Shown piece after piece: positions 1-64,000 of a stretch of DNA of 64,000 nt (positions are counted from its first letter, which is position 1; each line of letters begins with the position of its first letter). The notes under the pieces were generated by a model. That model did not search any database, was not told the DNA's origin, and saw nothing but the letters and a program-made list of their open reading frames with translations. The position numbers and the translations under genes were made by a program. The stretch is from Vulcanimicrobiota bacterium. GTDB taxonomy: Bacteria > Vulcanimicrobiota > Vulcanimicrobiia > Eremiobacterales > Eremiobacteraceae. The stretch spans positions 1-64,000 of the forward strand of contig JABCYQ010000003.1 of assembly GCA_013290125.1 (NCBI GenBank), read 5' to 3'.

Positions 1-1058
1 AGATGCAAGGCGAGCTCGGCACGTCTCACGCGTATGAAAGCGGCGGCGACCACCCGCGACCGCGTCAATACAAGCGCGGCTTCCTCGGCGCCGACTTCCG
101 CTTTGACGAGAGCGCAGGCGGTTGGCGGATCGAGCGCATCCTGCGCGGCGACTCGTGGGATCGCGACTTGGATTCACCGCTAGCTCAACCTGGCTGCGCG
201 TTGCGCGAGCGCGACGTCTTGCTCGCGATCAACGGACGTGCGCTTGCGCGCGACGTCTCGCCCGGACGCCTCCTCGTGAACGAGGCCGGCCACGATGTCG
301 CGCTCTCCGTCAGCTCAGGCGATTCGAACGCACCGCGACGGATCGTGGTCCGCGCCTTGCGCGACGAGCGGCCGGTTCGCTATCGCGCGTGGGTGACGGG
401 CATGCGCGCGCGTGTCCACGCAGCCACCGATGGCCGCGTCGGTTATCTCCACATACCCGACATGGGTCCGTGGGGTTACGCGGAATTTCACCGCGGCTAT
501 CTGCTCGAGACGCATCGCGATGCGCTGATCGTGGATGCGCGCTACAACCGAGGCGGACACGTCTCGCCGTTGTTGCTGGAAAAACTCGCGCGCAAACGCG
601 TCGGGTACGACGTCTCGCGCTGGGGTCACGTGTTGCCCTATCCGCCGGAATCCGTCGCAGGTCCGATCGTGGCGGTCACAAATCAGTTCGCTGGCTCGGA
701 CGGCGACATCTTCAGCCACTTCTTCAAGACGTATCGCCTTGGACCGCTGGTGGGCAAACGTACGTGGGGCGGCGTGATCGGTATCTGGCCGCGCCATCCG
801 CTCGTCGACGGAACGGTGACCACGCAGCCCGAGTTTTCGACGTGGGCGAACGACGTCGGCTGGGGTCTGGAGAACTACGGCACCGATCCCGATTTCGATA
901 TCGACGTTGCGCCGCAGGACGCCGCCGCCGGTCGCGATCCGCAAATCGAAAAGGCGATCGAGCTCGCGCTCGACGCCCTCACGAAATCTCCGCCGATCTT
1001 GCCGGACTTCTCGAAGCGCCCGGATCTGCGAATCCCGGGGTCTCTCCCGCCGCGCTAG
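1..1058 (+). CDS. Tricorn-like S41 protease, C-terminal part (5' end outside window)
   Basis: This is the C-terminal part of a tricorn-type self-compartmentalising serine protease, which degrades peptides released by other proteases. Numbering from the first Met in the window, residues 3-11 (GELGTSHAY) match the tricorn segment carrying the catalytic Ser-His pair (S8, H9). A PDZ-like domain follows at about 25-115 and an S41 core at about 125-330. The nucleophile is Ser232 in FAGSDGD and the second acidic catalytic residue is probably Glu290 in GLENYG. The reading frame is open to the left edge, so the propeller domains and true start lie outside the window. The end is convergent with the next gene: the two stop codons share one CTAG at 1055-1058. 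Family assignment is confident; the substrate is unknown. Confidence 0.9.
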   Translation, partial: MQGELGTSHAYESGGDHPRPRQYKRGFLGADFRFDESAGGWRIERILRGDSWDRDLDSPLAQPGCALRERDVLLAINGRALARDVSPGRLLVNEAGHDVALSVSSGDSNAPRRIVVRALRDERPVRYRAWVTGMRARVHAATDGRVGYLHIPDMGPWGYAEFHRGYLLETHRDALIVDARYNRGGHVSPLLLEKLARKRVGYDVSRWGHVLPYPPESVAGPIVAVTNQFAGSDGDIFSHFFKTYRLGPLVGKRTWGGVIGIWPRHPLVDGTVTTQPEFSTWANDVGWGLENYGTDPDFDIDVAPQDAAAGRDPQIEKAIELALDALTKSPPILPDFSKRPDLRIPGSLPPR

Positions 1059-3868
1059 CGGCGCCAGCCCAAGAGCGCGCGCAGAACGCCGCTGACCGAC
1101 AGCAGCAAGAGCGGCAGCAAGAGCAGGCCGGCTGCGCGATTCACGCGCACGACCTCTAGCGAAGAGACGGGCGTTCCGGCGACCTTGCAGTCTTCGGCCC
1201 GCGGCAGCGAAGGCGAAAAGCGGTCGGCCTGAGTGAAACTCGCGAACGCGATCGCGATCGAGCGAACCGGCACGCTCGCGCGCGTGCATGCGGGCGCTCC
1301 CGTCGGCGCCGCAAAGAGCAGCAACGCTGCGACGAGCGGCACCGCAAGCGTGACGGAAAGCGCGCGCCATTGCCCGGTTCCGTATCCCGTTATCCAACGC
1401 AGCGCCCGATCGCCGGTCAGGCGAAGCGCCTCCGCAAAAAAAGCCGCGCTGAAAAACGGATGACGTGCGGGTCGCAAGGCGTCGCCCTCGCGCTCGCACC
1501 TGCGATACAGCGCTTCCGAGATATCGCGCTCGGTCAGAGTTGCGCGCGGCGTGGTGCGAGCAGATGCTCGCGGTTGGGCGGAGCGGTCGGCGCGTTTTCC
1601 AGTGACGATCGAGTATTTGGCTCCGCGCAGCGCGACGACGGTCGGACTCGCCGCGGCGTCACGCGAAGGCTGAGACGGCACGCTATCGACTTCGATCGAC
1701 GGAAACTCCGCCCACTCCAGACCGAGCGGACGCGCGAATCGTGCAGCGCTGAAGTCTGCGCCGCGCGCGAGCGAAGCGCCGCCGAAGTCTGCGCCCGCTC
1801 CGAACGAAGCACCGGCGAATGATAGTCTCGCGTCGGAGCGGAGGCCCGAAAAGACGGCGTCTAAAGCGAACGACGCGCCGTCGAAATCCGCCGGGCCGAG
1901 TGTGCGCATCGCCGTGAATCGCGTGTCATCGTCGAAGCGTGCGCCACCGAACGAGAGCGCGCCGAGCGCTGCGGCGCCGCCGGCGTCGAACGGCGCGAAA
2001 AATCGGCAACGTCGGAATGTGGTGTCGCCGGAAAATCGTGCGGCCGAGAAGTCGGCTTTCCCCGTGAACGCGGCGTCGTCAAAGGTGCAGCGTCGCGCTG
2101 CTTGCAGACGTGCGAAGGATGCCGCGCCCCCAAATGTCGCGCCCGTAAAAGAAGCTCGCCCCCGCAACCGCAGGCCGGTTAGGCGTGCACCGTCGGCAAA
2201 CGTGCAGCGGTCGAACGACGCGTCGCCGCCTGCCACGAGTCCCTCTGCCTCGAACGCTTGCTTGAACGTCACGTCGGTGAGCGCGACCATACCCCGAAGA
2301 TCCGCGCCACCGAAGATCGCGGGCCCTTCGAATATCGCCCGCTCAAACGCCGCATTACCCGCGCATGAGAATTCATGGAATTGCGCGACGCCTGCGAACT
2401 TGGCCGCAGAAAACGCGGCGCCGCCGGCCACACGCCCGTTCGCGAAATTCGCATCGCCGTGGAAGACCGCATCGGCGAACACCATTGCGCCGCCTGCCTC
2501 CGTGCTGCGCGCATTGAGATCCGCACGAAACGTCGTCTTCGCAAAATCCCAGTCGCCGCCCGTCTTCACATGCGCGAACGATGCCGTGCGTTCGAACGTC
2601 GCCTGTGGAGCTTCGATGCCCCCGCCGATCGCCGATTGCGAAAATCTGGTTTCGCCGGAAACCGTCAGGCCGTCCAGCGAAAGATCGCCGCCGATCGCAG
2701 ACCCGCTGAAATCGACATCTCCGGCGCAGGTAGAGTGCGCGAGCGTGACGGACGTTGCGTGGAGTCCGAAAGCGCGCAGCGGCCCCGAGAAGGTCGCGCT
2801 CGAGGCCACGAACGACGTGCAGCGTGCATTGCCGAACAATGACTCCGCTGCGAAGCGCGCCTGCGTGAAGTCGAGCGCGCCACCGCACCGGACGCCCGCG
2901 AAGTCGGCTGCGTCTGCAAATGTCGCCGATTCGCATGAGAGCTCGCCCGTGCACCCGAGGCCGTTGAACGAGACGCTCGCCGCGAATTGCGCACCGTCGA
3001 AACTCGCTGACCCGGAAAGCGTGACGCCGTCAAACGATACGCGCGCGTCGAATGATGTCTCAAGCGCGGTGATGTCGCCGTTCACGCGAGTATCGCGCAG
3101 GGTCACCGGCGCGGCGAATTTCGCCGCCGAACAGGCGACCGGTCCGAAACGGGATTCGTCGATCGCGAAATCACCACCGAACGTCGCGGCGTTGAACACG
3201 CATGCGCCGCCGATGTCGCTGGCGTGAATCGTCGTGCGTCCCGACACTCTTGCCTCGCCGAGATGGAGCGAGCCGCTCACGTGAACCGCGTCTAGCCGCA
3301 GGACATCGTCGAGTCTGATGCCGTGTGCGTTCGCGTTTCCCGCGACCGTTACGGATGAGAGCGTCGCCGCACCCGTGACGTGGGCTTCGCTGAGGTCGAT
3401 ATCAGCCCCGAACGCGACGCCCGCCAAAGTGAATGCGCCGCGGCACTCCAATCGGCGCAGCGCGCCGGCGCCGCCGAAGAATGCATCGGTGATGACGCAG
3501 TCGCCGCCGATCGTGCAGCCATTGAACGTGACTTCGTCTTCGAATCGCGTGCGCGCAAGAATGAGGCCGGCCGAGAAGTCGCACTCCTCGAAGCGCGCCG
3601 GCTTTGCGAACTTCGTATCGGCGAGGTCCAAGCCGCCGAATGTGCAGTGCGAAAACGATACGGCGACCGGAATGAATCGCCCGTTTAGGTCGAGGTCGCT
3701 GTCAAATATCGCGCCGGCGATATCGAGGGGCACGCCCACGCGCACCGCTTCGACGATCCAATCGACCCGCACGCGCCGCTCGGCCCTGCTCGCGCTCTCG
3801 GGGAAATGCAATGCTTCGCCGGCTAGAAGCGCGGCGAGTTTGGACTCATCGGTACGCTCCGCGATCAT
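1055..3868 (-). CDS. Large pentapeptide-type repeat protein with C-terminal membrane segments (937 aa)
   Basis: Residues about 45-700 are a long run of degenerate pentapeptide-type repeats, with units such as A-x-F-x-x-x-A-x-F spaced about 20 residues apart, expected to form a right-handed quadrilateral beta-helix. A less ordered, charged linker follows. Near residue 826 comes a segment ITGYGTGQWRAL that resembles the short GYG..RAL linker preceding transmembrane helices in other membrane-anchored pentapeptide proteins. Two hydrophobic helices lie at about 836-856 and 914-930. The N-terminus has no signal peptide, so the repeat domain is probably cytoplasmic and the C-terminus anchors it. No enzymatic motif is seen and the function is unknown. 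It is much longer than usual for this architecture. Confidence 0.8.
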   Translation of the reverse strand: MIAERTDESKLAALLAGEALHFPESASRAERRVRVDWIVEAVRVGVPLDIAGAIFDSDLDLNGRFIPVAVSFSHCTFGGLDLADTKFAKPARFEECDFSAGLILARTRFEDEVTFNGCTIGGDCVITDAFFGGAGALRRLECRGAFTLAGVAFGADIDLSEAHVTGAATLSSVTVAGNANAHGIRLDDVLRLDAVHVSGSLHLGEARVSGRTTIHASDIGGACVFNAATFGGDFAIDESRFGPVACSAAKFAAPVTLRDTRVNGDITALETSFDARVSFDGVTLSGSASFDGAQFAASVSFNGLGCTGELSCESATFADAADFAGVRCGGALDFTQARFAAESLFGNARCTSFVASSATFSGPLRAFGLHATSVTLAHSTCAGDVDFSGSAIGGDLSLDGLTVSGETRFSQSAIGGGIEAPQATFERTASFAHVKTGGDWDFAKTTFRADLNARSTEAGGAMVFADAVFHGDANFANGRVAGGAAFSAAKFAGVAQFHEFSCAGNAAFERAIFEGPAIFGGADLRGMVALTDVTFKQAFEAEGLVAGGDASFDRCTFADGARLTGLRLRGRASFTGATFGGAASFARLQAARRCTFDDAAFTGKADFSAARFSGDTTFRRCRFFAPFDAGGAAALGALSFGGARFDDDTRFTAMRTLGPADFDGASFALDAVFSGLRSDARLSFAGASFGAGADFGGASLARGADFSAARFARPLGLEWAEFPSIEVDSVPSQPSRDAAASPTVVALRGAKYSIVTGKRADRSAQPRASARTTPRATLTERDISEALYRRCEREGDALRPARHPFFSAAFFAEALRLTGDRALRWITGYGTGQWRALSVTLAVPLVAALLLFAAPTGAPACTRASVPVRSIAIAFASFTQADRFSPSLPRAEDCKVAGTPVSSLEVVRVNRAAGLLLLPLLLLSVSGVLRALLGWRR

Positions 3869-3952
3869 GTTTGGTCACTTTGAACCGTCGCGCAACCGAA
3901 CCTCTGTGCCGCGACACACACCGACCGCCCGTGTAGGGCGGACTAACTGAAA

Positions 3953-4072
3953 GGTCGGGTTTGCCGAAGGCGCCGATTTGCTGAAGGGGCCGATTTTATA
4001 TCGGCCCGGCGAAAATAACGTGGGCCGACATAAAGTCGGCCCCTTCAAGTCGGCTCCTTCAGGCGCCCGACC
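3953..4072. repeat. BIME-like palindromic element, copy A (120 bp)
   Basis: Reference copy of a family with nine members in this window. The unit is TGAAGGGGCCGAC, a T/A-rich 5-nt loop, GTCGGCCC, a short spacer near ACGT, then the same hairpin in reverse complement ending GTCGGCCCCTTCA. The whole element is therefore a palindrome of two hairpins. In this copy the left arm is degenerate and carries an extra partial unit, and the element is bounded by GGTCGGG (3953-3959) and CCCGACC (4066-4072). It lies directly downstream of the PQQ-like gene and upstream of the pentapeptide gene, both on the minus strand. A terminator or mRNA 3'-stability role is plausible; no transposase for it is present here. 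Confidence 0.85.
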
Positions 4073-4084
4073 ATTCAGCGATTG

Positions 4085-6019
4085 TCAATGCAAGCCGTAC
4101 ACCACGATCTGATTTCCGTCGGAGACATACACGTGGCCGTTGACGACAGTTGGAACCGAAAACAGATTGCCCTTCGGATTGCCAAACGTGCCGACGACTG
4201 TCGAAAAAAGTCTCTTCTTTAGATTGGTCGCGTCGAACGCATCGAGTCCGACGCTATGATTCGCACCGCCTTGTTGCGGACGGTCCACGAACCAGACGAT
4301 TCCGGTGCCGGCGACTTCGAGATTCGAGCTGACGACAGGCACCGTTCCGCCTTCGCCGGTCAGCGTCGTTCGCGTCTGGCTGGCGAGTGTCAATGATGGA
4401 CTCGGCGCGTACGACAAGGCCCACGCTTTGAGAGAATCTTGTCCGCCGCCGAAATAGACCAGTGGAGTTCCCGTCGGTGTGACGTAGTACGCGGGCCCTC
4501 CCTCAACGCCGACCTTGATGCCGGCTGCGTTCGGAATAGCCTCGAGCACCTTGTCCGGTCCGCCCTTGGTGTAGCCGCCGAGCGCCGCGCTGTTCAGGAG
4601 ATAGATCGTCTTGCCTTTCCCAGCCGTCACGAGCAGTTGCGGTTCGCCCTGCTGAGGCGGAATCACCATCACGCCGCCGGACCCCAGATCGAGATCCTTG
4701 GAGTCCAGATCGACTTGGTTGAAGGGAGTGAAGAAATCTTGGACGTGAAGCCCGGTCACGTCGAGTCGAAGAACGCTGTCGCCGAAGTTTGACTTTCCGT
4801 CGGCTATGCCATTGCCGGTGACGGTGTAGATGTTGCCTTGGAGATCCGCAGCCGGCGCGAACCCGCCGCCCCAAATGCTCGCAAATCCATCGGTTCGATT
4901 CGGCGAGCCGTTGAAGACCGCGAGTTGGCTCAACGTGTCTGCAGAGTATGCGATGAGCCAGCCGTGTGCCTCTGGACCGTCGATGTCGCAATGCGATCCG
5001 AATCCGACATAGACGACTCCGGCTACGAGCAGCAGACCCGGACGCTGATGCTCGCGTTGCGCGTTGAACACTAATGGGCTGTGACCCGGGACCGGGTACG
5101 TCGCTGTGATCGTGATCGGGCTGCCGGGTTTGTCGAGTCCGGTGGTGATATCAAGCGCGTGCAGCATGTGGAAGTACGTCGGCACGCCGAAGTGCAAGTG
5201 TTTGATCTTCGTCTCTACATACATCGTGCCGGTGGTCACGTCGATGACGGGCGTGGACGTGATGCCGACCGCGGGCACGATGCTTTGGCAATTGCCGGTG
5301 TTGCGCGTCGGCACCGGCGAGTCGCCATTGGCGGCGTTGACGAGACTTCTTGTCCAGAGCGACTCGCCGTTTTTCGCATCAAATGCGTAGGCCGTGTCGT
5401 TCTCGGTCACGACGAACAGCGTATCATGCGTTCCGAGAAGAGGCATGGTGACTTGGTGCACGTAGAGCGGCTGAGCGAGGACCTCGCCGTCAAGATTCAA
5501 CGTGAACAGTTGCCCGAACGCGGGGCTCGCGACATTGGCCGTCGTCAGCGTCGTCTCATACGGATTCCATCCGGTTCTGAAATTGTCGAAATGATAGGTC
5601 GCGTAGTCCACGCTCACGGAAACGGCGCGCGAGACAAGCGGCCCGAGTGACGTGCGCTCCACCGCGGCGACTTGCATTCCCGGCAAGAGCGGTCGCTTTA
5701 GAAAAACCCGTGTGGCATATCCGTTTGCGATTCCAGTTGCGAGCAAGCTCCCATCGGCATAGATTTCGACGCGCGAGCCCGGCAGTGTGTTGCCGACGAC
5801 GACGGCGTTCGAAGATTGATCGACCGGGTAGAGCACAGGCGCGGAGCCCGGCTTCGGCGCCGGCTGCATCCATGGCCACGGATACGTCTGTGTGAACCGA
5901 GACTGGCCTATCTCACCGGCTTGTCGGTTTGCCGCGACAGGAGCGGCACTCGAAGGCACCACGCCGCATAGAGTTATAAAAACAAAATAAAACGCGAAGC
6001 GAAGAACGAGCCGGTTCAT
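4085..6019 (-). CDS. Secreted PQQ-like beta-propeller protein (644 aa)
   Basis: The N-terminus has a signal peptide (residues about 1-26, ending PSSAAP). A short beta-rich domain follows (about 60-130), then a quinoprotein-like eight-bladed propeller from about residue 150. Recurrent blades carry phrases such as DTLFVVTENDTAYAFDAKNG and YVSDGNQIVVYG, typical of PQQ-enzyme-like repeat proteins. I do not see the vicinal Cys pair or the calcium-site pattern of true PQQ dehydrogenases, so a structural or binding role is as likely as catalysis. The gene stands alone between two BIME-like elements, with GAGG upstream of its ATG. Confidence 0.75.
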   Translation of the reverse strand: MNRLVLRFAFYFVFITLCGVVPSSAAPVAANRQAGEIGQSRFTQTYPWPWMQPAPKPGSAPVLYPVDQSSNAVVVGNTLPGSRVEIYADGSLLATGIANGYATRVFLKRPLLPGMQVAAVERTSLGPLVSRAVSVSVDYATYHFDNFRTGWNPYETTLTTANVASPAFGQLFTLNLDGEVLAQPLYVHQVTMPLLGTHDTLFVVTENDTAYAFDAKNGESLWTRSLVNAANGDSPVPTRNTGNCQSIVPAVGITSTPVIDVTTGTMYVETKIKHLHFGVPTYFHMLHALDITTGLDKPGSPITITATYPVPGHSPLVFNAQREHQRPGLLLVAGVVYVGFGSHCDIDGPEAHGWLIAYSADTLSQLAVFNGSPNRTDGFASIWGGGFAPAADLQGNIYTVTGNGIADGKSNFGDSVLRLDVTGLHVQDFFTPFNQVDLDSKDLDLGSGGVMVIPPQQGEPQLLVTAGKGKTIYLLNSAALGGYTKGGPDKVLEAIPNAAGIKVGVEGGPAYYVTPTGTPLVYFGGGQDSLKAWALSYAPSPSLTLASQTRTTLTGEGGTVPVVSSNLEVAGTGIVWFVDRPQQGGANHSVGLDAFDATNLKKRLFSTVVGTFGNPKGNLFSVPTVVNGHVYVSDGNQIVVYGLH

Positions 6020-6122
6020 TCAGAAAACCTCGAGATCGCCGAAGGAAATAGCTTTTCATCATTATACTCAAGCGTCTAACCGGGTACAGGGACCTATGGG
6101 GCATGAACGCGCCGTATAATGT

Positions 6123-6180
6123 GGGGCCGACATAAAGTCGGCCCCTTCAAGGTCAGACCCTTCATTGGTCGGCCCTTCGG
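6123..6180. repeat. BIME-like palindromic element, copy B (half element)
   Basis: A perfect hairpin of GGGGCCGAC, loop ATAAA, GTCGGCCCC spans 6123-6145. Degenerate GTCGG/CCCTTC units follow to 6180. It begins 5 nt after the stop codon of the RND transporter (minus strand), a position suited to terminating that transcript. Confidence 0.85.
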
Positions 6181-6185
6181 GCGCG

Positions 6186-9100
6186 TTAGAGCGCTTCGGC
6201 GAGTTCCGGGTCGCGCTCCAGCAGCTCGAGCCGGCGCTCGGCAGACTTCGCGCGACGGCGTTCGACAAATCCGACAAGTTTGATATAAACCGCCGGCACG
6301 AGGAACAGCGTCATGAACAGCGACGAGCACAGTCCACCGATGATCACCATGGCCATCGACTGCCGGAACTGCGCGCCTTCCGTGATGCCGAGCGCAAGCG
6401 GCAGCATGCCGACGATCATGGACGCCGTCGTCATCACGATCGGCCGGAACCGGATCGAGGCCGATTCGACGATCGCTTCGTTCAAGGTCATCCCGCGTTG
6501 TTCGTGCAGCGTATTCGCATAGTCCACGAGCAGGATGCCGTTCTTCGCGACAAGGCCCATGAGCATGACAATGCCGAGCATCGAGAATATGTTGAGCGTC
6601 TGACCCGAGAACGCCGCGGCATCCGGGAAGACCGCGTGAAGGCCATTCGCGATCACGAGGATTCCAAGCGCTCCCACGATGGCGACCGGGATCGAGACCA
6701 TGATCACGACCGGCGTGAGATAGTTGCGATACAGGATCACGAGCAGCATGTAGATCAGCACGAACGACGTGCCGAGCGCGATGCCGATCTTCGTGAGCGT
6801 GTCCTGGAAGAATTGAACGTTTCCTTCCGACGCTACGTGGACGCCTGCCGGCAAGAAATTCGGATCCTTCAGCGCAGCCTGCACCTTGTTGTCGATCGGC
6901 CCGATCGGCGCGTTGTGCAGTGTGTTGGCGAAAACGCGCACGATCCGCTCGCGATCGATCCTGCGCAACACTGGCGGCTCGCGGATCCAGTTGAACGTCG
7001 CGACGTCACCCAGCGGCACGAGTTGTCCGTTCATCGCACGCACAGGCGTGCTTTCGAGATTGTGCACATTGTTGCGGACGTCAGGCGCGAACTGGACGAC
7101 CGTATCTATGAGGCCCTGATCGCTGCGGACCTTCGTGGCGATGACGCCTCCTATCGCAGCGCGAGCCGTGCTCGCGGCGTCGGCGGGCGATACGTCTAGC
7201 GCTGTCGCCCGAGATCGGTCGACGCGCACTTCGAGGCGCGGACCAGTCATAAGACTTGTCGCGTTCACACCCGTCGTGTTCGGAATTCGCTTGATGAAAT
7301 CGGCCAGCTTCGCCGAGGCGGCGTCGAGCGCATCCACGGGTCCGCTCAGCGTGTAGGTCATGTCTGCGCCGCCGCCATTTTGCGCACCGCCGGATGTCAG
7401 CAGCGCGCCCGGGACCATCCACGACATCGTGTTCAGCTGGTCGACGAGCTTATGCTCGTCGTGACGGTATTGCGTCAAGAGATCGATCTGGATCGAGGAC
7501 GTATAGGTGCCGTCGCCGCCGATCGTCTCCACGACGTCTTTGACGCGTTTATCTTTCATGAATACAGCTGCGATCCTGTCGGTGCCGGCTTGCGTCGCGC
7601 GAAGCGACGTTCCGATCGGATACTGCAAATTCGCGATCGCGGTACCGTATTCTGTGTTGGGCTGGAACTCAGACGGTATGACGCCGACGAGCAAGAGCGC
7701 GAGGACGACGATCACAAACGAACCGCTCATGACGAGCCACGGGTGCCGCAAGGCTACTGGAAGCGCGCGATCGTGATAAGTCTTGCGCACTCCGTCGAAC
7801 CAGTTCGTGAAAGCGCGCACGAATGCGAGCTTACTCTCTTTGGGCTTACGCAGCACGGCCCACCGGGCGGCCAGGAGCGGCGTCAGCGTGAAGGAGACGA
7901 GCAGCGAGAACATCGTCGCGGTCACGATCACGAGTGCGTATTCTCGGAGAAACTCGCCGACGATGCCGCCCATGAACGCGATCGGCGCGAAGACGACGAC
8001 ATCCACGAGCGTGATCGCGATTGCGGCTCCGCCGATCTCCGTCCGGCCGACGAGCGCAGCTTCGTCGGCGCGCTTGCCCATCTCACGATGCCTCGTGATG
8101 TTTTCGATGACCACAATGGAGTCATCGACAAGGATTCCGATCGTCAGCGACAGCCCCATCAACGAAAGCAAGTCGATCGAGAATCCCAGGATCCACATCG
8201 CGAAGAACGTCGCGAGGATCGACGTCGGGATCGCGATCATGACGACGGCCGCACTGCGCCACATGTGGAGGAAGAGCAGCAGCACGAGCGCGGTGAGGAA
8301 GATGCCTTCGAGAAGATTCTGGCCGACGCCGCTCACCGCTTCGTGCAGGAAGTCCTCGTCCGCTTGGATCTCTTGGAAGTGGACGTGCGGATTCTGCGTT
8401 GCGAGATCGGCAAGTTTCGCGCGCACCAATTTTGTTGTGGAGGCGGTGTCGCCGTCGGAGTCGTGCGAAACGTTCAACACGATCGCTGGCTTGCCGTTCA
8501 ACGTTGAGATCACGAGCTGATCGGCATGCGTGTCGTTGATCGTGGCCAGATCACCCACTTTGAGCGAATCCGGCGCAGCACCCGGTACGCTCACAGGCAA
8601 CTGTGCGAAGTCTGCGGGATCTGTGATGTCCGCGCGCACGCCGACCGTGGCTTCGGTCGCGCCCTGATCGAGCCGGCCGCCGGGCAGGCTGACATTGCCG
8701 GCCGACAGCGCGCTACTGACGTCGAGTAGCGTCGCGCCGGCGCCCATAAGGCGCGTGGGATCGGGATTGACGTGGATCTCGCGCGTGAAGTCGCCGCCGG
8801 TGCTGATCGTGCCCACGCCCTTGATGCCGCGCAACACTGGCACAACGTCTTGTTGGACGAGATTCGAGAGCGCCACGGGCGACATGCTCGCCGACGTGAT
8901 CGCGTAGGTCATGATCGATTGGGAGCCGGTATCGGCGCGTTGCAGCTGGGGCGGATTTAAGTCAGGCGGCTGAAATGCCCGCGCCTGGTCGACTGCCTGC
9001 TGGACGTCGTTGGCCCCAGCGTTGACGTCGGTCCCCAGCTTGAACTGGACGGAGATCGTGGCGCCGCCCTCGGTAGAGCGCGAGAATATCTGGTCGACAT

Positions 9101-9326
9101 GCCGGACGTTTTGCAGCTGATCTTCGATCGGCCGAACGACGAGCCGTTCCATCTCCTCTGGACTGGCGCCGGGATAGGCCGCGTCCACTTCCACTCCCGG
9201 GAACTGGATGTTGGGGTTGATGTTCTGCCCCATCATGAAGAACCCGACGATGCCAAAGGCCACTACTGCCGCGAAAAACAGCGTGATTATCGTGGGTTGC
9301 TTGAGCGCGAATCTCGTCAGCCACAT
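6186..9326 (-). CDS. RND efflux transporter, HAE1 (AcrB-like) family (1046 aa)
   Basis: Full-length inner-membrane pump subunit that exports hydrophobic compounds using the proton gradient. It begins with the typical first helix (MWLTRFALKQPTIITLFF). The transmembrane-4 motif GILVDDSIVVIEN contains the paired Asp of the proton relay. The porter-domain motif VEVDAAYPGASPEEMER and the second-half helices (LVAKNGILLVDYAN) are present. Length matches the family. No membrane-fusion protein or outer-membrane channel lies nearby, so it must borrow partners from elsewhere or act without them. It is 39 nt downstream of a DUF4349 anti-sigma-like gene on the same strand and probably forms one operon with it and the ECF sigma gene. 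Confidence 0.95.
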   Translation of the reverse strand: MWLTRFALKQPTIITLFFAAVVAFGIVGFFMMGQNINPNIQFPGVEVDAAYPGASPEEMERLVVRPIEDQLQNVRHVDQIFSRSTEGGATISVQFKLGTDVNAGANDVQQAVDQARAFQPPDLNPPQLQRADTGSQSIMTYAITSASMSPVALSNLVQQDVVPVLRGIKGVGTISTGGDFTREIHVNPDPTRLMGAGATLLDVSSALSAGNVSLPGGRLDQGATEATVGVRADITDPADFAQLPVSVPGAAPDSLKVGDLATINDTHADQLVISTLNGKPAIVLNVSHDSDGDTASTTKLVRAKLADLATQNPHVHFQEIQADEDFLHEAVSGVGQNLLEGIFLTALVLLLFLHMWRSAAVVMIAIPTSILATFFAMWILGFSIDLLSLMGLSLTIGILVDDSIVVIENITRHREMGKRADEAALVGRTEIGGAAIAITLVDVVVFAPIAFMGGIVGEFLREYALVIVTATMFSLLVSFTLTPLLAARWAVLRKPKESKLAFVRAFTNWFDGVRKTYHDRALPVALRHPWLVMSGSFVIVVLALLLVGVIPSEFQPNTEYGTAIANLQYPIGTSLRATQAGTDRIAAVFMKDKRVKDVVETIGGDGTYTSSIQIDLLTQYRHDEHKLVDQLNTMSWMVPGALLTSGGAQNGGGADMTYTLSGPVDALDAASAKLADFIKRIPNTTGVNATSLMTGPRLEVRVDRSRATALDVSPADAASTARAAIGGVIATKVRSDQGLIDTVVQFAPDVRNNVHNLESTPVRAMNGQLVPLGDVATFNWIREPPVLRRIDRERIVRVFANTLHNAPIGPIDNKVQAALKDPNFLPAGVHVASEGNVQFFQDTLTKIGIALGTSFVLIYMLLVILYRNYLTPVVIMVSIPVAIVGALGILVIANGLHAVFPDAAAFSGQTLNIFSMLGIVMLMGLVAKNGILLVDYANTLHEQRGMTLNEAIVESASIRFRPIVMTTASMIVGMLPLALGITEGAQFRQSMAMVIIGGLCSSLFMTLFLVPAVYIKLVGFVERRRAKSAERRLELLERDPELAEAL

Positions 9327-9365
9327 GCCTGGTGTACCGCGGAATGGGGGCTATTGTTTCACGCT

Positions 9366-10568
9366 CTATTCGATTTGGCGGGGCCCTTGTCCGGCGAAGC
9401 GACGCCAGGCTAGCCATACTAATATTAAGGCAAGAGCGATGTACGGCACGTACGCGACGATGAAAAATGCGGCGCTTACGATCGCAAGCGTAAACGAGCC
9501 GACTGAGCGGACCGCCGCCCGCCAGGCGTCGCCAAGCTGGTCGCTTCCGCTCGGCGCGGCGGCTGACGGCTTCGGCGCTGCGTCGGTAAGCGTTAGGTCT
9601 ATGGTAGAGAGAGCGACGGACTGTTGCTGCGCTTGCAGCTGACCGGCAAGCTGTTCGACTTGCTCGCGCGCTTGGGCCAGTTGCTGCTCGGCCTGCAGGA
9701 TGTCGTCGATTTTTCCTTGCCGGTCCATGATCGCGGCGAGATCGCGCTCCGTCCGCCGCGCGTTGTCCAGCCGGGCGGTCAGGTCCACGACGCTGCTCGT
9801 GACGTCTTGGGCGTTGACCGATCGCGACCGCACGACTCCCAAGTTCGCTAGCGCGATCATGGCCGAATCGAAGCGTTCTGCGGGCACGCTGACCTGCATC
9901 TCGGCGGAATGGCGCTCACCAGGCGCTTGCGGCGTCTGGTCCGAGAGCGATGAGACGTAACCGCCGCGTTGGCCTGCGACCGAATCGGCGAGGTTGATGG
10001 CGTGTTCAACGTCGTCAACGACCAAACTGATCGCGCCGGTCCGCGCGATGTCCCTGTGGACCGCGGCCGTTGGGGCGGCTATCGCGCCATTGGTCTCGAC
10101 CTTGTTTTTTGCCATCGGCATCTGCGCTCCCGCCGATGCCGACGTCGAGTAGCTGTCGAGCGTGACGGACTGCAGTTGCTCGGGTGGAGCGACTGCTGAC
10201 ACTGGCCCGGCAAAGCGGCCTCCCGGCCCGAAAGCCCAGAATCCCACGACGACGACAGCGGCGACGACCGGCGCGGCGAACAGGAGCCAGCTGAGTCCGG
10301 CGAGCGAAGCCCACAGTTTGCCGACTCGCCGCGGAGCGTGTTCTTCGCGCTCGATCCGCGCGAGCGTTTTCGCGAAGAGCGTCTGCGACGGCCCCTCGAT
10401 AGCGGCATCGGTCTCGAGCATGTAGTCGCGCAGCGCCGCCAACTGCTCGACTTCGGTCGCGCATTCGGCGCAGCGCTCGACCTCGGCTTCGACGGCAGTG
10501 CGTTCTTCTAAAGTCAGCGTGTCGTTGACGTACCACGGGAGCAATTCGGAGATCGGGCGGTGCGTCAC
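9366..10568 (-). CDS. DUF4349 membrane protein with N-terminal anti-sigma zinc-finger-like domain (400 aa)
   Basis: Residues 1-55 resemble the zf-HC2 domain of anti-sigma factors, followed by a transmembrane helix (about 90-115). A DUF4349 domain (about 160-385) contains a coiled coil rich in Gln/Ala and a final transmembrane helix before a basic tail. The zinc motif is altered: CAEC is present, but the residue four before the first Cys is Glu rather than His. The start overlaps the stop of the upstream ECF sigma gene by 4 nt (ATGA), which supports a cognate anti-sigma role at the membrane. A DUF4349-type envelope protein feeding an RND pump operon is inference from gene order. Confidence 0.8.
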   Translation of the reverse strand: MTHRPISELLPWYVNDTLTLEERTAVEAEVERCAECATEVEQLAALRDYMLETDAAIEGPSQTLFAKTLARIEREEHAPRRVGKLWASLAGLSWLLFAAPVVAAVVVVGFWAFGPGGRFAGPVSAVAPPEQLQSVTLDSYSTSASAGAQMPMAKNKVETNGAIAAPTAAVHRDIARTGAISLVVDDVEHAINLADSVAGQRGGYVSSLSDQTPQAPGERHSAEMQVSVPAERFDSAMIALANLGVVRSRSVNAQDVTSSVVDLTARLDNARRTERDLAAIMDRQGKIDDILQAEQQLAQAREQVEQLAGQLQAQQQSVALSTIDLTLTDAAPKPSAAAPSGSDQLGDAWRAAVRSVGSFTLAIVSAAFFIVAYVPYIALALILVWLAWRRFAGQGPRQIE

Positions 10569-11137
10569 GACGCCTCACCTCGCGCTCCGGTTCGGAGAAA
10601 ATATTCGCGTAGGTGTCTGCGGGCGTGGAACATTCTCGTCTTCACCGTATTCACCGGGCAACCGGCGATCTCAGAAATCTGCTGGTAGGAGTAACCTTGC
10701 GTCAACGCCAGCTCGACGACCGCCCGATGTTCGGGAGAGAGCGAACGGAGCGCCGCATCGAGGTCGCTGCGCAAGTCCGTCGCGACCGCGCTTTCTTCGG
10801 GATTCGGACGCGGATCTGGCACCGCGGCGATCGTGCGAAGCTCTGCGGCGGCCGGTTTTCGCTTTCGCAGCGCATCGATGGCCTTGTGATACGCTATACC
10901 GTAGAGCCACGTCGAAGGCTTCGACTCGTTGCGGAATTTCGGCGCGCCGCGCCACACCTCGACCATGACGTCGTTGACGAGTTCTTCCGCAAGTTCGCGG
11001 GCGTGGAGCATGGCCATGAGGTAGCGGTACAGCCGCACTTCGAATGCGCGAAACAGGCGCTCGAACGCGACCCGATCGCCTCGTGCGATCTGAGCGATGA
11101 GAAAGCGGGAATCTTCGTCCGAGTGTTGCGCTTCCAT
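10565..11137 (-). CDS. RNA polymerase ECF-type sigma factor (190 aa)
   Basis: Contains sigma region 2 (FERLFRAFEVRLYRYL, then PSTWLYGIAYHKAIDALR) and region 4 (EHRAVVELALTQGYSYQQISEI, with a helix-turn-helix ending TVKTRMFHARRHL). Length fits the ECF class. It directs polymerase to a small regulon and is normally held inactive by the anti-sigma factor encoded next to it. The downstream gene overlaps by 4 nt and the RND pump follows, so the pump is a likely target. AAAGGG precedes the ATG by about 5 nt. Confidence 0.93.
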   Translation of the reverse strand: MEAQHSDEDSRFLIAQIARGDRVAFERLFRAFEVRLYRYLMAMLHARELAEELVNDVMVEVWRGAPKFRNESKPSTWLYGIAYHKAIDALRKRKPAAAELRTIAAVPDPRPNPEESAVATDLRSDLDAALRSLSPEHRAVVELALTQGYSYQQISEIAGCPVNTVKTRMFHARRHLREYFLRTGARGEAS

Positions 11138-11187
11138 TGGCCCTTTCGTCGTTGACGCGGCCCAAATGGTTCATCGGCTAATTTACC

Positions 11188-11220
11188 CTGAAGGGGCCGA
11201 CGCCTGTCGGCCCCCTTCAG
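11188..11220. repeat. BIME-like half element, copy C
   Basis: A single hairpin, CTGAAGGGGCCGAC / loop GCCT / GTCGGCCCCCTTCAG, matched except for one extra C. It is the minimal form of the family and lies 13 nt after the stop of the VOC gene (minus strand), upstream of the ECF sigma gene. Confidence 0.85.
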
Positions 11221-11233
11221 CACGACCCTATGC

Positions 11234-11608
11234 TCACGCTCCCATGCACACCGCTTCCACCACGTTTCCGTCCGGGTCGAGAACAAAAGCAGCATAGTAC
11301 CCTGCGCTATACTCGGGGTGCAGGCCGGGCGGCGCATCGCTGACCGCTCCGGCCTGAATAGCAGCGAGGTAGAAATCGTCCACCTCCTGCCGCGATCGTG
11401 CCAGAAAAGCGACGTGAACGCCGGAACTCGGGGCGCCGCCGCTGTGGATACCGAAATCATCTAGACTATCGACGCCGAAGTCGACTTCGTCGGGCCGATC
11501 GGTCACGACGCCAATTCCGAGCGGCGCAAGAGCAGCCTGATAGAATTTCCGGCTAACACCGAGATCACGCACACGGATATCGATGTGGTCGATGAGGATT
11601 CTTCGCAT
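11234..11608 (-). CDS. VOC (glyoxalase/bleomycin-resistance) family protein (124 aa)
   Basis: A single-chain vicinal-oxygen-chelate fold protein. It starts ILIDHIDIRVRDLGVSRKFYQAAL and ends with the strand pattern YYAAFVLDPDGNVVEAVC. Conserved features include the early His on the first strand and the C-terminal DPDGN(V)VE signature with the metal-ligand Glu. The length is normal for one-domain members, which dimerise. The substrate cannot be read from sequence. It stands alone, with a half palindrome at its 3' end. Confidence 0.88.
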   Translation of the reverse strand: MRRILIDHIDIRVRDLGVSRKFYQAALAPLGIGVVTDRPDEVDFGVDSLDDFGIHSGGAPSSGVHVAFLARSRQEVDDFYLAAIQAGAVSDAPPGLHPEYSAGYYAAFVLDPDGNVVEAVCMGA

Positions 11609-11904
11609 GCCCCCGCTCTTTGGCCGCCGGCTTCCACCGCCTGCTAATCTTGCCTGGCCGCCGATTCGCTAAGCGAAAATTTCCGATTTGCAAAAAGTGC
11701 TGAACACGCGTTCGAAGATCGTGTTTTTCAGGTGCGATAGTCTTGGTACCAAAAGCCTAACGATGGCGTGACGGGAATCACTCAAGACGCCAGGAACTGG
11801 TCGGTACACACGCGAGGCCGCACAGGCCTTAGCGCTGTGCTTCGTCTGCGCAGCAAACTTCACAAGCTTGCTCGCATCAACCACACATGCAAGAAAGGTT
11901 TGCA

Positions 11905-13173
11905 ATGCGTAACAAACTTCTTGTCTTTGTGGCGTCAGCTCTCGTAGTTGCCGGTTGCAGCAATCAGCAAGCTGTGCCGGTTCAAGCCACGGGCTCGACG
12001 TCTCAAGGACATCATGCCGGACCGTTCGTCCGCCAAAAGGGCGAGCAACCGGTGAATTGGCGATCATTCGCGTGGGTCTCCACAGCTAGCCCGTTCTTTC
12101 CGACCATCTTGATCGGTCACGACGGCGCGATGTGGATGACCGACTATAGCGGTACTCAACTCCTTCGCATGGCGATGGACGGCACGGCGAGGCAAGGCGC
12201 CGCCCTCACATCGTTCAACCCGTCCTCGATGACGGTCGGATCCGACAACAAGTTCTATGTCGGCAGCCGCGGTACGGCATCCATTCAAGTCGTCACGACG
12301 GGCGGCGTCGCCACGATCCACGGTATACCCAGCGGCGACGTCGCTTCGTTCAACGGCATGACCCTCGGCCCGGACGGTAACGTCTGGTTCACCGAGGCAT
12401 CGCACTTCGCCAAGATCACGCCGGGCGGAACGATCACAGAGTTCGCATTCAAAGACGCGACCACCAATAACTTCTTCGACGGCATCACAACCGGGCCCGA
12501 CGGCAACCTCTGGGTGACGGAATTTGAGTCGGGAACGCTCGACAAGATAGTTCCGGGTACTGGAGCGCAGACAACGTTCCCGCTCGGCTGCGACGGCACA
12601 CAGATCGTCTCCGCAAAGGGTGATCTCTACGTCTCCTGCAACAACAACACCCTGGCTCAGGTGACGACGGCCGGAGTCGTGACTTCGCTGTTCAATCCGT
12701 ACAGCTATTCATTTAACGGCGCGATGCTCACCGTCGGTCCGGACGGCAACCCGTGGTTCGGCGCTTCGACCGGCAACGTCATCGGTGAATTCGATCCGGG
12801 AACGGCCCAAATGTCCTTCTTCTATCCCCCGAGCAACTACGGCGTGGCTAACGCGCTTACGTTAGGGCCGGACGGCAACATGTGGGCGGTTGACAGCACG
12901 AATCGATCGGTGCAAGTCTACATCCTCAACGTGATTTCGGTCAGCCCGACATCGGTGATCCTAACGGGCCCCGGAAAGACGGCGAACATCGTCGTCACGC
13001 AACCGGGCACAGCGTCTTGGACTGCGTCGAGCACGAGTACCGCCATCGCGAAAGTCGCTCAAGGCAGCCCCGCAGACACATTCACGGTAACCGCAGTCGC
13101 AAAAGGACAGTGCAAGATTATCGTGACGGACTCAGTGGGGAATAGCTTCCCCGTCCACGTGACGGTGCAGTAG
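11905..13173 (+). CDS. Vgb-like beta-propeller lipoprotein with C-terminal Ig-like domain (422 aa)
   Basis: The start is placed at ATG 11905 because AGAAAGG sits 6 nt upstream and the product then begins with a clean lipoprotein signal (MRNKLLVFVASALVVAGC). A propeller of virginiamycin-B-lyase type follows, with repeats of the form LGPDGNVWFTE and TGPDGNLWVTE. Residues after about 345 form a bacterial Ig-like (Big2-type) domain. The lyase catalytic residues cannot be confirmed and many such proteins are not lyases. It is followed 12 nt later by a close paralogue in the same orientation, so the pair is probably co-transcribed and surface-anchored. Confidence 0.8.
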   Translation: MRNKLLVFVASALVVAGCSNQQAVPVQATGSTSQGHHAGPFVRQKGEQPVNWRSFAWVSTASPFFPTILIGHDGAMWMTDYSGTQLLRMAMDGTARQGAALTSFNPSSMTVGSDNKFYVGSRGTASIQVVTTGGVATIHGIPSGDVASFNGMTLGPDGNVWFTEASHFAKITPGGTITEFAFKDATTNNFFDGITTGPDGNLWVTEFESGTLDKIVPGTGAQTTFPLGCDGTQIVSAKGDLYVSCNNNTLAQVTTAGVVTSLFNPYSYSFNGAMLTVGPDGNPWFGASTGNVIGEFDPGTAQMSFFYPPSNYGVANALTLGPDGNMWAVDSTNRSVQVYILNVISVSPTSVILTGPGKTANIVVTQPGTASWTASSTSTAIAKVAQGSPADTFTVTAVAKGQCKIIVTDSVGNSFPVHVTVQ

Positions 13174-13185
13174 GAGGAGATGAAA

Positions 13186-14463
13186 ATGCGCACATCAATC
13201 ATCTGCATCGGCGCGCTGACGCTTGCGCTCACCGCTTGCAGTTCTCACCAATCGATGCCGGCACCGACATCCGGCGGTCTACACGGCGTTGGCCCGAACG
13301 TCGTCCAGACGGGCAAAACCCCCGTTCAATGGAGCCAATTTAAGTGGGGAAGCACTTCATCGTCAAGCCAGTATGATTCTATCGTCACCGGCAGCGATAA
13401 GAACGTCTGGTTCACAGACATCAACGGCCAGAACCTTGTCCAAATGAAGATGACCGGCGCCACGAAGGTCTTTCCGCTGACCTTCAATGGTACTTCGCGG
13501 TTCTCTCCCGCCAATATGACGGTGGGCGCCGATGGCAAGTTCTACATCTCCACCACGAATTCGCCGGGCTTTATCGGCGTCGCCAAGAATACCGGAACGT
13601 TCACAGTAACAGCGATCCCGAGCGGCGACTATGGCTACGATGGCGGATTGACTCTCGGCCCGGACGGCAACGTCTGGTTCACCGAACTCAAACATATCGG
13701 TAAGATCACGCCGACGGGAAAAGTAACGGAAATCGCCTATCCGGATGGACAAACGAACAACCTCTTCGGTTCGATCACGACCGGATCCGACGGCGACATC
13801 TGGGTATCAGAGTACAACCAACCGTACATCGACGACGTGGATCCGCTCACTAACGGCGTCACGGTCTACTCGCTGCCGTGTGCGTTGAGCGGACTCGTTT
13901 CGGCAGCGGACGGTAATCTCTACGGGCCATGCGGCGGCTCGATCGTGAGAATCACGACGAGCGGCTCGTGGTCGCTAATCGCCAATCCGTTCAGCACGGA
14001 TGGCTTTCCGACGTCGTTCATTACGGGTCTCGACGGAAATCCGTGGTTCACGGCGGCGAATAGCAATCAGGTCATTCAATACAACGCTGGCAACGGCACG
14101 TTGCATGCCTTCTACCCGCCCTCGACCTTCGGCAACGACTATGGTCTGGCGGCCGGACCGGACGGCAACTATTGGGCCGTCGGCAACAACGCGATGATCG
14201 ACATCTACATTGTCGACACCCTCGTCGTGACGCCTGCACCGATCAAACTCACGAGCATCGGTCAGACACAAGTCATAACGATTAAGGAGCCGAACACTTC
14301 AACCTGGACCGTTACGAGTTCGAGTCCCGGCGTTGCGACGGTAACTCCCGTCTCTGGCCACGCGAACGAGTATACGGTCAAAGCGATCGGCGTCGGCTCG
14401 ACAAACGTCTCCGTCAAAGACGCGATCGGCAACTCGTTCGTGGACAAGGTGACGGTTACGTAA
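13186..14463 (+). CDS. Second Vgb-like beta-propeller lipoprotein, tandem paralogue (425 aa)
   Basis: It shares domain order with the preceding gene: lipoprotein signal (MRTSIICIGALTLALTAC), SMP-30/Vgb-type propeller repeats (LGPDGNVWFTELKHIGKITP) and a C-terminal Ig-like domain (VTPAPIKLTSIGQTQVI). Two in-frame ATGs compete; AGGAGG at 13172-13177 is only 2 nt from ATG 13180 but 8 nt from ATG 13186, so 13186 is preferred. The two genes look like a tandem duplication with considerable divergence. A strong terminator follows. Confidence 0.8.
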   Translation: MRTSIICIGALTLALTACSSHQSMPAPTSGGLHGVGPNVVQTGKTPVQWSQFKWGSTSSSSQYDSIVTGSDKNVWFTDINGQNLVQMKMTGATKVFPLTFNGTSRFSPANMTVGADGKFYISTTNSPGFIGVAKNTGTFTVTAIPSGDYGYDGGLTLGPDGNVWFTELKHIGKITPTGKVTEIAYPDGQTNNLFGSITTGSDGDIWVSEYNQPYIDDVDPLTNGVTVYSLPCALSGLVSAADGNLYGPCGGSIVRITTSGSWSLIANPFSTDGFPTSFITGLDGNPWFTAANSNQVIQYNAGNGTLHAFYPPSTFGNDYGLAAGPDGNYWAVGNNAMIDIYIVDTLVVTPAPIKLTSIGQTQVITIKEPNTSTWTVTSSSPGVATVTPVSGHANEYTVKAIGVGSTNVSVKDAIGNSFVDKVTVT

Positions 14464-14478
14464 CTTCTCACCCTGACA

Positions 14479-14508
14479 ATGGCCGGGCTCGTGCCCGGCC
14501 ATCTTTTT
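14479..14508 (+). terminator. Rho-independent terminator after the lipoprotein pair
   Basis: A perfect 10-bp stem (ATGGCCGGGC / GCCCGGCCAT) with loop TCGT is followed by CTTTTT. It begins 15 nt after the stop codon and lies just before the BlaI promoter, insulating the two units. Confidence 0.92.
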
Positions 14509-14518
14509 GCCCATTCCT

Positions 14519-14532
14519 ACTAGTTATATAGT
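14519..14532. promoter_or_regulatory. Putative BlaI/MecI operator, site 1
   Basis: A 14-bp dyad ACTAGTTATATAGT, with perfect ACTA/TAGT arms, touches the -35 box of the downstream BlaI-type gene. Related 14-bp sites lie at 17394 and 23292. BlaI-family repressors bind short AT-rich dyads at their own promoters; the match to this window's repressors is inference. Confidence 0.6.
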
Positions 14533-14560
14533 TGACAGAGCGGCGGGGCAGACGTATACT
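14532..14560 (+). promoter_or_regulatory. Consensus sigma-70 promoter for blaI-like/M56 operon 1
   Basis: TTGACA (14532-14537) and TATACT (14555-14560) are separated by exactly 17 nt. The expected transcription start is about 7 nt further on, coinciding with the ATG at 14567, so the transcript is probably leaderless. Confidence 0.8.
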
Positions 14561-14566
14561 AGCCGC

Positions 14567-14959
14567 ATGGCACGCAACACGTCTCCTACGCTCACCGCTG
14601 CAGAGCATCGCGTCATGGAAGTCCTTTGGCGTCTCGGTTCCGGCACCGTTTCGGATGTCGCGGGTTCGATTGGGAATCCGCCGCTGGCGTATACGACAGT
14701 ACTCACGGTACTGCGAACGCTTGACCGAAAAGGCTACGTACGGCATCGCGCGGACGGGAAGGCGCACGTCTTCGCCCCCGCGATCGATCGCAACGCGGTT
14801 CGCCGCGATGTGGTCGGCTACGTCCTCAAACAGTTCTTCGATGGTTCGCCGCGCGAGCTGTTGCTCAACCTGCTCGAGTCCGAGCGCGTGGACCAGGCCG
14901 AGTTGCGCCGCTTGCGATCCGTCCTCGATCGTGCGCGCGACGGCGAACGAAAGGCATGA
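14567..14959 (+). CDS. BlaI/MecI-family transcriptional repressor 1 (130 aa)
   Basis: A winged-helix repressor of the BlaI/MecI/CopY type. It begins TLTAAEHRVMEVLWRLGSGTV and has the recognition region YTTVLTVLRTLDRKGYVRHR, then a C-terminal dimerisation helix (ELLLNLLESERVDQAELRRL). Such repressors sit on operators in their own promoter and are cleaved after signalling by the linked M56 membrane protein. The start at 14567 gives a standard-length protein and coincides with the predicted transcript 5' end. The stop overlaps the M56 gene start by 4 nt (ATGA), a classic BlaI-BlaR1 arrangement. Confidence 0.93.
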   Translation: MARNTSPTLTAAEHRVMEVLWRLGSGTVSDVAGSIGNPPLAYTTVLTVLRTLDRKGYVRHRADGKAHVFAPAIDRNAVRRDVVGYVLKQFFDGSPRELLLNLLESERVDQAELRRLRSVLDRARDGERKA

Positions 14960-17382
14960 ACATGGCGACCAACCCTTCGCTCATCTCGATCGCCGGCGCC
15001 GTCGGCCACGCTCTCTTCACCGGGCTGTGGCTTGGGGCGCTGCTGGCGCTTATACTCTTCTTCATCGCCGAACGACTTCGGGCGACGAACGCCGCCACGC
15101 GACACGCGATGTGGTATGCCGCACTAATCGCTATCGCGGCCGTGCCGGTCGCGGGTGTTGCTTGGTCATTCGATCACGCCGTAACGGTCTCGGCTCCCGT
15201 CGGGCAAACCCAAACGTCGCTGTGGAAGCCGGCGCCTGCGCTCGTCGCACGCCACACTAACCCAGAGAGCGATCGAGTCTCTCACGGGGCGACGGCTGCG
15301 CAGATTCGCGGCGCGTCCACGGATACGGCTTCCGCCGCGGCGCTGACGCCCGCACCGCTGGCGCCCGCACCGCGACCGTTCGACTTCACACCGTATCTGC
15401 TCGGCGCGCTAGGGATCGCTTTATTCGGAGCGCTGATCGGCGTCGGCGGAATCGGTTTGAGTCTTCTTCGGCTGCTCGCAGTGAAACGCGAGAGCCGCCC
15501 GTTCGATCCCGCGATCGCAGCCATGTTGCGCCGCTGGTCAGCGAGGCCCGCGATCGGGCGCGATGTCGCGCTCCGCGTCTCGCAAGGTCTCGACGTCCCC
15601 GCTGCTGTCGGCTTTGCGCATCCGGCCATCCTCGTGCCGGCGTCGTGGCCCGCGAATCTCGACGTCGACGAGCTCGACAGCATCATCATGCACGAGTATT
15701 CGCATCTCCGCCGCTGCGATGATTGGTGGGCGCTGCTGCAGCGGATCGCCGAACGCGCCTACTGGTTCAATCCGGCGCTGCGCTTCATCGCGGCGCGCGC
15801 GAATCTCGAACGCGAGATCGCCTGCGACGACTGGGTCGTGACCGAAGCGTCGAACGCGACGTCGTACGCCGAGTGCTTGTGGCGCATCGCGCAGTTCGCG
15901 CACATCCCGCAGCCACGTTTGCCCGTGCCCGCCGCGCTCGTCACGCGCGCACAGATCGTCGAAAGGATAGAACACCTCATGGATGCCAAACGCGATTCGC
16001 TGCCCCACGTCCGCCCCATCGCGTTGCTCGCGATCGTGCCGCTGGCCGCGCTCCTGCTCGTGATCGGCGTCGTGCGGGCGCCCGCCGTCACGATCACGCA
16101 AACTCCGGCTGCGCTCTCCGCCACTCTTCCTATCGCAACCGCGCCGGTTCATGCGGCCGCCAAGCCTTCGCATTCGACGGTTGTCGTCGCACAGCAAGCG
16201 TGGAAAGCCCTGCCGCCGGCCAAACCTGCTTCGCAGTCGAAGCCGCCAGTGATGACGACGCTTGCACGCGTATCTCAACCGACGCAGATCGGCGCACTGG
16301 CCAAACTCCATGACGGCTCCGGCTCTCAAGTGGCGTTGAGCAGCGGACTTGACGTACGCACGCTGCTTCAGTCTTGCCAGGGCTGTGACCTGAGCGGCAA
16401 GGATCTGCGCAATGTCGATCTGCACGGCTTGAGCTTGAGCGGCGACGACATGTCGCGCGTCGATCTGCGCGGCGCGAATCTGCGCGGTACGCGCTTCTCC
16501 GGCGTCGACCTGACGGACGCGCGGCTCGACGGCGCCGATCTCACCGGTGCGGAATTCAGCGGCGCTGATATCAGGGGCGTCTCGTGGACGGGCGCGATCT
16601 TGACCGACACGAAGTTCGAGGGCGTGACGATCGATTCTGCGATGGTGCACTCGGGCATGCTGCGGCACATGCTTGCCAACTGCTCGGGTTGCGACATGCA
16701 TGCGCTAGACTTGCGCGGTCTCGACCTCAGCGGCGTGCACCTGGAAGGCGCCGATCTGTCGGGCGCGGATCTGCGCGGCGCGAATCTGTCGCACGCGATA
16801 CTCGATGGCGTCGATCTGAAGAACTCACGGCTCGACGACACCGATCTCACGGACGCGCAACTCAACGGCTGCGAGCTGACCGGTGTGGACCTACGGCGTG
16901 CGAAGATCCATGGACTCAAGCTCGAAGGTGCTGATCTGCGAGGCTTGCAGTTCTCAGGACTTGACGTGCGCGGACTGACGGCGGACGGCGCGGACTTGAG
17001 CGGCGCCTCGCTCGCACACGTCGATCTAGCAGGAGTGCACATGGACGGCTCCGACTTCCGCAACGCCGATCTCACCTCGGCCAATCTTTCCGACGGCGAC
17101 TTCTCCGGCGCCGACTTCCGGTATGCGCATTTGGACAACGCGGATCTCCGGCGCGCCGCTCTGTGCGGCTACGACACGTTTACCAACGATAGTGGGGCAG
17201 TGGCCCAGCGCAAGAAAGAGTGCGCAGACTTCTCCGGCGCCACTACTCAAGGCACCGATCTGCGCGGCGCGCGGATATGCGATGACCGCAACGGGCAGCA
17301 ATTGTGCTCTGCGATCTCCGCGGCCGATCTGCGCCTGCTCTCCCATTCGGATTTGACCGGAGCGCTTCTGCCCGATTTTTGA
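14956..17382 (+). CDS. M56 (BlaR1-like) membrane metallopeptidase with C-terminal pentapeptide repeats (808 aa)
   Basis: The N-terminal half is a multi-span M56 peptidase. Zinc-binding HEYSH is at H246/E247/H250, with the downstream LEREIACDD motif (about 284-292) typical of the family and a further helix at about 352-370. In BlaR1 this domain senses signal and triggers loss of BlaI. In place of a penicillin-binding sensor, the C-terminus (about 470-800) consists of pentapeptide repeats (ADLSGADLRGANL type). They fall in two blocks, each introduced by a CxxCD motif (C474/C477 and C576/C579). The C-terminal half is presumably extracytoplasmic if topology follows BlaR1. The last codons overlap a candidate promoter for the cupredoxin operon. 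Confidence 0.9.
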   Translation: MNMATNPSLISIAGAVGHALFTGLWLGALLALILFFIAERLRATNAATRHAMWYAALIAIAAVPVAGVAWSFDHAVTVSAPVGQTQTSLWKPAPALVARHTNPESDRVSHGATAAQIRGASTDTASAAALTPAPLAPAPRPFDFTPYLLGALGIALFGALIGVGGIGLSLLRLLAVKRESRPFDPAIAAMLRRWSARPAIGRDVALRVSQGLDVPAAVGFAHPAILVPASWPANLDVDELDSIIMHEYSHLRRCDDWWALLQRIAERAYWFNPALRFIAARANLEREIACDDWVVTEASNATSYAECLWRIAQFAHIPQPRLPVPAALVTRAQIVERIEHLMDAKRDSLPHVRPIALLAIVPLAALLLVIGVVRAPAVTITQTPAALSATLPIATAPVHAAAKPSHSTVVVAQQAWKALPPAKPASQSKPPVMTTLARVSQPTQIGALAKLHDGSGSQVALSSGLDVRTLLQSCQGCDLSGKDLRNVDLHGLSLSGDDMSRVDLRGANLRGTRFSGVDLTDARLDGADLTGAEFSGADIRGVSWTGAILTDTKFEGVTIDSAMVHSGMLRHMLANCSGCDMHALDLRGLDLSGVHLEGADLSGADLRGANLSHAILDGVDLKNSRLDDTDLTDAQLNGCELTGVDLRRAKIHGLKLEGADLRGLQFSGLDVRGLTADGADLSGASLAHVDLAGVHMDGSDFRNADLTSANLSDGDFSGADFRYAHLDNADLRRAALCGYDTFTNDSGAVAQRKKECADFSGATTQGTDLRGARICDDRNGQQLCSAISAADLRLLSHSDLTGALLPDF

Positions 17383-17407
17383 TGGGCTGACCTACTAATT
17401 ATATAAT
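17379..17407 (+). promoter_or_regulatory. Putative promoter of the cupredoxin operon with overlapping operator-like site 2
   Basis: TTGATG (17379-17384) and a perfect TATAAT (17402-17407) are 17 nt apart. The -10 box lies inside ACTAATTATATAAT (17394-17407), which matches operator site 1 at 12 of 14 positions. This suggests the downstream operon may respond to the same repressor. The predicted start near 17414 would put a palindromic hairpin at the very 5' end of the mRNA. Confidence 0.6.
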
Positions 17408-17413
17408 AGCTTA

Positions 17414-17456
17414 GGGGGCCGACATAAAGTCGGCCCCTTCAGGCATGTCGGCCCAC
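17414..17456. repeat. BIME-like element, copy D
   Basis: Hairpin GGGGCCGAC / ATAAA / GTCGGCCCC at 17415-17437, followed by CTTCAGG and a degenerate second unit (GTCGGCCCACG). It lies between the M56 gene and the cupredoxin gene and probably falls within the leader of the latter. Confidence 0.85.
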
Positions 17457-17534
17457 GTTTGTTAGCGCGATTGAACCGTTCGCGCGGCGGCGGCATACAC
17501 AGGGCAATAACTCTTCTATTAGGAGACTGCGCTC

Positions 17535-17852
17535 TTGAAAATGCTGCTCGCCCTAGCGCTCGCCACCTCCATGACCGCATCGGCCACCGCCGGCAAAGTC
17601 GCGATCAAAGACTACGCGTTCCAGAAGCCGTCCATCACGGTCGTCGCCGGATCAACCGTGACGTGGACGAACAGTGACGACGACCCACATACCGTCGTCG
17701 CCGATGACAAGTCATTCGACTCGATGGGCTTGGGGCAAGGCGACGTCTGGTCGCACACCTTCGCCAAGCCCGGCACCTATCATTACCACTGCGGCGTTCA
17801 TCCATTCATGAAAGGCACCGTCGTCGTCACGGCGGCGGCGAAACACGTATGA
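17535..17852 (+). CDS. Secreted cupredoxin (plastocyanin/amicyanin-like, 105 aa)
   Basis: A small type-1 copper protein. It has a signal peptide (MKMLLALALATSMTASATAG), then the cupredoxin core. The first ligand is the His in DDDPHTVV, and the C-terminal ligand cluster is CGVHPFM (Cys, His, Met), all consistent with an electron carrier. AGGAG at 17521-17525 lies 9 nt before TTG 17535, which is preferred over ATG 17541; the mature protein is the same either way. The stop overlaps the next gene start by 4 nt. Confidence 0.9.
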   Translation: MKMLLALALATSMTASATAGKVAIKDYAFQKPSITVVAGSTVTWTNSDDDPHTVVADDKSFDSMGLGQGDVWSHTFAKPGTYHYHCGVHPFMKGTVVVTAAAKHV

Positions 17853-18760
17853 AGCGCGACGAATTTCTCGAATGCATGGCGTGGGGCGGCACGGGCGTGG
17901 TCTACGGTCTGACCAGCTCCGGCCTCGTCGGTCGCTCGCTGGCCGACGCAAGCGCCGTACCGCTCTCGGCCGCAACGCGGACGTTCGTGCAGATCAGCGA
18001 CAGCCATATCGGCTTCAACGGTAAGGCGAACGACGATGTGGTCGCGACGTTCCAACAGGCGATCGACAAAATCAACGCTCTTCCGGTCGCTCCCGAGTTC
18101 GTGATCCATACCGGCGACCTGACGCACTTGTCCAAGCCGAACCAGCTCGACACCGTGAAGCAGATGCTCGGCACGATAAAGACCGGTGCCTTCTACGCGG
18201 TGCCGGGCGAACACGATGTCATCAACGACAACGGGGATCAGTTCTTCAAACTTTTTGGTCGCGGTTCCTCAGACCGCTGGTTCAGCTTCGACGCGGCCGG
18301 CGTCCACTCGCTCGCGCTGACCAACGTCGTCGGCATCACGAAGGGCGGCATCTTGGGCCGCGATCAACTCGAGTGGGCACGCGCAGATCTCGCCAAACAG
18401 TCGTCCGATACGCCGATCGCGATCATGGCTCACATCCCTTTGTACGCCGTCTATCCCGACTGGGGTTGGACGACGGACGATCAGTCGGAGCTGCTCGACA
18501 TGCTGCGCCGATTCGACAGCGTGACGGTGTTGAACGGCCACATCCACCAGGTACTTTCTAAGACCGACGGTAAAATCACGTTTTACACCGCGGCGAGCAC
18601 TGCGTTTCCGCAGCCTGCGCCCGGCAGCGCGCCGAAACCAGGTCCGCTCGCAGTCCCGGCCGGCGACCTTGCGAAACTGCTCGGTATCCGGACGGTAAGC
18701 ATCGTTGAAGGTTCGCACCAGATCGCGGTCGTCGACGAATCGCTCGCCAAGCAGAATTGA
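17849..18760 (+). CDS. Exported calcineurin-like metallophosphoesterase (303 aa)
   Basis: A dinuclear-metal phosphoesterase. The motif series is intact: QISDSHIGF, HTGDLTHL, VPGEHD (Glu replaces the commoner Asn of GNHD), MAHIPL and NGHIHQV. Residues 1-35 form a hydrophobic export signal. It is translationally coupled to the cupredoxin gene (ATGA overlap) and followed 7 nt later by an ECF sigma gene. The substrate is unknown. Pairing of this phosphoesterase with a cupredoxin suggests a shared periplasmic role, which is inference from context. Confidence 0.9.
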   Translation: MKRDEFLECMAWGGTGVVYGLTSSGLVGRSLADASAVPLSAATRTFVQISDSHIGFNGKANDDVVATFQQAIDKINALPVAPEFVIHTGDLTHLSKPNQLDTVKQMLGTIKTGAFYAVPGEHDVINDNGDQFFKLFGRGSSDRWFSFDAAGVHSLALTNVVGITKGGILGRDQLEWARADLAKQSSDTPIAIMAHIPLYAVYPDWGWTTDDQSELLDMLRRFDSVTVLNGHIHQVLSKTDGKITFYTAASTAFPQPAPGSAPKPGPLAVPAGDLAKLLGIRTVSIVEGSHQIAVVDESLAKQN

Positions 18761-18767
18761 CGTATAG

Positions 18768-19328
18768 ATGATCTCGGCCGATTCGTCGCGCGACCTCATC
18801 GCGAGGCTCGCGCGCGGTGACCAAGGCGCGCTCGCAGAAGCCTACGACCGCTTCGCCGGGCGCTGTCGCGAAGTCGCATATCGCGTTTTGCGCGACGACG
18901 CGCTCGCCGAAGACGCGGTGCAAGAAGCGTTCGCCGCTCTGTGGCGCCGGCGAGACGGTCTCCTCGTGCGCGCTGCCGGCATCGCGCCGTGGCTCGTCGT
19001 CGTCACCCGCAACGCCGCGCTCACATCGCTGCGCGCGGACACCAGGCGCCGCCTGCGCGAAGATCGAGAAGCCGTCGACGTGACATCGGCATCGCGCGAA
19101 CTCGATCCGTCCGAGGTGGTCTCCGGCGAAGATGCCGCTGCGCAGGTCCGAACCGCGCTCGACGGCCTCCCGGTCGAACAGCGCGACGTGATCAAGCTCG
19201 CATACTTCGAGCGCCTCACGCTCGTGCAGGTCGCCGAGCGCACGGGCGCGCCGCTCGGCACGGTGAAGCGCCGCGCGCAGCTTGCGTTAGCGCGCCTTGC
19301 CAAAATTCTGAACGGTGGTGCCCAGTGA
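18768..19328 (+). CDS. ECF-type RNA polymerase sigma factor (186 aa)
   Basis: Regions 2 (ALAEDAVQEAFAALWRR, then APWLVVVTRNAALTSLR) and 4 (LPVEQRDVIKLAYFERLTLVQVAE, ending LGTVKRRAQLALARL) are both clear. Length is typical. It overlaps the downstream anti-sigma gene at GTGA (19325-19328), indicating a coupled pair. It closely follows the metallophosphoesterase, so the cupredoxin operon probably carries its own regulator. Confidence 0.93.
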   Translation: MISADSSRDLIARLARGDQGALAEAYDRFAGRCREVAYRVLRDDALAEDAVQEAFAALWRRRDGLLVRAAGIAPWLVVVTRNAALTSLRADTRRRLREDREAVDVTSASRELDPSEVVSGEDAAAQVRTALDGLPVEQRDVIKLAYFERLTLVQVAERTGAPLGTVKRRAQLALARLAKILNGGAQ

Positions 19329-19960
19329 CGCGACATCCCTACGACGACATCGAATCGTTCGTCCTCGGCGAACTCGAACCCGATCGCGCTGATGTGGTCC
19401 TCGACCACGCTGACGGCTGTGCGACGTGCGCGGTTCTGCTTGCTGAGGCGGTCAGAGGGTCGGCCGCTTTGGCCAACCCGCTGGCGGAGCGGTCCGGCAG
19501 CGCGTCACTCCGTTCGATTCCGAGCGCTTCGGCCATGACGCGTGCCTGGCCGATCATCGCATCGCTTGCCGCTGCGGCGTGTCTTGCGCTCGTCGTCTGG
19601 AACATCGATTTGCGATCGAACACGTCGGCGCTTGCGCCAACGCCAGTCGCGGCGCTCGTGCACTCGCACTTCGTGCACCATCCGCTCGTCAGCGCGTCCG
19701 GCAAAGAATCGGCAAAGGCGATCGTCGCTGCGGATGGGTCATGGGTCTACGTCGTGGCGGACCAGCTCACTCCCGAACTGACGTACGCGGTCTGGCTGAC
19801 GGAAGGCGGCCGCAGCACTCGACTCGGCGCGTTCGCCGCCGACTCTGTCGGCGAAGGCAGCGCGTTCTTCAAGACGCCGAAGTCTAAGCTGCAGGCGATC
19901 GCGGTCGCACCCGACGGTGAGGATCCGGCTGCGTCGAGCTCAGCGCTGCGCTGGCCGTAG
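19325..19960 (+). CDS. Anti-sigma factor, RskA-like with zinc-finger domain (211 aa)
   Basis: The GTG start at 19325 overlaps the sigma stop codon. The N-terminal domain has an intact HxxxCxxC (HADGCATC), a single transmembrane helix follows (WPIIASLAAAACLALVVW), and the periplasmic part is an anti-sigma-K-like beta domain (YVVADQLTPELTYAVWLTEG). It is expected to hold the preceding sigma factor at the membrane until an envelope signal releases it. Unlike the anti-sigma-like protein at 9366-10568, the zinc motif is complete. Confidence 0.9.
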   Translation: MTRHPYDDIESFVLGELEPDRADVVLDHADGCATCAVLLAEAVRGSAALANPLAERSGSASLRSIPSASAMTRAWPIIASLAAAACLALVVWNIDLRSNTSALAPTPVAALVHSHFVHHPLVSASGKESAKAIVAADGSWVYVVADQLTPELTYAVWLTEGGRSTRLGAFAADSVGEGSAFFKTPKSKLQAIAVAPDGEDPAASSSALRWP

Positions 19961-20034
19961 CAAGTGCATTAGACCGACTCGCACGGCAGGACGGCGGCCC
20001 GCCATTGCGAACGCGTCCGCCCGGAGGTGCGGTC

Positions 20035-23000
20035 ATGCGTGAGCGATTGGCGGCTGCTGCTTTAAGCTTTGCTATCATTCTACTATGCGGGTCTTGGGCG
20101 GCGCGAGCCGATGAAGCTACCGCAATGCCAGGACCAAGTCCAAGTGCGACGCCGACATCTCCGTTTGCCGGTCTGAAATGGCGCTCCATCGGACCAGCTG
20201 CGGCCGGCGGGCGCGTGTCCGCGGCCGTTGGCAGCGCACTCGATCCTTTCCTTTACTATGTCGGAACCGCGGGCGGCGGAGTGTGGAAGAGCGTGAACGG
20301 CGGCGCCACGTGGAATCCCGTCTTCGATAAGACGGGCATCGCGGCGATCGGCGACGTCGCGATCGCGCCGTCCACGGACAGCATAATCTGGGTCGGTACC
20401 GGCGAAGCGAATCCTCGCAACGACATCTCGTACGGAAACGGCGTCTATAAATCGGTCGACGGCGGCAAGACTTGGATGCACATGGGGCTCGATGACACGC
20501 GCCAGATCGCGCGAATCGTCATCGATCCAGCCAATCCGGACCATGTGCTCGTCGGTGCACTCGGCGACGTTTTCCGCGATTCAAACGCGCGCGGCGTCTA
20601 CGAGACGACCGATGGCGGGAAGACCTGGCGGCAGACGCTCTTCGTCGGACCGCAGAGCGGCATCTCCGACATGGCGATGGATCCAAAGGACCCGCGCACC
20701 GTCTATGCAGGCGTGTGGCAATTCCGGCGCGTGCCGTGGACATTCACGAGCGGTGGGCCGGACGACGGCCTTTACAAATCCGTGGACGGCGGCGCGACGT
20801 GGGCGAAGCTTGCCGGCAACGGTCTCCCCTCGGATGTGCTCGGCCGCATCGCCCTTGCGATCGCGCCGAGCGATCCGCGCCGCATCTATGCGCTGATCCA
20901 ATCGCAGCAAGGATTTTTGTGGCGCTCGGATGACGGCGGCGCGACGTGGACGATGGAGAACGACAACACCTTGATCGATCAGCGGCCGTTCTACTTCAGC
21001 CACATCGCGGTTGATCCGTCGGACCCCGATCACGTCTATTCGGTCTCCGAGATGGCGTCGCAGAGCAAGGACGGCGGCAAGACCTTCACGACATTTGCCG
21101 ACGAAGTCCACGTAGACTACCACTCGATCTGGATAGCGCCGAACGATGCGAAGCGCATCTTGCTCGGTGAAGATGGCGGCTATGCGCTCAGCGTCGATGG
21201 CGCGCAGACCTGGTCGTTTTCGCGCAATCTCGCGATCGGGCAGATCTATCACGTAGGTTTGGACAACGCGCAGCCGTACAACGTCTGCGGCGGATTCCAG
21301 GACAACAACGGCTGGTGCTCGCCGTCGAACAGCCTCGACCGCGACGGGATCACAAACGCGTACTCCATGCCGGTGATCGGCGGCGACGGCGAGTGGGTCG
21401 TCCCCGACCCCGCAAATCCGAACCTCGTGTGGGCCGACCTCGAAGACGGTGTCGTTCACATCTTTGACAGGACGACGCACGAGAGCTACGATGTCGAACC
21501 GGCGCCGGGTGCGTTCGGAACGTTCGACTACGCTGCGGCGAAGTATCGCTTCAATTGGGATTCACCGATCGCGTTCGCGCCGTGGGATCCGCACACCGTC
21601 TGGTACGGCGGCGACGTCATCTTCCAATCGCACGACGAAGGCCGGCATTGGGCGGTGATCAGCCCGGACCTCACGCTGAACGACAAGTCGCATCAGATCG
21701 CGCCCGGGGGACCGATCACGAAGGACGTCTCGGGGGCGGAATACAGCGACACGATTCTCGACATCGAGGGTTCGCCGATCACGCGTGGAGAGATCTGGGC
21801 CGGCACCGACGATGGTCTGATCCAATTGACGCGCGACGGAGGCGCGCATTGGCGTAACGTCACGCCGTCCGGCGTCGCGCCGTTCGGCAGAGTCGAAACG
21901 ATCGCGCCGTCTCGATTTGCGGCGGGCACGGCATTCGCACTCGTTGACCGACACTTCTCGGGGGACACCGCGCCATACGTCTTCGAGACTACCGACTTCG
22001 GCAAGACGTGGACGTCGATCGTGGGTGACCTTCCGCAGGATCAATTCGTGCGGACCGTGCGCCAAGATCCGGTCGACCCGAACATGCTGTACGCGGGCAC
22101 GGAGCTCGGGGTCTTCGTCTCGTTCGATCGAGGCAAGCGCTGGCAATCGCTGCAGTTGAATCTGCCGCCAGCGTCCGTACAGGATATCCGCTTTCAAGAG
22201 CGCGACGGCGCCGTCGTTATCGGCACGCACGGACGGTCGGCGTGGGTCCTCGACGACGCGCGGCCGCTCCAAGAATTCGCTGCTGCGAGCGCTTCCGGTC
22301 GCTATGTCTTCGCGCCGCGTCCGGTTATCTTGTTCCAGCGCGGTGCGATGACGGAAGGATTGTACACGGAATATTCGGCGTCGAACCCGCCCTCCGGCGC
22401 CGTGATCAATTACTATCAGTCGAAACCCGCAAAGCAAGCTCCGGTCATCGAGATCCTCGACGCGCGCGGACATCTGATCCGAACAGTATCGGGCTCACAT
22501 CCGGTCGGTCCCGATCGCACGATGACACCCTACGTCACAAACGATGCCGGATACAATCGTTTCGTTTGGAATCTCCAAGGGAATCCGCCGCCGGCGTGGA
22601 CCACCGCGCCGTCGAAAGATGCCCGGTTCGAGGAAGGCGGTGTCGGCGTCGTACCCGGATCCTATACGGTGCGCGTCTCGTTCGACGGGCAGACGATTTC
22701 GAAGCCTCTTTCGATCGTGCCCGATCCGCGTTTGCGCTGGACACAAGCGGACTATCAAAAACGGCACGACTTCGTCGAGTCCGTCTATGTCATGTACGGC
22801 GCAGTGAATCTCGCGCTCGACGACATCGACGCCACGGAGACCAAACTCGACGCGAAGATCACGGCGGCCAAAAGTTCCGCCTCATCTTCGACCCAGCTCG
22901 CGGCTCTGCAAGCCGCGGCCGACGCCGGACTCGCGCTGCGCAGTCGATTGAGCGCCGGCTACAAGAACGACGAAGACTCGATCAATCAGGCCGGCGCCTT

Positions 23001-23154
23001 GCGGGAGCAGATCCAAGGCCTGTTGTTCGGTGTCTTCGGTTCGCAGGGCCCGCCGATCGGCACGCACTATGCGTTGGAGGCGAAGGTCCGCACGGTTTAC
23101 GACAAGGCCATGGCGGACTACAAAGCCTGGTCCAACTCGACGAAGCCGCTCTGA
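20035..23154 (+). CDS. Secreted VPS10/sortilin-like BNR-repeat propeller protein (1039 aa)
   Basis: The start at ATG 20035 is supported by GGAGGT 7 nt upstream and a signal peptide (about 1-25). Two propellers contain many Asp-box turns (SVDGGKTWMHMG, SDDGGATWTMEN). A C-terminal beta domain follows (about 780-900), with helical segments at the end. This matches the large sortilin/glycosyl-hydrolase-like family common in environmental bacteria; glycosidase activity is unproven. It begins 74 nt after the anti-sigma gene in the same direction. A distant paralogue lies at 38107-41046. Confidence 0.85.
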   Translation: MRERLAAAALSFAIILLCGSWAARADEATAMPGPSPSATPTSPFAGLKWRSIGPAAAGGRVSAAVGSALDPFLYYVGTAGGGVWKSVNGGATWNPVFDKTGIAAIGDVAIAPSTDSIIWVGTGEANPRNDISYGNGVYKSVDGGKTWMHMGLDDTRQIARIVIDPANPDHVLVGALGDVFRDSNARGVYETTDGGKTWRQTLFVGPQSGISDMAMDPKDPRTVYAGVWQFRRVPWTFTSGGPDDGLYKSVDGGATWAKLAGNGLPSDVLGRIALAIAPSDPRRIYALIQSQQGFLWRSDDGGATWTMENDNTLIDQRPFYFSHIAVDPSDPDHVYSVSEMASQSKDGGKTFTTFADEVHVDYHSIWIAPNDAKRILLGEDGGYALSVDGAQTWSFSRNLAIGQIYHVGLDNAQPYNVCGGFQDNNGWCSPSNSLDRDGITNAYSMPVIGGDGEWVVPDPANPNLVWADLEDGVVHIFDRTTHESYDVEPAPGAFGTFDYAAAKYRFNWDSPIAFAPWDPHTVWYGGDVIFQSHDEGRHWAVISPDLTLNDKSHQIAPGGPITKDVSGAEYSDTILDIEGSPITRGEIWAGTDDGLIQLTRDGGAHWRNVTPSGVAPFGRVETIAPSRFAAGTAFALVDRHFSGDTAPYVFETTDFGKTWTSIVGDLPQDQFVRTVRQDPVDPNMLYAGTELGVFVSFDRGKRWQSLQLNLPPASVQDIRFQERDGAVVIGTHGRSAWVLDDARPLQEFAAASASGRYVFAPRPVILFQRGAMTEGLYTEYSASNPPSGAVINYYQSKPAKQAPVIEILDARGHLIRTVSGSHPVGPDRTMTPYVTNDAGYNRFVWNLQGNPPPAWTTAPSKDARFEEGGVGVVPGSYTVRVSFDGQTISKPLSIVPDPRLRWTQADYQKRHDFVESVYVMYGAVNLALDDIDATETKLDAKITAAKSSASSSTQLAALQAAADAGLALRSRLSAGYKNDEDSINQAGALREQIQGLLFGVFGSQGPPIGTHYALEAKVRTVYDKAMADYKAWSNSTKPL

Positions 23155-23169
23155 TTCGACGGGACCTCC

Positions 23170-23236
23170 TGAAGGGGCCGACTTTACGTCGGCCCTGGCC
23201 AATACAACCTGGGCCGATATAAAATCGGCCCCTTCA
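23170..23236. repeat. BIME-like palindromic element, copy E (complete)
   Basis: Both hairpins are present: TGAAGGGGCCGAC / TTTAC / GTCGGCCC, a spacer of about 19 nt, then GGGCCGAT / ATAAA / ATCGGCCCCTTCA. The second stem shows a compensated change (GAT/ATC instead of GAC/GTC), evidence that pairing is maintained. It starts 15 nt after the stop of the sortilin-like gene. Confidence 0.88.
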
Positions 23237-23251
23237 ACGTGCGGGCAAACG

Positions 23252-23305
23252 TTGACAAGGAAGGTTCTGGCGTGCTATCGTAACTCCATCACCTAATTAC
23301 TTAGG
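23252..23305 (+). promoter_or_regulatory. Promoter and BlaI-type operator (site 3) of blaI-like/M56 operon 2
   Basis: TTGACA (23252-23257) and an extended -10, TGCTATCGT (23273-23281), form a plausible promoter. The 14-bp dyad CCTAATTACTTAGG (23292-23305) lies at about +5 to +18, between promoter and start codon, as expected for an autoregulated repressor. It shares the core CTAnTTAnnTA with sites 1 and 2. Confidence 0.7.
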
Positions 23306-23319
23306 TATGGAGGCTTCCC

Positions 23320-23706
23320 TTGGCCAGACCCCGCTCCCGGATGCTCACCGAAGTCGAGCAGCAGCTCATGGAGATCATCTGGTCGCGCGGCCGCGCCACG
23401 GTCGCGGAGGTCGCCGACACGCTCGCGCAGACCAAGCCTGTCGCCTTCAACACCGTCCAGACCACGCTGCGGATATTGGAAGATAAGGGCTTTCTTAAGC
23501 ACACGACCCTCGGCCGTGCATTCGTCTACGAGGCGGCGGTCAAACGCGACCAAGCATCCACCACCGCGCTGCGTCATGTGCTCGGACGGTATTTCAACGA
23601 TTCACCCGAACTACTCGCCCAGACTCTGCTCAAATCGCGCGGACTTTCGAAGGGCGAGCTGACCCGCATCGAAGCGCTGGTCGCTGAAGCGAGGAAGCGG
23701 ACATGA
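23320..23706 (+). CDS. BlaI/MecI-family transcriptional repressor 2 (128 aa)
   Basis: Winged-helix repressor: LTEVEQQLMEIIWSRGRATV, then the recognition region AFNTVQTTLRILEDKGFLKH and a C-terminal dimer helix. TTG 23320 is chosen because GGAGG ends 6 nt upstream; ATG 23341 would remove the N-terminal basic residues. The stop overlaps the M56 gene (ATGA at 23703-23706). It is a diverged paralogue of the repressor at 14567. Confidence 0.92.
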   Translation: MARPRSRMLTEVEQQLMEIIWSRGRATVAEVADTLAQTKPVAFNTVQTTLRILEDKGFLKHTTLGRAFVYEAAVKRDQASTTALRHVLGRYFNDSPELLAQTLLKSRGLSKGELTRIEALVAEARKRT

Positions 23707-26024
23707 TCAACGATATCGTCGCGTCGCTGTTGAACGCCACGTGGCAGGGCGTCGTGCTTTTCGGCTTCGTCTGGACGCTGATCCGCATCGCGCGCCGTTC
23801 GAGCGCTTCTACACGCTACGCCCTCTGGTTCGCCGTACTGATCGCGACTGCCGCGCTGCCCGCGATCGACTTCGCCGTGGCCGCAAATCACTCCGCGACT
23901 CGCATCCCTACTGTCGCCTCGGTAGAGCCCAACGTTTCGACGCGGCACGCGCGCACGACAATGCTCAGCGATATTCCGCGGGCTCACGTCGCTATGCGCG
24001 AACAGCAGCACATTCAGCCGTTCGTCACGCCGACCGAGCCAAAACCAAATCCCCTCTCGGGCGTGACCGATAGAGTCGCCACCGCATTTGGCCTGGTCAT
24101 GTCGGCGCTGCAGCGTTTCGCGATCCCGATCTTCATCGCGTGGTCGACCATCGCGGTGCTGCTCATCGCCCGCCTCTTCTTCTCTTTCGTCAGACTGATG
24201 CGCATCAAGCGCGAGCTTGTGCCATGTCGCGACTCCGTCATTCTTTCGGTGACGCAAGGCTCTTCGCGACCAGTCGACGTCGGCGTATCATCCGAGCTTG
24301 CGATGCCATGCTTGCTCGGATTCTCGCGCCCCGTCATAGCTCTGCCGCGCGCACTCGTCGTGGAGTTGCCGACCGCCGATCTCGCTCGCATCGTCCGCCA
24401 CGAACACGCGCATGTGCGGCGCTGGGACGATTTCGGCAATGCCTTGCAGCAGATCGTGAAGTCCGTGTTCTGGCTCAGTCCGGCCATGCACTTGATCTGC
24501 CGGACGCTCGATATCGAGCGCGAGATCGCCTGCGACGACTTCGCCGTCGTGCCGCTCGACGAGCGCGTCCAGTATGCGAAGTGCCTGACGCATCTCGCAG
24601 TCGACGCCTTCGAGCGGGCGCGCCCGCTTCCGGCGCCCTGTCTCTTCTTCAACCGCAAACAGCTCTTGGTCCGCGTCGAGCGCCTGCTTGAACGCGGCCA
24701 CAACGGCGCGACCACGATCGCGCGGCAGGCCGGCTACGGCGTGGCAATCCTCGCGGTCGCGGTGATCGCTGTGGCGCGCTTCCAGCTTCCGGTGATCGCC
24801 GCCGCGCCGCTCGTTCCTGCGACGGCAGCCGCAAATCCGGTCGCTCAGGCGCCGGTAGCATCGACGCTGGTCGCTCCGGTGCCGGAAGCATTGACGCTGG
24901 TCGCTCCGGCGCGAGGAGCGTTGATGCCGGTAGTTGCGCCGCACGTGCTCGCACCTCACGCGGCTTCGCTCACCGCCCATGGCTTCGCCACGGCCATCGC
25001 AAGGCTGGCGCCTCACGCGGCCGGCATGACAGCAGCGACGGCTGCGATCTCGGCGGCCGCCGCGACTATGTTCACCGCAACGCACGCAAGGGCGATGGCG
25101 ATGGCGAGACGCTTTGCCTCGAACGCAGCGCCGCTCGTCGCCGTTCGCGTCGCAGTTGTGGCAGACGCCATGGCGCCGATCGCGATGGCCGACGCACACG
25201 CCATGGCATCGGCTCGGGTATCGCCATCGACGAGCGACCTGCTCGACGCGCTTGCAAAGGCGGGTTACCCGACGTTGCCGGTCGATGATCTCATCCGGCT
25301 CAAAGACGTCGGCGTCGACGGCGATCTCGTATCGGCGGCCGTCGCGTACGGCGGGTCCCGCCCAAGCGCCGATCAGCTCGTCCGGCTCGCGTCGGTCGGC
25401 GTAGACGGCGCATACCTTCGAAGCCTGCCGAATCTTGGAATCTCGCACATGGATCTCGATGCCGTCGTCCGGATGAAGTCCATCGGGATAGACCCCGCGT
25501 ACATCCGCGACATGGACGCCGTGCTGAAAGCTCGTCCGACGATCGACGACCTGATCCGCTTGCGCTCCGTCGGCGTCGATCCGGGTTACGTCCGCAACAT
25601 GAATGCTGCCTTGAACACAAATACGTCGATCGATGATCTCGTCCGCTTGCAGGCGGAAGGATTGGATCCCGGCTTCGTGCGCGACGTGTACTCAGCTTTG
25701 AACGCCCGGCCTGCACTCGACGACCTCATTCGCCTGCGCTCGGTGGGGATGGACCCCGCTTACATACGCAACATGGATCTCGCGCTGAACATGCGGCTGA
25801 CACTTGACGACCTCGAACGCCTCCGGTCGGTCGGCGTGGACGCTGGCTACGTCCGGTCGTTTCAAGTGCTTGGCTATAACAAGCTCAGCGCTGACGATCT
25901 AATCCGTCTCCGGTCGGTCGGTGTCGACGCAGACTACGTCCGAATGCTGCGAAGCAAAGGGATCGGCGCTTCAACGCCGCTCTCAGTCGACGAACTCATC
26001 AGACTTCGATCGGCAGGCGTATGA
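23703..26024 (+). CDS. M56 (BlaR1-like) membrane metallopeptidase with C-terminal 29-aa repeats (773 aa)
   Basis: The N-terminal M56 domain has zinc-binding HEHAH (H233/E234/H237), the DIEREIACDD motif and membrane helices on both sides. An Ala/Val/Pro-rich low-complexity segment (about 370-510) links to nine units of a 29-residue repeat starting near residue 528, of the form DDLIRLRSVGVDPGYVRNM. The repeats are probably helical and replace the usual beta-lactam sensor. The last unit is cut after RLRSAGV by the stop codon. The stop overlaps the next gene by 4 nt; that gene carries the same repeat, which suggests the two proteins work together. Confidence 0.9.
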   Translation: MINDIVASLLNATWQGVVLFGFVWTLIRIARRSSASTRYALWFAVLIATAALPAIDFAVAANHSATRIPTVASVEPNVSTRHARTTMLSDIPRAHVAMREQQHIQPFVTPTEPKPNPLSGVTDRVATAFGLVMSALQRFAIPIFIAWSTIAVLLIARLFFSFVRLMRIKRELVPCRDSVILSVTQGSSRPVDVGVSSELAMPCLLGFSRPVIALPRALVVELPTADLARIVRHEHAHVRRWDDFGNALQQIVKSVFWLSPAMHLICRTLDIEREIACDDFAVVPLDERVQYAKCLTHLAVDAFERARPLPAPCLFFNRKQLLVRVERLLERGHNGATTIARQAGYGVAILAVAVIAVARFQLPVIAAAPLVPATAAANPVAQAPVASTLVAPVPEALTLVAPARGALMPVVAPHVLAPHAASLTAHGFATAIARLAPHAAGMTAATAAISAAAATMFTATHARAMAMARRFASNAAPLVAVRVAVVADAMAPIAMADAHAMASARVSPSTSDLLDALAKAGYPTLPVDDLIRLKDVGVDGDLVSAAVAYGGSRPSADQLVRLASVGVDGAYLRSLPNLGISHMDLDAVVRMKSIGIDPAYIRDMDAVLKARPTIDDLIRLRSVGVDPGYVRNMNAALNTNTSIDDLVRLQAEGLDPGFVRDVYSALNARPALDDLIRLRSVGMDPAYIRNMDLALNMRLTLDDLERLRSVGVDAGYVRSFQVLGYNKLSADDLIRLRSVGVDADYVRMLRSKGIGASTPLSVDELIRLRSAGV

Positions 26025-26920
26025 TGACGAACACACGCATTGCGGCCTGGCCGCGCTCCGCGATCGCGATCGGTGCGGTCGGAATCGCTATCGCTCTCTT
26101 CTTCGCTCAAGCGCTGGCAGATCTGCCGAGCACGGGTCAGTGGCTCCTCGACCAGCACGCGGGTCGCGCAGCTCTGGATTTGACATTCAAGTCGGCAGGA
26201 TCCGAGGGATCGCATACTTGGGATTTCGAGGACACGACATCGATCGACCGCTCTTCGCTGCGCGGGCTCACGGACAGTCAGTTCGCGTCCAATGGCGTGC
26301 ACGCTACGTTCCGTATCGTCCGCGACGCTGGTTGGTTCGACTGCGACGGTTGGGTCGCGAACGGACGCGGAGCAGGGACGTATCGCTTCACGCCAGATCC
26401 GGCCTTCGCTCAAAAGCTCGCAGCGCGCGGAATAGCGAGCCCCACCGCATCGCAGTCGTTGCGCCTGGCGATCGCCGGGGTCGACATCGCATACATCGAC
26501 CGGTTACGCGCGATCGGCGTCGCGCAGCTTACGCCTGATGATCTCGCACGTTTAGCCGACCACGGCGTCGACGCCGCGTTCGTCTCGGCGATAGGCGCCG
26601 ACGGCTATCGCTTCCAGACGGCTGACGATCTCATCCGACTGTGCGATCACGGTGTCACGCAAGACTTCGTGGCGTCGATGCGAGCGGCCGGCTACACAAA
26701 TCTGACGGCCGAAGGTCTCGTACGCTTGGTCGACCATGGCGTCAATCCGAAATTCGTCGCGTCGATGCGGGCAGTTGGCTATACGAATCTAAGCAGCGAC
26801 GATCTCGTGCGACTCGCCGACCACGGCGTCGACGCGGATTTCGTCAAGCGCATGACCGCCCACGGCTACTCGAAGCTCTCCGTCGACGATCTGATCCGAC
26901 TCCGCGACAACGGTTTCTAG
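26021..26920 (+). CDS. Membrane-anchored or secreted protein with 29-aa repeats (299 aa)
   Basis: An N-terminal hydrophobic segment (about 12-35) is followed by a small beta-rich domain (about 45-125) containing FRIVRDAGWFDCDGWVANG and GAGTYRFTPD. That pattern is familiar in proteins encoded beside M56/BlaI pairs in other environmental bacteria, but I know no assigned function. Residues about 148-299 are 29-residue repeats (DDLVRLADHGVDADFVKRM), ending mid-repeat at RLRDNGF just as the M56 protein ends at RLRSAGV. Translation is coupled to the M56 gene. It may be the partner or ligand of the M56 repeat domain. Confidence 0.75.
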   Translation: MMTNTRIAAWPRSAIAIGAVGIAIALFFAQALADLPSTGQWLLDQHAGRAALDLTFKSAGSEGSHTWDFEDTTSIDRSSLRGLTDSQFASNGVHATFRIVRDAGWFDCDGWVANGRGAGTYRFTPDPAFAQKLAARGIASPTASQSLRLAIAGVDIAYIDRLRAIGVAQLTPDDLARLADHGVDAAFVSAIGADGYRFQTADDLIRLCDHGVTQDFVASMRAAGYTNLTAEGLVRLVDHGVNPKFVASMRAVGYTNLSSDDLVRLADHGVDADFVKRMTAHGYSKLSVDDLIRLRDNGF

Positions 26921-26941
26921 TCGATCCCAGTCGATCCCAAA

Positions 26942-27020
26942 TGAAGGGCCGACTTTATGTCGGCCCACGTTACGTTCGCGCGGGCCGACATGAAGTCGGC
27001 CCCTTCAGTCGGCCCCTTCA
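26942..27020. repeat. BIME-like palindromic element, copy F (complete, plus extra half unit)
   Basis: TGAAGGGCCGAC / TTTAT / GTCGGCCC, the spacer containing ACGTTACGT, then GGGCCGAC / ATGAA / GTCGGCCCCTTCA and an added GTCGGCCCCTTCA. It fills the gap between the convergent M56 operon 2 and korB, so it may act as a bidirectional terminator. Confidence 0.88.
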
Positions 27021-27025
27021 AATAA

Positions 27026-27895
27026 CTACCGGTAGGCCTCTTGGATCCCGGCGTAGCGCGCGTCGGCGGTCTCGATGTCCAGCCCTGCGATCGCCGGAGC
27101 ATCCTTGATCGTCAGCGCTTCCAGCGTTGGGCGGATCTCCGTGTAGATGATGCCGAGCGGTATCTTGCCGGCCTGCGTCAGCACGTCGAACGCCTTGGCC
27201 CGGTCGCGTGGATCGTAGTCCGGAATGTCGGTGACGTGGTAGACGTTCTCTTTGAACCACTTGTACGTGTTGACTTTGTTGAAGGTCACGCACGGCGACA
27301 TGATCTCCACGATCGCAAAGCCGGGGTGCGCGATCGCCGCTTTGATCAGCTCCGTCATCGCCTTTGGCTCCGACGAGAATCCGCGTGCGATGAACGTGCC
27401 GCCTGCAGCCAGCGCAACGGCTAGTCCATTGATCGGCGCATCCGGATTTCCAGCCGGCGACGTACCTGTGACGTAGCCGAGCGCGGACGTCGGCGATGAT
27501 TGCCCCTTCGTCAGGCCGTACGTCTGATTATCCATCACGATATACGTCACATCGGGATTGCGCCGCACCGCGTGCATGAAGTGCCCGGCGCCGATCGCGT
27601 AACCGTCGCCATCGCCGCCCGCGGCGATCACCGTGAGGTCTTTGTTCGCGAGCTTCACCGCGGTCGCGACCGGCAACGCCCGGCCGTGAACGCCGTGAAA
27701 CGCGTACGAATGGAAGTATCCCGAGATCTTCCCGGAGCAGCCGATGCCCGAGATGAAGGCGGTGTTCTTGGGTTCGAGCCCCATGTCGGCGGCTGCTTGT
27801 TTCAGCGAAGCGATGACGCCGAAGTCGCCACAACCCGGGCACCACCACGACGGAGTCGTGGTGGCGAAATCTTTTGCGGTCAGTGTGGTGGCCAT
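27026..27895 (-). CDS. korB: 2-oxoacid:ferredoxin oxidoreductase, beta subunit (289 aa)
   Basis: The thiamine-diphosphate-binding subunit, which with KorA oxidatively decarboxylates 2-oxoglutarate (or another 2-oxoacid) to the CoA thioester and reduces ferredoxin. The TPP motif is GGDGDGYAIG followed by MDNQTYGLTKGQ. Four cysteines that can bind a [4Fe-4S] cluster are present in WCPGCGDFG, GIGCSGK and SPCVTFN. It lies 6 nt after korA. Substrate choice (2-oxoglutarate or pyruvate) cannot be settled from sequence alone. Confidence 0.92.
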   Translation of the reverse strand: MATTLTAKDFATTTPSWWCPGCGDFGVIASLKQAAADMGLEPKNTAFISGIGCSGKISGYFHSYAFHGVHGRALPVATAVKLANKDLTVIAAGGDGDGYAIGAGHFMHAVRRNPDVTYIVMDNQTYGLTKGQSSPTSALGYVTGTSPAGNPDAPINGLAVALAAGGTFIARGFSSEPKAMTELIKAAIAHPGFAIVEIMSPCVTFNKVNTYKWFKENVYHVTDIPDYDPRDRAKAFDVLTQAGKIPLGIIYTEIRPTLEALTIKDAPAIAGLDIETADARYAGIQEAYR

Positions 27896-27901
27896 CGTGC
27901 C

Positions 27902-29662
27902 TTAAACCTCCAGCGCTCGGCGCGCCGCTCCGACTGCCCTGATCTGTTCCATGATCTCGATCGGGCGGAACGGCTTGCCGTTGTATTTCAGGACCGAGCG
28001 CATGTGCGGTAGCGGCCCGACGACATAGCGGATCAGTCGCTCCAACTGACCCGTGAAGTTGTTCTCCACAACGAACACGTCAGACGCGCCCTTGATGAAC
28101 GCGCGCACTTCTTCTTCCGGAAACGGCCAGAGCGTGCGCATCTGCAAGAACCGCGTCGGTATGCCGTCGGAGGCCAAGCGGTCCTGTGCTTCCACGATCG
28201 GACCGCGATTGGAGCCATAGCCGATGATCGCGATCTCCGCCGTCGTATCACCGAGCACGTTCGCCTTCGGCAAGTCCGGACGCATCGACTCGAGCTTGCG
28301 CATCCGCTTTTCCATCATCTTTTCGCGATTGCCCGCGTTTTCGGTGATGACGCCGCGATCGTTGTGCTCCGAGCCAGGCGCGAGATACATCCCGCCTTCC
28401 GTGCCCGGCACGGCGCGCGGCGAGACGCCGTCCTCGGTGAACGCGAAACGGCGATACTCGCCAAATTTCAGATGTCCGTTGCGCTCGAGTTTGCCGCGAT
28501 CGACCGTCACGGCCGCGACGTCGAGCGACGGCAGCGTGGCCTTGGACTGGCAGAGCGCTTGCTCGGACAATACGAAAACCGGGACCTGATACTTCTCCGC
28601 GATGTTGAACGCCGTCACGGTGAGATAGAACGATTCCTCGACCGTGCCCGGCGCGATGACGACGCGTGGAATCTCGCCGTGCCCGGAGAAGATGAGGTGA
28701 TTGAGGTTGCTCTGCTCGGTCTTCGTCGGCATGCCGGTGGACGGACCCGCGCGAGCGCATTCTATCACGACGATCGGGATCTCAAGCACGCCCGCAAGCC
28801 CGATCGCCTCCGTCATGAGCGCTTGCCCGGGTCCAGACGTGGACGTCATCGCTCGGACACCTGCAAATCCGGCGCCGATGACCATGTTGATCGCGGCGAG
28901 TTCGTCTTCGGCTTGGATCACGACGCCGCCATATTTGGGCGCGTATTTCGCCATCCATTCGAGGACGTCTGTGGCAGGCGTGATCGGATACCCCGCCATG
29001 AAGCGGCAGCCGGCGACCAGCGCGCCATATGCGATCGCATCGTTGCCCATCATGATCAGACGGTCGCGGTCGACTCCTGTCGTCAGTTCGTAGCCGGAAG
29101 GATGGTCGAAATGATCATCTACGTACTTCGCGCCGGCTTCGATCGCACGGATGTTGAGGTCGATGATTTTCTCGCCCTTGCGCTTGTAGACGCTCGTGAC
29201 GTCGCGCAGGACGATCTCGCGATCCATGCCGACCAGCCGGCCGAGCACGCCGAGCGAGACGGTGTTGCGGACGAGTTCGAGTCCTATTTCGTCCTTGGCG
29301 ATCTTCGCTAGCGGCACTTCATAGAAAAATACGTCCGGCCGGCGTACGGCGTCGGTGAGCTTTTCTTGCGAGGAATCGAAGATGACAAAGCCGCCGGGCC
29401 GCATTTCGTCGATGTGGACTTCGACCGCTTCGAGATCGAAGGCGACGAGACAGTCGACGAAGTCGGCCATGCCGAGGTTCGGCGTCGTGCCGGCCCGGAT
29501 CACGTAGTTCGTGTGGCCGCCTCGAATGCGCGATGGGAAGTCCTTGTAGGTGTAGACCTCAAGACCCATGTGCTTAAAGACACCGGCGATCAGATCGCCG
29601 GTGGTGAGGCTGCCGTCGCCGGCTTGTCCGCCGAACATCACTTCGATGTCGTTGACGATCAT
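27902..29662 (-). CDS. korA: 2-oxoacid:ferredoxin oxidoreductase, gamma-alpha fused subunit (586 aa)
   Basis: The N-terminal gamma domain (about 1-185) carries MFGGQAGDGSLTTGDLIAGV. The alpha domain (about 200-580) carries the substrate-loop motif GYPITPATDVLEW. The later segment MTSTSGPGQALMTEAIGLA is typical of the family. Length and domain order match the fused KorA of actinobacteria and other aerobic or microaerobic bacteria. It is co-directional with dinB (2-nt gap) and korB (6-nt gap). Confidence 0.93.
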   Translation of the reverse strand: MIVNDIEVMFGGQAGDGSLTTGDLIAGVFKHMGLEVYTYKDFPSRIRGGHTNYVIRAGTTPNLGMADFVDCLVAFDLEAVEVHIDEMRPGGFVIFDSSQEKLTDAVRRPDVFFYEVPLAKIAKDEIGLELVRNTVSLGVLGRLVGMDREIVLRDVTSVYKRKGEKIIDLNIRAIEAGAKYVDDHFDHPSGYELTTGVDRDRLIMMGNDAIAYGALVAGCRFMAGYPITPATDVLEWMAKYAPKYGGVVIQAEDELAAINMVIGAGFAGVRAMTSTSGPGQALMTEAIGLAGVLEIPIVVIECARAGPSTGMPTKTEQSNLNHLIFSGHGEIPRVVIAPGTVEESFYLTVTAFNIAEKYQVPVFVLSEQALCQSKATLPSLDVAAVTVDRGKLERNGHLKFGEYRRFAFTEDGVSPRAVPGTEGGMYLAPGSEHNDRGVITENAGNREKMMEKRMRKLESMRPDLPKANVLGDTTAEIAIIGYGSNRGPIVEAQDRLASDGIPTRFLQMRTLWPFPEEEVRAFIKGASDVFVVENNFTGQLERLIRYVVGPLPHMRSVLKYNGKPFRPIEIMEQIRAVGAARRALEV

Positions 29663-29664
29663 CT

Positions 29665-30810
29665 TTACCCCTTCCCTGGGGTGAGGTTGTTAGAGAGTAC
29701 CGCAGGACGGCCCTCTCGTTCCGCACCGGGGTGTGATGCCGGCTGGATCGTGCCGGGCGAACCCGCTCGACTGAAAAGTCCCAGTTGTTTTGCGCCGGCC
29801 GGAGTCAGCGCCGCGACTTTGGTCCCGATGAGACGCACGCGCGAACCGTCGACCGAGGCGCGCTGCAGGCAGAACGCCGCCGCCGCACCGATGATGCGGT
29901 GGTCGTCGGTCGGCTGCGCGAGGCTGGTCTGGCGACCGCGCACGGAAAAATCGGCGAGTTTCACTTTAACGCCCACGGTCTTCGCGACCAGACCGCGGCC
30001 GCGCAAGCGTTCCGAAAGCTCCGCGGACTGGGTGCGCACGGCGGCCGCGAGCGACGACATGTCCGTGACGTCGTGCTCGAACGTCTCCTCGCTCGAGATC
30101 GAGCGCACCGATTCGTCGTCGCTGACTCGGCGCCGGTCGACACCGCGCGCGAGGTCGCGCATCTCGCGGCCCCAGCGCCCGAATAGCGCGAAGAGCCGTT
30201 CGTCCTCGAGCAAAGCGAGTTGGCCGATCGTCTCGATGCCGGCGGCGCGCAGCCGCGCGTCGGTCTTCGGCCCCACGCCCCACAGCCGTGAAACGGGCTT
30301 GTCCGCGAGGTACGCGGCCTCGGTCTGAGGCGGTACCACGACGAGGCCATCGGGCTTACCGTCGTCGCAGGCGATCTTCGCCACGGTTTTCGAGGTGGCC
30401 ACACCGATCGATATCGTGAGTCTCGTTGCGCTGAGAACCGATTGCTTCACACGCTTCGCGACGCCGACTGCTGCGTCGACGTCGCACTCGCCGAGATCGC
30501 AAAACGCTTCGTCGAGCGAAAGCCGTTCCACGACGCGCGCCTCATCGCGAAGAATCGCGAATACCGCGCGGCTCGCCTCTCGGTACTTCTCGAAGTCCGG
30601 CGGCACGACGGTGAGCTGTGGACACCGCTCGAGCGCCATGAACAACGGCATCGCACTGCGCACTCCGAACGGACGCGCTTCGTACGATGCCGTCAGCACG
30701 ACCGCTCGACGGCTGCGACCGCTGACGACAAGCGGAATCCCCCGCAGGCGAGGATCGTCACGTTGTGCGACTGCGGCGTAGAACGCATCGAGATCGGCGT
30801 GAAGTATCAT
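29665..30810 (-). CDS. dinB: DNA polymerase IV (Y-family, 381 aa)
   Basis: An error-prone translesion polymerase. It has the N-terminal metal site HADLDAFYAAV, the palm motif RLSLDEAFCDL and the helix-hairpin-helix thumb region (SRLWGVGPKTDARLRAAGI), then a little-finger domain. No clear C-terminal beta-clamp pentamer is visible in the final residues, which are Pro/Gly-rich. It is 2 nt upstream of korA on the same strand, an odd pairing of repair and central-metabolism genes. No LexA-type site was recognised in front of the operon. Confidence 0.93.
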   Translation of the reverse strand: MILHADLDAFYAAVAQRDDPRLRGIPLVVSGRSRRAVVLTASYEARPFGVRSAMPLFMALERCPQLTVVPPDFEKYREASRAVFAILRDEARVVERLSLDEAFCDLGECDVDAAVGVAKRVKQSVLSATRLTISIGVATSKTVAKIACDDGKPDGLVVVPPQTEAAYLADKPVSRLWGVGPKTDARLRAAGIETIGQLALLEDERLFALFGRWGREMRDLARGVDRRRVSDDESVRSISSEETFEHDVTDMSSLAAAVRTQSAELSERLRGRGLVAKTVGVKVKLADFSVRGRQTSLAQPTDDHRIIGAAAAFCLQRASVDGSRVRLIGTKVAALTPAGAKQLGLFSRAGSPGTIQPASHPGAEREGRPAVLSNNLTPGKG

Positions 30811-30843
30811 GTTGCGGTTGTCGATCGCGCGAAACGGCGGAGG

Positions 30844-31266
30844 TCAGGAGCTGGTTTCGCGCTTGCCGCCGGCAACGATCCAACAGATCCACAGCGGTCC
30901 GGTCAGCAGCTGCACGACGTTCGTCATGAACGCGGGGTTGCGGCCTTCGAAACGGTGACCGAGGAATTGGAGCGCCCAGCCGATCACCACTGCACCCACC
31001 GCGAGCGGCCACGATATGAATCGAGCAAGCCAGTAGAACAAGGCGAACGCGAAAAGCGCGGCAACAGCGAGCGGCGGCGATAGCCGGACGTAATAGAAGA
31101 GGACGAGCACGGCGAGGACAATCGCGGCGTCGATCGGCCCGAACCGCACGAGTTCGAGCAACGCGAAAAGACCTAGGACGACAAGCGGAATCCCGATCTC
31201 GTGACAGACAATGTTTCGGCTGTCTTTGTGAAACGCGCCATACTCGGCGAACAGTCTCGTGATCAT
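30844..31266 (-). CDS. DUF962 / Mpo1-like integral membrane protein (140 aa)
   Basis: Small membrane protein of the Mpo1/YGL010w family; the yeast member is an iron-dependent dioxygenase for 2-hydroxy fatty acids. Conserved histidine motifs are present: YGAFHKDSRNIVCHEIGIP near the N-terminus and GWALQFLGHRFEGRNPAF later, with three to four hydrophobic helices between and after them. ATG 31266 is preferred, with GGAGG about 8 nt upstream, over an in-frame TTG at 31281. It is first in the minus-strand run with dinB, korA and korB. Confidence 0.82.
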   Translation of the reverse strand: MITRLFAEYGAFHKDSRNIVCHEIGIPLVVLGLFALLELVRFGPIDAAIVLAVLVLFYYVRLSPPLAVAALFAFALFYWLARFISWPLAVGAVVIGWALQFLGHRFEGRNPAFMTNVVQLLTGPLWICWIVAGGKRETSS

Positions 31267-31343
31267 GAGGCGCGCCTCCAACCGGTTACTTCTGGAACTG
31301 CCGAATCAGTTCCCAGCAACGGAAGACGAGGCTTAGCTCGCAA

Positions 31344-32087
31344 ATGTCGAGTCCGATGAGCCTTAGACCTCAGGGTGCGCGGCCTTTTGCATCGCTTTTT
31401 GTCCAGATCGCTGTCTACGCGATCGGCCTGGTTGGCGCGGCCGCTACTGGGATCGTGGCTCAACGCAACGGACTCGGCGTTTCTGCGTTCGTCGTTTTCT
31501 TGGTCGCATTTTTCGTGTATACCAGGATCATTGCCGCGGTCGTCACACTTGTCAGGCGTTTTTACGTCCGGGTAACCAAGTTGCGGATGAAGAAATTGGG
31601 AGCGCCCGCTGTGTCGAAAAACGTCAATCCCTTCGTAGGTCTTCGCGAGAGGGCACTGCGAATCTCGGCCGCTAGTCTCGGTCTAGGCACGAGCGCTCAG
31701 ACGCAACCTTTTGGCGTGATAATGGAGACCGGCTTCTCAGAAGGCGTCGCGACTTTGGTCTGCTTCGCGACCGGCGATGCGAGCCTTTACTTCAGCACGG
31801 GCGGAGGGATCATCGGCGGTGGTGGCCACGAAGCCGTCCGCCAGGCGGCGAAGCGGTTCGTGGAAGAGTCCGATCCGTACTCGGCTTTGATGGCGCCTGC
31901 AGCGGAGTATCCGCTCGCGAAGCCGGGGAGGACCGTCTTCTACGTTCTCACAGCCGCTGGCACTCGGTCGGCGGATTTTCTCGAAGACGATCTCGGCGAT
32001 GGCAGAACGGAGTTCTCGCCGCTTTTCTTTGCGGGCCAGGACGTCATCACGACCCTGCGCGAGTCGACAAAACCTGCTTCGGAGTAG
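31344..32087 (+). CDS. Hypothetical membrane-anchored protein (247 aa)
   Basis: Two closely spaced transmembrane helices occupy about residues 15-65. A soluble domain follows with a glycine-rich stretch (FSTGGGIIGGGGHEAVRQAA at about 152-171) and a helical end. I do not recognise the family. It is divergent from the DUF962 gene and 144 nt upstream of the desaturase gene on the same strand. The soluble domain would lie in the cytoplasm if the helices form a hairpin. Confidence 0.65.
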   Translation: MSSPMSLRPQGARPFASLFVQIAVYAIGLVGAAATGIVAQRNGLGVSAFVVFLVAFFVYTRIIAAVVTLVRRFYVRVTKLRMKKLGAPAVSKNVNPFVGLRERALRISAASLGLGTSAQTQPFGVIMETGFSEGVATLVCFATGDASLYFSTGGGIIGGGGHEAVRQAAKRFVEESDPYSALMAPAAEYPLAKPGRTVFYVLTAAGTRSADFLEDDLGDGRTEFSPLFFAGQDVITTLRESTKPASE

Positions 32088-32231
32088 GTAGCATGAACGT
32101 GATTGCGCGATGTGTCGCAGAATGTATCTATATAGAAGACGATATTGTCGATGATAGTATTAACGTACGTCATTCCGGTCGAGCAGACTTCTGAGAGGTC
32201 CGCTCGCCGATTCACGGAATCAAAGGGCCTC

Positions 32232-33071
32232 ATGAAACAAGCGAACTGGCCGATCGGCATCGGACTATGGATCATCCATATCGGTGCTCTAGCGATCTTT
32301 ATTCCCGGGATGTTCAACTGGCCTGCTGTCGGGGTCATGCTCGCTCTCTGGTGGATCACAGGCGCGCTCGGCATATCGCTTTGCTATCACCGCCTCTTGA
32401 CGCATCGCAGCCTGACCGTACCTAAATGGGTTGAATATTTCACCGCGTTCGTGGCCACGCTCTCGCTCCAAGGCGGACCGATCCAATGGGTTTCGACGCA
32501 CCGCATCCATCACGCCCACACCGACCGGGAAGGCGATCCGCACGACGCGCATCGCGGCTTCTTCTGGACGCACTTCGAGTGGCTCTACAAGCCGAATGAA
32601 GCGCGGCCCACGCGCAAAGAGCAGCTGCGCTATGCGCCCGACCTCGTCAAGCATCCGTACTATGTTTTTCTCGATCGTTATCAGGTCTGGCTGCAAGTCG
32701 CGCTCGGTCTCGGACTGCTCGCGATCGGCGGCCTACCGTGGATGATCTGGGGGATCTTCGTCCGACTCGTGGTCGTCTACCACATCACGTGGTTCGTGAA
32801 CAGCGCGTCGCACCGCTTCGGGTATCAGACGTTTCGCACCGATGACAAATCCACCAACTGCTGGTGGGTAGCGCTGCTCGCGTGGGGCGAGGGCTGGCAC
32901 AACAACCATCATGCATTTCCGTTCTCGGCGCGTCACGGTCTGCGCTGGTACGAGATAGACCAGACGTGGATCATCATCAAGACGCTGAAGTTATTCGGGC
33001 TCGCCAAGGATATCAAACTGCCGACAGCCGACATGAAAGAGCGTCTGCTGTTGAATCGGGAAGCGGCCTAG
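32232..33071 (+). CDS. Acyl-CoA/acyl-lipid delta-9-type fatty acid desaturase (279 aa)
   Basis: A membrane di-iron desaturase that introduces a double bond into acyl chains. The three histidine boxes are intact: HRLLTHRS, HRIHHAHTD and HNNHHAFP, matching the stearoyl-CoA desaturase group. Four hydrophobic helices surround them. The start at 32232 (MKQANWPIG) gives family length; upstream in-frame starts near 32145 would add an unlikely non-conserved leader. The last box is followed by GLRWYEIDQTWIIIK, usual for this family. Confidence 0.92.
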   Translation: MKQANWPIGIGLWIIHIGALAIFIPGMFNWPAVGVMLALWWITGALGISLCYHRLLTHRSLTVPKWVEYFTAFVATLSLQGGPIQWVSTHRIHHAHTDREGDPHDAHRGFFWTHFEWLYKPNEARPTRKEQLRYAPDLVKHPYYVFLDRYQVWLQVALGLGLLAIGGLPWMIWGIFVRLVVVYHITWFVNSASHRFGYQTFRTDDKSTNCWWVALLAWGEGWHNNHHAFPFSARHGLRWYEIDQTWIIIKTLKLFGLAKDIKLPTADMKERLLLNREAA

Positions 33072-33078
33072 ACGGGCC

Positions 33079-33618
33079 TTACGCGGTCCACGATCTGACC
33101 GGTCCCGTGTCGATGTGCACCCAACCTTCTGGGTAGTAGCCGACGCCGCCGGCGACCGGACAAGACCGGCAGATGTCGGCGAGGTCGCTGATGCTCACGC
33201 CGCGCACGTGGAAATCCACAGCTTTGCCGAACATGTGCAACGACATCCACGCCGCACCTTCAGTGCTCGCGTTCGTCTGCGGAGTGCGATAGCCGCTGTG
33301 CACGACGAGCGGTTCATGGATGCCGGCACCGGCTAAGTATTGCTGAACGTCCCAGAGCACTTCGATCGTGCGGATCGGGATCTTGACCCAACCTTCGTAG
33401 ATCGGCACGTGATCGTCGCGCAGCACTTTGCACAATTTCTTGTAACCGGGGAAATAAAGCGTGCGGCCATCGCGCGTGAACGGCGAGATCACTTGCTCAC
33501 CGTCGTCGAGGCGCTCAAGCCAGAGCTGCCAGGTCTCGGGATTCGCCTGCGCGATCGCGGGCAAAGCGAAACACGCCGCCGCTGAAATGCCGCAAACCAA
33601 AAATCGCCCGCGCTGCAT
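33079..33618 (-). CDS. Exported DUF882 (YcbK-like, M15-type) peptidase-fold protein (179 aa)
   Basis: The core shows the D-Ala-D-Ala peptidase-like zinc motif set: VHSGYRTPQTN, SLHMFGKAVDF and GWVHIDTG. These are the ligands expected for murein-peptide hydrolysis, though many DUF882 members are uncharacterised. The start is set at 33618 (MQRGRFLVCGISAAACFALPA), which gives a proper export signal; the longer frame to 33684 is an artefact of reading into the adjacent palindromic element. It is convergent with the desaturase gene, with 7 nt between. Confidence 0.85.
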   Translation of the reverse strand: MQRGRFLVCGISAAACFALPAIAQANPETWQLWLERLDDGEQVISPFTRDGRTLYFPGYKKLCKVLRDDHVPIYEGWVKIPIRTIEVLWDVQQYLAGAGIHEPLVVHSGYRTPQTNASTEGAAWMSLHMFGKAVDFHVRGVSISDLADICRSCPVAGGVGYYPEGWVHIDTGPVRSWTA

Positions 33619-33651
33619 ACCTATGTTATCGGCCGATTCCCGCATTTCCAA

Positions 33652-33717
33652 TGAAGGGGCCGGCTTTATGCCGGCCCACCTCACGTTCGCCGGGCCGACA
33701 TGAAGTCGGCCCCTTCA
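33652..33717. repeat. BIME-like palindromic element, copy G (complete)
   Basis: TGAAGGGGCCGGC / TTTAT / GCCGGCCC, spacer, GGGCCGAC / ATGAA / GTCGGCCCCTTCA. The first stem has a compensated GGC/GCC pair change. The element's right terminus (TTCA, 33714-33717) supplies the stop codon of the next gene on the minus strand. Confidence 0.88.
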
Positions 33718-35571
33718 GACAAGGGCGGGTTGGTTCGCGTCCGCTAGCGGCGGACGGAACGCATACGCGAGCAGCAATCCTGCGACGCCGGTCACGACCG
33801 GAAGGCCGAGGATGATGTTCGGCGGCCAACCGAGTCCCCCGTGCGTCGAGAGCGCTGTTTCGTAAAGCGCGGTCATCAGCACCGGCAGACAGAACGCGAA
33901 AGCGTAGAAATATGCCGGTCGCTGCGCACGTTCGCCGAATACCAACAGCGCGAAATCCGCGACGACCGCCGAAGCAACAACGCTCCATAAGACGACGTAC
34001 AGGTCGTTGATGATCGCCATCGACAGCGCGTAGTAACCGAGCATGATCGTCAAACCGCCGGCTGGTACGCGCCAGCGACGGACGAGCAGCAGTACGAAAC
34101 CCATCGTCAATATCGTCTGCACCAGGAAACTCGCAATACCGAAATCCTGATTTTGCGTTTCGTCGCGCGGCGCAGATGCGGCGCCTGCGAAGACGAGTCG
34201 GCCGTCGCGCGTCCAGCTGGGACGTTCGGAATCGAGTGCCGGATTGTGCGAGGCGTCGACGAGATGGGTGCCGTCCGTACGCATCACGTCGATCTGCGGA
34301 TTCCCGGCGCCGGAACTGCTGAAGGCGATGAACCGTCCATCGGGAGACCATGCGGGATACTGATCGTTCGCGTCGCTCAGCGGCGACAGGCGCCGGGCTT
34401 TCGTGCCCGCGACGTCCATCGTATAGATGGACGCATTGCCCGAACCGGCATCCAGCGCAAAAGCGATCGTCTGACCGTCGGGGGAAAACGAAGGCCAACC
34501 GCCGTCGAGGCCGGCCACGGGCCAGGTTATGTCACCGCCGGCGGCGGGCACGATACCTATCCAATTCTTCGCCGCGTGGCGCGATCCGAACGCGATCGCC
34601 TTGCCGTCCGGCGACCACGCCGGGCCGTTGATCATCGTCGTCTGGTCTAAGAGCGTCCGCGCGGCGCCGCCGGCGGCCGGCACGACGTTCAACTCGTAGT
34701 CGCCCGATGTGTTCGCCGGCAGCGAGACGTACGCGATCGTGGTGCCATTCGGGGACCACGCCGGCTGCGTGTCATGCCGGCCGCTGTGCGTAATACGCAC
34801 TGGATTCGAACCGTCGATGTTCGCCGTGAAGATGTCGCTTACACCGGTCTGATCGTCGGCTCGCCGATATGCGATCCGTTTGCCCGATTGGTCGACGGCG
34901 GGACCCCAGTCGTCCGCCTGCGGATCGACGACGAGGCGCGCCTGCTGCGCACCGTTCAGACGCGTGATGAAGATCGCCGGATTCACCGTCGCGGCAGTAG
35001 ATTTCTGGCCGAACGGGATGATCAGCGGATGTGCGTATTGCGTGAACATCCCCAGCAGCGTCAGCGTCGCGGTTGCGGATAGCAGCAGCGGACCGTGCGA
35101 CGAGTAACGAGCCGGCGTTTCTGGACTTAAGCGGAAGGCGGCCGAACGAAGAGGGCCGGTGAAGATCAGCGCCCCGGAAGTGGCGAGGATGAGATGCGTC
35201 GGGCTGAGCAGCGCGTCGGTCGAGACTTCGATGCCGAAAATCGTGTGCCACCAAAGATCGAGTCCGCCGCCGACGGCAAACGCGATCACCCCGATGAGAG
35301 AAAGACCGTAGCCGATCGGCAGCGCTCGGCGCCACGAATACCCTTTGCGCAGCACGTTGAGCGCCATGATGCTTCCGAGGACGATGCCGTTCAGAGCCAT
35401 CGCTCCATAGAGCACGGCATGCCACGGCGTGAAGAAACTCTGATCGACCTGTCCGTGATTGTGCGCCCAGATATCGAGCGTAATGCCTGCGATCAAGAGA
35501 ATCGCGAGCAGCGCCATGAGCCACTCGAATGCCGTGCTGGTGGGTGGATTTGATGCTCGAGATGCAGTCAT
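33715..35571 (-). CDS. Membrane protein with a TolB-like propeller between two helix bundles (618 aa)
   Basis: About five transmembrane helices occupy residues 15-170. A beta-propeller of PD40/TolB type follows (about 190-470), with repeats such as PAWSPDGRFIAFSSSG and PSFSPDGQTIAFALD. About five more helices run from 478 to 605. The propeller would sit as a loop on one face of the membrane, unlike periplasmic TolB. No signal peptide precedes the first helix. The TGA stop comes from the palindromic repeat at 33652-33717. Function is unknown; a sensor or a scaffold are possibilities. Confidence 0.75.
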   Translation of the reverse strand: MTASRASNPPTSTAFEWLMALLAILLIAGITLDIWAHNHGQVDQSFFTPWHAVLYGAMALNGIVLGSIMALNVLRKGYSWRRALPIGYGLSLIGVIAFAVGGGLDLWWHTIFGIEVSTDALLSPTHLILATSGALIFTGPLRSAAFRLSPETPARYSSHGPLLLSATATLTLLGMFTQYAHPLIIPFGQKSTAATVNPAIFITRLNGAQQARLVVDPQADDWGPAVDQSGKRIAYRRADDQTGVSDIFTANIDGSNPVRITHSGRHDTQPAWSPNGTTIAYVSLPANTSGDYELNVVPAAGGAARTLLDQTTMINGPAWSPDGKAIAFGSRHAAKNWIGIVPAAGGDITWPVAGLDGGWPSFSPDGQTIAFALDAGSGNASIYTMDVAGTKARRLSPLSDANDQYPAWSPDGRFIAFSSSGAGNPQIDVMRTDGTHLVDASHNPALDSERPSWTRDGRLVFAGAASAPRDETQNQDFGIASFLVQTILTMGFVLLLVRRWRVPAGGLTIMLGYYALSMAIINDLYVVLWSVVASAVVADFALLVFGERAQRPAYFYAFAFCLPVLMTALYETALSTHGGLGWPPNIILGLPVVTGVAGLLLAYAFRPPLADANQPALV

Positions 35572-35610
35572 GGCCCGCTAGTTGCGCGGACTTCGCAATC
35601 CGACCTGTCG

Positions 35611-37470
35611 CTACAGGTAGCGGTCGATCTCGAACGGCGGGAGAGCGAACTGCGTTATGGCGCCGGCGGTCGTGATGCGTCCGATCTTGCCTGCGCCTTC
35701 TTCAGCGAACCATAGGGCGCCGTCCGAACCGACGGCGAGGCCGGTCGGATGGCTGCCGCGCGGAGTCGCGAAATCCGTCGCCGCTCCGGCGGGCGTGACC
35801 CGCACGATCATATCTTCATCGGGTTCAGTCAGCCAGAAATTCGAATCCGGCCCGAAGACGAACGAGTACGCCGCACCCGAGACGATAGCCGAACCAAAAC
35901 CGCTTGCCGGTGCGATCGGCGTCTCATTGACCCGACCGTCGGGAAGTATCGCGCCGAGATTTCCTGAGATCGCCTCAAGAAACCACACACCGCCGCCGGG
36001 CCCGCGGACCGGGTCCATCGGACCGCTGCCAAGTGCAGGCACGGCATACAGTCTGACGTCGCCGGCCGGCGTGACCACGCCGACTTGGTCCGCGCTCGCG
36101 ACCGTGAACCACATGGCCCCGCCAGCCAGCGAGACGACGCCGAGCTGGTCGAACTGCGGTTCGGGAATGGCCGCGGCGATAAGTTTCCCTTCGGCCGTGA
36201 CATGCACAAGTTTGGTCGACCCGTCCGCGACAAACCAGAGCGCGCCGTCATCGCCAGTCGCCAATCTGTCGATCGTCGGAACCCAACCTGCGATGCTGCT
36301 CAATGCGATGGGAACGGTTTTCCCGTCGGAAGTCATCTGCGTGATCGACGAATTCGCCGACGAGTACCAGACCGAGCCGTTCGGTGCGGCGACAAGATCG
36401 CTGGTCGCATCCACGTCTGCCGGAAAGACCGCGATCGAGCCGGTGGACGTGATCCGACCGATGCTGTGCGCCGCCGATTCGGTGAACCAGAGCGCGCCGT
36501 CAGAGCCTGCGATGATGTGCGTCGGCGCCGGGTCAGTGACTCGCACTCGTTGAGAGTATGGGCGGACTCCGCTTGCGCCGAGACAACGGCAGCCGCTTCC
36601 GTTCGCGCTCGCGAATAGCGGACAGTTGTCCGGAGCGAACCACTGGGCCGCGTATGCGCCCGGCGCCCGATCCAACCGCACGACGTACTGCTGCAAGCCG
36701 ACGAAGATCGATCCGCCGGGGCCTGCGGCGAGCGAATGCGCGCTGAGCGAGAAATGCTCGAACGGCGTCAGCGTTGTCAATCCGCTCTTCGCTGATATGC
36801 GCGAGATGCTGTTGTCCGTCAACACGAGCAGCTCGCCGGAACTATCGGTGGTATAAGCGCGCGGAGCACCGTCGAGAAGCGCGATCGGCATCACCGTCCA
36901 ATGACCCGCTGCGCGCGTCAGAGCAAGCGCACCGCCTTGACCGCTTGATCCGTTTGAAGCACCAGAGGATCCCGTCAGTGCGATGATGCCGTCGCGCACG
37001 CGCACGATCGCGTGGACGTTGCCGATGAGCGGATAGGTCGGCACGGTGCCGCCGCCCACGACCGCGGTCACCGGCGCCTGTGCCGTTTGCGAGAGCGCGT
37101 TCCAAGCGGATGCATCGTAGCCGAACAGTTTATCAGCGCGCGTTCCCCGCGCGTCGAACCACCAGAGTGAACCTTGCTGCGCACCGTCGTCGAAACCTAC
37201 GAGCCAGCCGCCCGGAACTTGCAACGCGTGACGATCGCCCGTGTCGCCGGCAGCGCTGACTGCGCTCGCGGGGACCGGCAATGCGAACGGCAGACCGTCG
37301 CGCTCGCCAAACGGCCCCGGAGTAATGGAAAGTCTGTTGCCTTGAACGGCGACCGACCACGAGCGCGATGCGTACTGCGCGCATTGCAAAGCCGATTGGT
37401 CCGGAACCGGAACCGCCATCCATCCAGTCGGCAATGCAAGCGCGGCCGCTACTGCAGCGAGCAATATCAT
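35611..37470 (-). CDS. Secreted Vgb/NHL-like beta-propeller protein (619 aa)
   Basis: A short N-terminal signal (MILLAAVAAALALPTG) is followed by about 250 residues of poorly conserved beta structure. A virginiamycin-B-lyase-like propeller then has blades such as IIAGSDGALWFTESAAHSIGR and AVGSDGALWFAEEGAGKIGR. It is larger than the lipoprotein pair at 11905-14463 and lacks a lipobox Cys. Lyase activity is not implied. It lies 39 nt upstream of the membrane propeller gene on the same strand, so the two may be co-transcribed. Confidence 0.75.
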   Translation of the reverse strand: MILLAAVAAALALPTGWMAVPVPDQSALQCAQYASRSWSVAVQGNRLSITPGPFGERDGLPFALPVPASAVSAAGDTGDRHALQVPGGWLVGFDDGAQQGSLWWFDARGTRADKLFGYDASAWNALSQTAQAPVTAVVGGGTVPTYPLIGNVHAIVRVRDGIIALTGSSGASNGSSGQGGALALTRAAGHWTVMPIALLDGAPRAYTTDSSGELLVLTDNSISRISAKSGLTTLTPFEHFSLSAHSLAAGPGGSIFVGLQQYVVRLDRAPGAYAAQWFAPDNCPLFASANGSGCRCLGASGVRPYSQRVRVTDPAPTHIIAGSDGALWFTESAAHSIGRITSTGSIAVFPADVDATSDLVAAPNGSVWYSSANSSITQMTSDGKTVPIALSSIAGWVPTIDRLATGDDGALWFVADGSTKLVHVTAEGKLIAAAIPEPQFDQLGVVSLAGGAMWFTVASADQVGVVTPAGDVRLYAVPALGSGPMDPVRGPGGGVWFLEAISGNLGAILPDGRVNETPIAPASGFGSAIVSGAAYSFVFGPDSNFWLTEPDEDMIVRVTPAGAATDFATPRGSHPTGLAVGSDGALWFAEEGAGKIGRITTAGAITQFALPPFEIDRYL

Positions 37471-37502
37471 CTACATAGTATCGGCTGATTTGCAGAAGGC
37501 TC

Positions 37503-37681
37503 TGAAGGGGCGATTTTATATTCCGAAGGGGCCGATTTTATATCGGCCCGGCTGGCGCAACGTGGGCCGACATAAAGTCGGCCCCTTCAGTACAGTCGGC
37601 CCATTCAGACAGTCGGCCCCTTCAGTACAGTCGGCCCATTCAGACAAGTCGGCCCCTTCAGTACAGTCGGCTCCTTCAGTA
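37503..37681. repeat. BIME-like element, copy H, with a six-unit tandem array of its terminus
   Basis: Two hairpin units (37503-37590) are followed by tandem copies of the element's right end. Six units of 17-18 bp start at 37576, 37594, 37611, 37629, 37647 and 37665. They alternate between AGTCGGCCCCTTCAGTAC and AGTCGGCCCATTCAGAC, giving a 35-bp higher-order period. The array sits just after the DUF4126 gene stop (minus strand) and upstream of the Vgb-like gene. Confidence 0.85.
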
Positions 37682-37690
37682 AGGCGAGCC

Positions 37691-38110
37691 CTAGACCGAA
37701 ACCGCGGTGTAGGCGATGAGCACGGTCAACACGTCCTCGAATATCGCCACGCCGAAATCGCCGAAGATTCCAGGACGCGTCAGTTCGCGGCGCGCGTAAT
37801 AACCGCCGTACGCGCCGATGAGCGCGCCGATCGCCCCGATCGCGGCACCGCGTATCGGCACGCCGTGGAATATGGCAGTCAAGAAATACGCCGAGATCGC
37901 ACCGAAAAACACGCGCGCGAGCAACGACGGCAGCACGATGCGCGGCGGAGCCTTCGGCGACTTGTCGCCGTACATCTCAGCCAGCGCGAGGAATCCCGCG
38001 AACCACGCGACCGGCAGACGCATCGTGAACAACACCGCCGCCGGACCGACGAGCGTGCGCAATCCCGATGCGACACCGATGAGCAGTGCCTGTACGTCGA
38101 CGATCGTCAT
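37691..38110 (-). CDS. DUF4126 membrane protein (139 aa)
   Basis: Small integral membrane protein with about four hydrophobic helices. It has the family start LLIGVASGLRTLVGPAAV and a glycine-rich helix GAAIGAIGALIGAYGGYYAR. No function is established for the family. Its ATG overlaps the TGA of the upstream sortilin-like gene (38107-38110), so it ends that operon. Confidence 0.8.
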   Translation of the reverse strand: MTIVDVQALLIGVASGLRTLVGPAAVLFTMRLPVAWFAGFLALAEMYGDKSPKAPPRIVLPSLLARVFFGAISAYFLTAIFHGVPIRGAAIGAIGALIGAYGGYYARRELTRPGIFGDFGVAIFEDVLTVLIAYTAVSV

Positions 38111-41046
38111 CGCGAATGCCCCGCACTGAGAGCGTGCAGTTGCCGCTGCAAATCGCCAAACGCTGCCAGCTGTTGCGTGGTCGGCTGTCTATCGGCCGAG
38201 TCAACTGTCACGAGCAGGGCGGAGAGTTTTCCATCCAAGTCGTCGAGCTCGGGGTGCGATTTGGAGCGGGCGCGCAGCGCCGCATCCTCGTCGATCGCAT
38301 TTGCGATCGCGTGCGCGAGACGCGACTGTGCCGCAAGTTCCGCCGGCGTGCTGGTCACGCGCGGATCCATCTTGACGACCAAGTCTTTCGAGTAGGTCCG
38401 TCCGTCCACTGTTAGACGGACGGTGTAGCGCCCGGGCAGCGCGGTCGGTCCTTGCGGGTCGGGCGGCGTGTCGTGGAAGATCGCCGAGATCGGATACCCG
38501 AACGATTCCGCCGCAGGCGTCGGGTAGTGCAAGTCCCAGACGAAGCGGTGCATGCCGGCCGCGGCCGACAGCGCCTTCGGCATCCGTACCCAGTAGGTCG
38601 GCACCGTGAGATGCTCCGTTGGTACGGTCGGCGTGTACGCGCTCGAATAGCTGCGCACGAGCGCGCCTGCAGAATCATAGATCGCGAGTTTTACCGGCGA
38701 ACCCGACGTGCTGCCGACATAATAATCGATGATCGCGCCGTCAGGCGGGTTCTGACCAGACGGCACTTCAGGCGGCAATGGTGTATCCGTATACTGATCG
38801 CGTCGAACGCGGTAGGCTGCCGCCGGTGCGAACAAGTATGCATGCGACGTTTCGACGGCTGCCGCCATCTGCCGCAGCGGCGTGACATCGTCGAGGATCC
38901 AGAACGAGCGGCCATGCGTGGCGACGATGAGATCGTCGCCGTGGATCACAAGATCGCGCATCGACGTCGGCGGGAGATTCAATTGCAGCCGCTGCCAGCG
39001 GTCGCCGTCGTCGAATGAGACATAGACCGCTCGCTCCGTGCCTGCGTACAGCAGCCCGCGGCGATAGGGATCTTCGCGTACGACGTTCACCGACGCATTG
39101 TCGGGCAGGCCGTTCGTAATCAGCGTCCACGTTCTGCCGTCGTCGCGTGTGCGATAGATGTATGGCCGTAGATCGTCCAGCCGGAAACGGTTGATCGAAG
39201 CGTAGACCGTCGACGGGTCGAAATGCGAGGCATCGAGTTGCGAAACTTTGCTCCACGAAGTCAGCGCCGGCGGCGTCACATCGTGCCAATTCTTGCCGCC
39301 GTCCGATGTACGCCAGATGAGGCCGTCGTCCGTGCCGGCCCAGATCAGGCCGTCGCGCAGGGGCGATGGGGCGAGCGCATAGATCACGCCGCGGCGCGCG
39401 AGCGGTCCCGGCGAGAAAGGCCCAACAACAGCGGGTTTCTCCGGCTTGGGTCGTGAGAGATCCGGGCTGATGATCGTCCACGAATGTCCGCCGTCGCGCG
39501 TCTTGAAGAGCACGTTTGCGGCGAAGAACAACGTGTGCGGATCGGTGGGCGAGAACATCACGGGTTCGGTGCGCAGCATGCGATACTTGCCGCCTCGGAT
39601 CACGACCGGCGTGACATCCTGGACTTGACCGGTCGTCCAATCGAAGCGTGAAAGTTTTCCGCCGTAAACGATGTTGGGATTGAGCGGATCGGGGGCGACG
39701 TAGCCGTACTCCTCTGCTCCAACCGGATGCCAGTCGTGGAATGTGATCTCACCGTCGTTGCCGCGACTGATGATGCCCGCAGATCCGCTCTCCTGCTGCC
39801 CGCCATACACCCAGTACGGAAATCGATTGTCGGTGCTGACGTGGTAGAACTGCGCCGTCGGCTGGTTGTACCACGAGCTCCACGTGGCGCCGCCGTTCAC
39901 GCTGATGGTCGCGCCCTGATCGCTCGAGAGCGCGATTATCGACGAGTTGAGCGGGTTGATCCACGTCGAATGATAGTCGTCGCCGCCCGGCGCGCCTTTG
40001 AATGCCACGAACGTGCGGCCGCCGTCGTCCGAACGATAGGTGGAGGTATCGCTGACATAGATCCGGTCTTCATCGTCGGGCGCCACGCGCACCCACGCGA
40101 AATCAGAACCACGGCTGACGATGCGGTCCTCGGAATTGACGCGCCGCCACGATTCGCCGGCGTCATCGGATCGGTAGACGCCGGTCGCAGCCGAAGAATC
40201 GACGAGCGCGTACATGCGGTTCGGATCGCTCGGCGCGACCGTGAAGCCGATCCGGCCAAGTCCCTGTTGCCACGTCGGCAGGCCCTTCGTCAGTTGGCGC
40301 CACGTGTCGCCGCCGTCTGCAGACACGTAGAGCCCGCTGCCCGGACCGTCTCCGCCGCCGTTCTCCCACGGGGCCTGGCGCGACGACCACATGTCGGCGT
40401 AGATCTTGTTCGGGTTGCCGGGAGCGAACGAAAGGTCGATCGCGCCGACATTCTCATCCTTATATAGCACCTTTTGCCACGTCTGCCCGCCGTCGAGCGA
40501 CCGGAAGACGCCGCGTTCGGGATTGGGCCCGTACGGATGCCCGAGCACTGCGGCAAACACGCGATCGGGATTGGCCGGATCCACGAGCAGAGAACCGATC
40601 TGCTGGCCGTCGCGCAATCCGAGGTGCGTCCACGTCTTGCCGCCGTCGGTGGACTTGTAGATGCCGTCGCCGGTCGAGAGATCGGGTCGGCGCAGGCCTT
40701 CACCGCTGCCGACATAGATGATGGATGGATTGGAAGTCGCGATCGCAAGCGCCCCGATCGAACCGGTCGGCTGGTCGTCGAAGATCGGCTGCCACGTCTG
40801 ACCGTAATCCGTCGTCTTCCAGACACCGCCATCGTTCACGCCGATGTAAAAGACGTTCGGCTGCGTCGCTATGCCCGCAAGCGCGACGGTTCGACCGCCG
40901 CGGAACGGTCCGATGAGGCGCCAGCGCATTTCTCCATAGGAGGCTTGTTGGAACTGCGGCGTGGACGACTGAGCGACCGCGATCCGGGATCCGGTGCTCG
41001 CGATCAGCGCGGCGGCAAATACGACGATCAGGCCCGTTCGATGCAT
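38107..41046 (-). CDS. Secreted VPS10/sortilin-like BNR-repeat propeller protein, second copy (979 aa)
   Basis: A signal peptide (about 1-25) precedes two propellers dense in Asp-box turns (STDGGKTWTHLG, SADGGDTWRQLT, TRDGGHSWTIIS). A beta-sandwich domain follows at about 730-860, with a helical end. Domain order is the same as in the protein at 20035-23154, but similarity is moderate, so this looks like an old duplication. It is third in an operon with a peptide-binding lipoprotein, a GNAT enzyme and DUF4126. Exo-alpha-sialidase or similar activity is only a family-level guess. Confidence 0.85.
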   Translation of the reverse strand: MHRTGLIVVFAAALIASTGSRIAVAQSSTPQFQQASYGEMRWRLIGPFRGGRTVALAGIATQPNVFYIGVNDGGVWKTTDYGQTWQPIFDDQPTGSIGALAIATSNPSIIYVGSGEGLRRPDLSTGDGIYKSTDGGKTWTHLGLRDGQQIGSLLVDPANPDRVFAAVLGHPYGPNPERGVFRSLDGGQTWQKVLYKDENVGAIDLSFAPGNPNKIYADMWSSRQAPWENGGGDGPGSGLYVSADGGDTWRQLTKGLPTWQQGLGRIGFTVAPSDPNRMYALVDSSAATGVYRSDDAGESWRRVNSEDRIVSRGSDFAWVRVAPDDEDRIYVSDTSTYRSDDGGRTFVAFKGAPGGDDYHSTWINPLNSSIIALSSDQGATISVNGGATWSSWYNQPTAQFYHVSTDNRFPYWVYGGQQESGSAGIISRGNDGEITFHDWHPVGAEEYGYVAPDPLNPNIVYGGKLSRFDWTTGQVQDVTPVVIRGGKYRMLRTEPVMFSPTDPHTLFFAANVLFKTRDGGHSWTIISPDLSRPKPEKPAVVGPFSPGPLARRGVIYALAPSPLRDGLIWAGTDDGLIWRTSDGGKNWHDVTPPALTSWSKVSQLDASHFDPSTVYASINRFRLDDLRPYIYRTRDDGRTWTLITNGLPDNASVNVVREDPYRRGLLYAGTERAVYVSFDDGDRWQRLQLNLPPTSMRDLVIHGDDLIVATHGRSFWILDDVTPLRQMAAAVETSHAYLFAPAAAYRVRRDQYTDTPLPPEVPSGQNPPDGAIIDYYVGSTSGSPVKLAIYDSAGALVRSYSSAYTPTVPTEHLTVPTYWVRMPKALSAAAGMHRFVWDLHYPTPAAESFGYPISAIFHDTPPDPQGPTALPGRYTVRLTVDGRTYSKDLVVKMDPRVTSTPAELAAQSRLAHAIANAIDEDAALRARSKSHPELDDLDGKLSALLVTVDSADRQPTTQQLAAFGDLQRQLHALSAGHSR

Positions 41047-41097
41047 GCGATTCGATTCCTCAATCTAGGACGTTCATGGTCGCGTTGTGAGTTTCCG

Positions 41098-41541
41098 TCA
41101 AACGCTGCGGTTGTAGACGAAAAACTTGATATCGCGCACATACGACTCGCTCTCGTAGAGACCTTGCGCCGTCACGTTGTCAATGGCGGTGCTGAGCGTG
41201 AGCCCCGCCGCATTGGTCTCGCGAGCGTGCTGCTCCGCGCGCCGCATCAGCGCCCGGCCCACACCACCCCGGCGCGCATCCGGGCTCACGTACAAATCGT
41301 TGAGCAGCCAGAATCGGCGCATCTCGACCGACAGAAAAAGCGGATAGAGATGGATGAAACCCGCCGGTGCCTCGGCGTCGAACGCGGCGAACAGAACGGA
41401 TTCCCGCAGTCGCCAGCGCTCGAGGAGGAACGCGAGCGCACCTTCTGGATCGGAATTCGCGCCGTAGAAACGCCGATACGCGTCGAAGAGCGGGGCGACC
41501 CGCCGGATGTCGCCGGCCGATTCGGCCATGCGGATCTCCAT
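41098..41541 (-). CDS. GNAT-family N-acetyltransferase (147 aa)
   Basis: An acetyl-CoA-dependent acetyltransferase with the canonical order: N-terminal helix pair, strand segment FAAFDAEAPAGFIHLYPLF, then motif A (LLNDLYVSPDARRGGVGRALMRRA) and the C-terminal strand GLTLSTAIDNVTAQGLYES. The acetyl acceptor is unknown. It lies 1 nt after the substrate-binding lipoprotein gene and 51 nt before the sortilin-like gene. Confidence 0.9.
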   Translation of the reverse strand: MEIRMAESAGDIRRVAPLFDAYRRFYGANSDPEGALAFLLERWRLRESVLFAAFDAEAPAGFIHLYPLFLSVEMRRFWLLNDLYVSPDARRGGVGRALMRRAEQHARETNAAGLTLSTAIDNVTAQGLYESESYVRDIKFFVYNRSV

Positions 41542-41542
41542 G

Positions 41543-43171
41543 TCAATCGCTCCATTCCTGGGCGTTCCAAAAATCCGACTCGAGGGGTTCGGGTTTGAAA
41601 CCTTGCAATCGGGCGTTCACCACATAGACAAAGCGCTGCCAATGCAATGGAACATAGGGCACGTCGCGATTCACGCGCGTCGCGATGAGCGCATAGAGTT
41701 TGGCACGCGACGATCGGCGGTAGTCTCGCGACGCCGCTTCCGACCATGCGGTCACGTCCGCGTCGTCATAACGCGCCTGGTTGCCGCCGTGCGGACGGTC
41801 GAATCGCGCCTCGAGATAGTTGGACCGGTCCGGGTCCGCATCGAAGATGTAGCCGTCGAGCGAGACTTCGAAATTGCCGTCGGCCGCGATGCCGGGCTCG
41901 CCATACATAACGCTGATCGGAACGAAGCGGATCGAGACGGCGGCGCCGATCGAGCGCCAACGGGCTTGCAGTACCTCCGGCAGGCCCAGATCGGCTGAGG
42001 TTCCAGCATACGTCACAAGGGTGAATTCAAGCCGTCTCCCGTCCTTTGTGAGCACGCCGTCGGCGCTAGGCGTCCAACCCTCAGCGCGAAGCAGAGCGCG
42101 TGCTCGACCCGGATCGTACGGCAGCGCGCCATCCGCCGCTGTGTATGCCCAGCTATCCGGCGGAATCAGCGAGGTCGCGGGGAGACCGATTCCATCGGTC
42201 GTGTGAGCCGAGATCGCCGATCGATCGAGCGCCATGACGAGCGCGCGACGGAGCGAGACGTCGTCGAACGGCGGACGAGTTAAATTAAACGACAGTAGGC
42301 GGAGCGTCGTCGAAGGGACGAGCTCGACACGATAACCGTCGAGCTTCTTCACGTTGGAATACTCAGCCGGAATGACGCCGGCGACGTCGATCTCGTGACT
42401 TTCGAGCATCGCGCTCAACGTATTCTGATTTGGCACGATCTGGACGTCGATCTCGCGCAGATGCGGAGCGCCGCCGAAGAACCGGTCGAACGCACGCAGC
42501 ACGATCGTCGAGCCGTGGTCCCAGCGGGCAACTCGGAATGGACCGCTGCCGATCGGCAGGACGTCAAACGGGTCCCTATTGATGTCGCGCGTCTTTGCGA
42601 GGATGTGCTCCGGGATTATCAAGCCGTCTGTTGCCGCTGTGAAGACGCGGTTGATCGCTGCGGCATACGGGTGCGCGAGGCGCACGACGATCGTGTGCGC
42701 GTCCGGCGCCGAGACCGAATTGATGTACGTCCGATAAAAACCAGTATACGGGCTATTGATCCCGCTGCTCAGTAGCGTGTGGTAGGTGAACACGACGTCG
42801 GCCGATGTCAACGGCGCGCCATCTTGCCACAGCACGTGGGGGCGCAGGTGATAGGTCAGCGTCACACCGTCGGGCGCGATGCCTCCATTCGCCGGCGTCG
42901 GAACTGCGATGGCAAGATCCGGGACCAGGTCGCGCTTGTCGTTGAACTTGACGAGGCCGTCAAACACCGCGCCTTCGATGTCGACCTCGGTCACGTCGCG
43001 GGCCAATACCGGGTTAAGCGAGATCGGTTCCGTTTGGACGGCCACGCGCGCGACGCCCGGAATCGTCCAGGATGCGTTTGCTTGCGATTGCGGTCGGCCG
43101 TTTTCTCCGACGCGCGAACAGCCGCTCGCCAGCGCGAGGATTACCGCGCACGCGATCATCGTTCTATGCAT
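41543..43171 (-). CDS. ABC-transporter substrate-binding lipoprotein, family 5 (peptide/nickel type, 542 aa)
   Basis: A lipobox-containing signal (CAVILALASGC) precedes a full SBP_bac_5 protein. Typical segments are TEPISLNPVLARDVTEVDI, TLTYHLRPHVLWQDGAPLTSADVVFTYHTLL and LLSFNLTRPPFDDVSLRRALVMALD. It should bind oligopeptides or related solutes outside the inner membrane. No permease or ATPase gene is adjacent, so it is an orphan within this window. It heads a minus-strand operon ending with DUF4126. Confidence 0.9.
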   Translation of the reverse strand: MHRTMIACAVILALASGCSRVGENGRPQSQANASWTIPGVARVAVQTEPISLNPVLARDVTEVDIEGAVFDGLVKFNDKRDLVPDLAIAVPTPANGGIAPDGVTLTYHLRPHVLWQDGAPLTSADVVFTYHTLLSSGINSPYTGFYRTYINSVSAPDAHTIVVRLAHPYAAAINRVFTAATDGLIIPEHILAKTRDINRDPFDVLPIGSGPFRVARWDHGSTIVLRAFDRFFGGAPHLREIDVQIVPNQNTLSAMLESHEIDVAGVIPAEYSNVKKLDGYRVELVPSTTLRLLSFNLTRPPFDDVSLRRALVMALDRSAISAHTTDGIGLPATSLIPPDSWAYTAADGALPYDPGRARALLRAEGWTPSADGVLTKDGRRLEFTLVTYAGTSADLGLPEVLQARWRSIGAAVSIRFVPISVMYGEPGIAADGNFEVSLDGYIFDADPDRSNYLEARFDRPHGGNQARYDDADVTAWSEAASRDYRRSSRAKLYALIATRVNRDVPYVPLHWQRFVYVVNARLQGFKPEPLESDFWNAQEWSD

Positions 43172-43208
43172 TCGAGCGCCGTCATTCGCTTTAGCGCGCT
43201 GCCGTTCC

Positions 43209-43274
43209 TGAAGGGCCCGCTGAAGCGGCCGCCTTGAAGGGGCCGACTTGAAGGGGCCGACTTTATGTCGGCCC
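43209..43274. repeat. BIME-like element, copy I (rearranged)
   Basis: Several truncated left arms in tandem (TGAAGGGCCC, TGAAGCGGCC, TTGAAGGGGCCGACTTGAAGGGGCCGAC) end in one full hairpin GGGGCCGAC / TTTAT / GTCGGCCC. It sits between divergent genes, the only copy not immediately downstream of a stop codon. Confidence 0.8.
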
Positions 43275-43289
43275 GCGATTATTAACGAT

Positions 43290-43377
43290 GGGCAAGCGTT
43301 GCTTGCCCTACTACGGGATTTGAGGCGGACCGTGAAGGTCCGCTCTACATTTCACCGGTGAAGGTCGGTTCTACATT
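43290..43377. repeat. Two further short hairpin/direct-repeat families
   Basis: GGGCAAGC / GTT / GCTTGCCC is a perfect hairpin at 43290-43308. GCGGACC / GTGAA / GGTCCGC follows at 43325-43343. The string GTGAAGGTCsGyTCTACATT occurs twice (43332 and 43358). These differ from the GGCCGAC family. A similar GGCGGAT hairpin lies at 46757-46775. Confidence 0.75.
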
Positions 43378-43381
43378 AATC

Positions 43382-44698
43382 ATGGAACCTCGCTGCATGC
43401 CACGATCGGATAAGATTCCGTCGCCCAAAGCGCGTCGCGCGCTCGGCCGATCGCTGCGCAAGCGGACGCCGCGTTCCGCCCACGCCGCCTGGCATCCCGG
43501 TTCGGATAGGCCGAACCCCGTCGATCTCATCAATGCGTCCAACCGCGGCCGCGTCGCGGCGCTCGTGCCGATCCGCACGCAGCGCATGCTGACATCCCCG
43601 TTCGCGTTCTTGCGCGGTGCCGCCACGGTGATGGCGGCAGATCTCGCGATCACCCCAAATACCGGATCGCTCGTGCAGACGGCCGGCGACAGTCACCTCG
43701 CCAACTTCGGCGCGTACCAAACTCCCGACCGCAATCTCGTCTTCGACGTCGACGATTTCGACGAGACGCTCCGCGCGCCATGGGAATGGGATGTCAAACG
43801 GCTCGCGGCCAGCGTCGCCGTCGCGGCGCGGCACATCGGATTGGGAGATAAAGCGGCGGCGAGATCCGCAGCTGCCGCGGCCGGCGCTTACCGTCTGCAC
43901 ATGGCCGACTGCGCCATGATGACCTCGCTGCAAGTCTGGAATTCCCGCGTGCGCGCCGAACTTCTGGAACGAGCGGCACGTCGCGCCAGGTCGGAACGGT
44001 CGACGATCGAGCGGCTCACCAAGCGCGCGGGCGATAGCCGGCGCATCATCGACGCGCCGCCGCTTCTCTACCACGACCGTGCGACGCGCGGCTACCTGGG
44101 CGAGATCCGCGATATCTTCGTGCGCTACCGCGAAACATTGCGCCCCGACATACGCGTGCTCATCGACCGATACCGGTTCGTTGACGCCGCGGTAAAAGTC
44201 GTCGGCGTGGGCAGCGTGGGCACGCGTTGTTCTCTTGCACTTCTTCTCGGCTCGCCTGAGGATGGAGTGCTGCTGCAAGTCAAAGAGGCCCGTGCATCGG
44301 TGCTCGAGCCGTATTCCAGGACGGCCCGATACGCAAATCAAGGCGAGCGCGTTGTCGCCGGCCAGCGCCTCATGCAGGCGATGCCCGACATCTTTTTGGG
44401 CTGGACGCAAGATGAAAGCGGACGTGACTACTACGTGCGGCACTTCCGTGATGTGAAGGCGTCGGCGGACGTCGACACAATGGACGCGGGCGATCTCATC
44501 GCGTACGCTGCGCTCTGCGGGCGCACGCTTGCGCGCGCGCACGCCCGCTCGGGCGATCCGTGCGTGATCGCCGGCTATCTCGGATCGGGAGGAGTCTTCG
44601 ACCGCGCCATCGCCACGTTTGCGCTGCGCTACGCCGACCAGACGGAACGCGACTTCGAAGTCTTCAAGAAGCGAGCGCGAACGCGACCGGGCCGTTAA
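43382..44698 (+). CDS. DUF2252 family protein (438 aa)
   Basis: Recognised by the phosphotransferase-like (APH/kinase fold) pattern of DUF2252: RMLTSPFAFLRGAATVMAAD, then GDSHLANFGAYQTPDRNLVFDVDDFDET, DVKRLAASVAV and, late in the protein, AYAALCGRTLARAHARSGD. The HxN and DFD motifs match catalytic and metal-binding positions of the kinase fold, but no substrate is known. ATG 43382 is used; ATG 43397 is possible, and an earlier GTG at 43358 lies inside a short repeat. It is convergent with the next gene. Confidence 0.85.
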   Translation: MEPRCMPRSDKIPSPKARRALGRSLRKRTPRSAHAAWHPGSDRPNPVDLINASNRGRVAALVPIRTQRMLTSPFAFLRGAATVMAADLAITPNTGSLVQTAGDSHLANFGAYQTPDRNLVFDVDDFDETLRAPWEWDVKRLAASVAVAARHIGLGDKAAARSAAAAAGAYRLHMADCAMMTSLQVWNSRVRAELLERAARRARSERSTIERLTKRAGDSRRIIDAPPLLYHDRATRGYLGEIRDIFVRYRETLRPDIRVLIDRYRFVDAAVKVVGVGSVGTRCSLALLLGSPEDGVLLQVKEARASVLEPYSRTARYANQGERVVAGQRLMQAMPDIFLGWTQDESGRDYYVRHFRDVKASADVDTMDAGDLIAYAALCGRTLARAHARSGDPCVIAGYLGSGGVFDRAIATFALRYADQTERDFEVFKKRARTRPGR

Positions 44699-44705
44699 GC
44701 CGGTA

Positions 44706-45257
44706 TCACGGGGAAATCGACGCGTTCGCGTACGCATCGCAGTTTCGAACGCCGACGGGCGAATCGGCGCCGCTCTTCGCCAGCCAGCATTGATCGAGCA
44801 GCGAGCAGTAGCACGTCTCGAGCCGCACGCGCGTTTGCAGCTCGGCCGCACGCGCCGCAAACGCGGCTGATTGCACGCGCGCAAGCGTGACGGCTTCTCC
44901 TGCGCGGATGACTTCGCCGGCGCCGAGTGAGCTCAACCCAGCCGAACTGCCGTGTTTGCTGACGTAGCCCAGCTGGCGAAGAGCTGAGGTCAGCGACGGT
45001 TGCGGCTTGCCGTCGATGAACAGCGTCGCGCTGCGGACGATCGCCGGACCGACGCCGACATTTTCGACGTCGAGCTGTATTCCGGTGTTCGAAGCGGTCG
45101 TCTTATAGGAAAGATACGGCCAGACGGTCACGCTCAATTGATTCGATATAACCCGGCCCTGGTAGATGGCGGCGCTCGCGGTGAGCGTGCTGATGAGCAG
45201 CGCGAAAAGAGCGATCATCAGATCGGTCCGCACGCCTTTCGGTTGCGATTGCGCCAT
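44706..45257 (-). CDS. Hypothetical single-span membrane protein (183 aa)
   Basis: One N-terminal helix (LMIALFALLISTLTASAAIY, about 13-32) is followed by a beta-rich region (QLDVENVGVGPAIVRSATLFIDGK) reminiscent of small periplasmic Ig-like domains. The C-terminus contains cysteines (CYCSLLDQC) that could pair in the periplasm. I do not recognise the family. It lies 26 nt downstream of the next lipoprotein gene and may be co-transcribed with it. Confidence 0.65.
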   Translation of the reverse strand: MAQSQPKGVRTDLMIALFALLISTLTASAAIYQGRVISNQLSVTVWPYLSYKTTASNTGIQLDVENVGVGPAIVRSATLFIDGKPQPSLTSALRQLGYVSKHGSSAGLSSLGAGEVIRAGEAVTLARVQSAAFAARAAELQTRVRLETCYCSLLDQCWLAKSGADSPVGVRNCDAYANASISP

Positions 45258-45283
45258 AGACTTTTAAGGCAGCTCCTAGACCG

Positions 45284-46738
45284 TCAGTAGCCCGCGCAAT
45301 GCGCCGGGAAGTCTTCCTTCTTCGATATGAGCGTCACCAGCGGATGCGAAATCCCGCCGGTGCCGTTCACCGGACTGAAGTTCAACGCGTTCAGCACCGC
45401 GTTGATGGCCTTCGTGATCGGCTGAGGAATCGAGTAGCCGATGCCGACGTTCATCGCGATGCCCAGATCCGCGCCATGACACATGACGCCGACAGCGCCT
45501 TGCTGCAACATCCCAAAGGAACTGGTATAGCCAAGATACGGCCCGGTGACAAAGCCGAAGGCGCCGACGCCCACGATGATCTTCGCTTGATAACTCACTT
45601 CGACCGCGTCAGGTCCGACGGCGATGCCGCTGATGGAATCGAGCAGGCTTTTGTTGGTCGTGAACGTCGTCGGCGCGCTGACGGACCACGAACCGTTGTC
45701 GTAGCCCATATTGAACGAGCCCGTGAACGACCAGTCACCGTCGGCAAGAAAAGTCGAGTTCTTCGACGTGAACGCCGACTTCACGATGAACGACTGGTGC
45801 AGCGTCATCGCGAACGGCGGATGGAGATTGATCGGCCAACTGATGTCGACGGGCACAAAAACCGGCGGTGTGTTCACGTTACCTTTGAGGCCGGTCGCAT
45901 CGCCTGCCTCATAGTGCACCGCAAGACCCGCCACGCCGTTCAATTGCACCGTCGCGGTCTTGACCGTACCGCCTGAGATCTTCAGATTGAAGTGCAGTGA
46001 CGGAGAACTCACTCTGATGACGACCAACGCCTTGATGATCGTGCCGCCGACATTGCGCTCGATCTTGATCCCTATGCCGCCACAGCAGAACGGCGTTACG
46101 TGGAAGTTGCTGATGTCGACCGGGGCGGGCGGCACCGCCGCGAGCGCGGCCGGCACGCCGAACGCGTTGCCATTTGGCTCGATCCTGAGCACTTGCACCG
46201 AGTTCGCCACGTCGTTCGGTCTGGTGGGCAGATACGATTGCGGAGATGCGCCGTCGATCGGCGCCTGCGGATAGTTCTGCGCGACGTAGGCGGTCATCGC
46301 GTTCAAGTCTATCGGCTGGTCGGTCGTGATATCCGCTTCCTTGATGAGGTCGGTGATCGCGATCGGACCGAGCGTGACGCTGAGATCGTTGCCGTTGCGC
46401 TGCACGCCCAGGACGCGCCCGACCGCCCGGCTCGTGAGGAACAGAACTTTTCCAGGCGCGACGTCCGCTGCGTGCGGCGCACTTGCGTCGAACGTCCACG
46501 TGAGGCCATCGGCGCTGACGTTGTGGACCGCTGCTGGACCGTTGTCGATCGTGACGACATCCGGCTGCAGCGTGACGTCTGTGGTACGCGACGGTGCCAA
46601 GCCGTAAAGCGACTCTGCGTCGCTGAGCGAGAGCTGCGGGCTCTGGCTAGTCGACGATTCGCTCTTCGCGCAGCCGCTGGAGACGAGCACGACGGCCGCA
46701 AGGATGATCGCGGAAGTGTGAGCGAGGATCTGGCGCAT
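45284..46738 (-). CDS. Hypothetical lipoprotein (484 aa)
   Basis: The start at 46738 (MRQILAHTSAIILAAVVLVSSGC) is chosen because AAGGGG is 7 nt upstream and the product then opens with a lipobox; ATG 46744 is too close. The mature protein is beta-rich, with Gly/Ser/Thr strands such as GSFNMGYDNGSWSVSAPTTF and two pairs of cysteines. No known domain is recognised. It is probably attached to the outer face of a membrane. Confidence 0.65.
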   Translation of the reverse strand: MRQILAHTSAIILAAVVLVSSGCAKSESSTSQSPQLSLSDAESLYGLAPSRTTDVTLQPDVVTIDNGPAAVHNVSADGLTWTFDASAPHAADVAPGKVLFLTSRAVGRVLGVQRNGNDLSVTLGPIAITDLIKEADITTDQPIDLNAMTAYVAQNYPQAPIDGASPQSYLPTRPNDVANSVQVLRIEPNGNAFGVPAALAAVPPAPVDISNFHVTPFCCGGIGIKIERNVGGTIIKALVVIRVSSPSLHFNLKISGGTVKTATVQLNGVAGLAVHYEAGDATGLKGNVNTPPVFVPVDISWPINLHPPFAMTLHQSFIVKSAFTSKNSTFLADGDWSFTGSFNMGYDNGSWSVSAPTTFTTNKSLLDSISGIAVGPDAVEVSYQAKIIVGVGAFGFVTGPYLGYTSSFGMLQQGAVGVMCHGADLGIAMNVGIGYSIPQPITKAINAVLNALNFSPVNGTGGISHPLVTLISKKEDFPAHCAGY

Positions 46739-46756
46739 GAACATGCCCCTTTCCGA

Positions 46757-46775
46757 GGCGGATTGTACATCCGCC
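46757..46775. repeat. Short perfect hairpin (GGCGGAT family)
   Basis: GGCGGAT / TGTAC / ATCCGCC, a 7-bp stem, lies just upstream of the lipoprotein ATG. It resembles the GCGGACC hairpin at 43325 and may belong to the same short-repeat family. Confidence 0.6.
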
Positions 46776-46883
46776 GCTCCACCGGTTTGCCCGCTATTTT
46801 CCGCCGCTTTTGATGGGACCTGTCCGGCTCTCGTCATTCGCGGGCACTATCGCCGATGTGCACGATCTGAACGCTCCAAGAAC

Positions 46884-46918
46884 ACAAAAACCCGAGATCC
46901 GTTGTGGATCACGGGTTT
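46884..46918 (-). terminator. Rho-independent terminator of tRNA-Val
   Basis: On the minus strand AAACCCGTGATCC / ACAAC / GGATCTCGGGTTT pairs with one mismatch and is followed by TTGTGTT. It starts 5 nt after the encoded CCA. Confidence 0.85.
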
Positions 46919-46923
46919 GGATA

Positions 46924-47027
<104 letters not shown>

Positions 47028-47107
47028 CCATCGCCTTCCGACGTGTCCCCGAACGTGTCCCAATCTCCTAGAATACTCGTCATTCTATCTGCCGCCTCGC
47101 GCTGTAG

Positions 47108-47800
47108 TCATGGCACCACTTTCGCGTGTACGTCAAGCGTCATTTTCGCCGAAGCGTGACCTAGCCGCTCCTGGACAACTTTCACTGGCATCCCGTCTGC
47201 AAGGCCAAGAGTTGCAGACGTGTGTCGCAAGTCGTGGAATCGCAACGGATTCAAATCAGCTAGATCGACTATCCGGCGCCACGTACTATGCAGAAAGTTG
47301 CGTCGATGCAACGGCTTGCCCTCAGTATTTGCAAATACCCACTCCGTTGCGATCTGTTTTAGCTGCAGTTCGTGATGCAGTCGAAGAATTCTCAGATCAC
47401 TATCGGAGAGCTCAACCCTTCTGTTGCGCTTGCCTTTTGGCGGGCGCAACTCAGTGACGCCTTTTTGGCGAGTCAAGGAGTGTGTGTGTGCGGCGGCCGT
47501 TTCGCGCGCCTCGCTGAGGTTCGGAACCAGCGCGGCCTGGATGCACACAATACGTCGCGCTCGCGCAGTTCCCTCACCTACCGAACATGCGAGGAATTCC
47601 TCGGCCTCTACCAAGTCAGCGCTCTCCCACAAGAGGATTGTAACGGTAGATCGCTCGGGTGACTTCAACCGTGTCATCCTCGTGTGCAACCTTATGCGCG
47701 ACCCGAGATTCGATGTGTCCACCGCGCGCCTCAAATGAAATTTGCACCGAAACGTTTCGACGGCGGAACAGCTGGTTAAAAGAGCATTGAAAAACGCCAC
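47108..47800 (-). pseudogene. Tyrosine recombinase (integrase) remnant 1
   Basis: The C-terminal catalytic part is readable: PPKGKRNRRVELSD, EGKPLHRRNFLHSTW, PLRFHDLRHTSATLGLADG and QERLGHASAKMTLDVHAKV. The DLRHT box and LGH are present. The nucleophilic Tyr expected in TLDVYxKV is His (codon CAC), and the N-terminal half has no recognisable core-binding domain, so the gene is dead. Its stop codon lies 80 bp from the att-like repeat in the tRNA, the usual int-att arrangement. Confidence 0.8.
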
Positions 47801-47848
47801 GTCTCGATTGAGGGTTTCCCCGCCTCGTCACGGCCGAGGGCTGAAACG

Positions 47849-48457
47849 ATGGACAAGCTGGCAATCATCTGGTTGAAACCAAAACCGCGTGAAGGCATGG
47901 AAATCGCGACAATCCGCCTGAGCCGCACCACCCTTCGAGCTTCCGGATGCGCGATCGGCGCGTATCCGTTGCCTTACCAACTTGAATATGACCTCGTTAC
48001 GGTCGGTGGTTTCGTTACGTCCCATCTCCATGTCGAGTCTCGCGGCGCGGACTGGAGCCGCGTGCTTGATCTTCATCGCCGAGGCGACGGCCGATGGTTT
48101 TGTAAAACGAAGGCATTGGGCGGCGTCGATCTTCCGGCAGCTGGCGGCGATATGTCGCTCATCACCGGAGCGCTAGATTGCGATCTTGGTCTCTCGCCGC
48201 TAACAAATTCCATGCCGATCCTGCGGCAGGGCGTGCACAAAGGCCGCGGAACGTTTGACTATCGCATGGCTTGGGTCGGAGTGCCGGAACTTACCGTGGT
48301 TCTTTCGAAACAGCGCTACGAATACTTGCGCAAGAGTAAAGGAGAACCGGTAGTTCGATTTTCATCCGGTAACTTTACCGCTGACCTTCGCGTCGACGGT
48401 CGCGGGATTGTTATCGACTACCCAGGCCTTGCGCATCAGGTTCATGCACGGACTTGA
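47849..48457 (+). CDS. DUF1089 putative glycolipid-binding protein (202 aa)
   Basis: Matches the family pattern: LPYQLEYDLVTVGGFVTSHLHVES, WSRVLDLHRRGDGRWFCKT, LDCDLGLSPLTNSMPILRQGVH and a final GIVIDYPGLAHQVH. The fold is a beta-barrel proposed to bind glycolipids; biochemical evidence is sparse. ATG 47897 is an alternative start closer to the family N-terminus. It is cargo between the two att-like repeats, with weaker codon bias and lower GC than the flanking core genes, consistent with transfer. Confidence 0.8.
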   Translation: MDKLAIIWLKPKPREGMEIATIRLSRTTLRASGCAIGAYPLPYQLEYDLVTVGGFVTSHLHVESRGADWSRVLDLHRRGDGRWFCKTKALGGVDLPAAGGDMSLITGALDCDLGLSPLTNSMPILRQGVHKGRGTFDYRMAWVGVPELTVVLSKQRYEYLRKSKGEPVVRFSSGNFTADLRVDGRGIVIDYPGLAHQVHART

Positions 48458-48482
48458 GCCTATTGATGGGTTAGACTTGGAT

Positions 48483-48552
48483 TCGCGTGTAAAGCGAGTG
48501 CTCTACCGCTAAGCTATTCGCCCGAACGCCTTATTTTACGGTGTTTTTCTCC
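48483..48552. repeat. 70-bp direct repeat, right copy (tRNA-Val 5' fragment)
   Basis: Holds a truncated tRNA-Val (acceptor 5' strand, D arm, anticodon loop) and the same 29 bp of upstream DNA. The one difference changes the anticodon to TAC. The 3' half of the tRNA is absent, so it is not functional. Confidence 0.85.
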
Positions 48553-48790
48553 TGGTCGCCTGTTGATGTAACCCAAAACGTAGCCCAATCCCCGACCGAT
48601 TTTGCACGATCTTTGCCGGCACGCTTTCCGCGAGGCTCAAAGTCGCACACGTGTTTCGTAAGTCGTGAAAGCGCAACGGTTTCAAATCGGCACGCTCAAC
48701 AATTTTCCGCAAGTCCGGTGTAGGAAGTTGTACCGCTGCAACGGATGGCCTTCCGTATCTGGTACCATCGAAATTGCCACAATCGGACCT
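48553..48790 (-). pseudogene. Tyrosine recombinase (integrase) remnant 2, frameshifted
   Basis: Two pieces of the same protein lie in different frames: DTEGHPLQRYNFLHRTCGKLL, then ERADLKPLRFHDLRNTCATLSLAES and AKIVQNRSG. They align with remnant 1 (EGKPLHRRNFLH and PLRFHDLRHTSATLGLADG). The segment holding LGH and the catalytic Tyr is deleted. It lies beside the right-hand 70-bp repeat exactly as remnant 1 lies beside the left one. Confidence 0.75.
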
Positions 48791-48813
48791 GGACAAGCAG
48801 GCGCGCCGACGAT

Positions 48814-49404
48814 ATGATCGTCAGCATGAGATTCTCGCTGGGCACCCTTGCGCTCGCTGGCGCAATGCAAACGATGGCTGCAACTGGCGGCGCCGCGCCC
48901 GCGACCGGCATGCGTGGCTCGACACCCGCAGTCGTGCGCAACGGTCAGCAGGACTTCGATTTTCTCGTCGGCCGCTGGAAGCTTCAGAATCGACGCCTCA
49001 AGCGTCCGCTCAGCGGATCCAACGAATGGTACGAATTCGCCGGCACGTCCGAAGCCCGAACGCTTTGGGGTGGTCGCGTCCTCTTGGAAGTCGTTCGGTT
49101 CGATATTCCGAACCACCCGATCGACGGATTGTCGCTCCACTACTACGACGCGCGAACGGGTCGTTGGAGCCAATATTGGTCGACCGCTTCGAACGGCCTT
49201 GACACCATTCCAAATGTTGGTTCTTTCAACGACCACGGCGTGGGTGTGCTCACCGATCATGAAACGTTTGCTGGGCGACCGATCATGAGCCGCTATCGCT
49301 GGACGCACACAGTGAACTCCGCCCGCTGGGAGCAAGCCTTCTCGCAAGACGGTGGCAAAACATGGGAAACGAATTGGACAACGGACTACGCGCGTCTGCC
49401 GTGA
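48814..49404 (+). CDS. Secreted DUF1579-like protein, copy 1 (196 aa)
   Basis: A hydrophobic leader (RFSLGTLALAGAMQTMAATGG) precedes a lipocalin-like domain beginning DFDFLVGRWKLQNRRLKRPL, with LSLHYYDARTGRWSQYW and a C-terminal WEQAFSQDGGKTWETNW. It resembles the DUF1579 group; function is unknown. ATG 48826 is equally possible as the start. The next gene is a tandem duplicate. Confidence 0.7.
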   Translation: MIVSMRFSLGTLALAGAMQTMAATGGAAPATGMRGSTPAVVRNGQQDFDFLVGRWKLQNRRLKRPLSGSNEWYEFAGTSEARTLWGGRVLLEVVRFDIPNHPIDGLSLHYYDARTGRWSQYWSTASNGLDTIPNVGSFNDHGVGVLTDHETFAGRPIMSRYRWTHTVNSARWEQAFSQDGGKTWETNWTTDYARLP

Positions 49405-49408
49405 TGCT

Positions 49409-49951
49409 TTGAGCGAGGTAGAAACTTCGACCGGACATCGCGACGGCCAACGTGATTTTGATTTTCTTTTCGGGGCGTGGACGGTCCATCATCGTCGGAT
49501 CAAGCACCCGTTGAGCGGGTCGTCTGAATGGTATGAGTTCGACGGGACGTCGGTAGAGAGACCGATCTGGGGCGGCAGAGCGAATCTCGAGGAACAGGAC
49601 CTCGACAGTCCGCTCGGATTTTTTCAAGGGCTAGCTCTTCGATTGTACGACGAAAAAGCCGCGAAATGGAGCATTTACTGGGGAACAGCGGCGGATGGGT
49701 TGACGACCATTCCGGTGGTTGGGTCGTTTACCGCTAGCGGCGTCGGCGAATTCTTCTCCCATGAGGAATATGAGAGCAAGAACATCATCGTCCGCTTTCT
49801 CTGGTCGCATGAGTCGATCGACCGATGCCGCTGGGAGCAAGCCTTTTCGGTTGACGGCGGAACGACATGGGAATCGAATTGGACCATGGATTTCAGGCGA
49901 ATCGCGCGAACCGGATCCTCAAAGCGCGCTGACGAGGGCAGCGACTGCTGA
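49409..49951 (+). CDS. DUF1579-like protein, copy 2 (about 180 aa, start uncertain)
   Basis: Aligns along its length with the preceding gene: DFDFLFGAWTVHHRRIKHPL, ALRLYDEKAAKWSIYWGTA and WEQAFSVDGGTTWESNW. It lacks a signal peptide. No ATG is available in frame; TTG 49409 is used here, while GTG 49352 would overlap copy 1 by 53 nt. The weak start suggests that the duplication cut off the original 5' end. The 3' end overlaps the convergent MocR gene by 33 nt. Confidence 0.6.
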   Translation: MSEVETSTGHRDGQRDFDFLFGAWTVHHRRIKHPLSGSSEWYEFDGTSVERPIWGGRANLEEQDLDSPLGFFQGLALRLYDEKAAKWSIYWGTAADGLTTIPVVGSFTASGVGEFFSHEEYESKNIIVRFLWSHESIDRCRWEQAFSVDGGTTWESNWTMDFRRIARTGSSKRADEGSDC

Positions 49952-51343
49952 CTTGATCTGAGATGCCGGAGTGGCTGCATAGCCGATGACGACGCCGTTC
50001 ATGGTGGGTTTACCATAGAAGTAGCTCGAGAGCGCCGGCGCGACTATGCCGCGCGCCGCCGCGCGTTTCGTGAAATCCGCGTCTCGGATGCTTTCGGGCA
50101 GATGCGCGACCAAATGGAGCCCGGTGCGCGAGTCGTCCACATGAAAATTAGAGCCAGCTAGTTCAGCCAACGCAACGCTCACTAGGTGGCGGCGCTCGTC
50201 GTACTTTTTGCGCATTTTCGTGATATGGCGACCAAGGTCCCCATTCTCCATGAATGTGGCGAGAGCGGCTTGTAGGATCGTGCTTGGGGCGCCGCCTACG
50301 ACTTCTTGAGCCGCTTCAAATACATGGCACAGCGAACGAGGAACGACGATATATGCGACGCGGATCGCGGGCGAAAGCACCTTGCTGAACGTGCCTACGT
50401 AGATGACGCGCTCTGCGTCGTCGAGCCCTTGGAGTGCCGGCTGCACGTGATCGGTATAGACGAACTCGCTGTCGTAGTCGTCTTCAACGATCCATGCATC
50501 ATGTCTCGCGGCCCAGTCGAGTAGCGCAAATCTGCGCTCGAGCGAAAGCACCGCTCCAGTCGGGTATTGGTGCGCCGGGGTGATATAGACGAGTTTCGCT
50601 CGTCTTCTTTGAAAAGACGCTACCTTGATTCCGCACTCGTCTACCGTAGCTGGAACGACATTCGCGCCGCTCGCTTGCAGCGTCGCGCGAATATTCGAGT
50701 AGCCTGGATCCTCGACGATCGCGGTGTCGTGCCCATTCAACATGACCTGCGCGATCAGCGAGAACGCGAACTGGGCACCGGCGGTGATTAGGACTTGACC
50801 CGGCGCGCAAACGATACCGCGCGTTTGCCTGAGTCGCCGCGCGATTGCTGCGCGCAACGGTTCGTGCCCGAGCGCGCCGGTATAGTCGAGCAATTGCGGC
50901 GTCCACGCCGCGACGTCGAAGCTACGCTTGAATTGTCTTGATGGGAAGGCGTCGAACGCAGGAACGCCCGGACGAAATGGAGCCACCCGATCCACGGTTT
51001 GGGCGAGTACGTGCGACGACAAAAAACTGAGCGCCGTTTCTGACGGCGTTATTTTGACTGTTCGCGACCTTGGTCGCGGCTTCGTCAACTTCTGAACGCC
51101 CGGCGCCACGAACGTACCGACGCCCCGCCTTGTCACCAAGTACCCTTCGGCGGTCAGTTGATCGAGTGCATCCAAGACGGTATTTCGCCCTAGGCCAAGA
51201 TGCGTCTGCAGGTCTCTGCTGGAAAGCACTCGCTCCCCGGGCAAAAGAGTTCCGGAGAGAATCGCCGCGCGCAGCGCTGACTCTAATTGACGATGCAGCG
51301 GCACCGGTGATTTCCGGTCGATGAAGATGCCGCGATTAGACAT
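49919..51343 (-). CDS. MocR/PdxR-type transcriptional regulator (GntR HTH fused to aminotransferase domain, 474 aa)
   Basis: An N-terminal GntR winged helix (residues about 12-80: LHRQLESALRAAILSGTLLPGERVLSSRDLQ) is linked to a class-I aminotransferase-like domain that binds pyridoxal phosphate, with the Schiff-base Lys in YVGTFSKVLSPAIRVAYIV. Such regulators sense PLP or amino compounds and often act on a divergent gene. The divergent neighbour here is the NIPSNAP gene, 59 nt away, which is the likely target. Confidence 0.92.
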   Translation of the reverse strand: MSNRGIFIDRKSPVPLHRQLESALRAAILSGTLLPGERVLSSRDLQTHLGLGRNTVLDALDQLTAEGYLVTRRGVGTFVAPGVQKLTKPRPRSRTVKITPSETALSFLSSHVLAQTVDRVAPFRPGVPAFDAFPSRQFKRSFDVAAWTPQLLDYTGALGHEPLRAAIARRLRQTRGIVCAPGQVLITAGAQFAFSLIAQVMLNGHDTAIVEDPGYSNIRATLQASGANVVPATVDECGIKVASFQRRRAKLVYITPAHQYPTGAVLSLERRFALLDWAARHDAWIVEDDYDSEFVYTDHVQPALQGLDDAERVIYVGTFSKVLSPAIRVAYIVVPRSLCHVFEAAQEVVGGAPSTILQAALATFMENGDLGRHITKMRKKYDERRHLVSVALAELAGSNFHVDDSRTGLHLVAHLPESIRDADFTKRAAARGIVAPALSSYFYGKPTMNGVVIGYAATPASQIKSAVAALVSAL

Positions 51344-51402
51344 AGTGGCCCCGAGGATTTGTACAAAAATGGACCTTCCCTGCTACCACCGATCTCGTTA
51401 TT

Positions 51403-52065
51403 ATGGACTCAATGCCGCAAAACGTCGTTGAGCTTCGTCAGTATACGCTTCACCCGGGTATGCGCGATACGTTGATCGATTTGTTCGACCGCGAGTTCGT
51501 CGAATCGCAAGAGGCGCTAGGGATGACGATCATCGGCCAATTTCGCGTTGCCGAAGATGCTGACCGATTCGTGTGGCTGCGAGGCTTCTCCGACATGCGG
51601 ACCCGTGCGTCGGCTTTGGCGGATTTTTACGGAGGCCCGGTTTGGCAAGCGCATAAGCGTTCAGCCAACGCCACGATGGTCGATTCCGACAACGTGCTGC
51701 TCCTGCGTCCGGCTCGCCGCGACTCAGGGTTTTCTGGACTCAATCGCGATAGGCTTCCTCTCGTCGGTGCTGAGAATCCCGGACGCCAAATATCCGCGGC
51801 TTTCTTCTTCTTCGACAGTCCCAGAGAAGTCGAGTTTGGAGAGCACTTCGAGAACGAGATCAAACCAAGGCTCGCCGAAAGCGGTGCTTCGGTCCTCGCG
51901 TCCTTCGTGACGGAAAAGACACCGAACAACTACCCGCTCTTGCCGATACGAGAAGGTGCGCACGCCTTCGTCGCGTTCGCGACCTTTGAGGGTCCCTCGT
52001 CTCGGTGGCCGAGTGCGTCCGAGGTTTGGACGCTTCTCCCGACCGCGCGCTCGCGGCTCCGGTGA
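51403..52065 (+). CDS. NIPSNAP-family protein (220 aa)
   Basis: Two ferredoxin-like (dimeric alpha-beta barrel) halves: NVVELRQYTLHPGMRDTLIDLF with WLRGFSDMRTRASALADFY, then ISAAFFFFDSPREVEFGEHF with HAFVAFATFEG. The family is common but has no settled bacterial function. Its promoter region is shared with the divergent MocR regulator. Confidence 0.85.
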   Translation: MDSMPQNVVELRQYTLHPGMRDTLIDLFDREFVESQEALGMTIIGQFRVAEDADRFVWLRGFSDMRTRASALADFYGGPVWQAHKRSANATMVDSDNVLLLRPARRDSGFSGLNRDRLPLVGAENPGRQISAAFFFFDSPREVEFGEHFENEIKPRLAESGASVLASFVTEKTPNNYPLLPIREGAHAFVAFATFEGPSSRWPSASEVWTLLPTARSRLR

Positions 52066-52204
52066 AAAGACGGGGTGGGTCGGCTCCGTTCGGCTGGATC
52101 GAACCGGTGGCTCTCCTACGGGCCACTCGCGAGGATCAACTCAGCGGGTCTTCACCCTATAAATTACTCCACGGATAACTAGAAAAAAGCTCCGAACCGC
52201 CACC

Positions 52205-52285
52205 GCGCGCCCATCGCCGAGATCACCCGCAAGCTCGGCGTTTCGAAGCGACCTTTTACAGCTGGATGGAACGCTATGGAAGTCC
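52205..52285 (+). pseudogene. Fragment of an IS3-family OrfA transposase
   Basis: In one frame the DNA reads IAEITRKLGVS and, after a single-base shift, ATFYSWMERYG. Together they reproduce the helix-turn-helix of IS3-type OrfA proteins. Neither end of an insertion sequence is visible and the coding sequence stops aligning after about 27 codons. The remaining DNA between 52066 and 52344 shows no other gene. Confidence 0.45.
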
Positions 52286-52344
52286 TACAGCCTTCAGTCA
52301 AGAGGCACTACTTTGGGATACCTCAGGAATGTGCGCCCTGCCTC

Positions 52345-52761
52345 CTACGGCTTCACCAACCGAAGGTTAGGAAAATATTTCGAGTAAAAGCCGTCACGCG
52401 TTATCAGTCCGCCTGCCTCGAGCGCGTGCGCCCCGATCACAAAGTCGACCAACAGTCGTCGAGGCTGATCGCCCGGATTCTTGCGGCGCCGTTCGACAAA
52501 CTGCGCGAATGCCAAACCTGCGCGGATCCAGGTCTGTTGCGACAGATCCCACGACAATCCGATCTTCGTCTCGCGAAGGAGCCCGTCGACATCGCGCTGG
52601 CGCCACCCCGGGTGAGCAAGGCACTCGGCGTACACAGGAGCAGAAATCACGAGGCCGCCCCGTCGGCTCTCATTTTCCAGCGCTGACTCAGCGCGCGCAG
52701 CGGAATCCTCATCGCCCGCGACAAGATCCAACAGGATGTTGGTGTCGATCGCGCAGCTCAT
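52345..52761 (-). CDS. vapC: PIN-domain ribonuclease toxin (VapC-like, 138 aa)
   Basis: The acidic active-site set of PIN nucleases is present: D in AIDTNILLD, E in YAECLAH, D in LLVDFVIGAHA and D in LITRDGFY. It should cleave RNA when released from its antitoxin. The start overlaps the antitoxin stop by 4 nt (ATGA), as usual for type II toxin-antitoxin pairs. Confidence 0.92.
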   Translation of the reverse strand: MSCAIDTNILLDLVAGDEDSAARAESALENESRRGGLVISAPVYAECLAHPGWRQRDVDGLLRETKIGLSWDLSQQTWIRAGLAFAQFVERRRKNPGDQPRRLLVDFVIGAHALEAGGLITRDGFYSKYFPNLRLVKP

Positions 52762-53006
52762 CTCCGGCCCCGGAGACGGCCAATGAACGCATCGGTATCG
52801 GCCGCCGTCCGCCCCTTGCCGATCCGAAACCGTCCGGTGAACTTACTGAATCGATTCTCAGGCGGGCTGGGAATCACCGTGACTTGACCCGCCGCAATCT
52901 CGAAGATTACTTCGTCCCCGCGATCGACACCTAGCGTTCTGCGGACCAGTACGGGCAGCGTTAGTTGACCTTTGCTGGTCAGCTTCGCCTTACTTCTTAC
53001 AACCAT
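52758..53006 (-). CDS. vapB: AbrB/SpoVT-type antitoxin (VapB-like, 82 aa)
   Basis: The N-terminal swapped-hairpin DNA-binding domain is clear (AKLTSKGQLTLPVLVRRTLGV, then DEVIFEIAAGQVTVIPS). The C-terminal tail would neutralise the PIN toxin. It is first in the operon and likely autorepresses it. Confidence 0.9.
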   Translation of the reverse strand: MVVRSKAKLTSKGQLTLPVLVRRTLGVDRGDEVIFEIAAGQVTVIPSPPENRFSKFTGRFRIGKGRTAADTDAFIGRLRGRR

Positions 53007-53333
53007 GTAAGGAATATACCAGATTTAGACCAGACTTTCAAGACCTCACCAGGCTGGCAACCGAGTGAGTCGTCACTTCAATGTCTCTTCGACTAAGCTA
53101 TTAATTTGATCGAGTGAGACTATATGAATGCACGAAACTCGATCCGGAAGTCGAGGTGAGTGTCCGGAAAAGGCTAGCCGTTTTGATCGAGCCCGCGGCT
53201 CGCCCGTAGCCAACAACTCGCCTGGAATCTGTCTCGGAGGCCAGCCGCGCACGAGCGAATAATTACGATTAGCTGGCTGTCTCACAAAACGCCCGCACCA
53301 CAGATTGATCGTTTTATTGGGGAGAGAGTTAAG
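53007..53333. other. Intergenic region without recognisable gene
   Basis: 327 nt between vapB and the nitronate monooxygenase gene, lower in GC than most of the window. I see no convincing coding frame, palindrome or tRNA. GGGGAGAGAG just before ATG 53334 is the ribosome-binding site of the next gene. Confidence 0.6.
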
Positions 53334-54389
53334 ATGTCCGGCGATCCGATTCAGACGCCGTGCACTGCGAATCGACCGGAGCCGTTTCCCACGTCCCTCA
53401 CTGCACTTCTTGGTATTCGCGTGCCCGTGATTCAAGCGCCGATCGGAAGCTTTTCCTGTCCTGCTCTGGCGGCCGCTGTTAGCCAAGCGGGAGGCCTTGG
53501 GACGCTGGCTTTGTCATGGGACTCGCTATCCGGTTGCAGAGAGAAGATTTCAGCAACGCAAGCAGCGACTCAGGCACCATTCGGAGTGAACCTCGTACTC
53601 GCATGGGAGCAGGCTGATCGCCTAAATGCCTGCCTAGATGCAGGAGTTAGAATTGTTTCGTTTTTCTGGGGTGATGCGTCTCGGTATATCTCTCGAACGC
53701 ATAAGGCCGGTGCAAAAGCCATCGTGGCTGTCGGCAGTACCGAAGAGGCGCGGAGAGCATATAGTGCTGGAGCTGATGCCATTGTCTGCCAGGGCTTCGA
53801 GGCAGGCGGTCACGTGCGGGGGACGACTGGAAGTGTTGCTTTGATCCCAGCAGTCGTTGACGCAGTTGCGTCGATACCCGTCGTTGCGGCTGGGGGATTT
53901 GCGGACGGCCGCGGCCTGGCGGCGGCCCTTGCTCTAGGAGCGTCTGGCGTCTGGATGGGCACTCGTTTTTCCGCCAGTGCTGAGTCGTTGGCTCATCCAG
54001 AATTCAAGAAACATTTAGTCCGCGCGGGAGAGAGCGACACCGAATATCTTAGCCTCTTCGATGGCGGCTGGCCAAATGCACCTCACCGTGTCCTGCGGAG
54101 TTCCACCACGGATGCATGGAACGAAGCGGGGCGACCAAAAGCGGGGTGCCGCCCCAAAGAAGGGCAAGAAATAGGCTATACAGCGGGTGGAAAAGTGATC
54201 CTCCGCTATGACGACACGCCCCCTACTGCAGGCATGAGAGGCGATTGGGAAGCGTGTGCACTTTACGCCGGTCAGAGTGCAGGCCTAGTGAGGGATATCG
54301 AGTCAGCTGGCTCGATAGTGGATGATATCGTGCGTGAGGCACAGGAGACGATTTTGTCTCTTGCGCGGGCAACTTCTTCGCTGGGTTAG
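53334..54389 (+). CDS. Nitronate monooxygenase-type FMN enzyme (351 aa)
   Basis: A TIM-barrel flavoprotein of the NMO/2-nitropropane dioxygenase family. Its motifs are IRVPVIQAPIGSFSCPALAAAV, AGADAIVCQGFEAGGHVRG (with the conserved His) and the phosphate-binding end VVAAGGFADGRGLAAALALGASGVWMGTRF. It oxidises nitronates or related compounds. The gene has lower GC and more relaxed codon use than core genes here, consistent with transfer. It is convergent with the OsmC gene, 1 nt apart. Confidence 0.9.
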   Translation: MSGDPIQTPCTANRPEPFPTSLTALLGIRVPVIQAPIGSFSCPALAAAVSQAGGLGTLALSWDSLSGCREKISATQAATQAPFGVNLVLAWEQADRLNACLDAGVRIVSFFWGDASRYISRTHKAGAKAIVAVGSTEEARRAYSAGADAIVCQGFEAGGHVRGTTGSVALIPAVVDAVASIPVVAAGGFADGRGLAAALALGASGVWMGTRFSASAESLAHPEFKKHLVRAGESDTEYLSLFDGGWPNAPHRVLRSSTTDAWNEAGRPKAGCRPKEGQEIGYTAGGKVILRYDDTPPTAGMRGDWEACALYAGQSAGLVRDIESAGSIVDDIVREAQETILSLARATSSLG

Positions 54390-54390
54390 A

Positions 54391-54867
54391 TCAAGCAAAT
54401 GTCACAACTGGTTTATGTTCCACGGGGAAATTTACGGAATTTGCGATAAAACATTTTGCGTGAGCCACGTCGTGCAAGGCGCGGGCTTTCTCCAAGTTGG
54501 ACCGTGAATCTATCGACACTCTTGGCTTAAGAGTGACTTTCCGGAAGGCTCCTGAACCATCAGGTGCTTCCTCCATGATTCCCTCAGCATCATCCACGTA
54601 CTCGATAACTACGACACCCGCCTCAGCGCACAAATGCAGATACCATAACTCATGACAAGCTGATAGCGAAACGACCAAGAGTTCTTCCGGATTCCATCGG
54701 GCGGGGTCGCCACGAAAGCCTGGATCAGATGAGCCGAGAATCGGTTGCTTGGCGACCCCGGAAGCAATCTCGTGATCTCGTCTGTAGTTCTTATAGCCGG
54801 ATGTACCTGATCCGGTGTTTCCAGTCCATCGAACAGTCACCTCATAGTGGTGAGTTCGTCCGGTCAT
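54391..54867 (-). CDS. OsmC/Ohr-family peroxiredoxin-like protein (158 aa)
   Basis: The two reactive cysteines are placed as in the family: LSACHELWYLHLCAEAG and HAKCFIANSVNFPV. The start (YEVTVRWTGNTGSGTSGYKNY) and length fit the OsmC subgroup. It should reduce organic hydroperoxides using a thiol donor. Confidence 0.9.
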   Translation of the reverse strand: MTGRTHHYEVTVRWTGNTGSGTSGYKNYRRDHEIASGVAKQPILGSSDPGFRGDPARWNPEELLVVSLSACHELWYLHLCAEAGVVVIEYVDDAEGIMEEAPDGSGAFRKVTLKPRVSIDSRSNLEKARALHDVAHAKCFIANSVNFPVEHKPVVTFA

Positions 54868-54890
54868 GAAAAATCTGCTCCGCCTCGGTC

Positions 54891-55382
54891 CTAGGTCGCA
54901 GCCGCACGGGCAAACGACTCGAGTATCTTACCCCAGTCACCGGTGCTGTCGAAGATCGTCCACATCTCATCGCGGCGCGCCCCGTAGCGATCCAAGTGCC
55001 GATGTTCCAATTCAACACGGGTGCGGTCTTTGCCGTCGGCGATGAAGCGCACTTCGATCTCCGTCTTCAGGTTTGGATCATACTGAAAGTCGGCATTGAT
55101 ATCCCACGAGAGCACCAAGCGCGACTGCGGTTCCCAGGCGAGAACGCTGCCCCAGTCACACGTGCTACCATCGTCACCACGCTCGTACCAGCGGCCGCCG
55201 ACGCGTGGCTCGATCACCGCGTCCACGGCGTTGGCCTTGCCGATCTTGTAATATGCCAGCGGCCACCACGAGCCCATTTGTTCGGTGAACACCCGCCAAG
55301 CAACCGACTGCGGCGCCTGAACGTGTACGACCTTCTGCACCCTGGTCTTATCTACACCTGTAGACGCCGTCTGCTCTTTCAT
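54891..55382 (-). CDS. SRPBCC (AHSA1-type) domain protein (163 aa)
   Basis: A helix-grip fold protein: VVHVQAPQSVAWRVFTEQMGSWWPLAYYKIG, then EPRVGGRWYERGDDGSTCDWGSVLAWEP and RVELEHRHLDRYG. Such proteins bind small hydrophobic ligands; none is identifiable. The start overlaps the upstream ArsR gene by 4 nt (ATGA), a very common ArsR/AHSA1 pairing. Confidence 0.9.
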   Translation of the reverse strand: MKEQTASTGVDKTRVQKVVHVQAPQSVAWRVFTEQMGSWWPLAYYKIGKANAVDAVIEPRVGGRWYERGDDGSTCDWGSVLAWEPQSRLVLSWDINADFQYDPNLKTEIEVRFIADGKDRTRVELEHRHLDRYGARRDEMWTIFDSTGDWGKILESFARAAAT

Positions 55383-55705
55383 GATTTCCTCTCTTTGACT
55401 GCTTCCCGCTCCGCCATCGCCTTGAACGAGACGAGCGCTTCATTCCAGAACCTCTCGAGCCACTTGCGCAACGCGCCTATGCCCCGAGCGTCAACTGTGT
55501 AAAGCCGACGCGTGCCCTCAGCACGATCAATCACCAGGTGTGCGGCCTTGAGTATCTTCAAATGTTGTGAGACCGCAGGTCGAGTAACATCCATCCCTTC
55601 CGCGATCTCTGCTACAGACAATGCGCCGCCGCGCAGTCGATTCAACACTGAACGTCTGGTCGCGTCCCCGAGCGCATCGAGAACCCGTTCTTGGTAAGTT
55701 TCCAC
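55379..55705 (-). CDS. ArsR-family transcriptional regulator (108 aa)
   Basis: Winged helix with ERVLDALGDATRRSVLNRLRG, recognition helix VTRPAVSQHLKILKAAHLV and wing EGTRRLYTVD. No metal-binding cysteines are present, so it belongs to the non-metal group that regulates a neighbouring AHSA1 gene. The start is GTG 55705, which lies within the dyad at 55705-55715. Confidence 0.92.
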   Translation of the reverse strand: METYQERVLDALGDATRRSVLNRLRGGALSVAEIAEGMDVTRPAVSQHLKILKAAHLVIDRAEGTRRLYTVDARGIGALRKWLERFWNEALVSFKAMAEREAVKERKS

Positions 55706-55715
55706 TTACGGTAAG
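55705..55715. promoter_or_regulatory. Candidate operator dyad at the arsR start
   Basis: CTTACGGTAAG is a perfect 5-bp inverted repeat around one base, overlapping the GTG start of the ArsR gene. A further CTTAC half-site lies inside the coding sequence. It fits autoregulation by the ArsR protein. Confidence 0.5.
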
Positions 55716-55734
55716 ATAGCACTAACCGAGATGG

Positions 55735-56286
55735 GTGTCAAGTACGGACCAAACGCGGGTGAACCCAAGGGTGCGGGGCGCGACACAGCCTGGTCAGAAG
55801 TCGTTCAAAGTGAATGTACATTTTTTGCCGCAGTTTCTCGTGCCTCATGGCAGGGGCGACGCGCGAATCCCGCGCAAAATTGAAGAGATTCTCGTCGCTG
55901 CACTTCGCGATCGGCAGTCAAGAAGTCCGCGGTATTCGCTCCGGGCGTTCGCACAACGGCTCGGCGTCCATAGCGCGACCATTTCGCAAATAATTCGCGG
56001 CCAACGCTTTCTTTCCGCGAGAGGCGCTCAGGCACTCGCCCGAAAGCTAGGGTGTTCTGCGATTCAGTGCGCAGAGGTAAGTAGCGATGCACGCCAGGCG
56101 GCGCACCAGCGACGAGTGTTTCGGTTAGTGTCTCGTGGTTGCGTCGCTCCTGTGGTGCGGGGCTTGGCGCGGCGATTGCGTCTCAGCTGTGACGAGATCG
56201 ACGCAGCTCTGACCCAGCTGCTGATCAGAGGTGCGGTAGTAATGAACTCGACAACCAGTTGGATTGTCGGTGAGGAGAAAATATGA
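55735..56286 (+). CDS. Helix-turn-helix regulator, TIGR02147/DUF4423-like (about 183 aa)
   Basis: A Cro/C1-type HTH lies at about residues 67-105 (SLRAFAQRLGVHSATISQII). Around it, YSLRAFAQRLG...SARGAQALARKLG resembles the N-terminal domain of TIGR02147 proteins. A second helical region follows (RGLARRLRLSCDEIDAALTQL). GTG 55735 is the longest start; a GTG at 55810 is also possible. The stop overlaps the VOC gene by 4 nt, so the regulator and enzyme are coupled. Confidence 0.65.
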   Translation: MSSTDQTRVNPRVRGATQPGQKSFKVNVHFLPQFLVPHGRGDARIPRKIEEILVAALRDRQSRSPRYSLRAFAQRLGVHSATISQIIRGQRFLSARGAQALARKLGCSAIQCAEVSSDARQAAHQRRVFRLVSRGCVAPVVRGLARRLRLSCDEIDAALTQLLIRGAVVMNSTTSWIVGEEKI

Positions 56287-56639
56287 CGGTCCCTTTTCGC
56301 GTTGCGCACTGGCAGGCAATCGTCAAGGATCCCGCTGGGGCTGCCGCATTCTACTCGAAGTGCTTCGGATGGTCTTTTGACGACAACAACGCGTTGAACT
56401 ACCGGGCCCTCAAAGAGTGCGGACTTGAGGGCGGCATTTGGCCATCGCCGACCGACGCTGCATTCATCCAGCTATTCGTCGCGGTGCCCGATGTCGATGC
56501 GACGCTGCGCCTCGCGGCGGCCAACGGCGCTACGATACTCTTCTCGAAGCAGATCCTGCCCGATGGCGACGAGATGGCGGTGATCGCTGACCCCCAAGGC
56601 ATATCCTGGGGCATCATGAAGTCGCGCCCCCTCTTTTGA
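56283..56639 (+). CDS. VOC-family protein (118 aa)
   Basis: A glyoxalase-like single domain: VAHWQAIVKDPAGAAAFYSKCFGW at the start, DVDATLRLAAANGATIL in the middle and MAVIADPQGISWGIM at the end. The last motif is typical of the subgroup with a C-terminal DPxG(N) loop. The substrate is unknown. It is translationally coupled to the HTH gene. Confidence 0.85.
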   Translation: MTVPFRVAHWQAIVKDPAGAAAFYSKCFGWSFDDNNALNYRALKECGLEGGIWPSPTDAAFIQLFVAVPDVDATLRLAAANGATILFSKQILPDGDEMAVIADPQGISWGIMKSRPLF

Positions 56640-56673
56640 TCATCGCTTCTCGCGCTTTTCGAGACGGCAGGAT

Positions 56674-56694
56674 TTACTTTGCGCTGCAAAGTAA
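56674..56694. promoter_or_regulatory. Perfect 21-bp dyad upstream of the FAD reductase gene
   Basis: TTACTTTGC / GCT / GCAAAGTAA has 9-bp perfect arms and ends 9 nt before the GTG start at 56704. The symmetry and AT-rich ends suggest a repressor operator, or a hairpin masking the start; no T-tract follows. Confidence 0.6.
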
Positions 56695-56703
56695 CATGGT
56701 TTC

Positions 56704-57867
56704 GTGAAGACCTACGATCTCGCCGTGATCGGAGCCGGCCTTGCCGGTTTACACTTCGCTCAATCCGCTGCTGAGTTCGGGTGCCGGACCTTGCTCGTGG
56801 ATCGCAAGGACGATGTCGGCAGGCACGTCCACACCAGCGGTATTTTTGTGCGCAAGACAATCGAGGACTTCGCGATCGGCGAAGGGTGCCTCGGGCCGTG
56901 GGTGAGGGATGTCGTGCTCCATTCGCCGCGGCGACGCGTCGTGACGCTGCAAGCGCCCGCTGGCGAATTCCGTGTCGGACGGATGGCGCGGCTCTACCGC
57001 GAAAAACTTTCGAACGCGACAGCGGGCGGAGTCGCGTGGCGCAATCGCACGCACTTCGTCACAACTGAGAGCGACGCGGCCGGGTCCATCATAACGCTTC
57101 GAAACGGAGGCCGCGAGTATCGCATTCGAGCGCACCTCGTGGTAGGGGCAGATGGGGCCTCGTCGCGCGTGGCTCAAGCCCTCGGACTCGATGAGAATCG
57201 AGAGTGGATTGTCGGCGTCGAGGATGTCTTTGAATCGGCGGCGCGATCCGTCACGCCCGTGCTTCACTGCTTCGTCGATCCTCGACTCGCTCCCGGATAC
57301 ATCGCTTGGGTCGTCGTCGACGGCGAAGAGGTCCACGTCGGGGTCGGCGGATATGCAAACGAGTTCGACCCTGCGCGAGCACTGAGCGAGTTCTACGCCG
57401 TCGCGGCCGATACGATCGGTGGCCTACTGGGAACGCGGATCGAACGCCGGGCCGGAAGAATCCCGGTCGGCGGCATCCTGCAGCGGATCGGCGCTAAGCG
57501 TGGATTGCTCGTCGGTGACGCGGCAGGCGCGCCGTCACCTCTAACGGCGGGCGGCCTTGACGCGTGCTACCGGTTGTCGCAATACGCGGCCGGTGTCGCT
57601 TTCAGCGCGCTTAACGGAGATCAACACGCTATCACACGCTCGTATCGAGGCGATCGTTTCAGGGCTCGCTTCATTTCGCGTCGCTGGATGCGGAAAGCCA
57701 TGGCCGCAGTGCGCAATCGGAACATCATCGAGGCCGCCTTTGCCGCACTCTCAACGCCGTCGCTGCGCGGGCTCGCCTGGCACATATTCTTCAGTCGCGC
57801 ATCGTTCCCGAATATCGCGCAGGACGCATCGCTATCGGATGCGCCGCGTTCGTCACTCTTCGCCTAG
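56704..57867 (+). CDS. FAD-dependent oxidoreductase, geranylgeranyl-reductase-like (387 aa)
   Basis: A GR2-type Rossmann start (YDLAVIGAGLAGLHFAQSA), the middle motif LVVGADGASSRVAQALG and the FAD-binding GLLVGDAAGAPSPLTAGGLDACY define the p-hydroxybenzoate hydroxylase superfamily. The last motif and overall pattern favour the geranylgeranyl/isoprenoid reductase branch. GTG 56704 is used because an ATG 8 nt upstream meets a stop at once. The 3' end overlaps the convergent response-regulator gene by 15 nt. A lipid or prenyl substrate is inferred only from the family. Confidence 0.85.
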   Translation: MKTYDLAVIGAGLAGLHFAQSAAEFGCRTLLVDRKDDVGRHVHTSGIFVRKTIEDFAIGEGCLGPWVRDVVLHSPRRRVVTLQAPAGEFRVGRMARLYREKLSNATAGGVAWRNRTHFVTTESDAAGSIITLRNGGREYRIRAHLVVGADGASSRVAQALGLDENREWIVGVEDVFESAARSVTPVLHCFVDPRLAPGYIAWVVVDGEEVHVGVGGYANEFDPARALSEFYAVAADTIGGLLGTRIERRAGRIPVGGILQRIGAKRGLLVGDAAGAPSPLTAGGLDACYRLSQYAAGVAFSALNGDQHAITRSYRGDRFRARFISRRWMRKAMAAVRNRNIIEAAFAALSTPSLRGLAWHIFFSRASFPNIAQDASLSDAPRSSLFA

Positions 57868-58566
57868 GGCCGCTTGGAGCTCGCGCCGATGTCTGCGGCT
57901 CACACGATGCTCCGAACCGTCGCGCAGTCGCACGTCGTACTCGCCTGCGTCGTTCAACGCCAAAGCGCGTACCCGCTCGATGTTCACGATGGTCGAGCGA
58001 TGGACGCGGCGAAACGAATGTGCGTGCAGATCCTTTTCTAGGTCGGCCATGCTGCGCCGTATAAGGTGCGTCTTTCCGCCGGCATGCAGGCGCGAGTAGT
58101 AATCGGACGCTTCGATCCAATCGATCTCCGCGATGTTCACGAAGGTAACGCCGCCGATGCTCTTGATCGCGAGCCGCTCCGCCGGGCGCGGCGCCGCGCG
58201 GTGTGCCGCAATCCGTTGCTTGGCTCGTGCGAGCGCGACCGTGAAGCGCGCGGAGTCGAATGGTTTAAGCACGTAGTCGAGTGCGCCGACTTCAAAGGCT
58301 TGGATCGCATACTTGTCATAAGCGGTCACGAACACGATCGCCGGCGGCGCCTCCGCTCCGAGCATTTCGAGGACATCGAAACCGCCGCACTCGGGCATTT
58401 CGACGTCGAGAAAGACAAGGTCGGGATGCAGCTGCCGGATTTCTGCCAACGCCTCGTCGCCTGAGCTGCACTCGCCCGCCAGAGACAGATCTGGATCGCG
58501 ACTCAGTTCTGCCACGACGCTGGCGCGTGATAGCGGTTCGTCGTCGACGACTAGGGCGCGAATCAT
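57853..58566 (-). CDS. LytTR-type response regulator (237 aa)
   Basis: The receiver domain has the acidic pair in ALVVDDEPLSR, phospho-acceptor Asp in LVFLDVEMPECGG, Thr/Ala in VFVTAYDKYA and the Lys in VLKPFD. A LytTR DNA-binding domain follows (ERLAIKSIGGVTFVNIAEID, then FRRVHRSTIVNIERV). ATG 58566 is 8 nt after the histidine kinase stop, so the two form a two-component system. LytTR proteins bind direct-repeat sites; none was identified here. Confidence 0.93.
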   Translation of the reverse strand: MIRALVVDDEPLSRASVVAELSRDPDLSLAGECSSGDEALAEIRQLHPDLVFLDVEMPECGGFDVLEMLGAEAPPAIVFVTAYDKYAIQAFEVGALDYVLKPFDSARFTVALARAKQRIAAHRAAPRPAERLAIKSIGGVTFVNIAEIDWIEASDYYSRLHAGGKTHLIRRSMADLEKDLHAHSFRRVHRSTIVNIERVRALALNDAGEYDVRLRDGSEHRVSRRHRRELQAALGEE

Positions 58567-58574
58567 GGCCTTGC

Positions 58575-59684
58575 TCACGCCAGTACTTCGGCAAGGCCGA
58601 TCCAGTGCAGTGGAATGCGAATCGCCACCTCGACGCCGCCGCCGGTACGATTGCGGATGTCGAAACTCGAGGCATCGCCGTAGAGGCTGCGAAGACGCCG
58701 GCAGACGTTGGCGATGCCGATGTTGTGTTGGCCTTCGCTCCAATCGTCCGGCAGACTCGGGCCGTCATTCGCGATGTAAAGGTTGAGCGTCTCGCCGGCG
58801 GCAGAGGCAGCGAGGCGCACGGCACCGCCCTCCTTGCGTTTAGCGATCCCGTGCTTGATGGCGTTTTCCACCAGCGGTTGCAAGATCAGATTGGGAACTG
58901 CAGCGTTCTGCAGTCCATCTTGCACGTGGATGTCGAGTTGCAAACGGTTGGCGAAGCGTGTCCGCTGGATCGTCAGGTACTGCTGGGCGAACTCGACCTC
59001 ATCGGCCAACGGCACCTCTTGCCGATTTGCGTCCGAGAGCGTTCGCCGCAGGAAATCGCTCAGTTGAATAATCGTCTGCACCGCCGATGCGGCGCGCCCT
59101 TCGCGAATCAGTCCTACTACCGCGTTGAGCGTGTTGAAGAGAAAGTGTGGTTCGATTTGACCGCGCAACGCGAGGAGTTGTGCCTCTGTGAGCTGCTTGT
59201 TCAGCTGAGCGACCTCCGTTTCACGCGCAGAGATCCGAGCGCGCGATTCGATCAGCCAATGGCTCAGAAGTACGCATCCATACAGCACTAGCGTCGCCAT
59301 CAAGTTTTCGTAGAAATCTGTGGGCCATTGAGGAGTCCAGTGAGGGAATTGCGGTGCGTATGGTTGGAAGCGCAGGGTCAATTGGTAAGACCACGCGGTA
59401 TAGGCAAGTCCGATTCCAAGCGCGGCAAGAGCGTGAACGCTCCACGCGACTGCGGGCATTGCGCTGCGTAAACGGTCGGCAAGCCACACGATCAACAGCG
59501 AGCCGACCGCCCAGGGCAGCCAAGACAAGACCTCGATCGCGAACAGCGTCCCCCAGTTGTGCTGCATGCCTTCGGCATGCATGTAGCCTACGGTCCTTGC
59601 CGCATCGGCGAGCGCAAACGCAAGCCAAGCGATGGGAATCCACAGCTTGGGGACGACCTTGAAACGAGCGTCTCGCGTTAGCAT
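58575..59684 (-). CDS. LytS-family sensor histidine kinase (369 aa)
   Basis: About four membrane helices (1-150) precede a coiled coil (about 155-175). The His_kinase box has phospho-His in QIEPHFLFNTLNAVVGLIRE, followed by an ATPase domain with the N-box LILQPLVENAIKHGI and the G-box NIGIANVCRRLRSLYG. It passes phosphate to the LytTR regulator encoded downstream. No extracellular sensor domain is visible, so sensing is probably within the membrane. Confidence 0.93.
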   Translation of the reverse strand: MLTRDARFKVVPKLWIPIAWLAFALADAARTVGYMHAEGMQHNWGTLFAIEVLSWLPWAVGSLLIVWLADRLRSAMPAVAWSVHALAALGIGLAYTAWSYQLTLRFQPYAPQFPHWTPQWPTDFYENLMATLVLYGCVLLSHWLIESRARISARETEVAQLNKQLTEAQLLALRGQIEPHFLFNTLNAVVGLIREGRAASAVQTIIQLSDFLRRTLSDANRQEVPLADEVEFAQQYLTIQRTRFANRLQLDIHVQDGLQNAAVPNLILQPLVENAIKHGIAKRKEGGAVRLAASAAGETLNLYIANDGPSLPDDWSEGQHNIGIANVCRRLRSLYGDASSFDIRNRTGGGVEVAIRIPLHWIGLAEVLA

Positions 59685-59726
59685 CTGAGGGTGTTATCTT
59701 ATCTGCCGGCGGCGCCAATGGAAAGT

Positions 59727-59796
59727 GTCGTGCGGCCAACGCCCATGACCGTGCAGCGAACGGTCTCGCCGCGGCGCGTGCGCGATGCGAGAATAG
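59727..59796 (+). promoter_or_regulatory. Conserved 70-bp upstream element, copy 1
   Basis: About 75 percent identical (counted by eye) to 62886-62956, with one single-base gap. The best blocks are ACCGTGCAG, CTCGCCGCG and CGCGATGCGAGA. Both copies lie directly upstream of genes for secreted proteins: 76 nt before ATG 59872 here, 6 nt before ATG 62962 in copy 2. It may be a shared promoter or leader. Confidence 0.5.
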
Positions 59797-59871
59797 AAAT
59801 GGTGACCGCTTGCTTCCGCACATACGTCGCATTCGAGGCCATAGGAATCTAGAACTGCTTTAGGAGGCCCC

Positions 59872-60579
59872 ATGAAGAACGTCACATCTCTAGCTCTTGC
59901 CTCGTCGCTCGCGTTGTGCGCTGCCGCGTATGGCCAGGCTTCGCAGGCCGATCCGTATCCCACGATGGCGCCGATCGCGAAGTATTTGATGCCGAGCGCT
60001 GCCGCCGAAATCGCCTTGGCTCGCACTGGCGCACCGCCGTCGATCTCGGCCGATGCCGAAATCCTCGTGCTGACCGCCACCGGTTTCGTCGTTGCAGACA
60101 AGGGCAGTAACGGCTGGGTCTGTCTTGTCGGACGCTCGTGGACGGCGGGTCTCGATGATCCCGAGTTCTGGAACCCGCGCGGTCTCGGGCCAGGGTGCCT
60201 CAATCCCCCGGCGGTGCAAAGCGTACTTCCACAGTACCTCGCGCGGACGCAGTGGGCCATCGCGGGTGCTACGCGCGAAGAGATCGCCGCGAGGGCGAAG
60301 GCCGCCTACGCCGACCACCAATTCACCGACCCCGCTCCCGGTTCGTTTGCGCTGATGATGTCGAAAGATGGCTACCTACTCGGTGCCGACGGGCCGTGGC
60401 ATCCTCACGTCATGCCATTTGTCGCGTACGATCAGATGAATACGTGGGCCGCGGGATTCAAGGGGTCGCCGATCCTCGGTCCTTCGAGTATCATGTATTA
60501 TCGCAAGTACGAACCCGTGACACTCGCTATTCCGGTGACCTATTGGTCCGACGGAACGGCGGGGCCGCCGATCAAGTGA
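59872..60579 (+). CDS. Hypothetical secreted protein (235 aa)
   Basis: A signal peptide (MKNVTSLALASSLALCAAAYGQA) precedes a compact domain with paired cysteines (NGWVCLVGR and GLGPGCLNPP) and Trp/Pro-rich strands near the end (GYLLGADGPWHPHVMPFVAYD). AGGAGG lies 5 nt upstream of the ATG. The family is not recognised. It is 7 nt upstream of the DJ-1-like gene and probably in the same transcript. Confidence 0.7.
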   Translation: MKNVTSLALASSLALCAAAYGQASQADPYPTMAPIAKYLMPSAAAEIALARTGAPPSISADAEILVLTATGFVVADKGSNGWVCLVGRSWTAGLDDPEFWNPRGLGPGCLNPPAVQSVLPQYLARTQWAIAGATREEIAARAKAAYADHQFTDPAPGSFALMMSKDGYLLGADGPWHPHVMPFVAYDQMNTWAAGFKGSPILGPSSIMYYRKYEPVTLAIPVTYWSDGTAGPPIK

Positions 60580-60586
60580 CGAGCGC

Positions 60587-61381
60587 ATGAATCGCTCGAC
60601 CTTTACCGCGCTCGTTGGCGGCGTCGCCGGAATGCTGGCAACGAAAGCGTACGCCGCCGACTCGGCGGGGTCGCAAGCGACGCCGCCCGATGCGCAGCGC
60701 GTCGCGATGGTCATCTATCCAGGAATGACCGCGCTCGACTTGATCGCGCCGCAACTGATCTTCGCGGCGCTCGGGAACACCGACGTCCAGCTCGTATGGA
60801 AAGATCGCAAGACGGTGCTCAGCGACACGGGCGTGCCGATCGTGCCGACAGCGGCGTTTGACGAGGTCGCGAGCGGCTTGACCGTGTTGTTCGTTCCCGG
60901 GGGCGGAGGACGAGACGTATATCCCTTGATGAACGACTCGAAGGTCGTCGGCTTCCTGCAACGCGTCGGCCCGAGTGCGGATTACGTCACGAGCGTTTGT
61001 ACCGGCGCGCTCTTCCTCGGTGCGGCTGGCCTGCTACGCGGATATCGCGCAACAACGCATTGGGTCGTTCACGACTTGCTCGCAACGCTTGGCGCAACGC
61101 CGGTTTCCGAACGCGTCGTCGTCGATCGCAATCGAATAACCGGCGCCGGCGTAACCGCTGGCCTAGACTTCGGTCTGAGGATGGCCGCAAAGCTGCGCGG
61201 TGATGACTACGCTCGTTTGCTCCAACTGATGTTCGAATACGATCCGCAACCGCCGTTCCATAGCGGGTCCGAGGGGAAAGCCGGTTCGAAGGTCGATCGT
61301 GAGGCCCGGGCGGCCTACGCGCCGCTCGTCGCATCGGCAAAACAGAATGCCGCCATCGCCCGCGAGCGCCTCGCTCTCTAA
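60587..61381 (+). CDS. Exported DJ-1/PfpI-family protein (isonitrile-hydratase-like, 264 aa)
   Basis: A hydrophobic leader (residues about 5-24) precedes a DJ-1/GATase-1 fold: RVAMVIYPGMTALDLIAPQLIF, TVLFVPGGGG and the nucleophile elbow SVCTGALFLGAAGLLRGYRATTHW. The following DRNRITGAGVTAGLDFGLRMAA completes the InhA-type group. The cytoplasmic members hydrate isonitriles or form the N-terminal half of AraC regulators. Here the domain is separate, apparently exported, and followed 13 nt later by an AraC gene. Confidence 0.85.
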   Translation: MNRSTFTALVGGVAGMLATKAYAADSAGSQATPPDAQRVAMVIYPGMTALDLIAPQLIFAALGNTDVQLVWKDRKTVLSDTGVPIVPTAAFDEVASGLTVLFVPGGGGRDVYPLMNDSKVVGFLQRVGPSADYVTSVCTGALFLGAAGLLRGYRATTHWVVHDLLATLGATPVSERVVVDRNRITGAGVTAGLDFGLRMAAKLRGDDYARLLQLMFEYDPQPPFHSGSEGKAGSKVDREARAAYAPLVASAKQNAAIARERLAL

Positions 61382-61394
61382 TCGCGCCGGGCAC

Positions 61395-62279
61395 ATGGAG
61401 AATCGGCAGTGGCTGCGCGCGGGTGGAACGAGCGAGATGCAGTTCAGTCCACGTGCCACGAGTAAGGGGCGCGCGTGGAACGGATTCGAATGCGCGATCT
61501 ATGACACGTCCGGCGGTCTCATCGAGAATCCGGTTGCGAAATCGTACAACGTCAGCATGCATATCGGCGCACCCTTGGTCGCGACGTGCCGCTGCGACGG
61601 TTCGATCAACAATCGTTTGCAGATTCCGGGCGACATCGACATCGTACCGTTCGGCTGCGCGGCCGCGTGGGAGGACGACGGACCGAGCACGGTGCTGAGC
61701 ATGCATCTCGCACCCGTACTCGTACGATCGGTCGCAGAATCGATGCGCCTGAATCCCGATCGAGTCCGCATCGAACCACAGCTGCAAGTAAAGGATCCCC
61801 TCCTCAAGCATCTCGGTTGGACGGTCAAAGCCGAATTGGAAGCAGCCGATCCTTGCGGACCGCTTTACGCCGAAAGTCTCGGCACCGCGCTCGCCGTTCA
61901 TTTGCTGCGCCGCTATGCGCTCACGCTGGAGCCGCCGATCAACCGCGGTTTGCCGAAGCGGCAGCTCAACCGCATACTCGAGTTCATCCAGGAGCACTTG
62001 AACGCCAGCCTATCACTAACCGAACTTTCAGGCGTTCTGGGCATTAGCGCATCGCATCTCAAGACGCAATTCAAGCAGAGCATGGGACTGCCTGTGCATC
62101 AGTACATCATCCGGCGCCGCGTCGACTTCGCAGTGGAACTCTTGTCCGGCGGCAAACGCCCGCTCAGCGACGTAGCGTTCCAGGCTGGATTCGCCGACCA
62201 GAGCCACATGGCGCGCTGTATGCGCCGAGTCATCGGGATAACTCCCTCGGGCATCACTTCACATTTCGGAGGTCGTTGA
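61395..62279 (+). CDS. AraC-family transcriptional regulator (294 aa)
   Basis: The C-terminal double helix-turn-helix is clear: LTELSGVLGISASHLKTQFKQSMGLP and PLSDVAFQAGFADQSHMARC, then GITPSGITSHF. The N-terminal 180 residues form a cupin-like or unassigned sensing domain. ATG 61395 is used; ATG 61437 is possible. Its TGA overlaps the following ATG by 1 nt, so it is coupled to the DUF1579-like gene. Confidence 0.9.
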   Translation: MENRQWLRAGGTSEMQFSPRATSKGRAWNGFECAIYDTSGGLIENPVAKSYNVSMHIGAPLVATCRCDGSINNRLQIPGDIDIVPFGCAAAWEDDGPSTVLSMHLAPVLVRSVAESMRLNPDRVRIEPQLQVKDPLLKHLGWTVKAELEAADPCGPLYAESLGTALAVHLLRRYALTLEPPINRGLPKRQLNRILEFIQEHLNASLSLTELSGVLGISASHLKTQFKQSMGLPVHQYIIRRRVDFAVELLSGGKRPLSDVAFQAGFADQSHMARCMRRVIGITPSGITSHFGGR

Positions 62280-62857
62280 TGGAATGGCGTATTCGCACGA
62301 GCACGTTTGCGGGCTTGATAATGGCATTGTTGCTACCCGCGCTGGCGCTTTTATCGGTTGCCAGCGCCGCAACATCTGACGGTTCACAGGCTTCCGATCC
62401 GACTCGGCAGCTCGGAATTTGGGAAGGCCGATGGACCTATACCGAACACGACTACGAAACGCCATACAGCCAAGCCCACACGAGCGATGGCACCGCCGAC
62501 TGCGATTGGACGCCGAACCGGGGCTTTATGATGTGCGATTTTCTCAATCGCAACCCGGGTGCGGGAACTCCAGTCAACGACGTGGCGATATTTTGCTACA
62601 GCCCCGCCGCAAGAACCTACATGCGTCTGCAAGTCTTCAGAGACGCTAAGCCGTTCTTGGCACAAATAACGGTAAAAGGGAACACGTGGGTTACGTCAGT
62701 CGATTTTCCCGATAAGAGAGGAACGATCATATATCGAGACGTCTATGTGTTTTCGTCCGACGACAAACAAAGAATCACCACTGCCCAAATCTCCGCGGAT
62801 AAGGGTCGGACGTGGGTCACGGTATCGCGGTTCACAGCCGTGAAGGTCAGTACGTAA
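62279..62857 (+). CDS. Secreted DUF1579-like protein (192 aa)
   Basis: The start at ATG 62279 is fixed by GGAGG 6 nt upstream and a 1-nt overlap with the AraC stop. A signal anchor (FAGLIMALLLPALALLSVASAA) precedes a lipocalin-like domain beginning LGIWEGRWTYTEHDYETPY. Three cysteines follow in DCDWTPNRGFMMCDF and DVAIFCYSP. It recalls the proteins at 48814-49951. Function is unknown. Confidence 0.7.
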   Translation: MEWRIRTSTFAGLIMALLLPALALLSVASAATSDGSQASDPTRQLGIWEGRWTYTEHDYETPYSQAHTSDGTADCDWTPNRGFMMCDFLNRNPGAGTPVNDVAIFCYSPAARTYMRLQVFRDAKPFLAQITVKGNTWVTSVDFPDKRGTIIYRDVYVFSSDDKQRITTAQISADKGRTWVTVSRFTAVKVST

Positions 62858-62885
62858 TCGGTTAAGGACTCCGCGAGTGAAAAAC

Positions 62886-62956
62886 GTCATGCAGTCAAAG
62901 CCCGGAACCGTGCAGGGAAAGGCCTCGCCGCGCTTGGGTACGCGATGCGAGACTAG
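62886..62956 (+). promoter_or_regulatory. Conserved upstream element, copy 2
   Basis: Aligns with 59727-59796. It lies immediately upstream of the DUF5916-type gene and contains that gene's ribosome-binding region at its right edge. Confidence 0.5.
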
Positions 62957-62961
62957 GAGTC

Positions 62962-64000
62962 ATGACGACATGTTTGCGCGCGTCGCTCGCCGCGTCGATG
63001 CTCATCGCTCTTTCGTGCGTCCCTCTTCTCTCGCTCGCTGACGCCGGCGGCGAATCCGGTGCCGCTCCAACGCTGACGGTGCCGCTGCTCCCGGCGGCGC
63101 CCCCGCTCGATGCGACGCTTGACGGTTCTTGGAGTGCGGCAGCGGTCGTGCACCTCACGTACGAGGCGACGTATCACAGGCCCGCGCCAGAGGACACCAC
63201 CATTCGCATCGGGAGGTATGGCAGCGCACTGTACGTCGCCTTCGAAGCCCAGCAGCGCGAGCCTATGGTCGCATCGCAAGTAACTGACGGCCCCGGCGTA
63301 CTCACCGGCGACGCTGTCATGGTTCATATCTGGCCCAACGGCTTGAACGGCTTTGCCTATTGGTACGCGACGAATCCCTTTGGTGCTCGCGATCAGTTTT
63401 CGAGCGAGAACTCCGGCTACGCGCCGCCGTGGCTGGCGTTCGGTCACCGCACGATCCACGGCTACGTCGCGATCCTGAAGATTCCGTTGAGCGCGATGCA
63501 CGTGCAAAAGAATGCCACGTGGCGCATGCAGTTCCATCGCATGGTCGTCGCTTCCAGCAGCAACTACGTATGGGAGCTCGCTTCCGAGCAGGCCAGCTTT
63601 GTCGACGCACGCTACGCCGGACACGTTGTCGGTCTCGATGAAACGCAAGCGACGGCACTGCATCCGCGACTGCAACTGTACGGCCTGGGCGAGGTCGCGT
63701 CGTCTGCGGTGGGCGGCTCCACGTCGCATGTCGGCGCTGATTTCTCGCTCCCCGTAACCGCAACGGCGTCGCTCTTCGGCACGCTGCATCCGGATTTCTC
63801 GAACGTCGAAATCGACCAGCAGTCGATCTCGCCGACCGAATTCGCGCGACGCTTCTCTGAGGTCCGCCCCTTCTTTGCGCAAGCCGCCTCGAATTTCGGA
63901 CAGCAAGCAAGCGTGAACGCGCCGATGAGCGTGCTCTATACGCCGACGATTCCTACGTTCAGCGACGGCTTCGGCGCCGAAGGACGCCAAGGCACCATAT
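62962..64000 (+). CDS. CBM9-like/DUF5916 outer-membrane-type protein, 5' part (346 codons; gene runs past the window)
   Basis: The frame is open from ATG 62962 (GGAG 3-6 nt upstream) to the window end. A signal peptide (about 1-27) precedes a CBM9-like domain (about 48-210: PPLDATLDGSWSAAAVVHL, VMVHIWPNGLNGFAYWY). A DUF5916 section then starts with the family motif HPDFSNVEIDQQSISPTEFA and RPFF. Such proteins are thought to form a beta-barrel after a carbohydrate-binding-like domain; the ligand is unknown. A short export signal and family placement are clear, but the C-terminal barrel is outside the window. Confidence 0.82.
   Translation, partial: MTTCLRASLAASMLIALSCVPLLSLADAGGESGAAPTLTVPLLPAAPPLDATLDGSWSAAAVVHLTYEATYHRPAPEDTTIRIGRYGSALYVAFEAQQREPMVASQVTDGPGVLTGDAVMVHIWPNGLNGFAYWYATNPFGARDQFSSENSGYAPPWLAFGHRTIHGYVAILKIPLSAMHVQKNATWRMQFHRMVVASSSNYVWELASEQASFVDARYAGHVVGLDETQATALHPRLQLYGLGEVASSAVGGSTSHVGADFSLPVTATASLFGTLHPDFSNVEIDQQSISPTEFARRFSEVRPFFAQAASNFGQQASVNAPMSVLYTPTIPTFSDGFGAEGRQGTI

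Follow-up and report, generated by a model that had tools for sequence, protein, structure and literature searches.

Paired BlaI-M56 operons with repeat-domain sensors and conserved operator dyads, a candidate cell-envelope switch in a Vulcanimicrobiota bacterium

RESULTS

Two BlaI-M56 operons and the gene cluster between them

We analyzed a 64,000-nt stretch of contig JABCYQ010000003.1 from a Vulcanimicrobiota bacterium (hereafter, the window), for which an earlier note had described two BlaI-type repressor genes, each coupled to an M56 peptidase gene, and three related dyads at three promoters. All three dyads are in place, and both gene pairs are joined by an ATGA overlap, at 14956-14959 in the first operon and 23703-23706 in the second. 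The first operon comprises:

14519..14532, unstranded: operator 1, ACTAGTTATATAGT, A-type, overlapping the -35 element of the BlaI1 promoter
14532..14560, + strand: promoter-like TTGACA-17-TATACT of BlaI1-M56, 11/12 matches
14567..14959, + strand: BlaI1 repressor, helix AYTTVLT, PF03965 at 97.5 bits
14956..17382, + strand: M56-1 metallopeptidase with C-terminal pentapeptide sensor, HEYSH active site, PF05569 at 98.8 bits

Operator 1 is kept as CTACTAGTTRYATAGTTGACA in three congeners. M56-1 carries two CxGC motifs spaced 102 aa apart. Downstream of its stop codon lie a second operator and the cluster that separates the two operons:

17379..17407, + strand: promoter-like TTGATG-17-TATAAT, 10/12 matches, its -10 element inside operator 2
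17394..17407, unstranded: operator 2, ACTAATTATATAAT, A-type, 12 bp 3' of the M56-1 stop codon
17535..17852, + strand: cupredoxin, first cluster gene past operator 2, PF13473 at 45.8 bits, syntenic in the genus
17849..18760, + strand: calcineurin-like phosphoesterase, PF00149 at 47.4 bits, syntenic
18768..19328, + strand: ECF sigma factor, Sigma-70 r2 and r4
19325..19960, + strand: probable anti-sigma factor, RskA_C 21.9 and zf-HC2 17.9 bits, below the Pfam cut-offs
20035..23154, + strand: secreted VPS10/BNR beta-propeller protein, PF15902 at 92.1 bits

In G004, G011, and G012, the VPS10/BNR protein gene is likewise a neighbor of the M56 operon with 29-aa repeats. The second operon, which has a third gene that the earlier note did not list, consists of:

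23252..23281, + strand: promoter-like TTGACA-18-TATCGT of BlaI2, read from the sequence and conserved in congeners
23292..23305, unstranded: operator 3, CCTAATTACTTAGG, C-type, just 3' of the -10 element
23320..23706, + strand: BlaI2 repressor, helix AFNTVQT, TTG start, PF03965 at 101.3 bits
23703..26024, + strand: M56-2 metallopeptidase with C-terminal 29-aa repeat sensor, HEHAH active site, PF05569 at 105.4 bits
26021..26920, + strand: predicted secreted companion with the same 29-aa repeats as M56-2, also coupled by an ATGA overlap

Both repressors match PF03965, the winged-helix Penicillinase_R domain, over their full length (cut-off 22.6 bits), and the closest solved structures are those of MecI and BlaI (i.e., MecI 1sd6, E 6e-8, for BlaI1 and BlaI 1p6r, E 1.9e-6, for BlaI2). 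Likewise, both M56 proteins combine an HExxH motif with hydrophobic segments on both sides of the protease domain, as expected of Peptidase_M56 members. Transpeptidase and beta-lactamase domains are absent from both, in agreement with the previously noted lack of a penicillin-binding sensor, and their blaR1_generic scores (57-60 bits) fall far short of the cut-off of 400. The 29-aa repeats of M56-2 are matched by no Pfam model. In the companion, AlphaFold2 models each repeat as two helices of an alpha-solenoid (pLDDT about 81-96 in the repeat region). We did not read the summed match of the repeats to TAL effector repeats as homology, since no single stretch passes and a fold search returned nothing with E < 0.001. 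A third BlaI-M56 pair, likewise new to this analysis, lies on contig C43 with a dyad of the same kind (ACTAATTTGTTAGT).

One operator family with two subtypes

The dyads follow the consensus (A/C)CTA-N6-TAG(G/T), a BlaI/MecI-type operator, with the core CTAA-N4-TTAG in most sites. The pattern of the earlier note matched three times in the window against 0.06 expected from shuffles, and five times in the whole 2.9-Mb genome (three of them in the window), where the reversed control pattern has 35 matches. Across 566 kb we found 60 perfect dyads, 49 of them in front of BlaI and 4 in front of DUF5916 genes. These counts against shuffles, the reversed control, and the concentration upstream of BlaI led us to reject a chance origin. 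A match on contig C37 was discarded; it sits at a ribosomal gene junction. More specifically, the dyad occurs upstream of BlaI throughout the class, 53 of the 59 BlaI genes having an M56 partner show a site in which 6 or more of the 8 key bases match, and tandem operators 45 bp apart occur in 13 cases.

The dyads are predicted to lie at promoters: within 14400-17600 there are just two predicted sigma-70-like promoters, which fall on operators 1 and 2, and the promoter-like element of BlaI2 precedes operator 3. Three congeners keep the arrangement of the window, and the sites are also conserved upstream of orthologues; operator 3, for example, is kept as ATCACCTAATTACTTAGGTATGGAGGC across the genus, with two substitutions in G001. 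Sequence comparison thus supports the view of these loci as non-antibiotic BlaI-M56 pairs with two different repeat sensors, apparently autoregulated via conserved operators.

The sites had been taken for one common operator. They do form one family, but it divides into two subtypes by repressor clade: CCTA..TAGG occurs at 12/13 sites in the BlaI2 clade (99/94 on the tree) and at 0/35 sites of other BlaI genes, a correlation that rests on one clade and one change on the tree and may therefore reflect a single event. Recognition-helix residues covary with the outer base pair in this same comparison, and the pattern is conserved across genera. Given one family whose two subtypes track the repressor clade, the BlaI1 and BlaI2 circuits look at least partly insulated.

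Operator 2 was proposed to control the cupredoxin/phosphoesterase/ECF cluster. Its position 12 bp past the M56 stop codon is kept in 3/3 congeners, with 7, 7, and 8 of 8 key positions; the counterparts read ACTAATAATATAAG in G001 and ACTATATAATTAGT in G002. Within the window the dyad is imperfect, whereas a direct search showed the G002 counterpart to be perfect and equally far from the stop codon. Since operator 2 is positionally kept and covers the promoter -10 element, control of the cluster is plausible but unproven; counting against it, a strong terminator-like hairpin and T-run follow the G002 counterpart. We rejected a terminator role for the hairpin after operator 2, which belongs to a dispersed palindrome with 336 copies.

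M56 sensors are mirrored by secreted companions

Among 57 M56 proteins scanned, 24 carry pentapeptide repeats, 11 TonB_C, 2 HEAT, and 1 DUF4097, and none has a transpeptidase or penicillin-binding domain. At 14 of 23 pentapeptide loci and 10 of 12 loci with 29-aa repeats, the M56 protein is accompanied by a secreted companion built from the same repeat as its sensor, and no mixed pair was found among these counted loci. Regular-expression counting was too insensitive for pentapeptide companions; some companions were instead called by reading translated frames, and nine were confirmed by Pfam. A search of papers available without subscription returned nothing on M56 proteins with pentapeptide sensors. 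The mirrored companion points to a concrete sensing mechanism.

Dyads upstream of DUF5916 genes

Of 45 DUF5916 upstream regions, 16 contain a perfect dyad, compared with 0.22% of shuffles; shuffles and the real background rate both predict about 0.1. Over half of the DUF5916 genes lack a site. Two members match PF19313 at 23.2 and 25.5 bits, just above the cut-off of 22.6, and the remaining members were gathered by similarity to one of the matching members. At about 20 of the 57 BlaI-M56 loci outside the window, a DUF5916 gene lies within the fetched stretch. We predict a larger regulon outside the window that would comprise DUF5916 paralogues, whose products may reside in the outer membrane, and other secreted-protein genes. 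Neither these upstream sites nor the larger predicted regulon featured in the earlier note.

DISCUSSION

BlaR1/BlaI is known almost solely as an antibiotic-resistance switch. The gene arrangement, the operators and their conservation, the match between repressor and operator subtypes, the companion rule, and the DUF5916 association can all be read from the DNA, and we consider it likely that in each operon a proteolytic relay like that of BlaR1/BlaI has been adapted to envelope sensing, with both its input and its output replaced. In the scheme that we infer, which extends to DNA binding, proteolysis, the direction of signalling, and the nature of the signal, BlaI would bind the (A/C)CTA-N6-TAG(G/T) dyad at its own promoter and keep the operon repressed. 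In the membrane M56 protease, an extracytoplasmic repeat domain (either a pentapeptide beta-helix with two Cys-x-Gly-Cys motifs or a 29-aa alpha-solenoid) would take the place of the penicillin-binding domain. A change in the cell envelope, sensed with or through the secreted same-repeat companion, would activate the protease, which would remove BlaI and thereby derepress the operon together with envelope genes carrying matching operators. These would be the DUF5916 paralogues and the genes for a BAAT-type hydrolase and a DUF5117 protease; the cupredoxin/phosphoesterase/ECF cluster probably joins them by way of operator 2.

Several other readings were weighed. That BlaI and M56 proteins are classical resistance regulators, in a genome with seven serine beta-lactamase-family matches and five transpeptidases, would suit a circuit for resistance to beta-lactams or cell-wall antibiotics, with the repeat domain sensing wall damage indirectly and a beta-lactamase encoded elsewhere. 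Such a circuit is nevertheless improbable: none of the seven matches lies near an operator match, the scanned M56 proteins are devoid of penicillin-binding sensors, and the operator-adjoining genes are envelope or secreted-protein genes. A CopY-type copper-responsive system, suggested by the cupredoxin gene after operator 2 and by NCBIfam CopY_TcrY scores of 44.2 (BlaI1) and 61.9 (BlaI2) bits, is very hard to credit, as both scores are far under the cut-off of 121.95 bits, neither repressor has the Cys-x-Cys metal motif, and an M56 partner is present.

Two further alternatives concern the reach of the operators. If the dyads governed the BlaI-M56 operons alone and other sites were chance, one would expect, as observed, most perfect dyads at BlaI promoters, and the strict pattern in G000 alone occurs at 6 places versus 3 for the control; the excess of dyads upstream of DUF5916 genes speaks against such simple autoregulation, which we hold to be a poor prospect. 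Full cross-talk, with both repressors binding all three sites, would fit the CTA-N6-TAG geometry common, or nearly so, to all sites and the origin of BlaI1 and BlaI2 from one family, yet the joint change of outer base pair and recognition-helix residues makes it unlikely.

The envelope-sensing relay can be compared with several known systems. MecI operators have CTA-N6-TAG geometry, and the dyads described here share it at their own promoters. As in BlaR1-BlaI/MecR1-MecI of S. aureus and B. licheniformis, a repressor of this family is paired with a membrane M56 zinc protease and a dyad at the operon's own promoter, often as tandem operators. In contrast, the sensors here are pentapeptide or 29-aa repeats rather than a penicillin-binding sensor, the targets are predicted envelope genes rather than beta-lactamase or PBP2a, and the core is CTAA-N4-TTAG rather than the TACA/TGTA of the BlaI/MecI family (PMC7253601), a 10-base core that the same paper warns is an unreliable predictor. 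CopR/CopY (PMC7253601) belongs to the same repressor superfamily and has a palindromic operator at its own promoter, but it binds copper through Cys-x-Cys, uses the operator RNYKACANNYGTMRNY, and has no protease partner. In Caulobacter, YjbI/PerA is likewise a secreted pentapeptide protein, bears a cysteine pair at either end, and controls an outer-membrane protein set and extracytoplasmic proteases (PMC12864828); it acts via the two-component systems UzcSR and ChvGI, however, and PMC12864828 describes no BlaI/M56 partner.

More tentatively, and with less confidence than doubt, we raise a general envelope surveillance module in this lineage, in which the protease's repeat domain and a secreted repeat protein would recognize each other, like with like. 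If this secreted twin were lost or modified at the cell surface, BlaI proteolysis might be triggered and the envelope protein set remodelled; the sensor-companion cassettes (pentapeptide or alpha-solenoid) might be exchangeable, and the whole might amount to an analogue of the YjbI circuit that works through one component and a protease.

In this lineage, our analysis suggests, the BlaI-M56 switch serves to monitor and remodel the cell surface. Throughout a whole bacterial class, BlaI-M56 pairs come with other sensors and a readable operator, and an envelope regulon can be predicted for them. The question of which non-resistance signals M56 proteases read thereby becomes directly testable, and the operator subtypes allow sequence-based prediction of the targets of each repressor. 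A similar module is found in a remotely related bacterium, Sphingopyxis sp. H050 (L204), with the same gene order and repeat type (i.e., BlaI, M56 with 29-aa repeats, and a repeat protein) and operators of CTA-N6-TAG spacing, but with CTACAAATGTAG as the operator core. There, two copies of GCTACAAATGTAGC precede BlaI, and a TonB-receptor-like gene comes next after the module.

BlaI-M56 operons in the window and the source genome

As the earlier note had described, the window carries two pairs of BlaI-type repressor and M56 peptidase genes joined by ATGA overlaps, with a different repeat type in each peptidase (pentapeptide in M56-1, 29-aa in M56-2) and a penicillin-binding domain in neither; its three dyads, at 14519, 17394 and 23292 (operators 1, 2, and 3), also sit where it had placed them. 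The genes are as follows:

14567-14959, BlaI1 gene, ATGA overlap with the M56-1 gene
23320-23706, BlaI2 gene, ATGA overlap with the M56-2 gene
26021-26920, third gene of operon 2, predicted secreted 29-aa-repeat protein

The 2.9-Mb source genome (55 contigs; the window is from contig C3) has exactly three genes of each kind, BlaI and M56, the third pair (with repressor BlaI3) lying on contig C43 behind a leader that contains ACTAATTTGTTAGT. Positions 11887-14463 hold two paralogues in tandem, at least one of which belongs to the virginiamycin B lyase (Vgb) beta-propeller family; the pair also lies upstream of BlaI1 in congener G001.

A predicted operator of the BlaI family

The strict dyad pattern occurs three times in the window against 0.06 expected; genome-wide it has five matches, compared with 35 for its reversed counterpart. 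Searches of 61 related genomes supplied further BlaI neighborhoods. Within 220 bp upstream of M56-partnered BlaI genes, a 14-mer resembling ACTA-N6-TAGT matched at least 6 of the 8 key bases in 53/59 cases and at least 7 in 36/59, compared with ~2.5% of random windows from the same loci having at least 7. Perfect (A/C)CTA-N6-TAG(G/T) dyads numbered 60 in 566 kb of fetched sequence: 49 precede BlaI, 4 precede DUF5916 genes, and 7 lie elsewhere, these last including the counterpart of site 17394 in congener G002 and three that directly follow a pentapeptide-type M56 gene where a stand-alone pentapeptide protein begins. Paired sites were common (45 bp spacing in 13 cases, 44 bp in 3), and the Sphingopyxis operators are two copies of GCTACAAATGTAGC, which keep the CTA-N6-TAG spacing. 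Placement upstream of BlaI, pairing, and the Sphingopyxis spacing together argue that repressors of this BlaI family use the dyad as their operator and that its core is specific to the lineage. The Sphingopyxis locus (Sphingopyxis sp. H050, L204 2472-7541) encodes consecutively BlaI, an M56 protein with 29-aa repeats, a repeat protein and a TonB-receptor-like gene behind tandem GCTACAAATGTAGC operators.

The 11 M56-partnered repressors with an AFNTVQT helix, BlaI2 among them, form one clade (support 99/94). The common operator proposed in the earlier note holds at the level of the dyad family and divides at the level of subtype: CCTA..TAGG (C type) was found at 12/13 perfect sites of AFNTVQT repressors versus 0/35 for all others (Fisher 1.9e-10, a value that treats sites as unrelated, the clade being one change on the tree). 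At loci L074 and L116, 29-aa sensors occur together with ACTA operators and a repressor whose helix is AYTTVLT, which argues from sequence that operator type goes with the repressor rather than with the sensor. Site 17394 belongs to the A type (ACTA..TAGT-like); its predicted readers would be BlaI1 or BlaI3.

Sensors and repeat companions

Pfam searches of 57 M56 proteins detected pentapeptide repeats in 24, TonB_C in 11, HEAT in 2, DUF4097 in 1, and a transpeptidase domain in none; about 12 carry 29-aa repeats. By analogy with BlaR1, whose mechanism is reviewed in PMC7593790, the M56 protease would remove BlaI once its extracytoplasmic domain gave a signal. A companion built of the sensor's own repeat, usually with a signal-like N-terminus, is encoded by the following gene in 14/23 assessable pentapeptide loci and 10/12 29-aa loci, and no mixed pair was found among them. 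The pentapeptide operon of the window has no same-repeat companion; the cupredoxin gene comes next. CxGC motif pairs in pentapeptide-type M56 proteins (e.g., 14956-17382) lie exactly 102 residues apart wherever both were found. Most companions with two CxGC motifs have them 101-105 residues apart.

The mirrored companion, we infer, participates in sensing. Functionally, the nearest parallel is Caulobacter YjbI (PMC12864828). This secreted pentapeptide protein, which has paired cysteines, silences pathways of envelope stress and shapes the proteome of the outer membrane, although it acts via two-component systems.

Structure prediction gives the 29-aa protein (26021-26920) an alpha-solenoid fold in which each repeat forms two helices (pLDDT ~81-96 across the repeat region, with an unreliable N-terminal part), and this fold had no significant match among solved structures. 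Against the PDB, its repeat profile gave summed TAL effector repeat matches of E 4e-15, with no single stretch passing.

Conservation of the cassette and site 17394

The cassette, in the order two Vgb-like genes, BlaI1-M56, cupredoxin, phosphoesterase, ECF, anti-sigma, VPS10 protein, BlaI2-M56, and repeat protein, is entirely syntenic in G001; in G002 it is broken at the ECF gene, with its halves on two contig ends, and no match to the Vgb pair was obtained there. Operator 1 is kept across the -35 element and operator 3 directly after the -10. Control of the cupredoxin/phosphoesterase/ECF cluster, as proposed in the earlier note, is made plausible by site 17394 itself, which all three congeners keep 12 bp past the stop codon of the M56 gene (7, 7, and 8 of 8 key bases) and which coincides with one of the only two sigma-70-like promoters within 14400-17600, the other being at site 1. 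However, the G002 counterpart is followed by a stem and T-run and no good -35 was seen there, both of which count against site 2 driving the cluster.

The palindrome GGGCCGAC-N3-8-GTCGGCCC occurs at 17415-17437 and near 23175-23232. With 336 copies in the source genome, 199 in G001, and 13 in G002 (reversed control, 0), it is a REP-like hairpin of dispersed occurrence that varies strongly in copy number inside the genus.

Predicted regulon

Elsewhere in the source genome, sites precede a BAAT-type hydrolase (C19) and a DUF5117/5118 metalloprotease (C2), and the site on C13 lies where a DUF5916 gene begins, a paralogue of which is divergent from BlaI3; no beta-lactamase-family or transpeptidase genes were found near operator sites in this genome. 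Perfect dyads were present in 16/45 upstream regions of DUF5916-family genes (12 genomes of the family) versus 0.22% of dinucleotide shuffles. Within the fetched stretches, a DUF5916 gene accompanied ~20/57 BlaI-M56 loci outside the window and 0/8 BlaI genes without a detected M56 partner. At its end (63004-64000), the window enters a DUF5916 paralogue without an operator, which extends to C3:64863.
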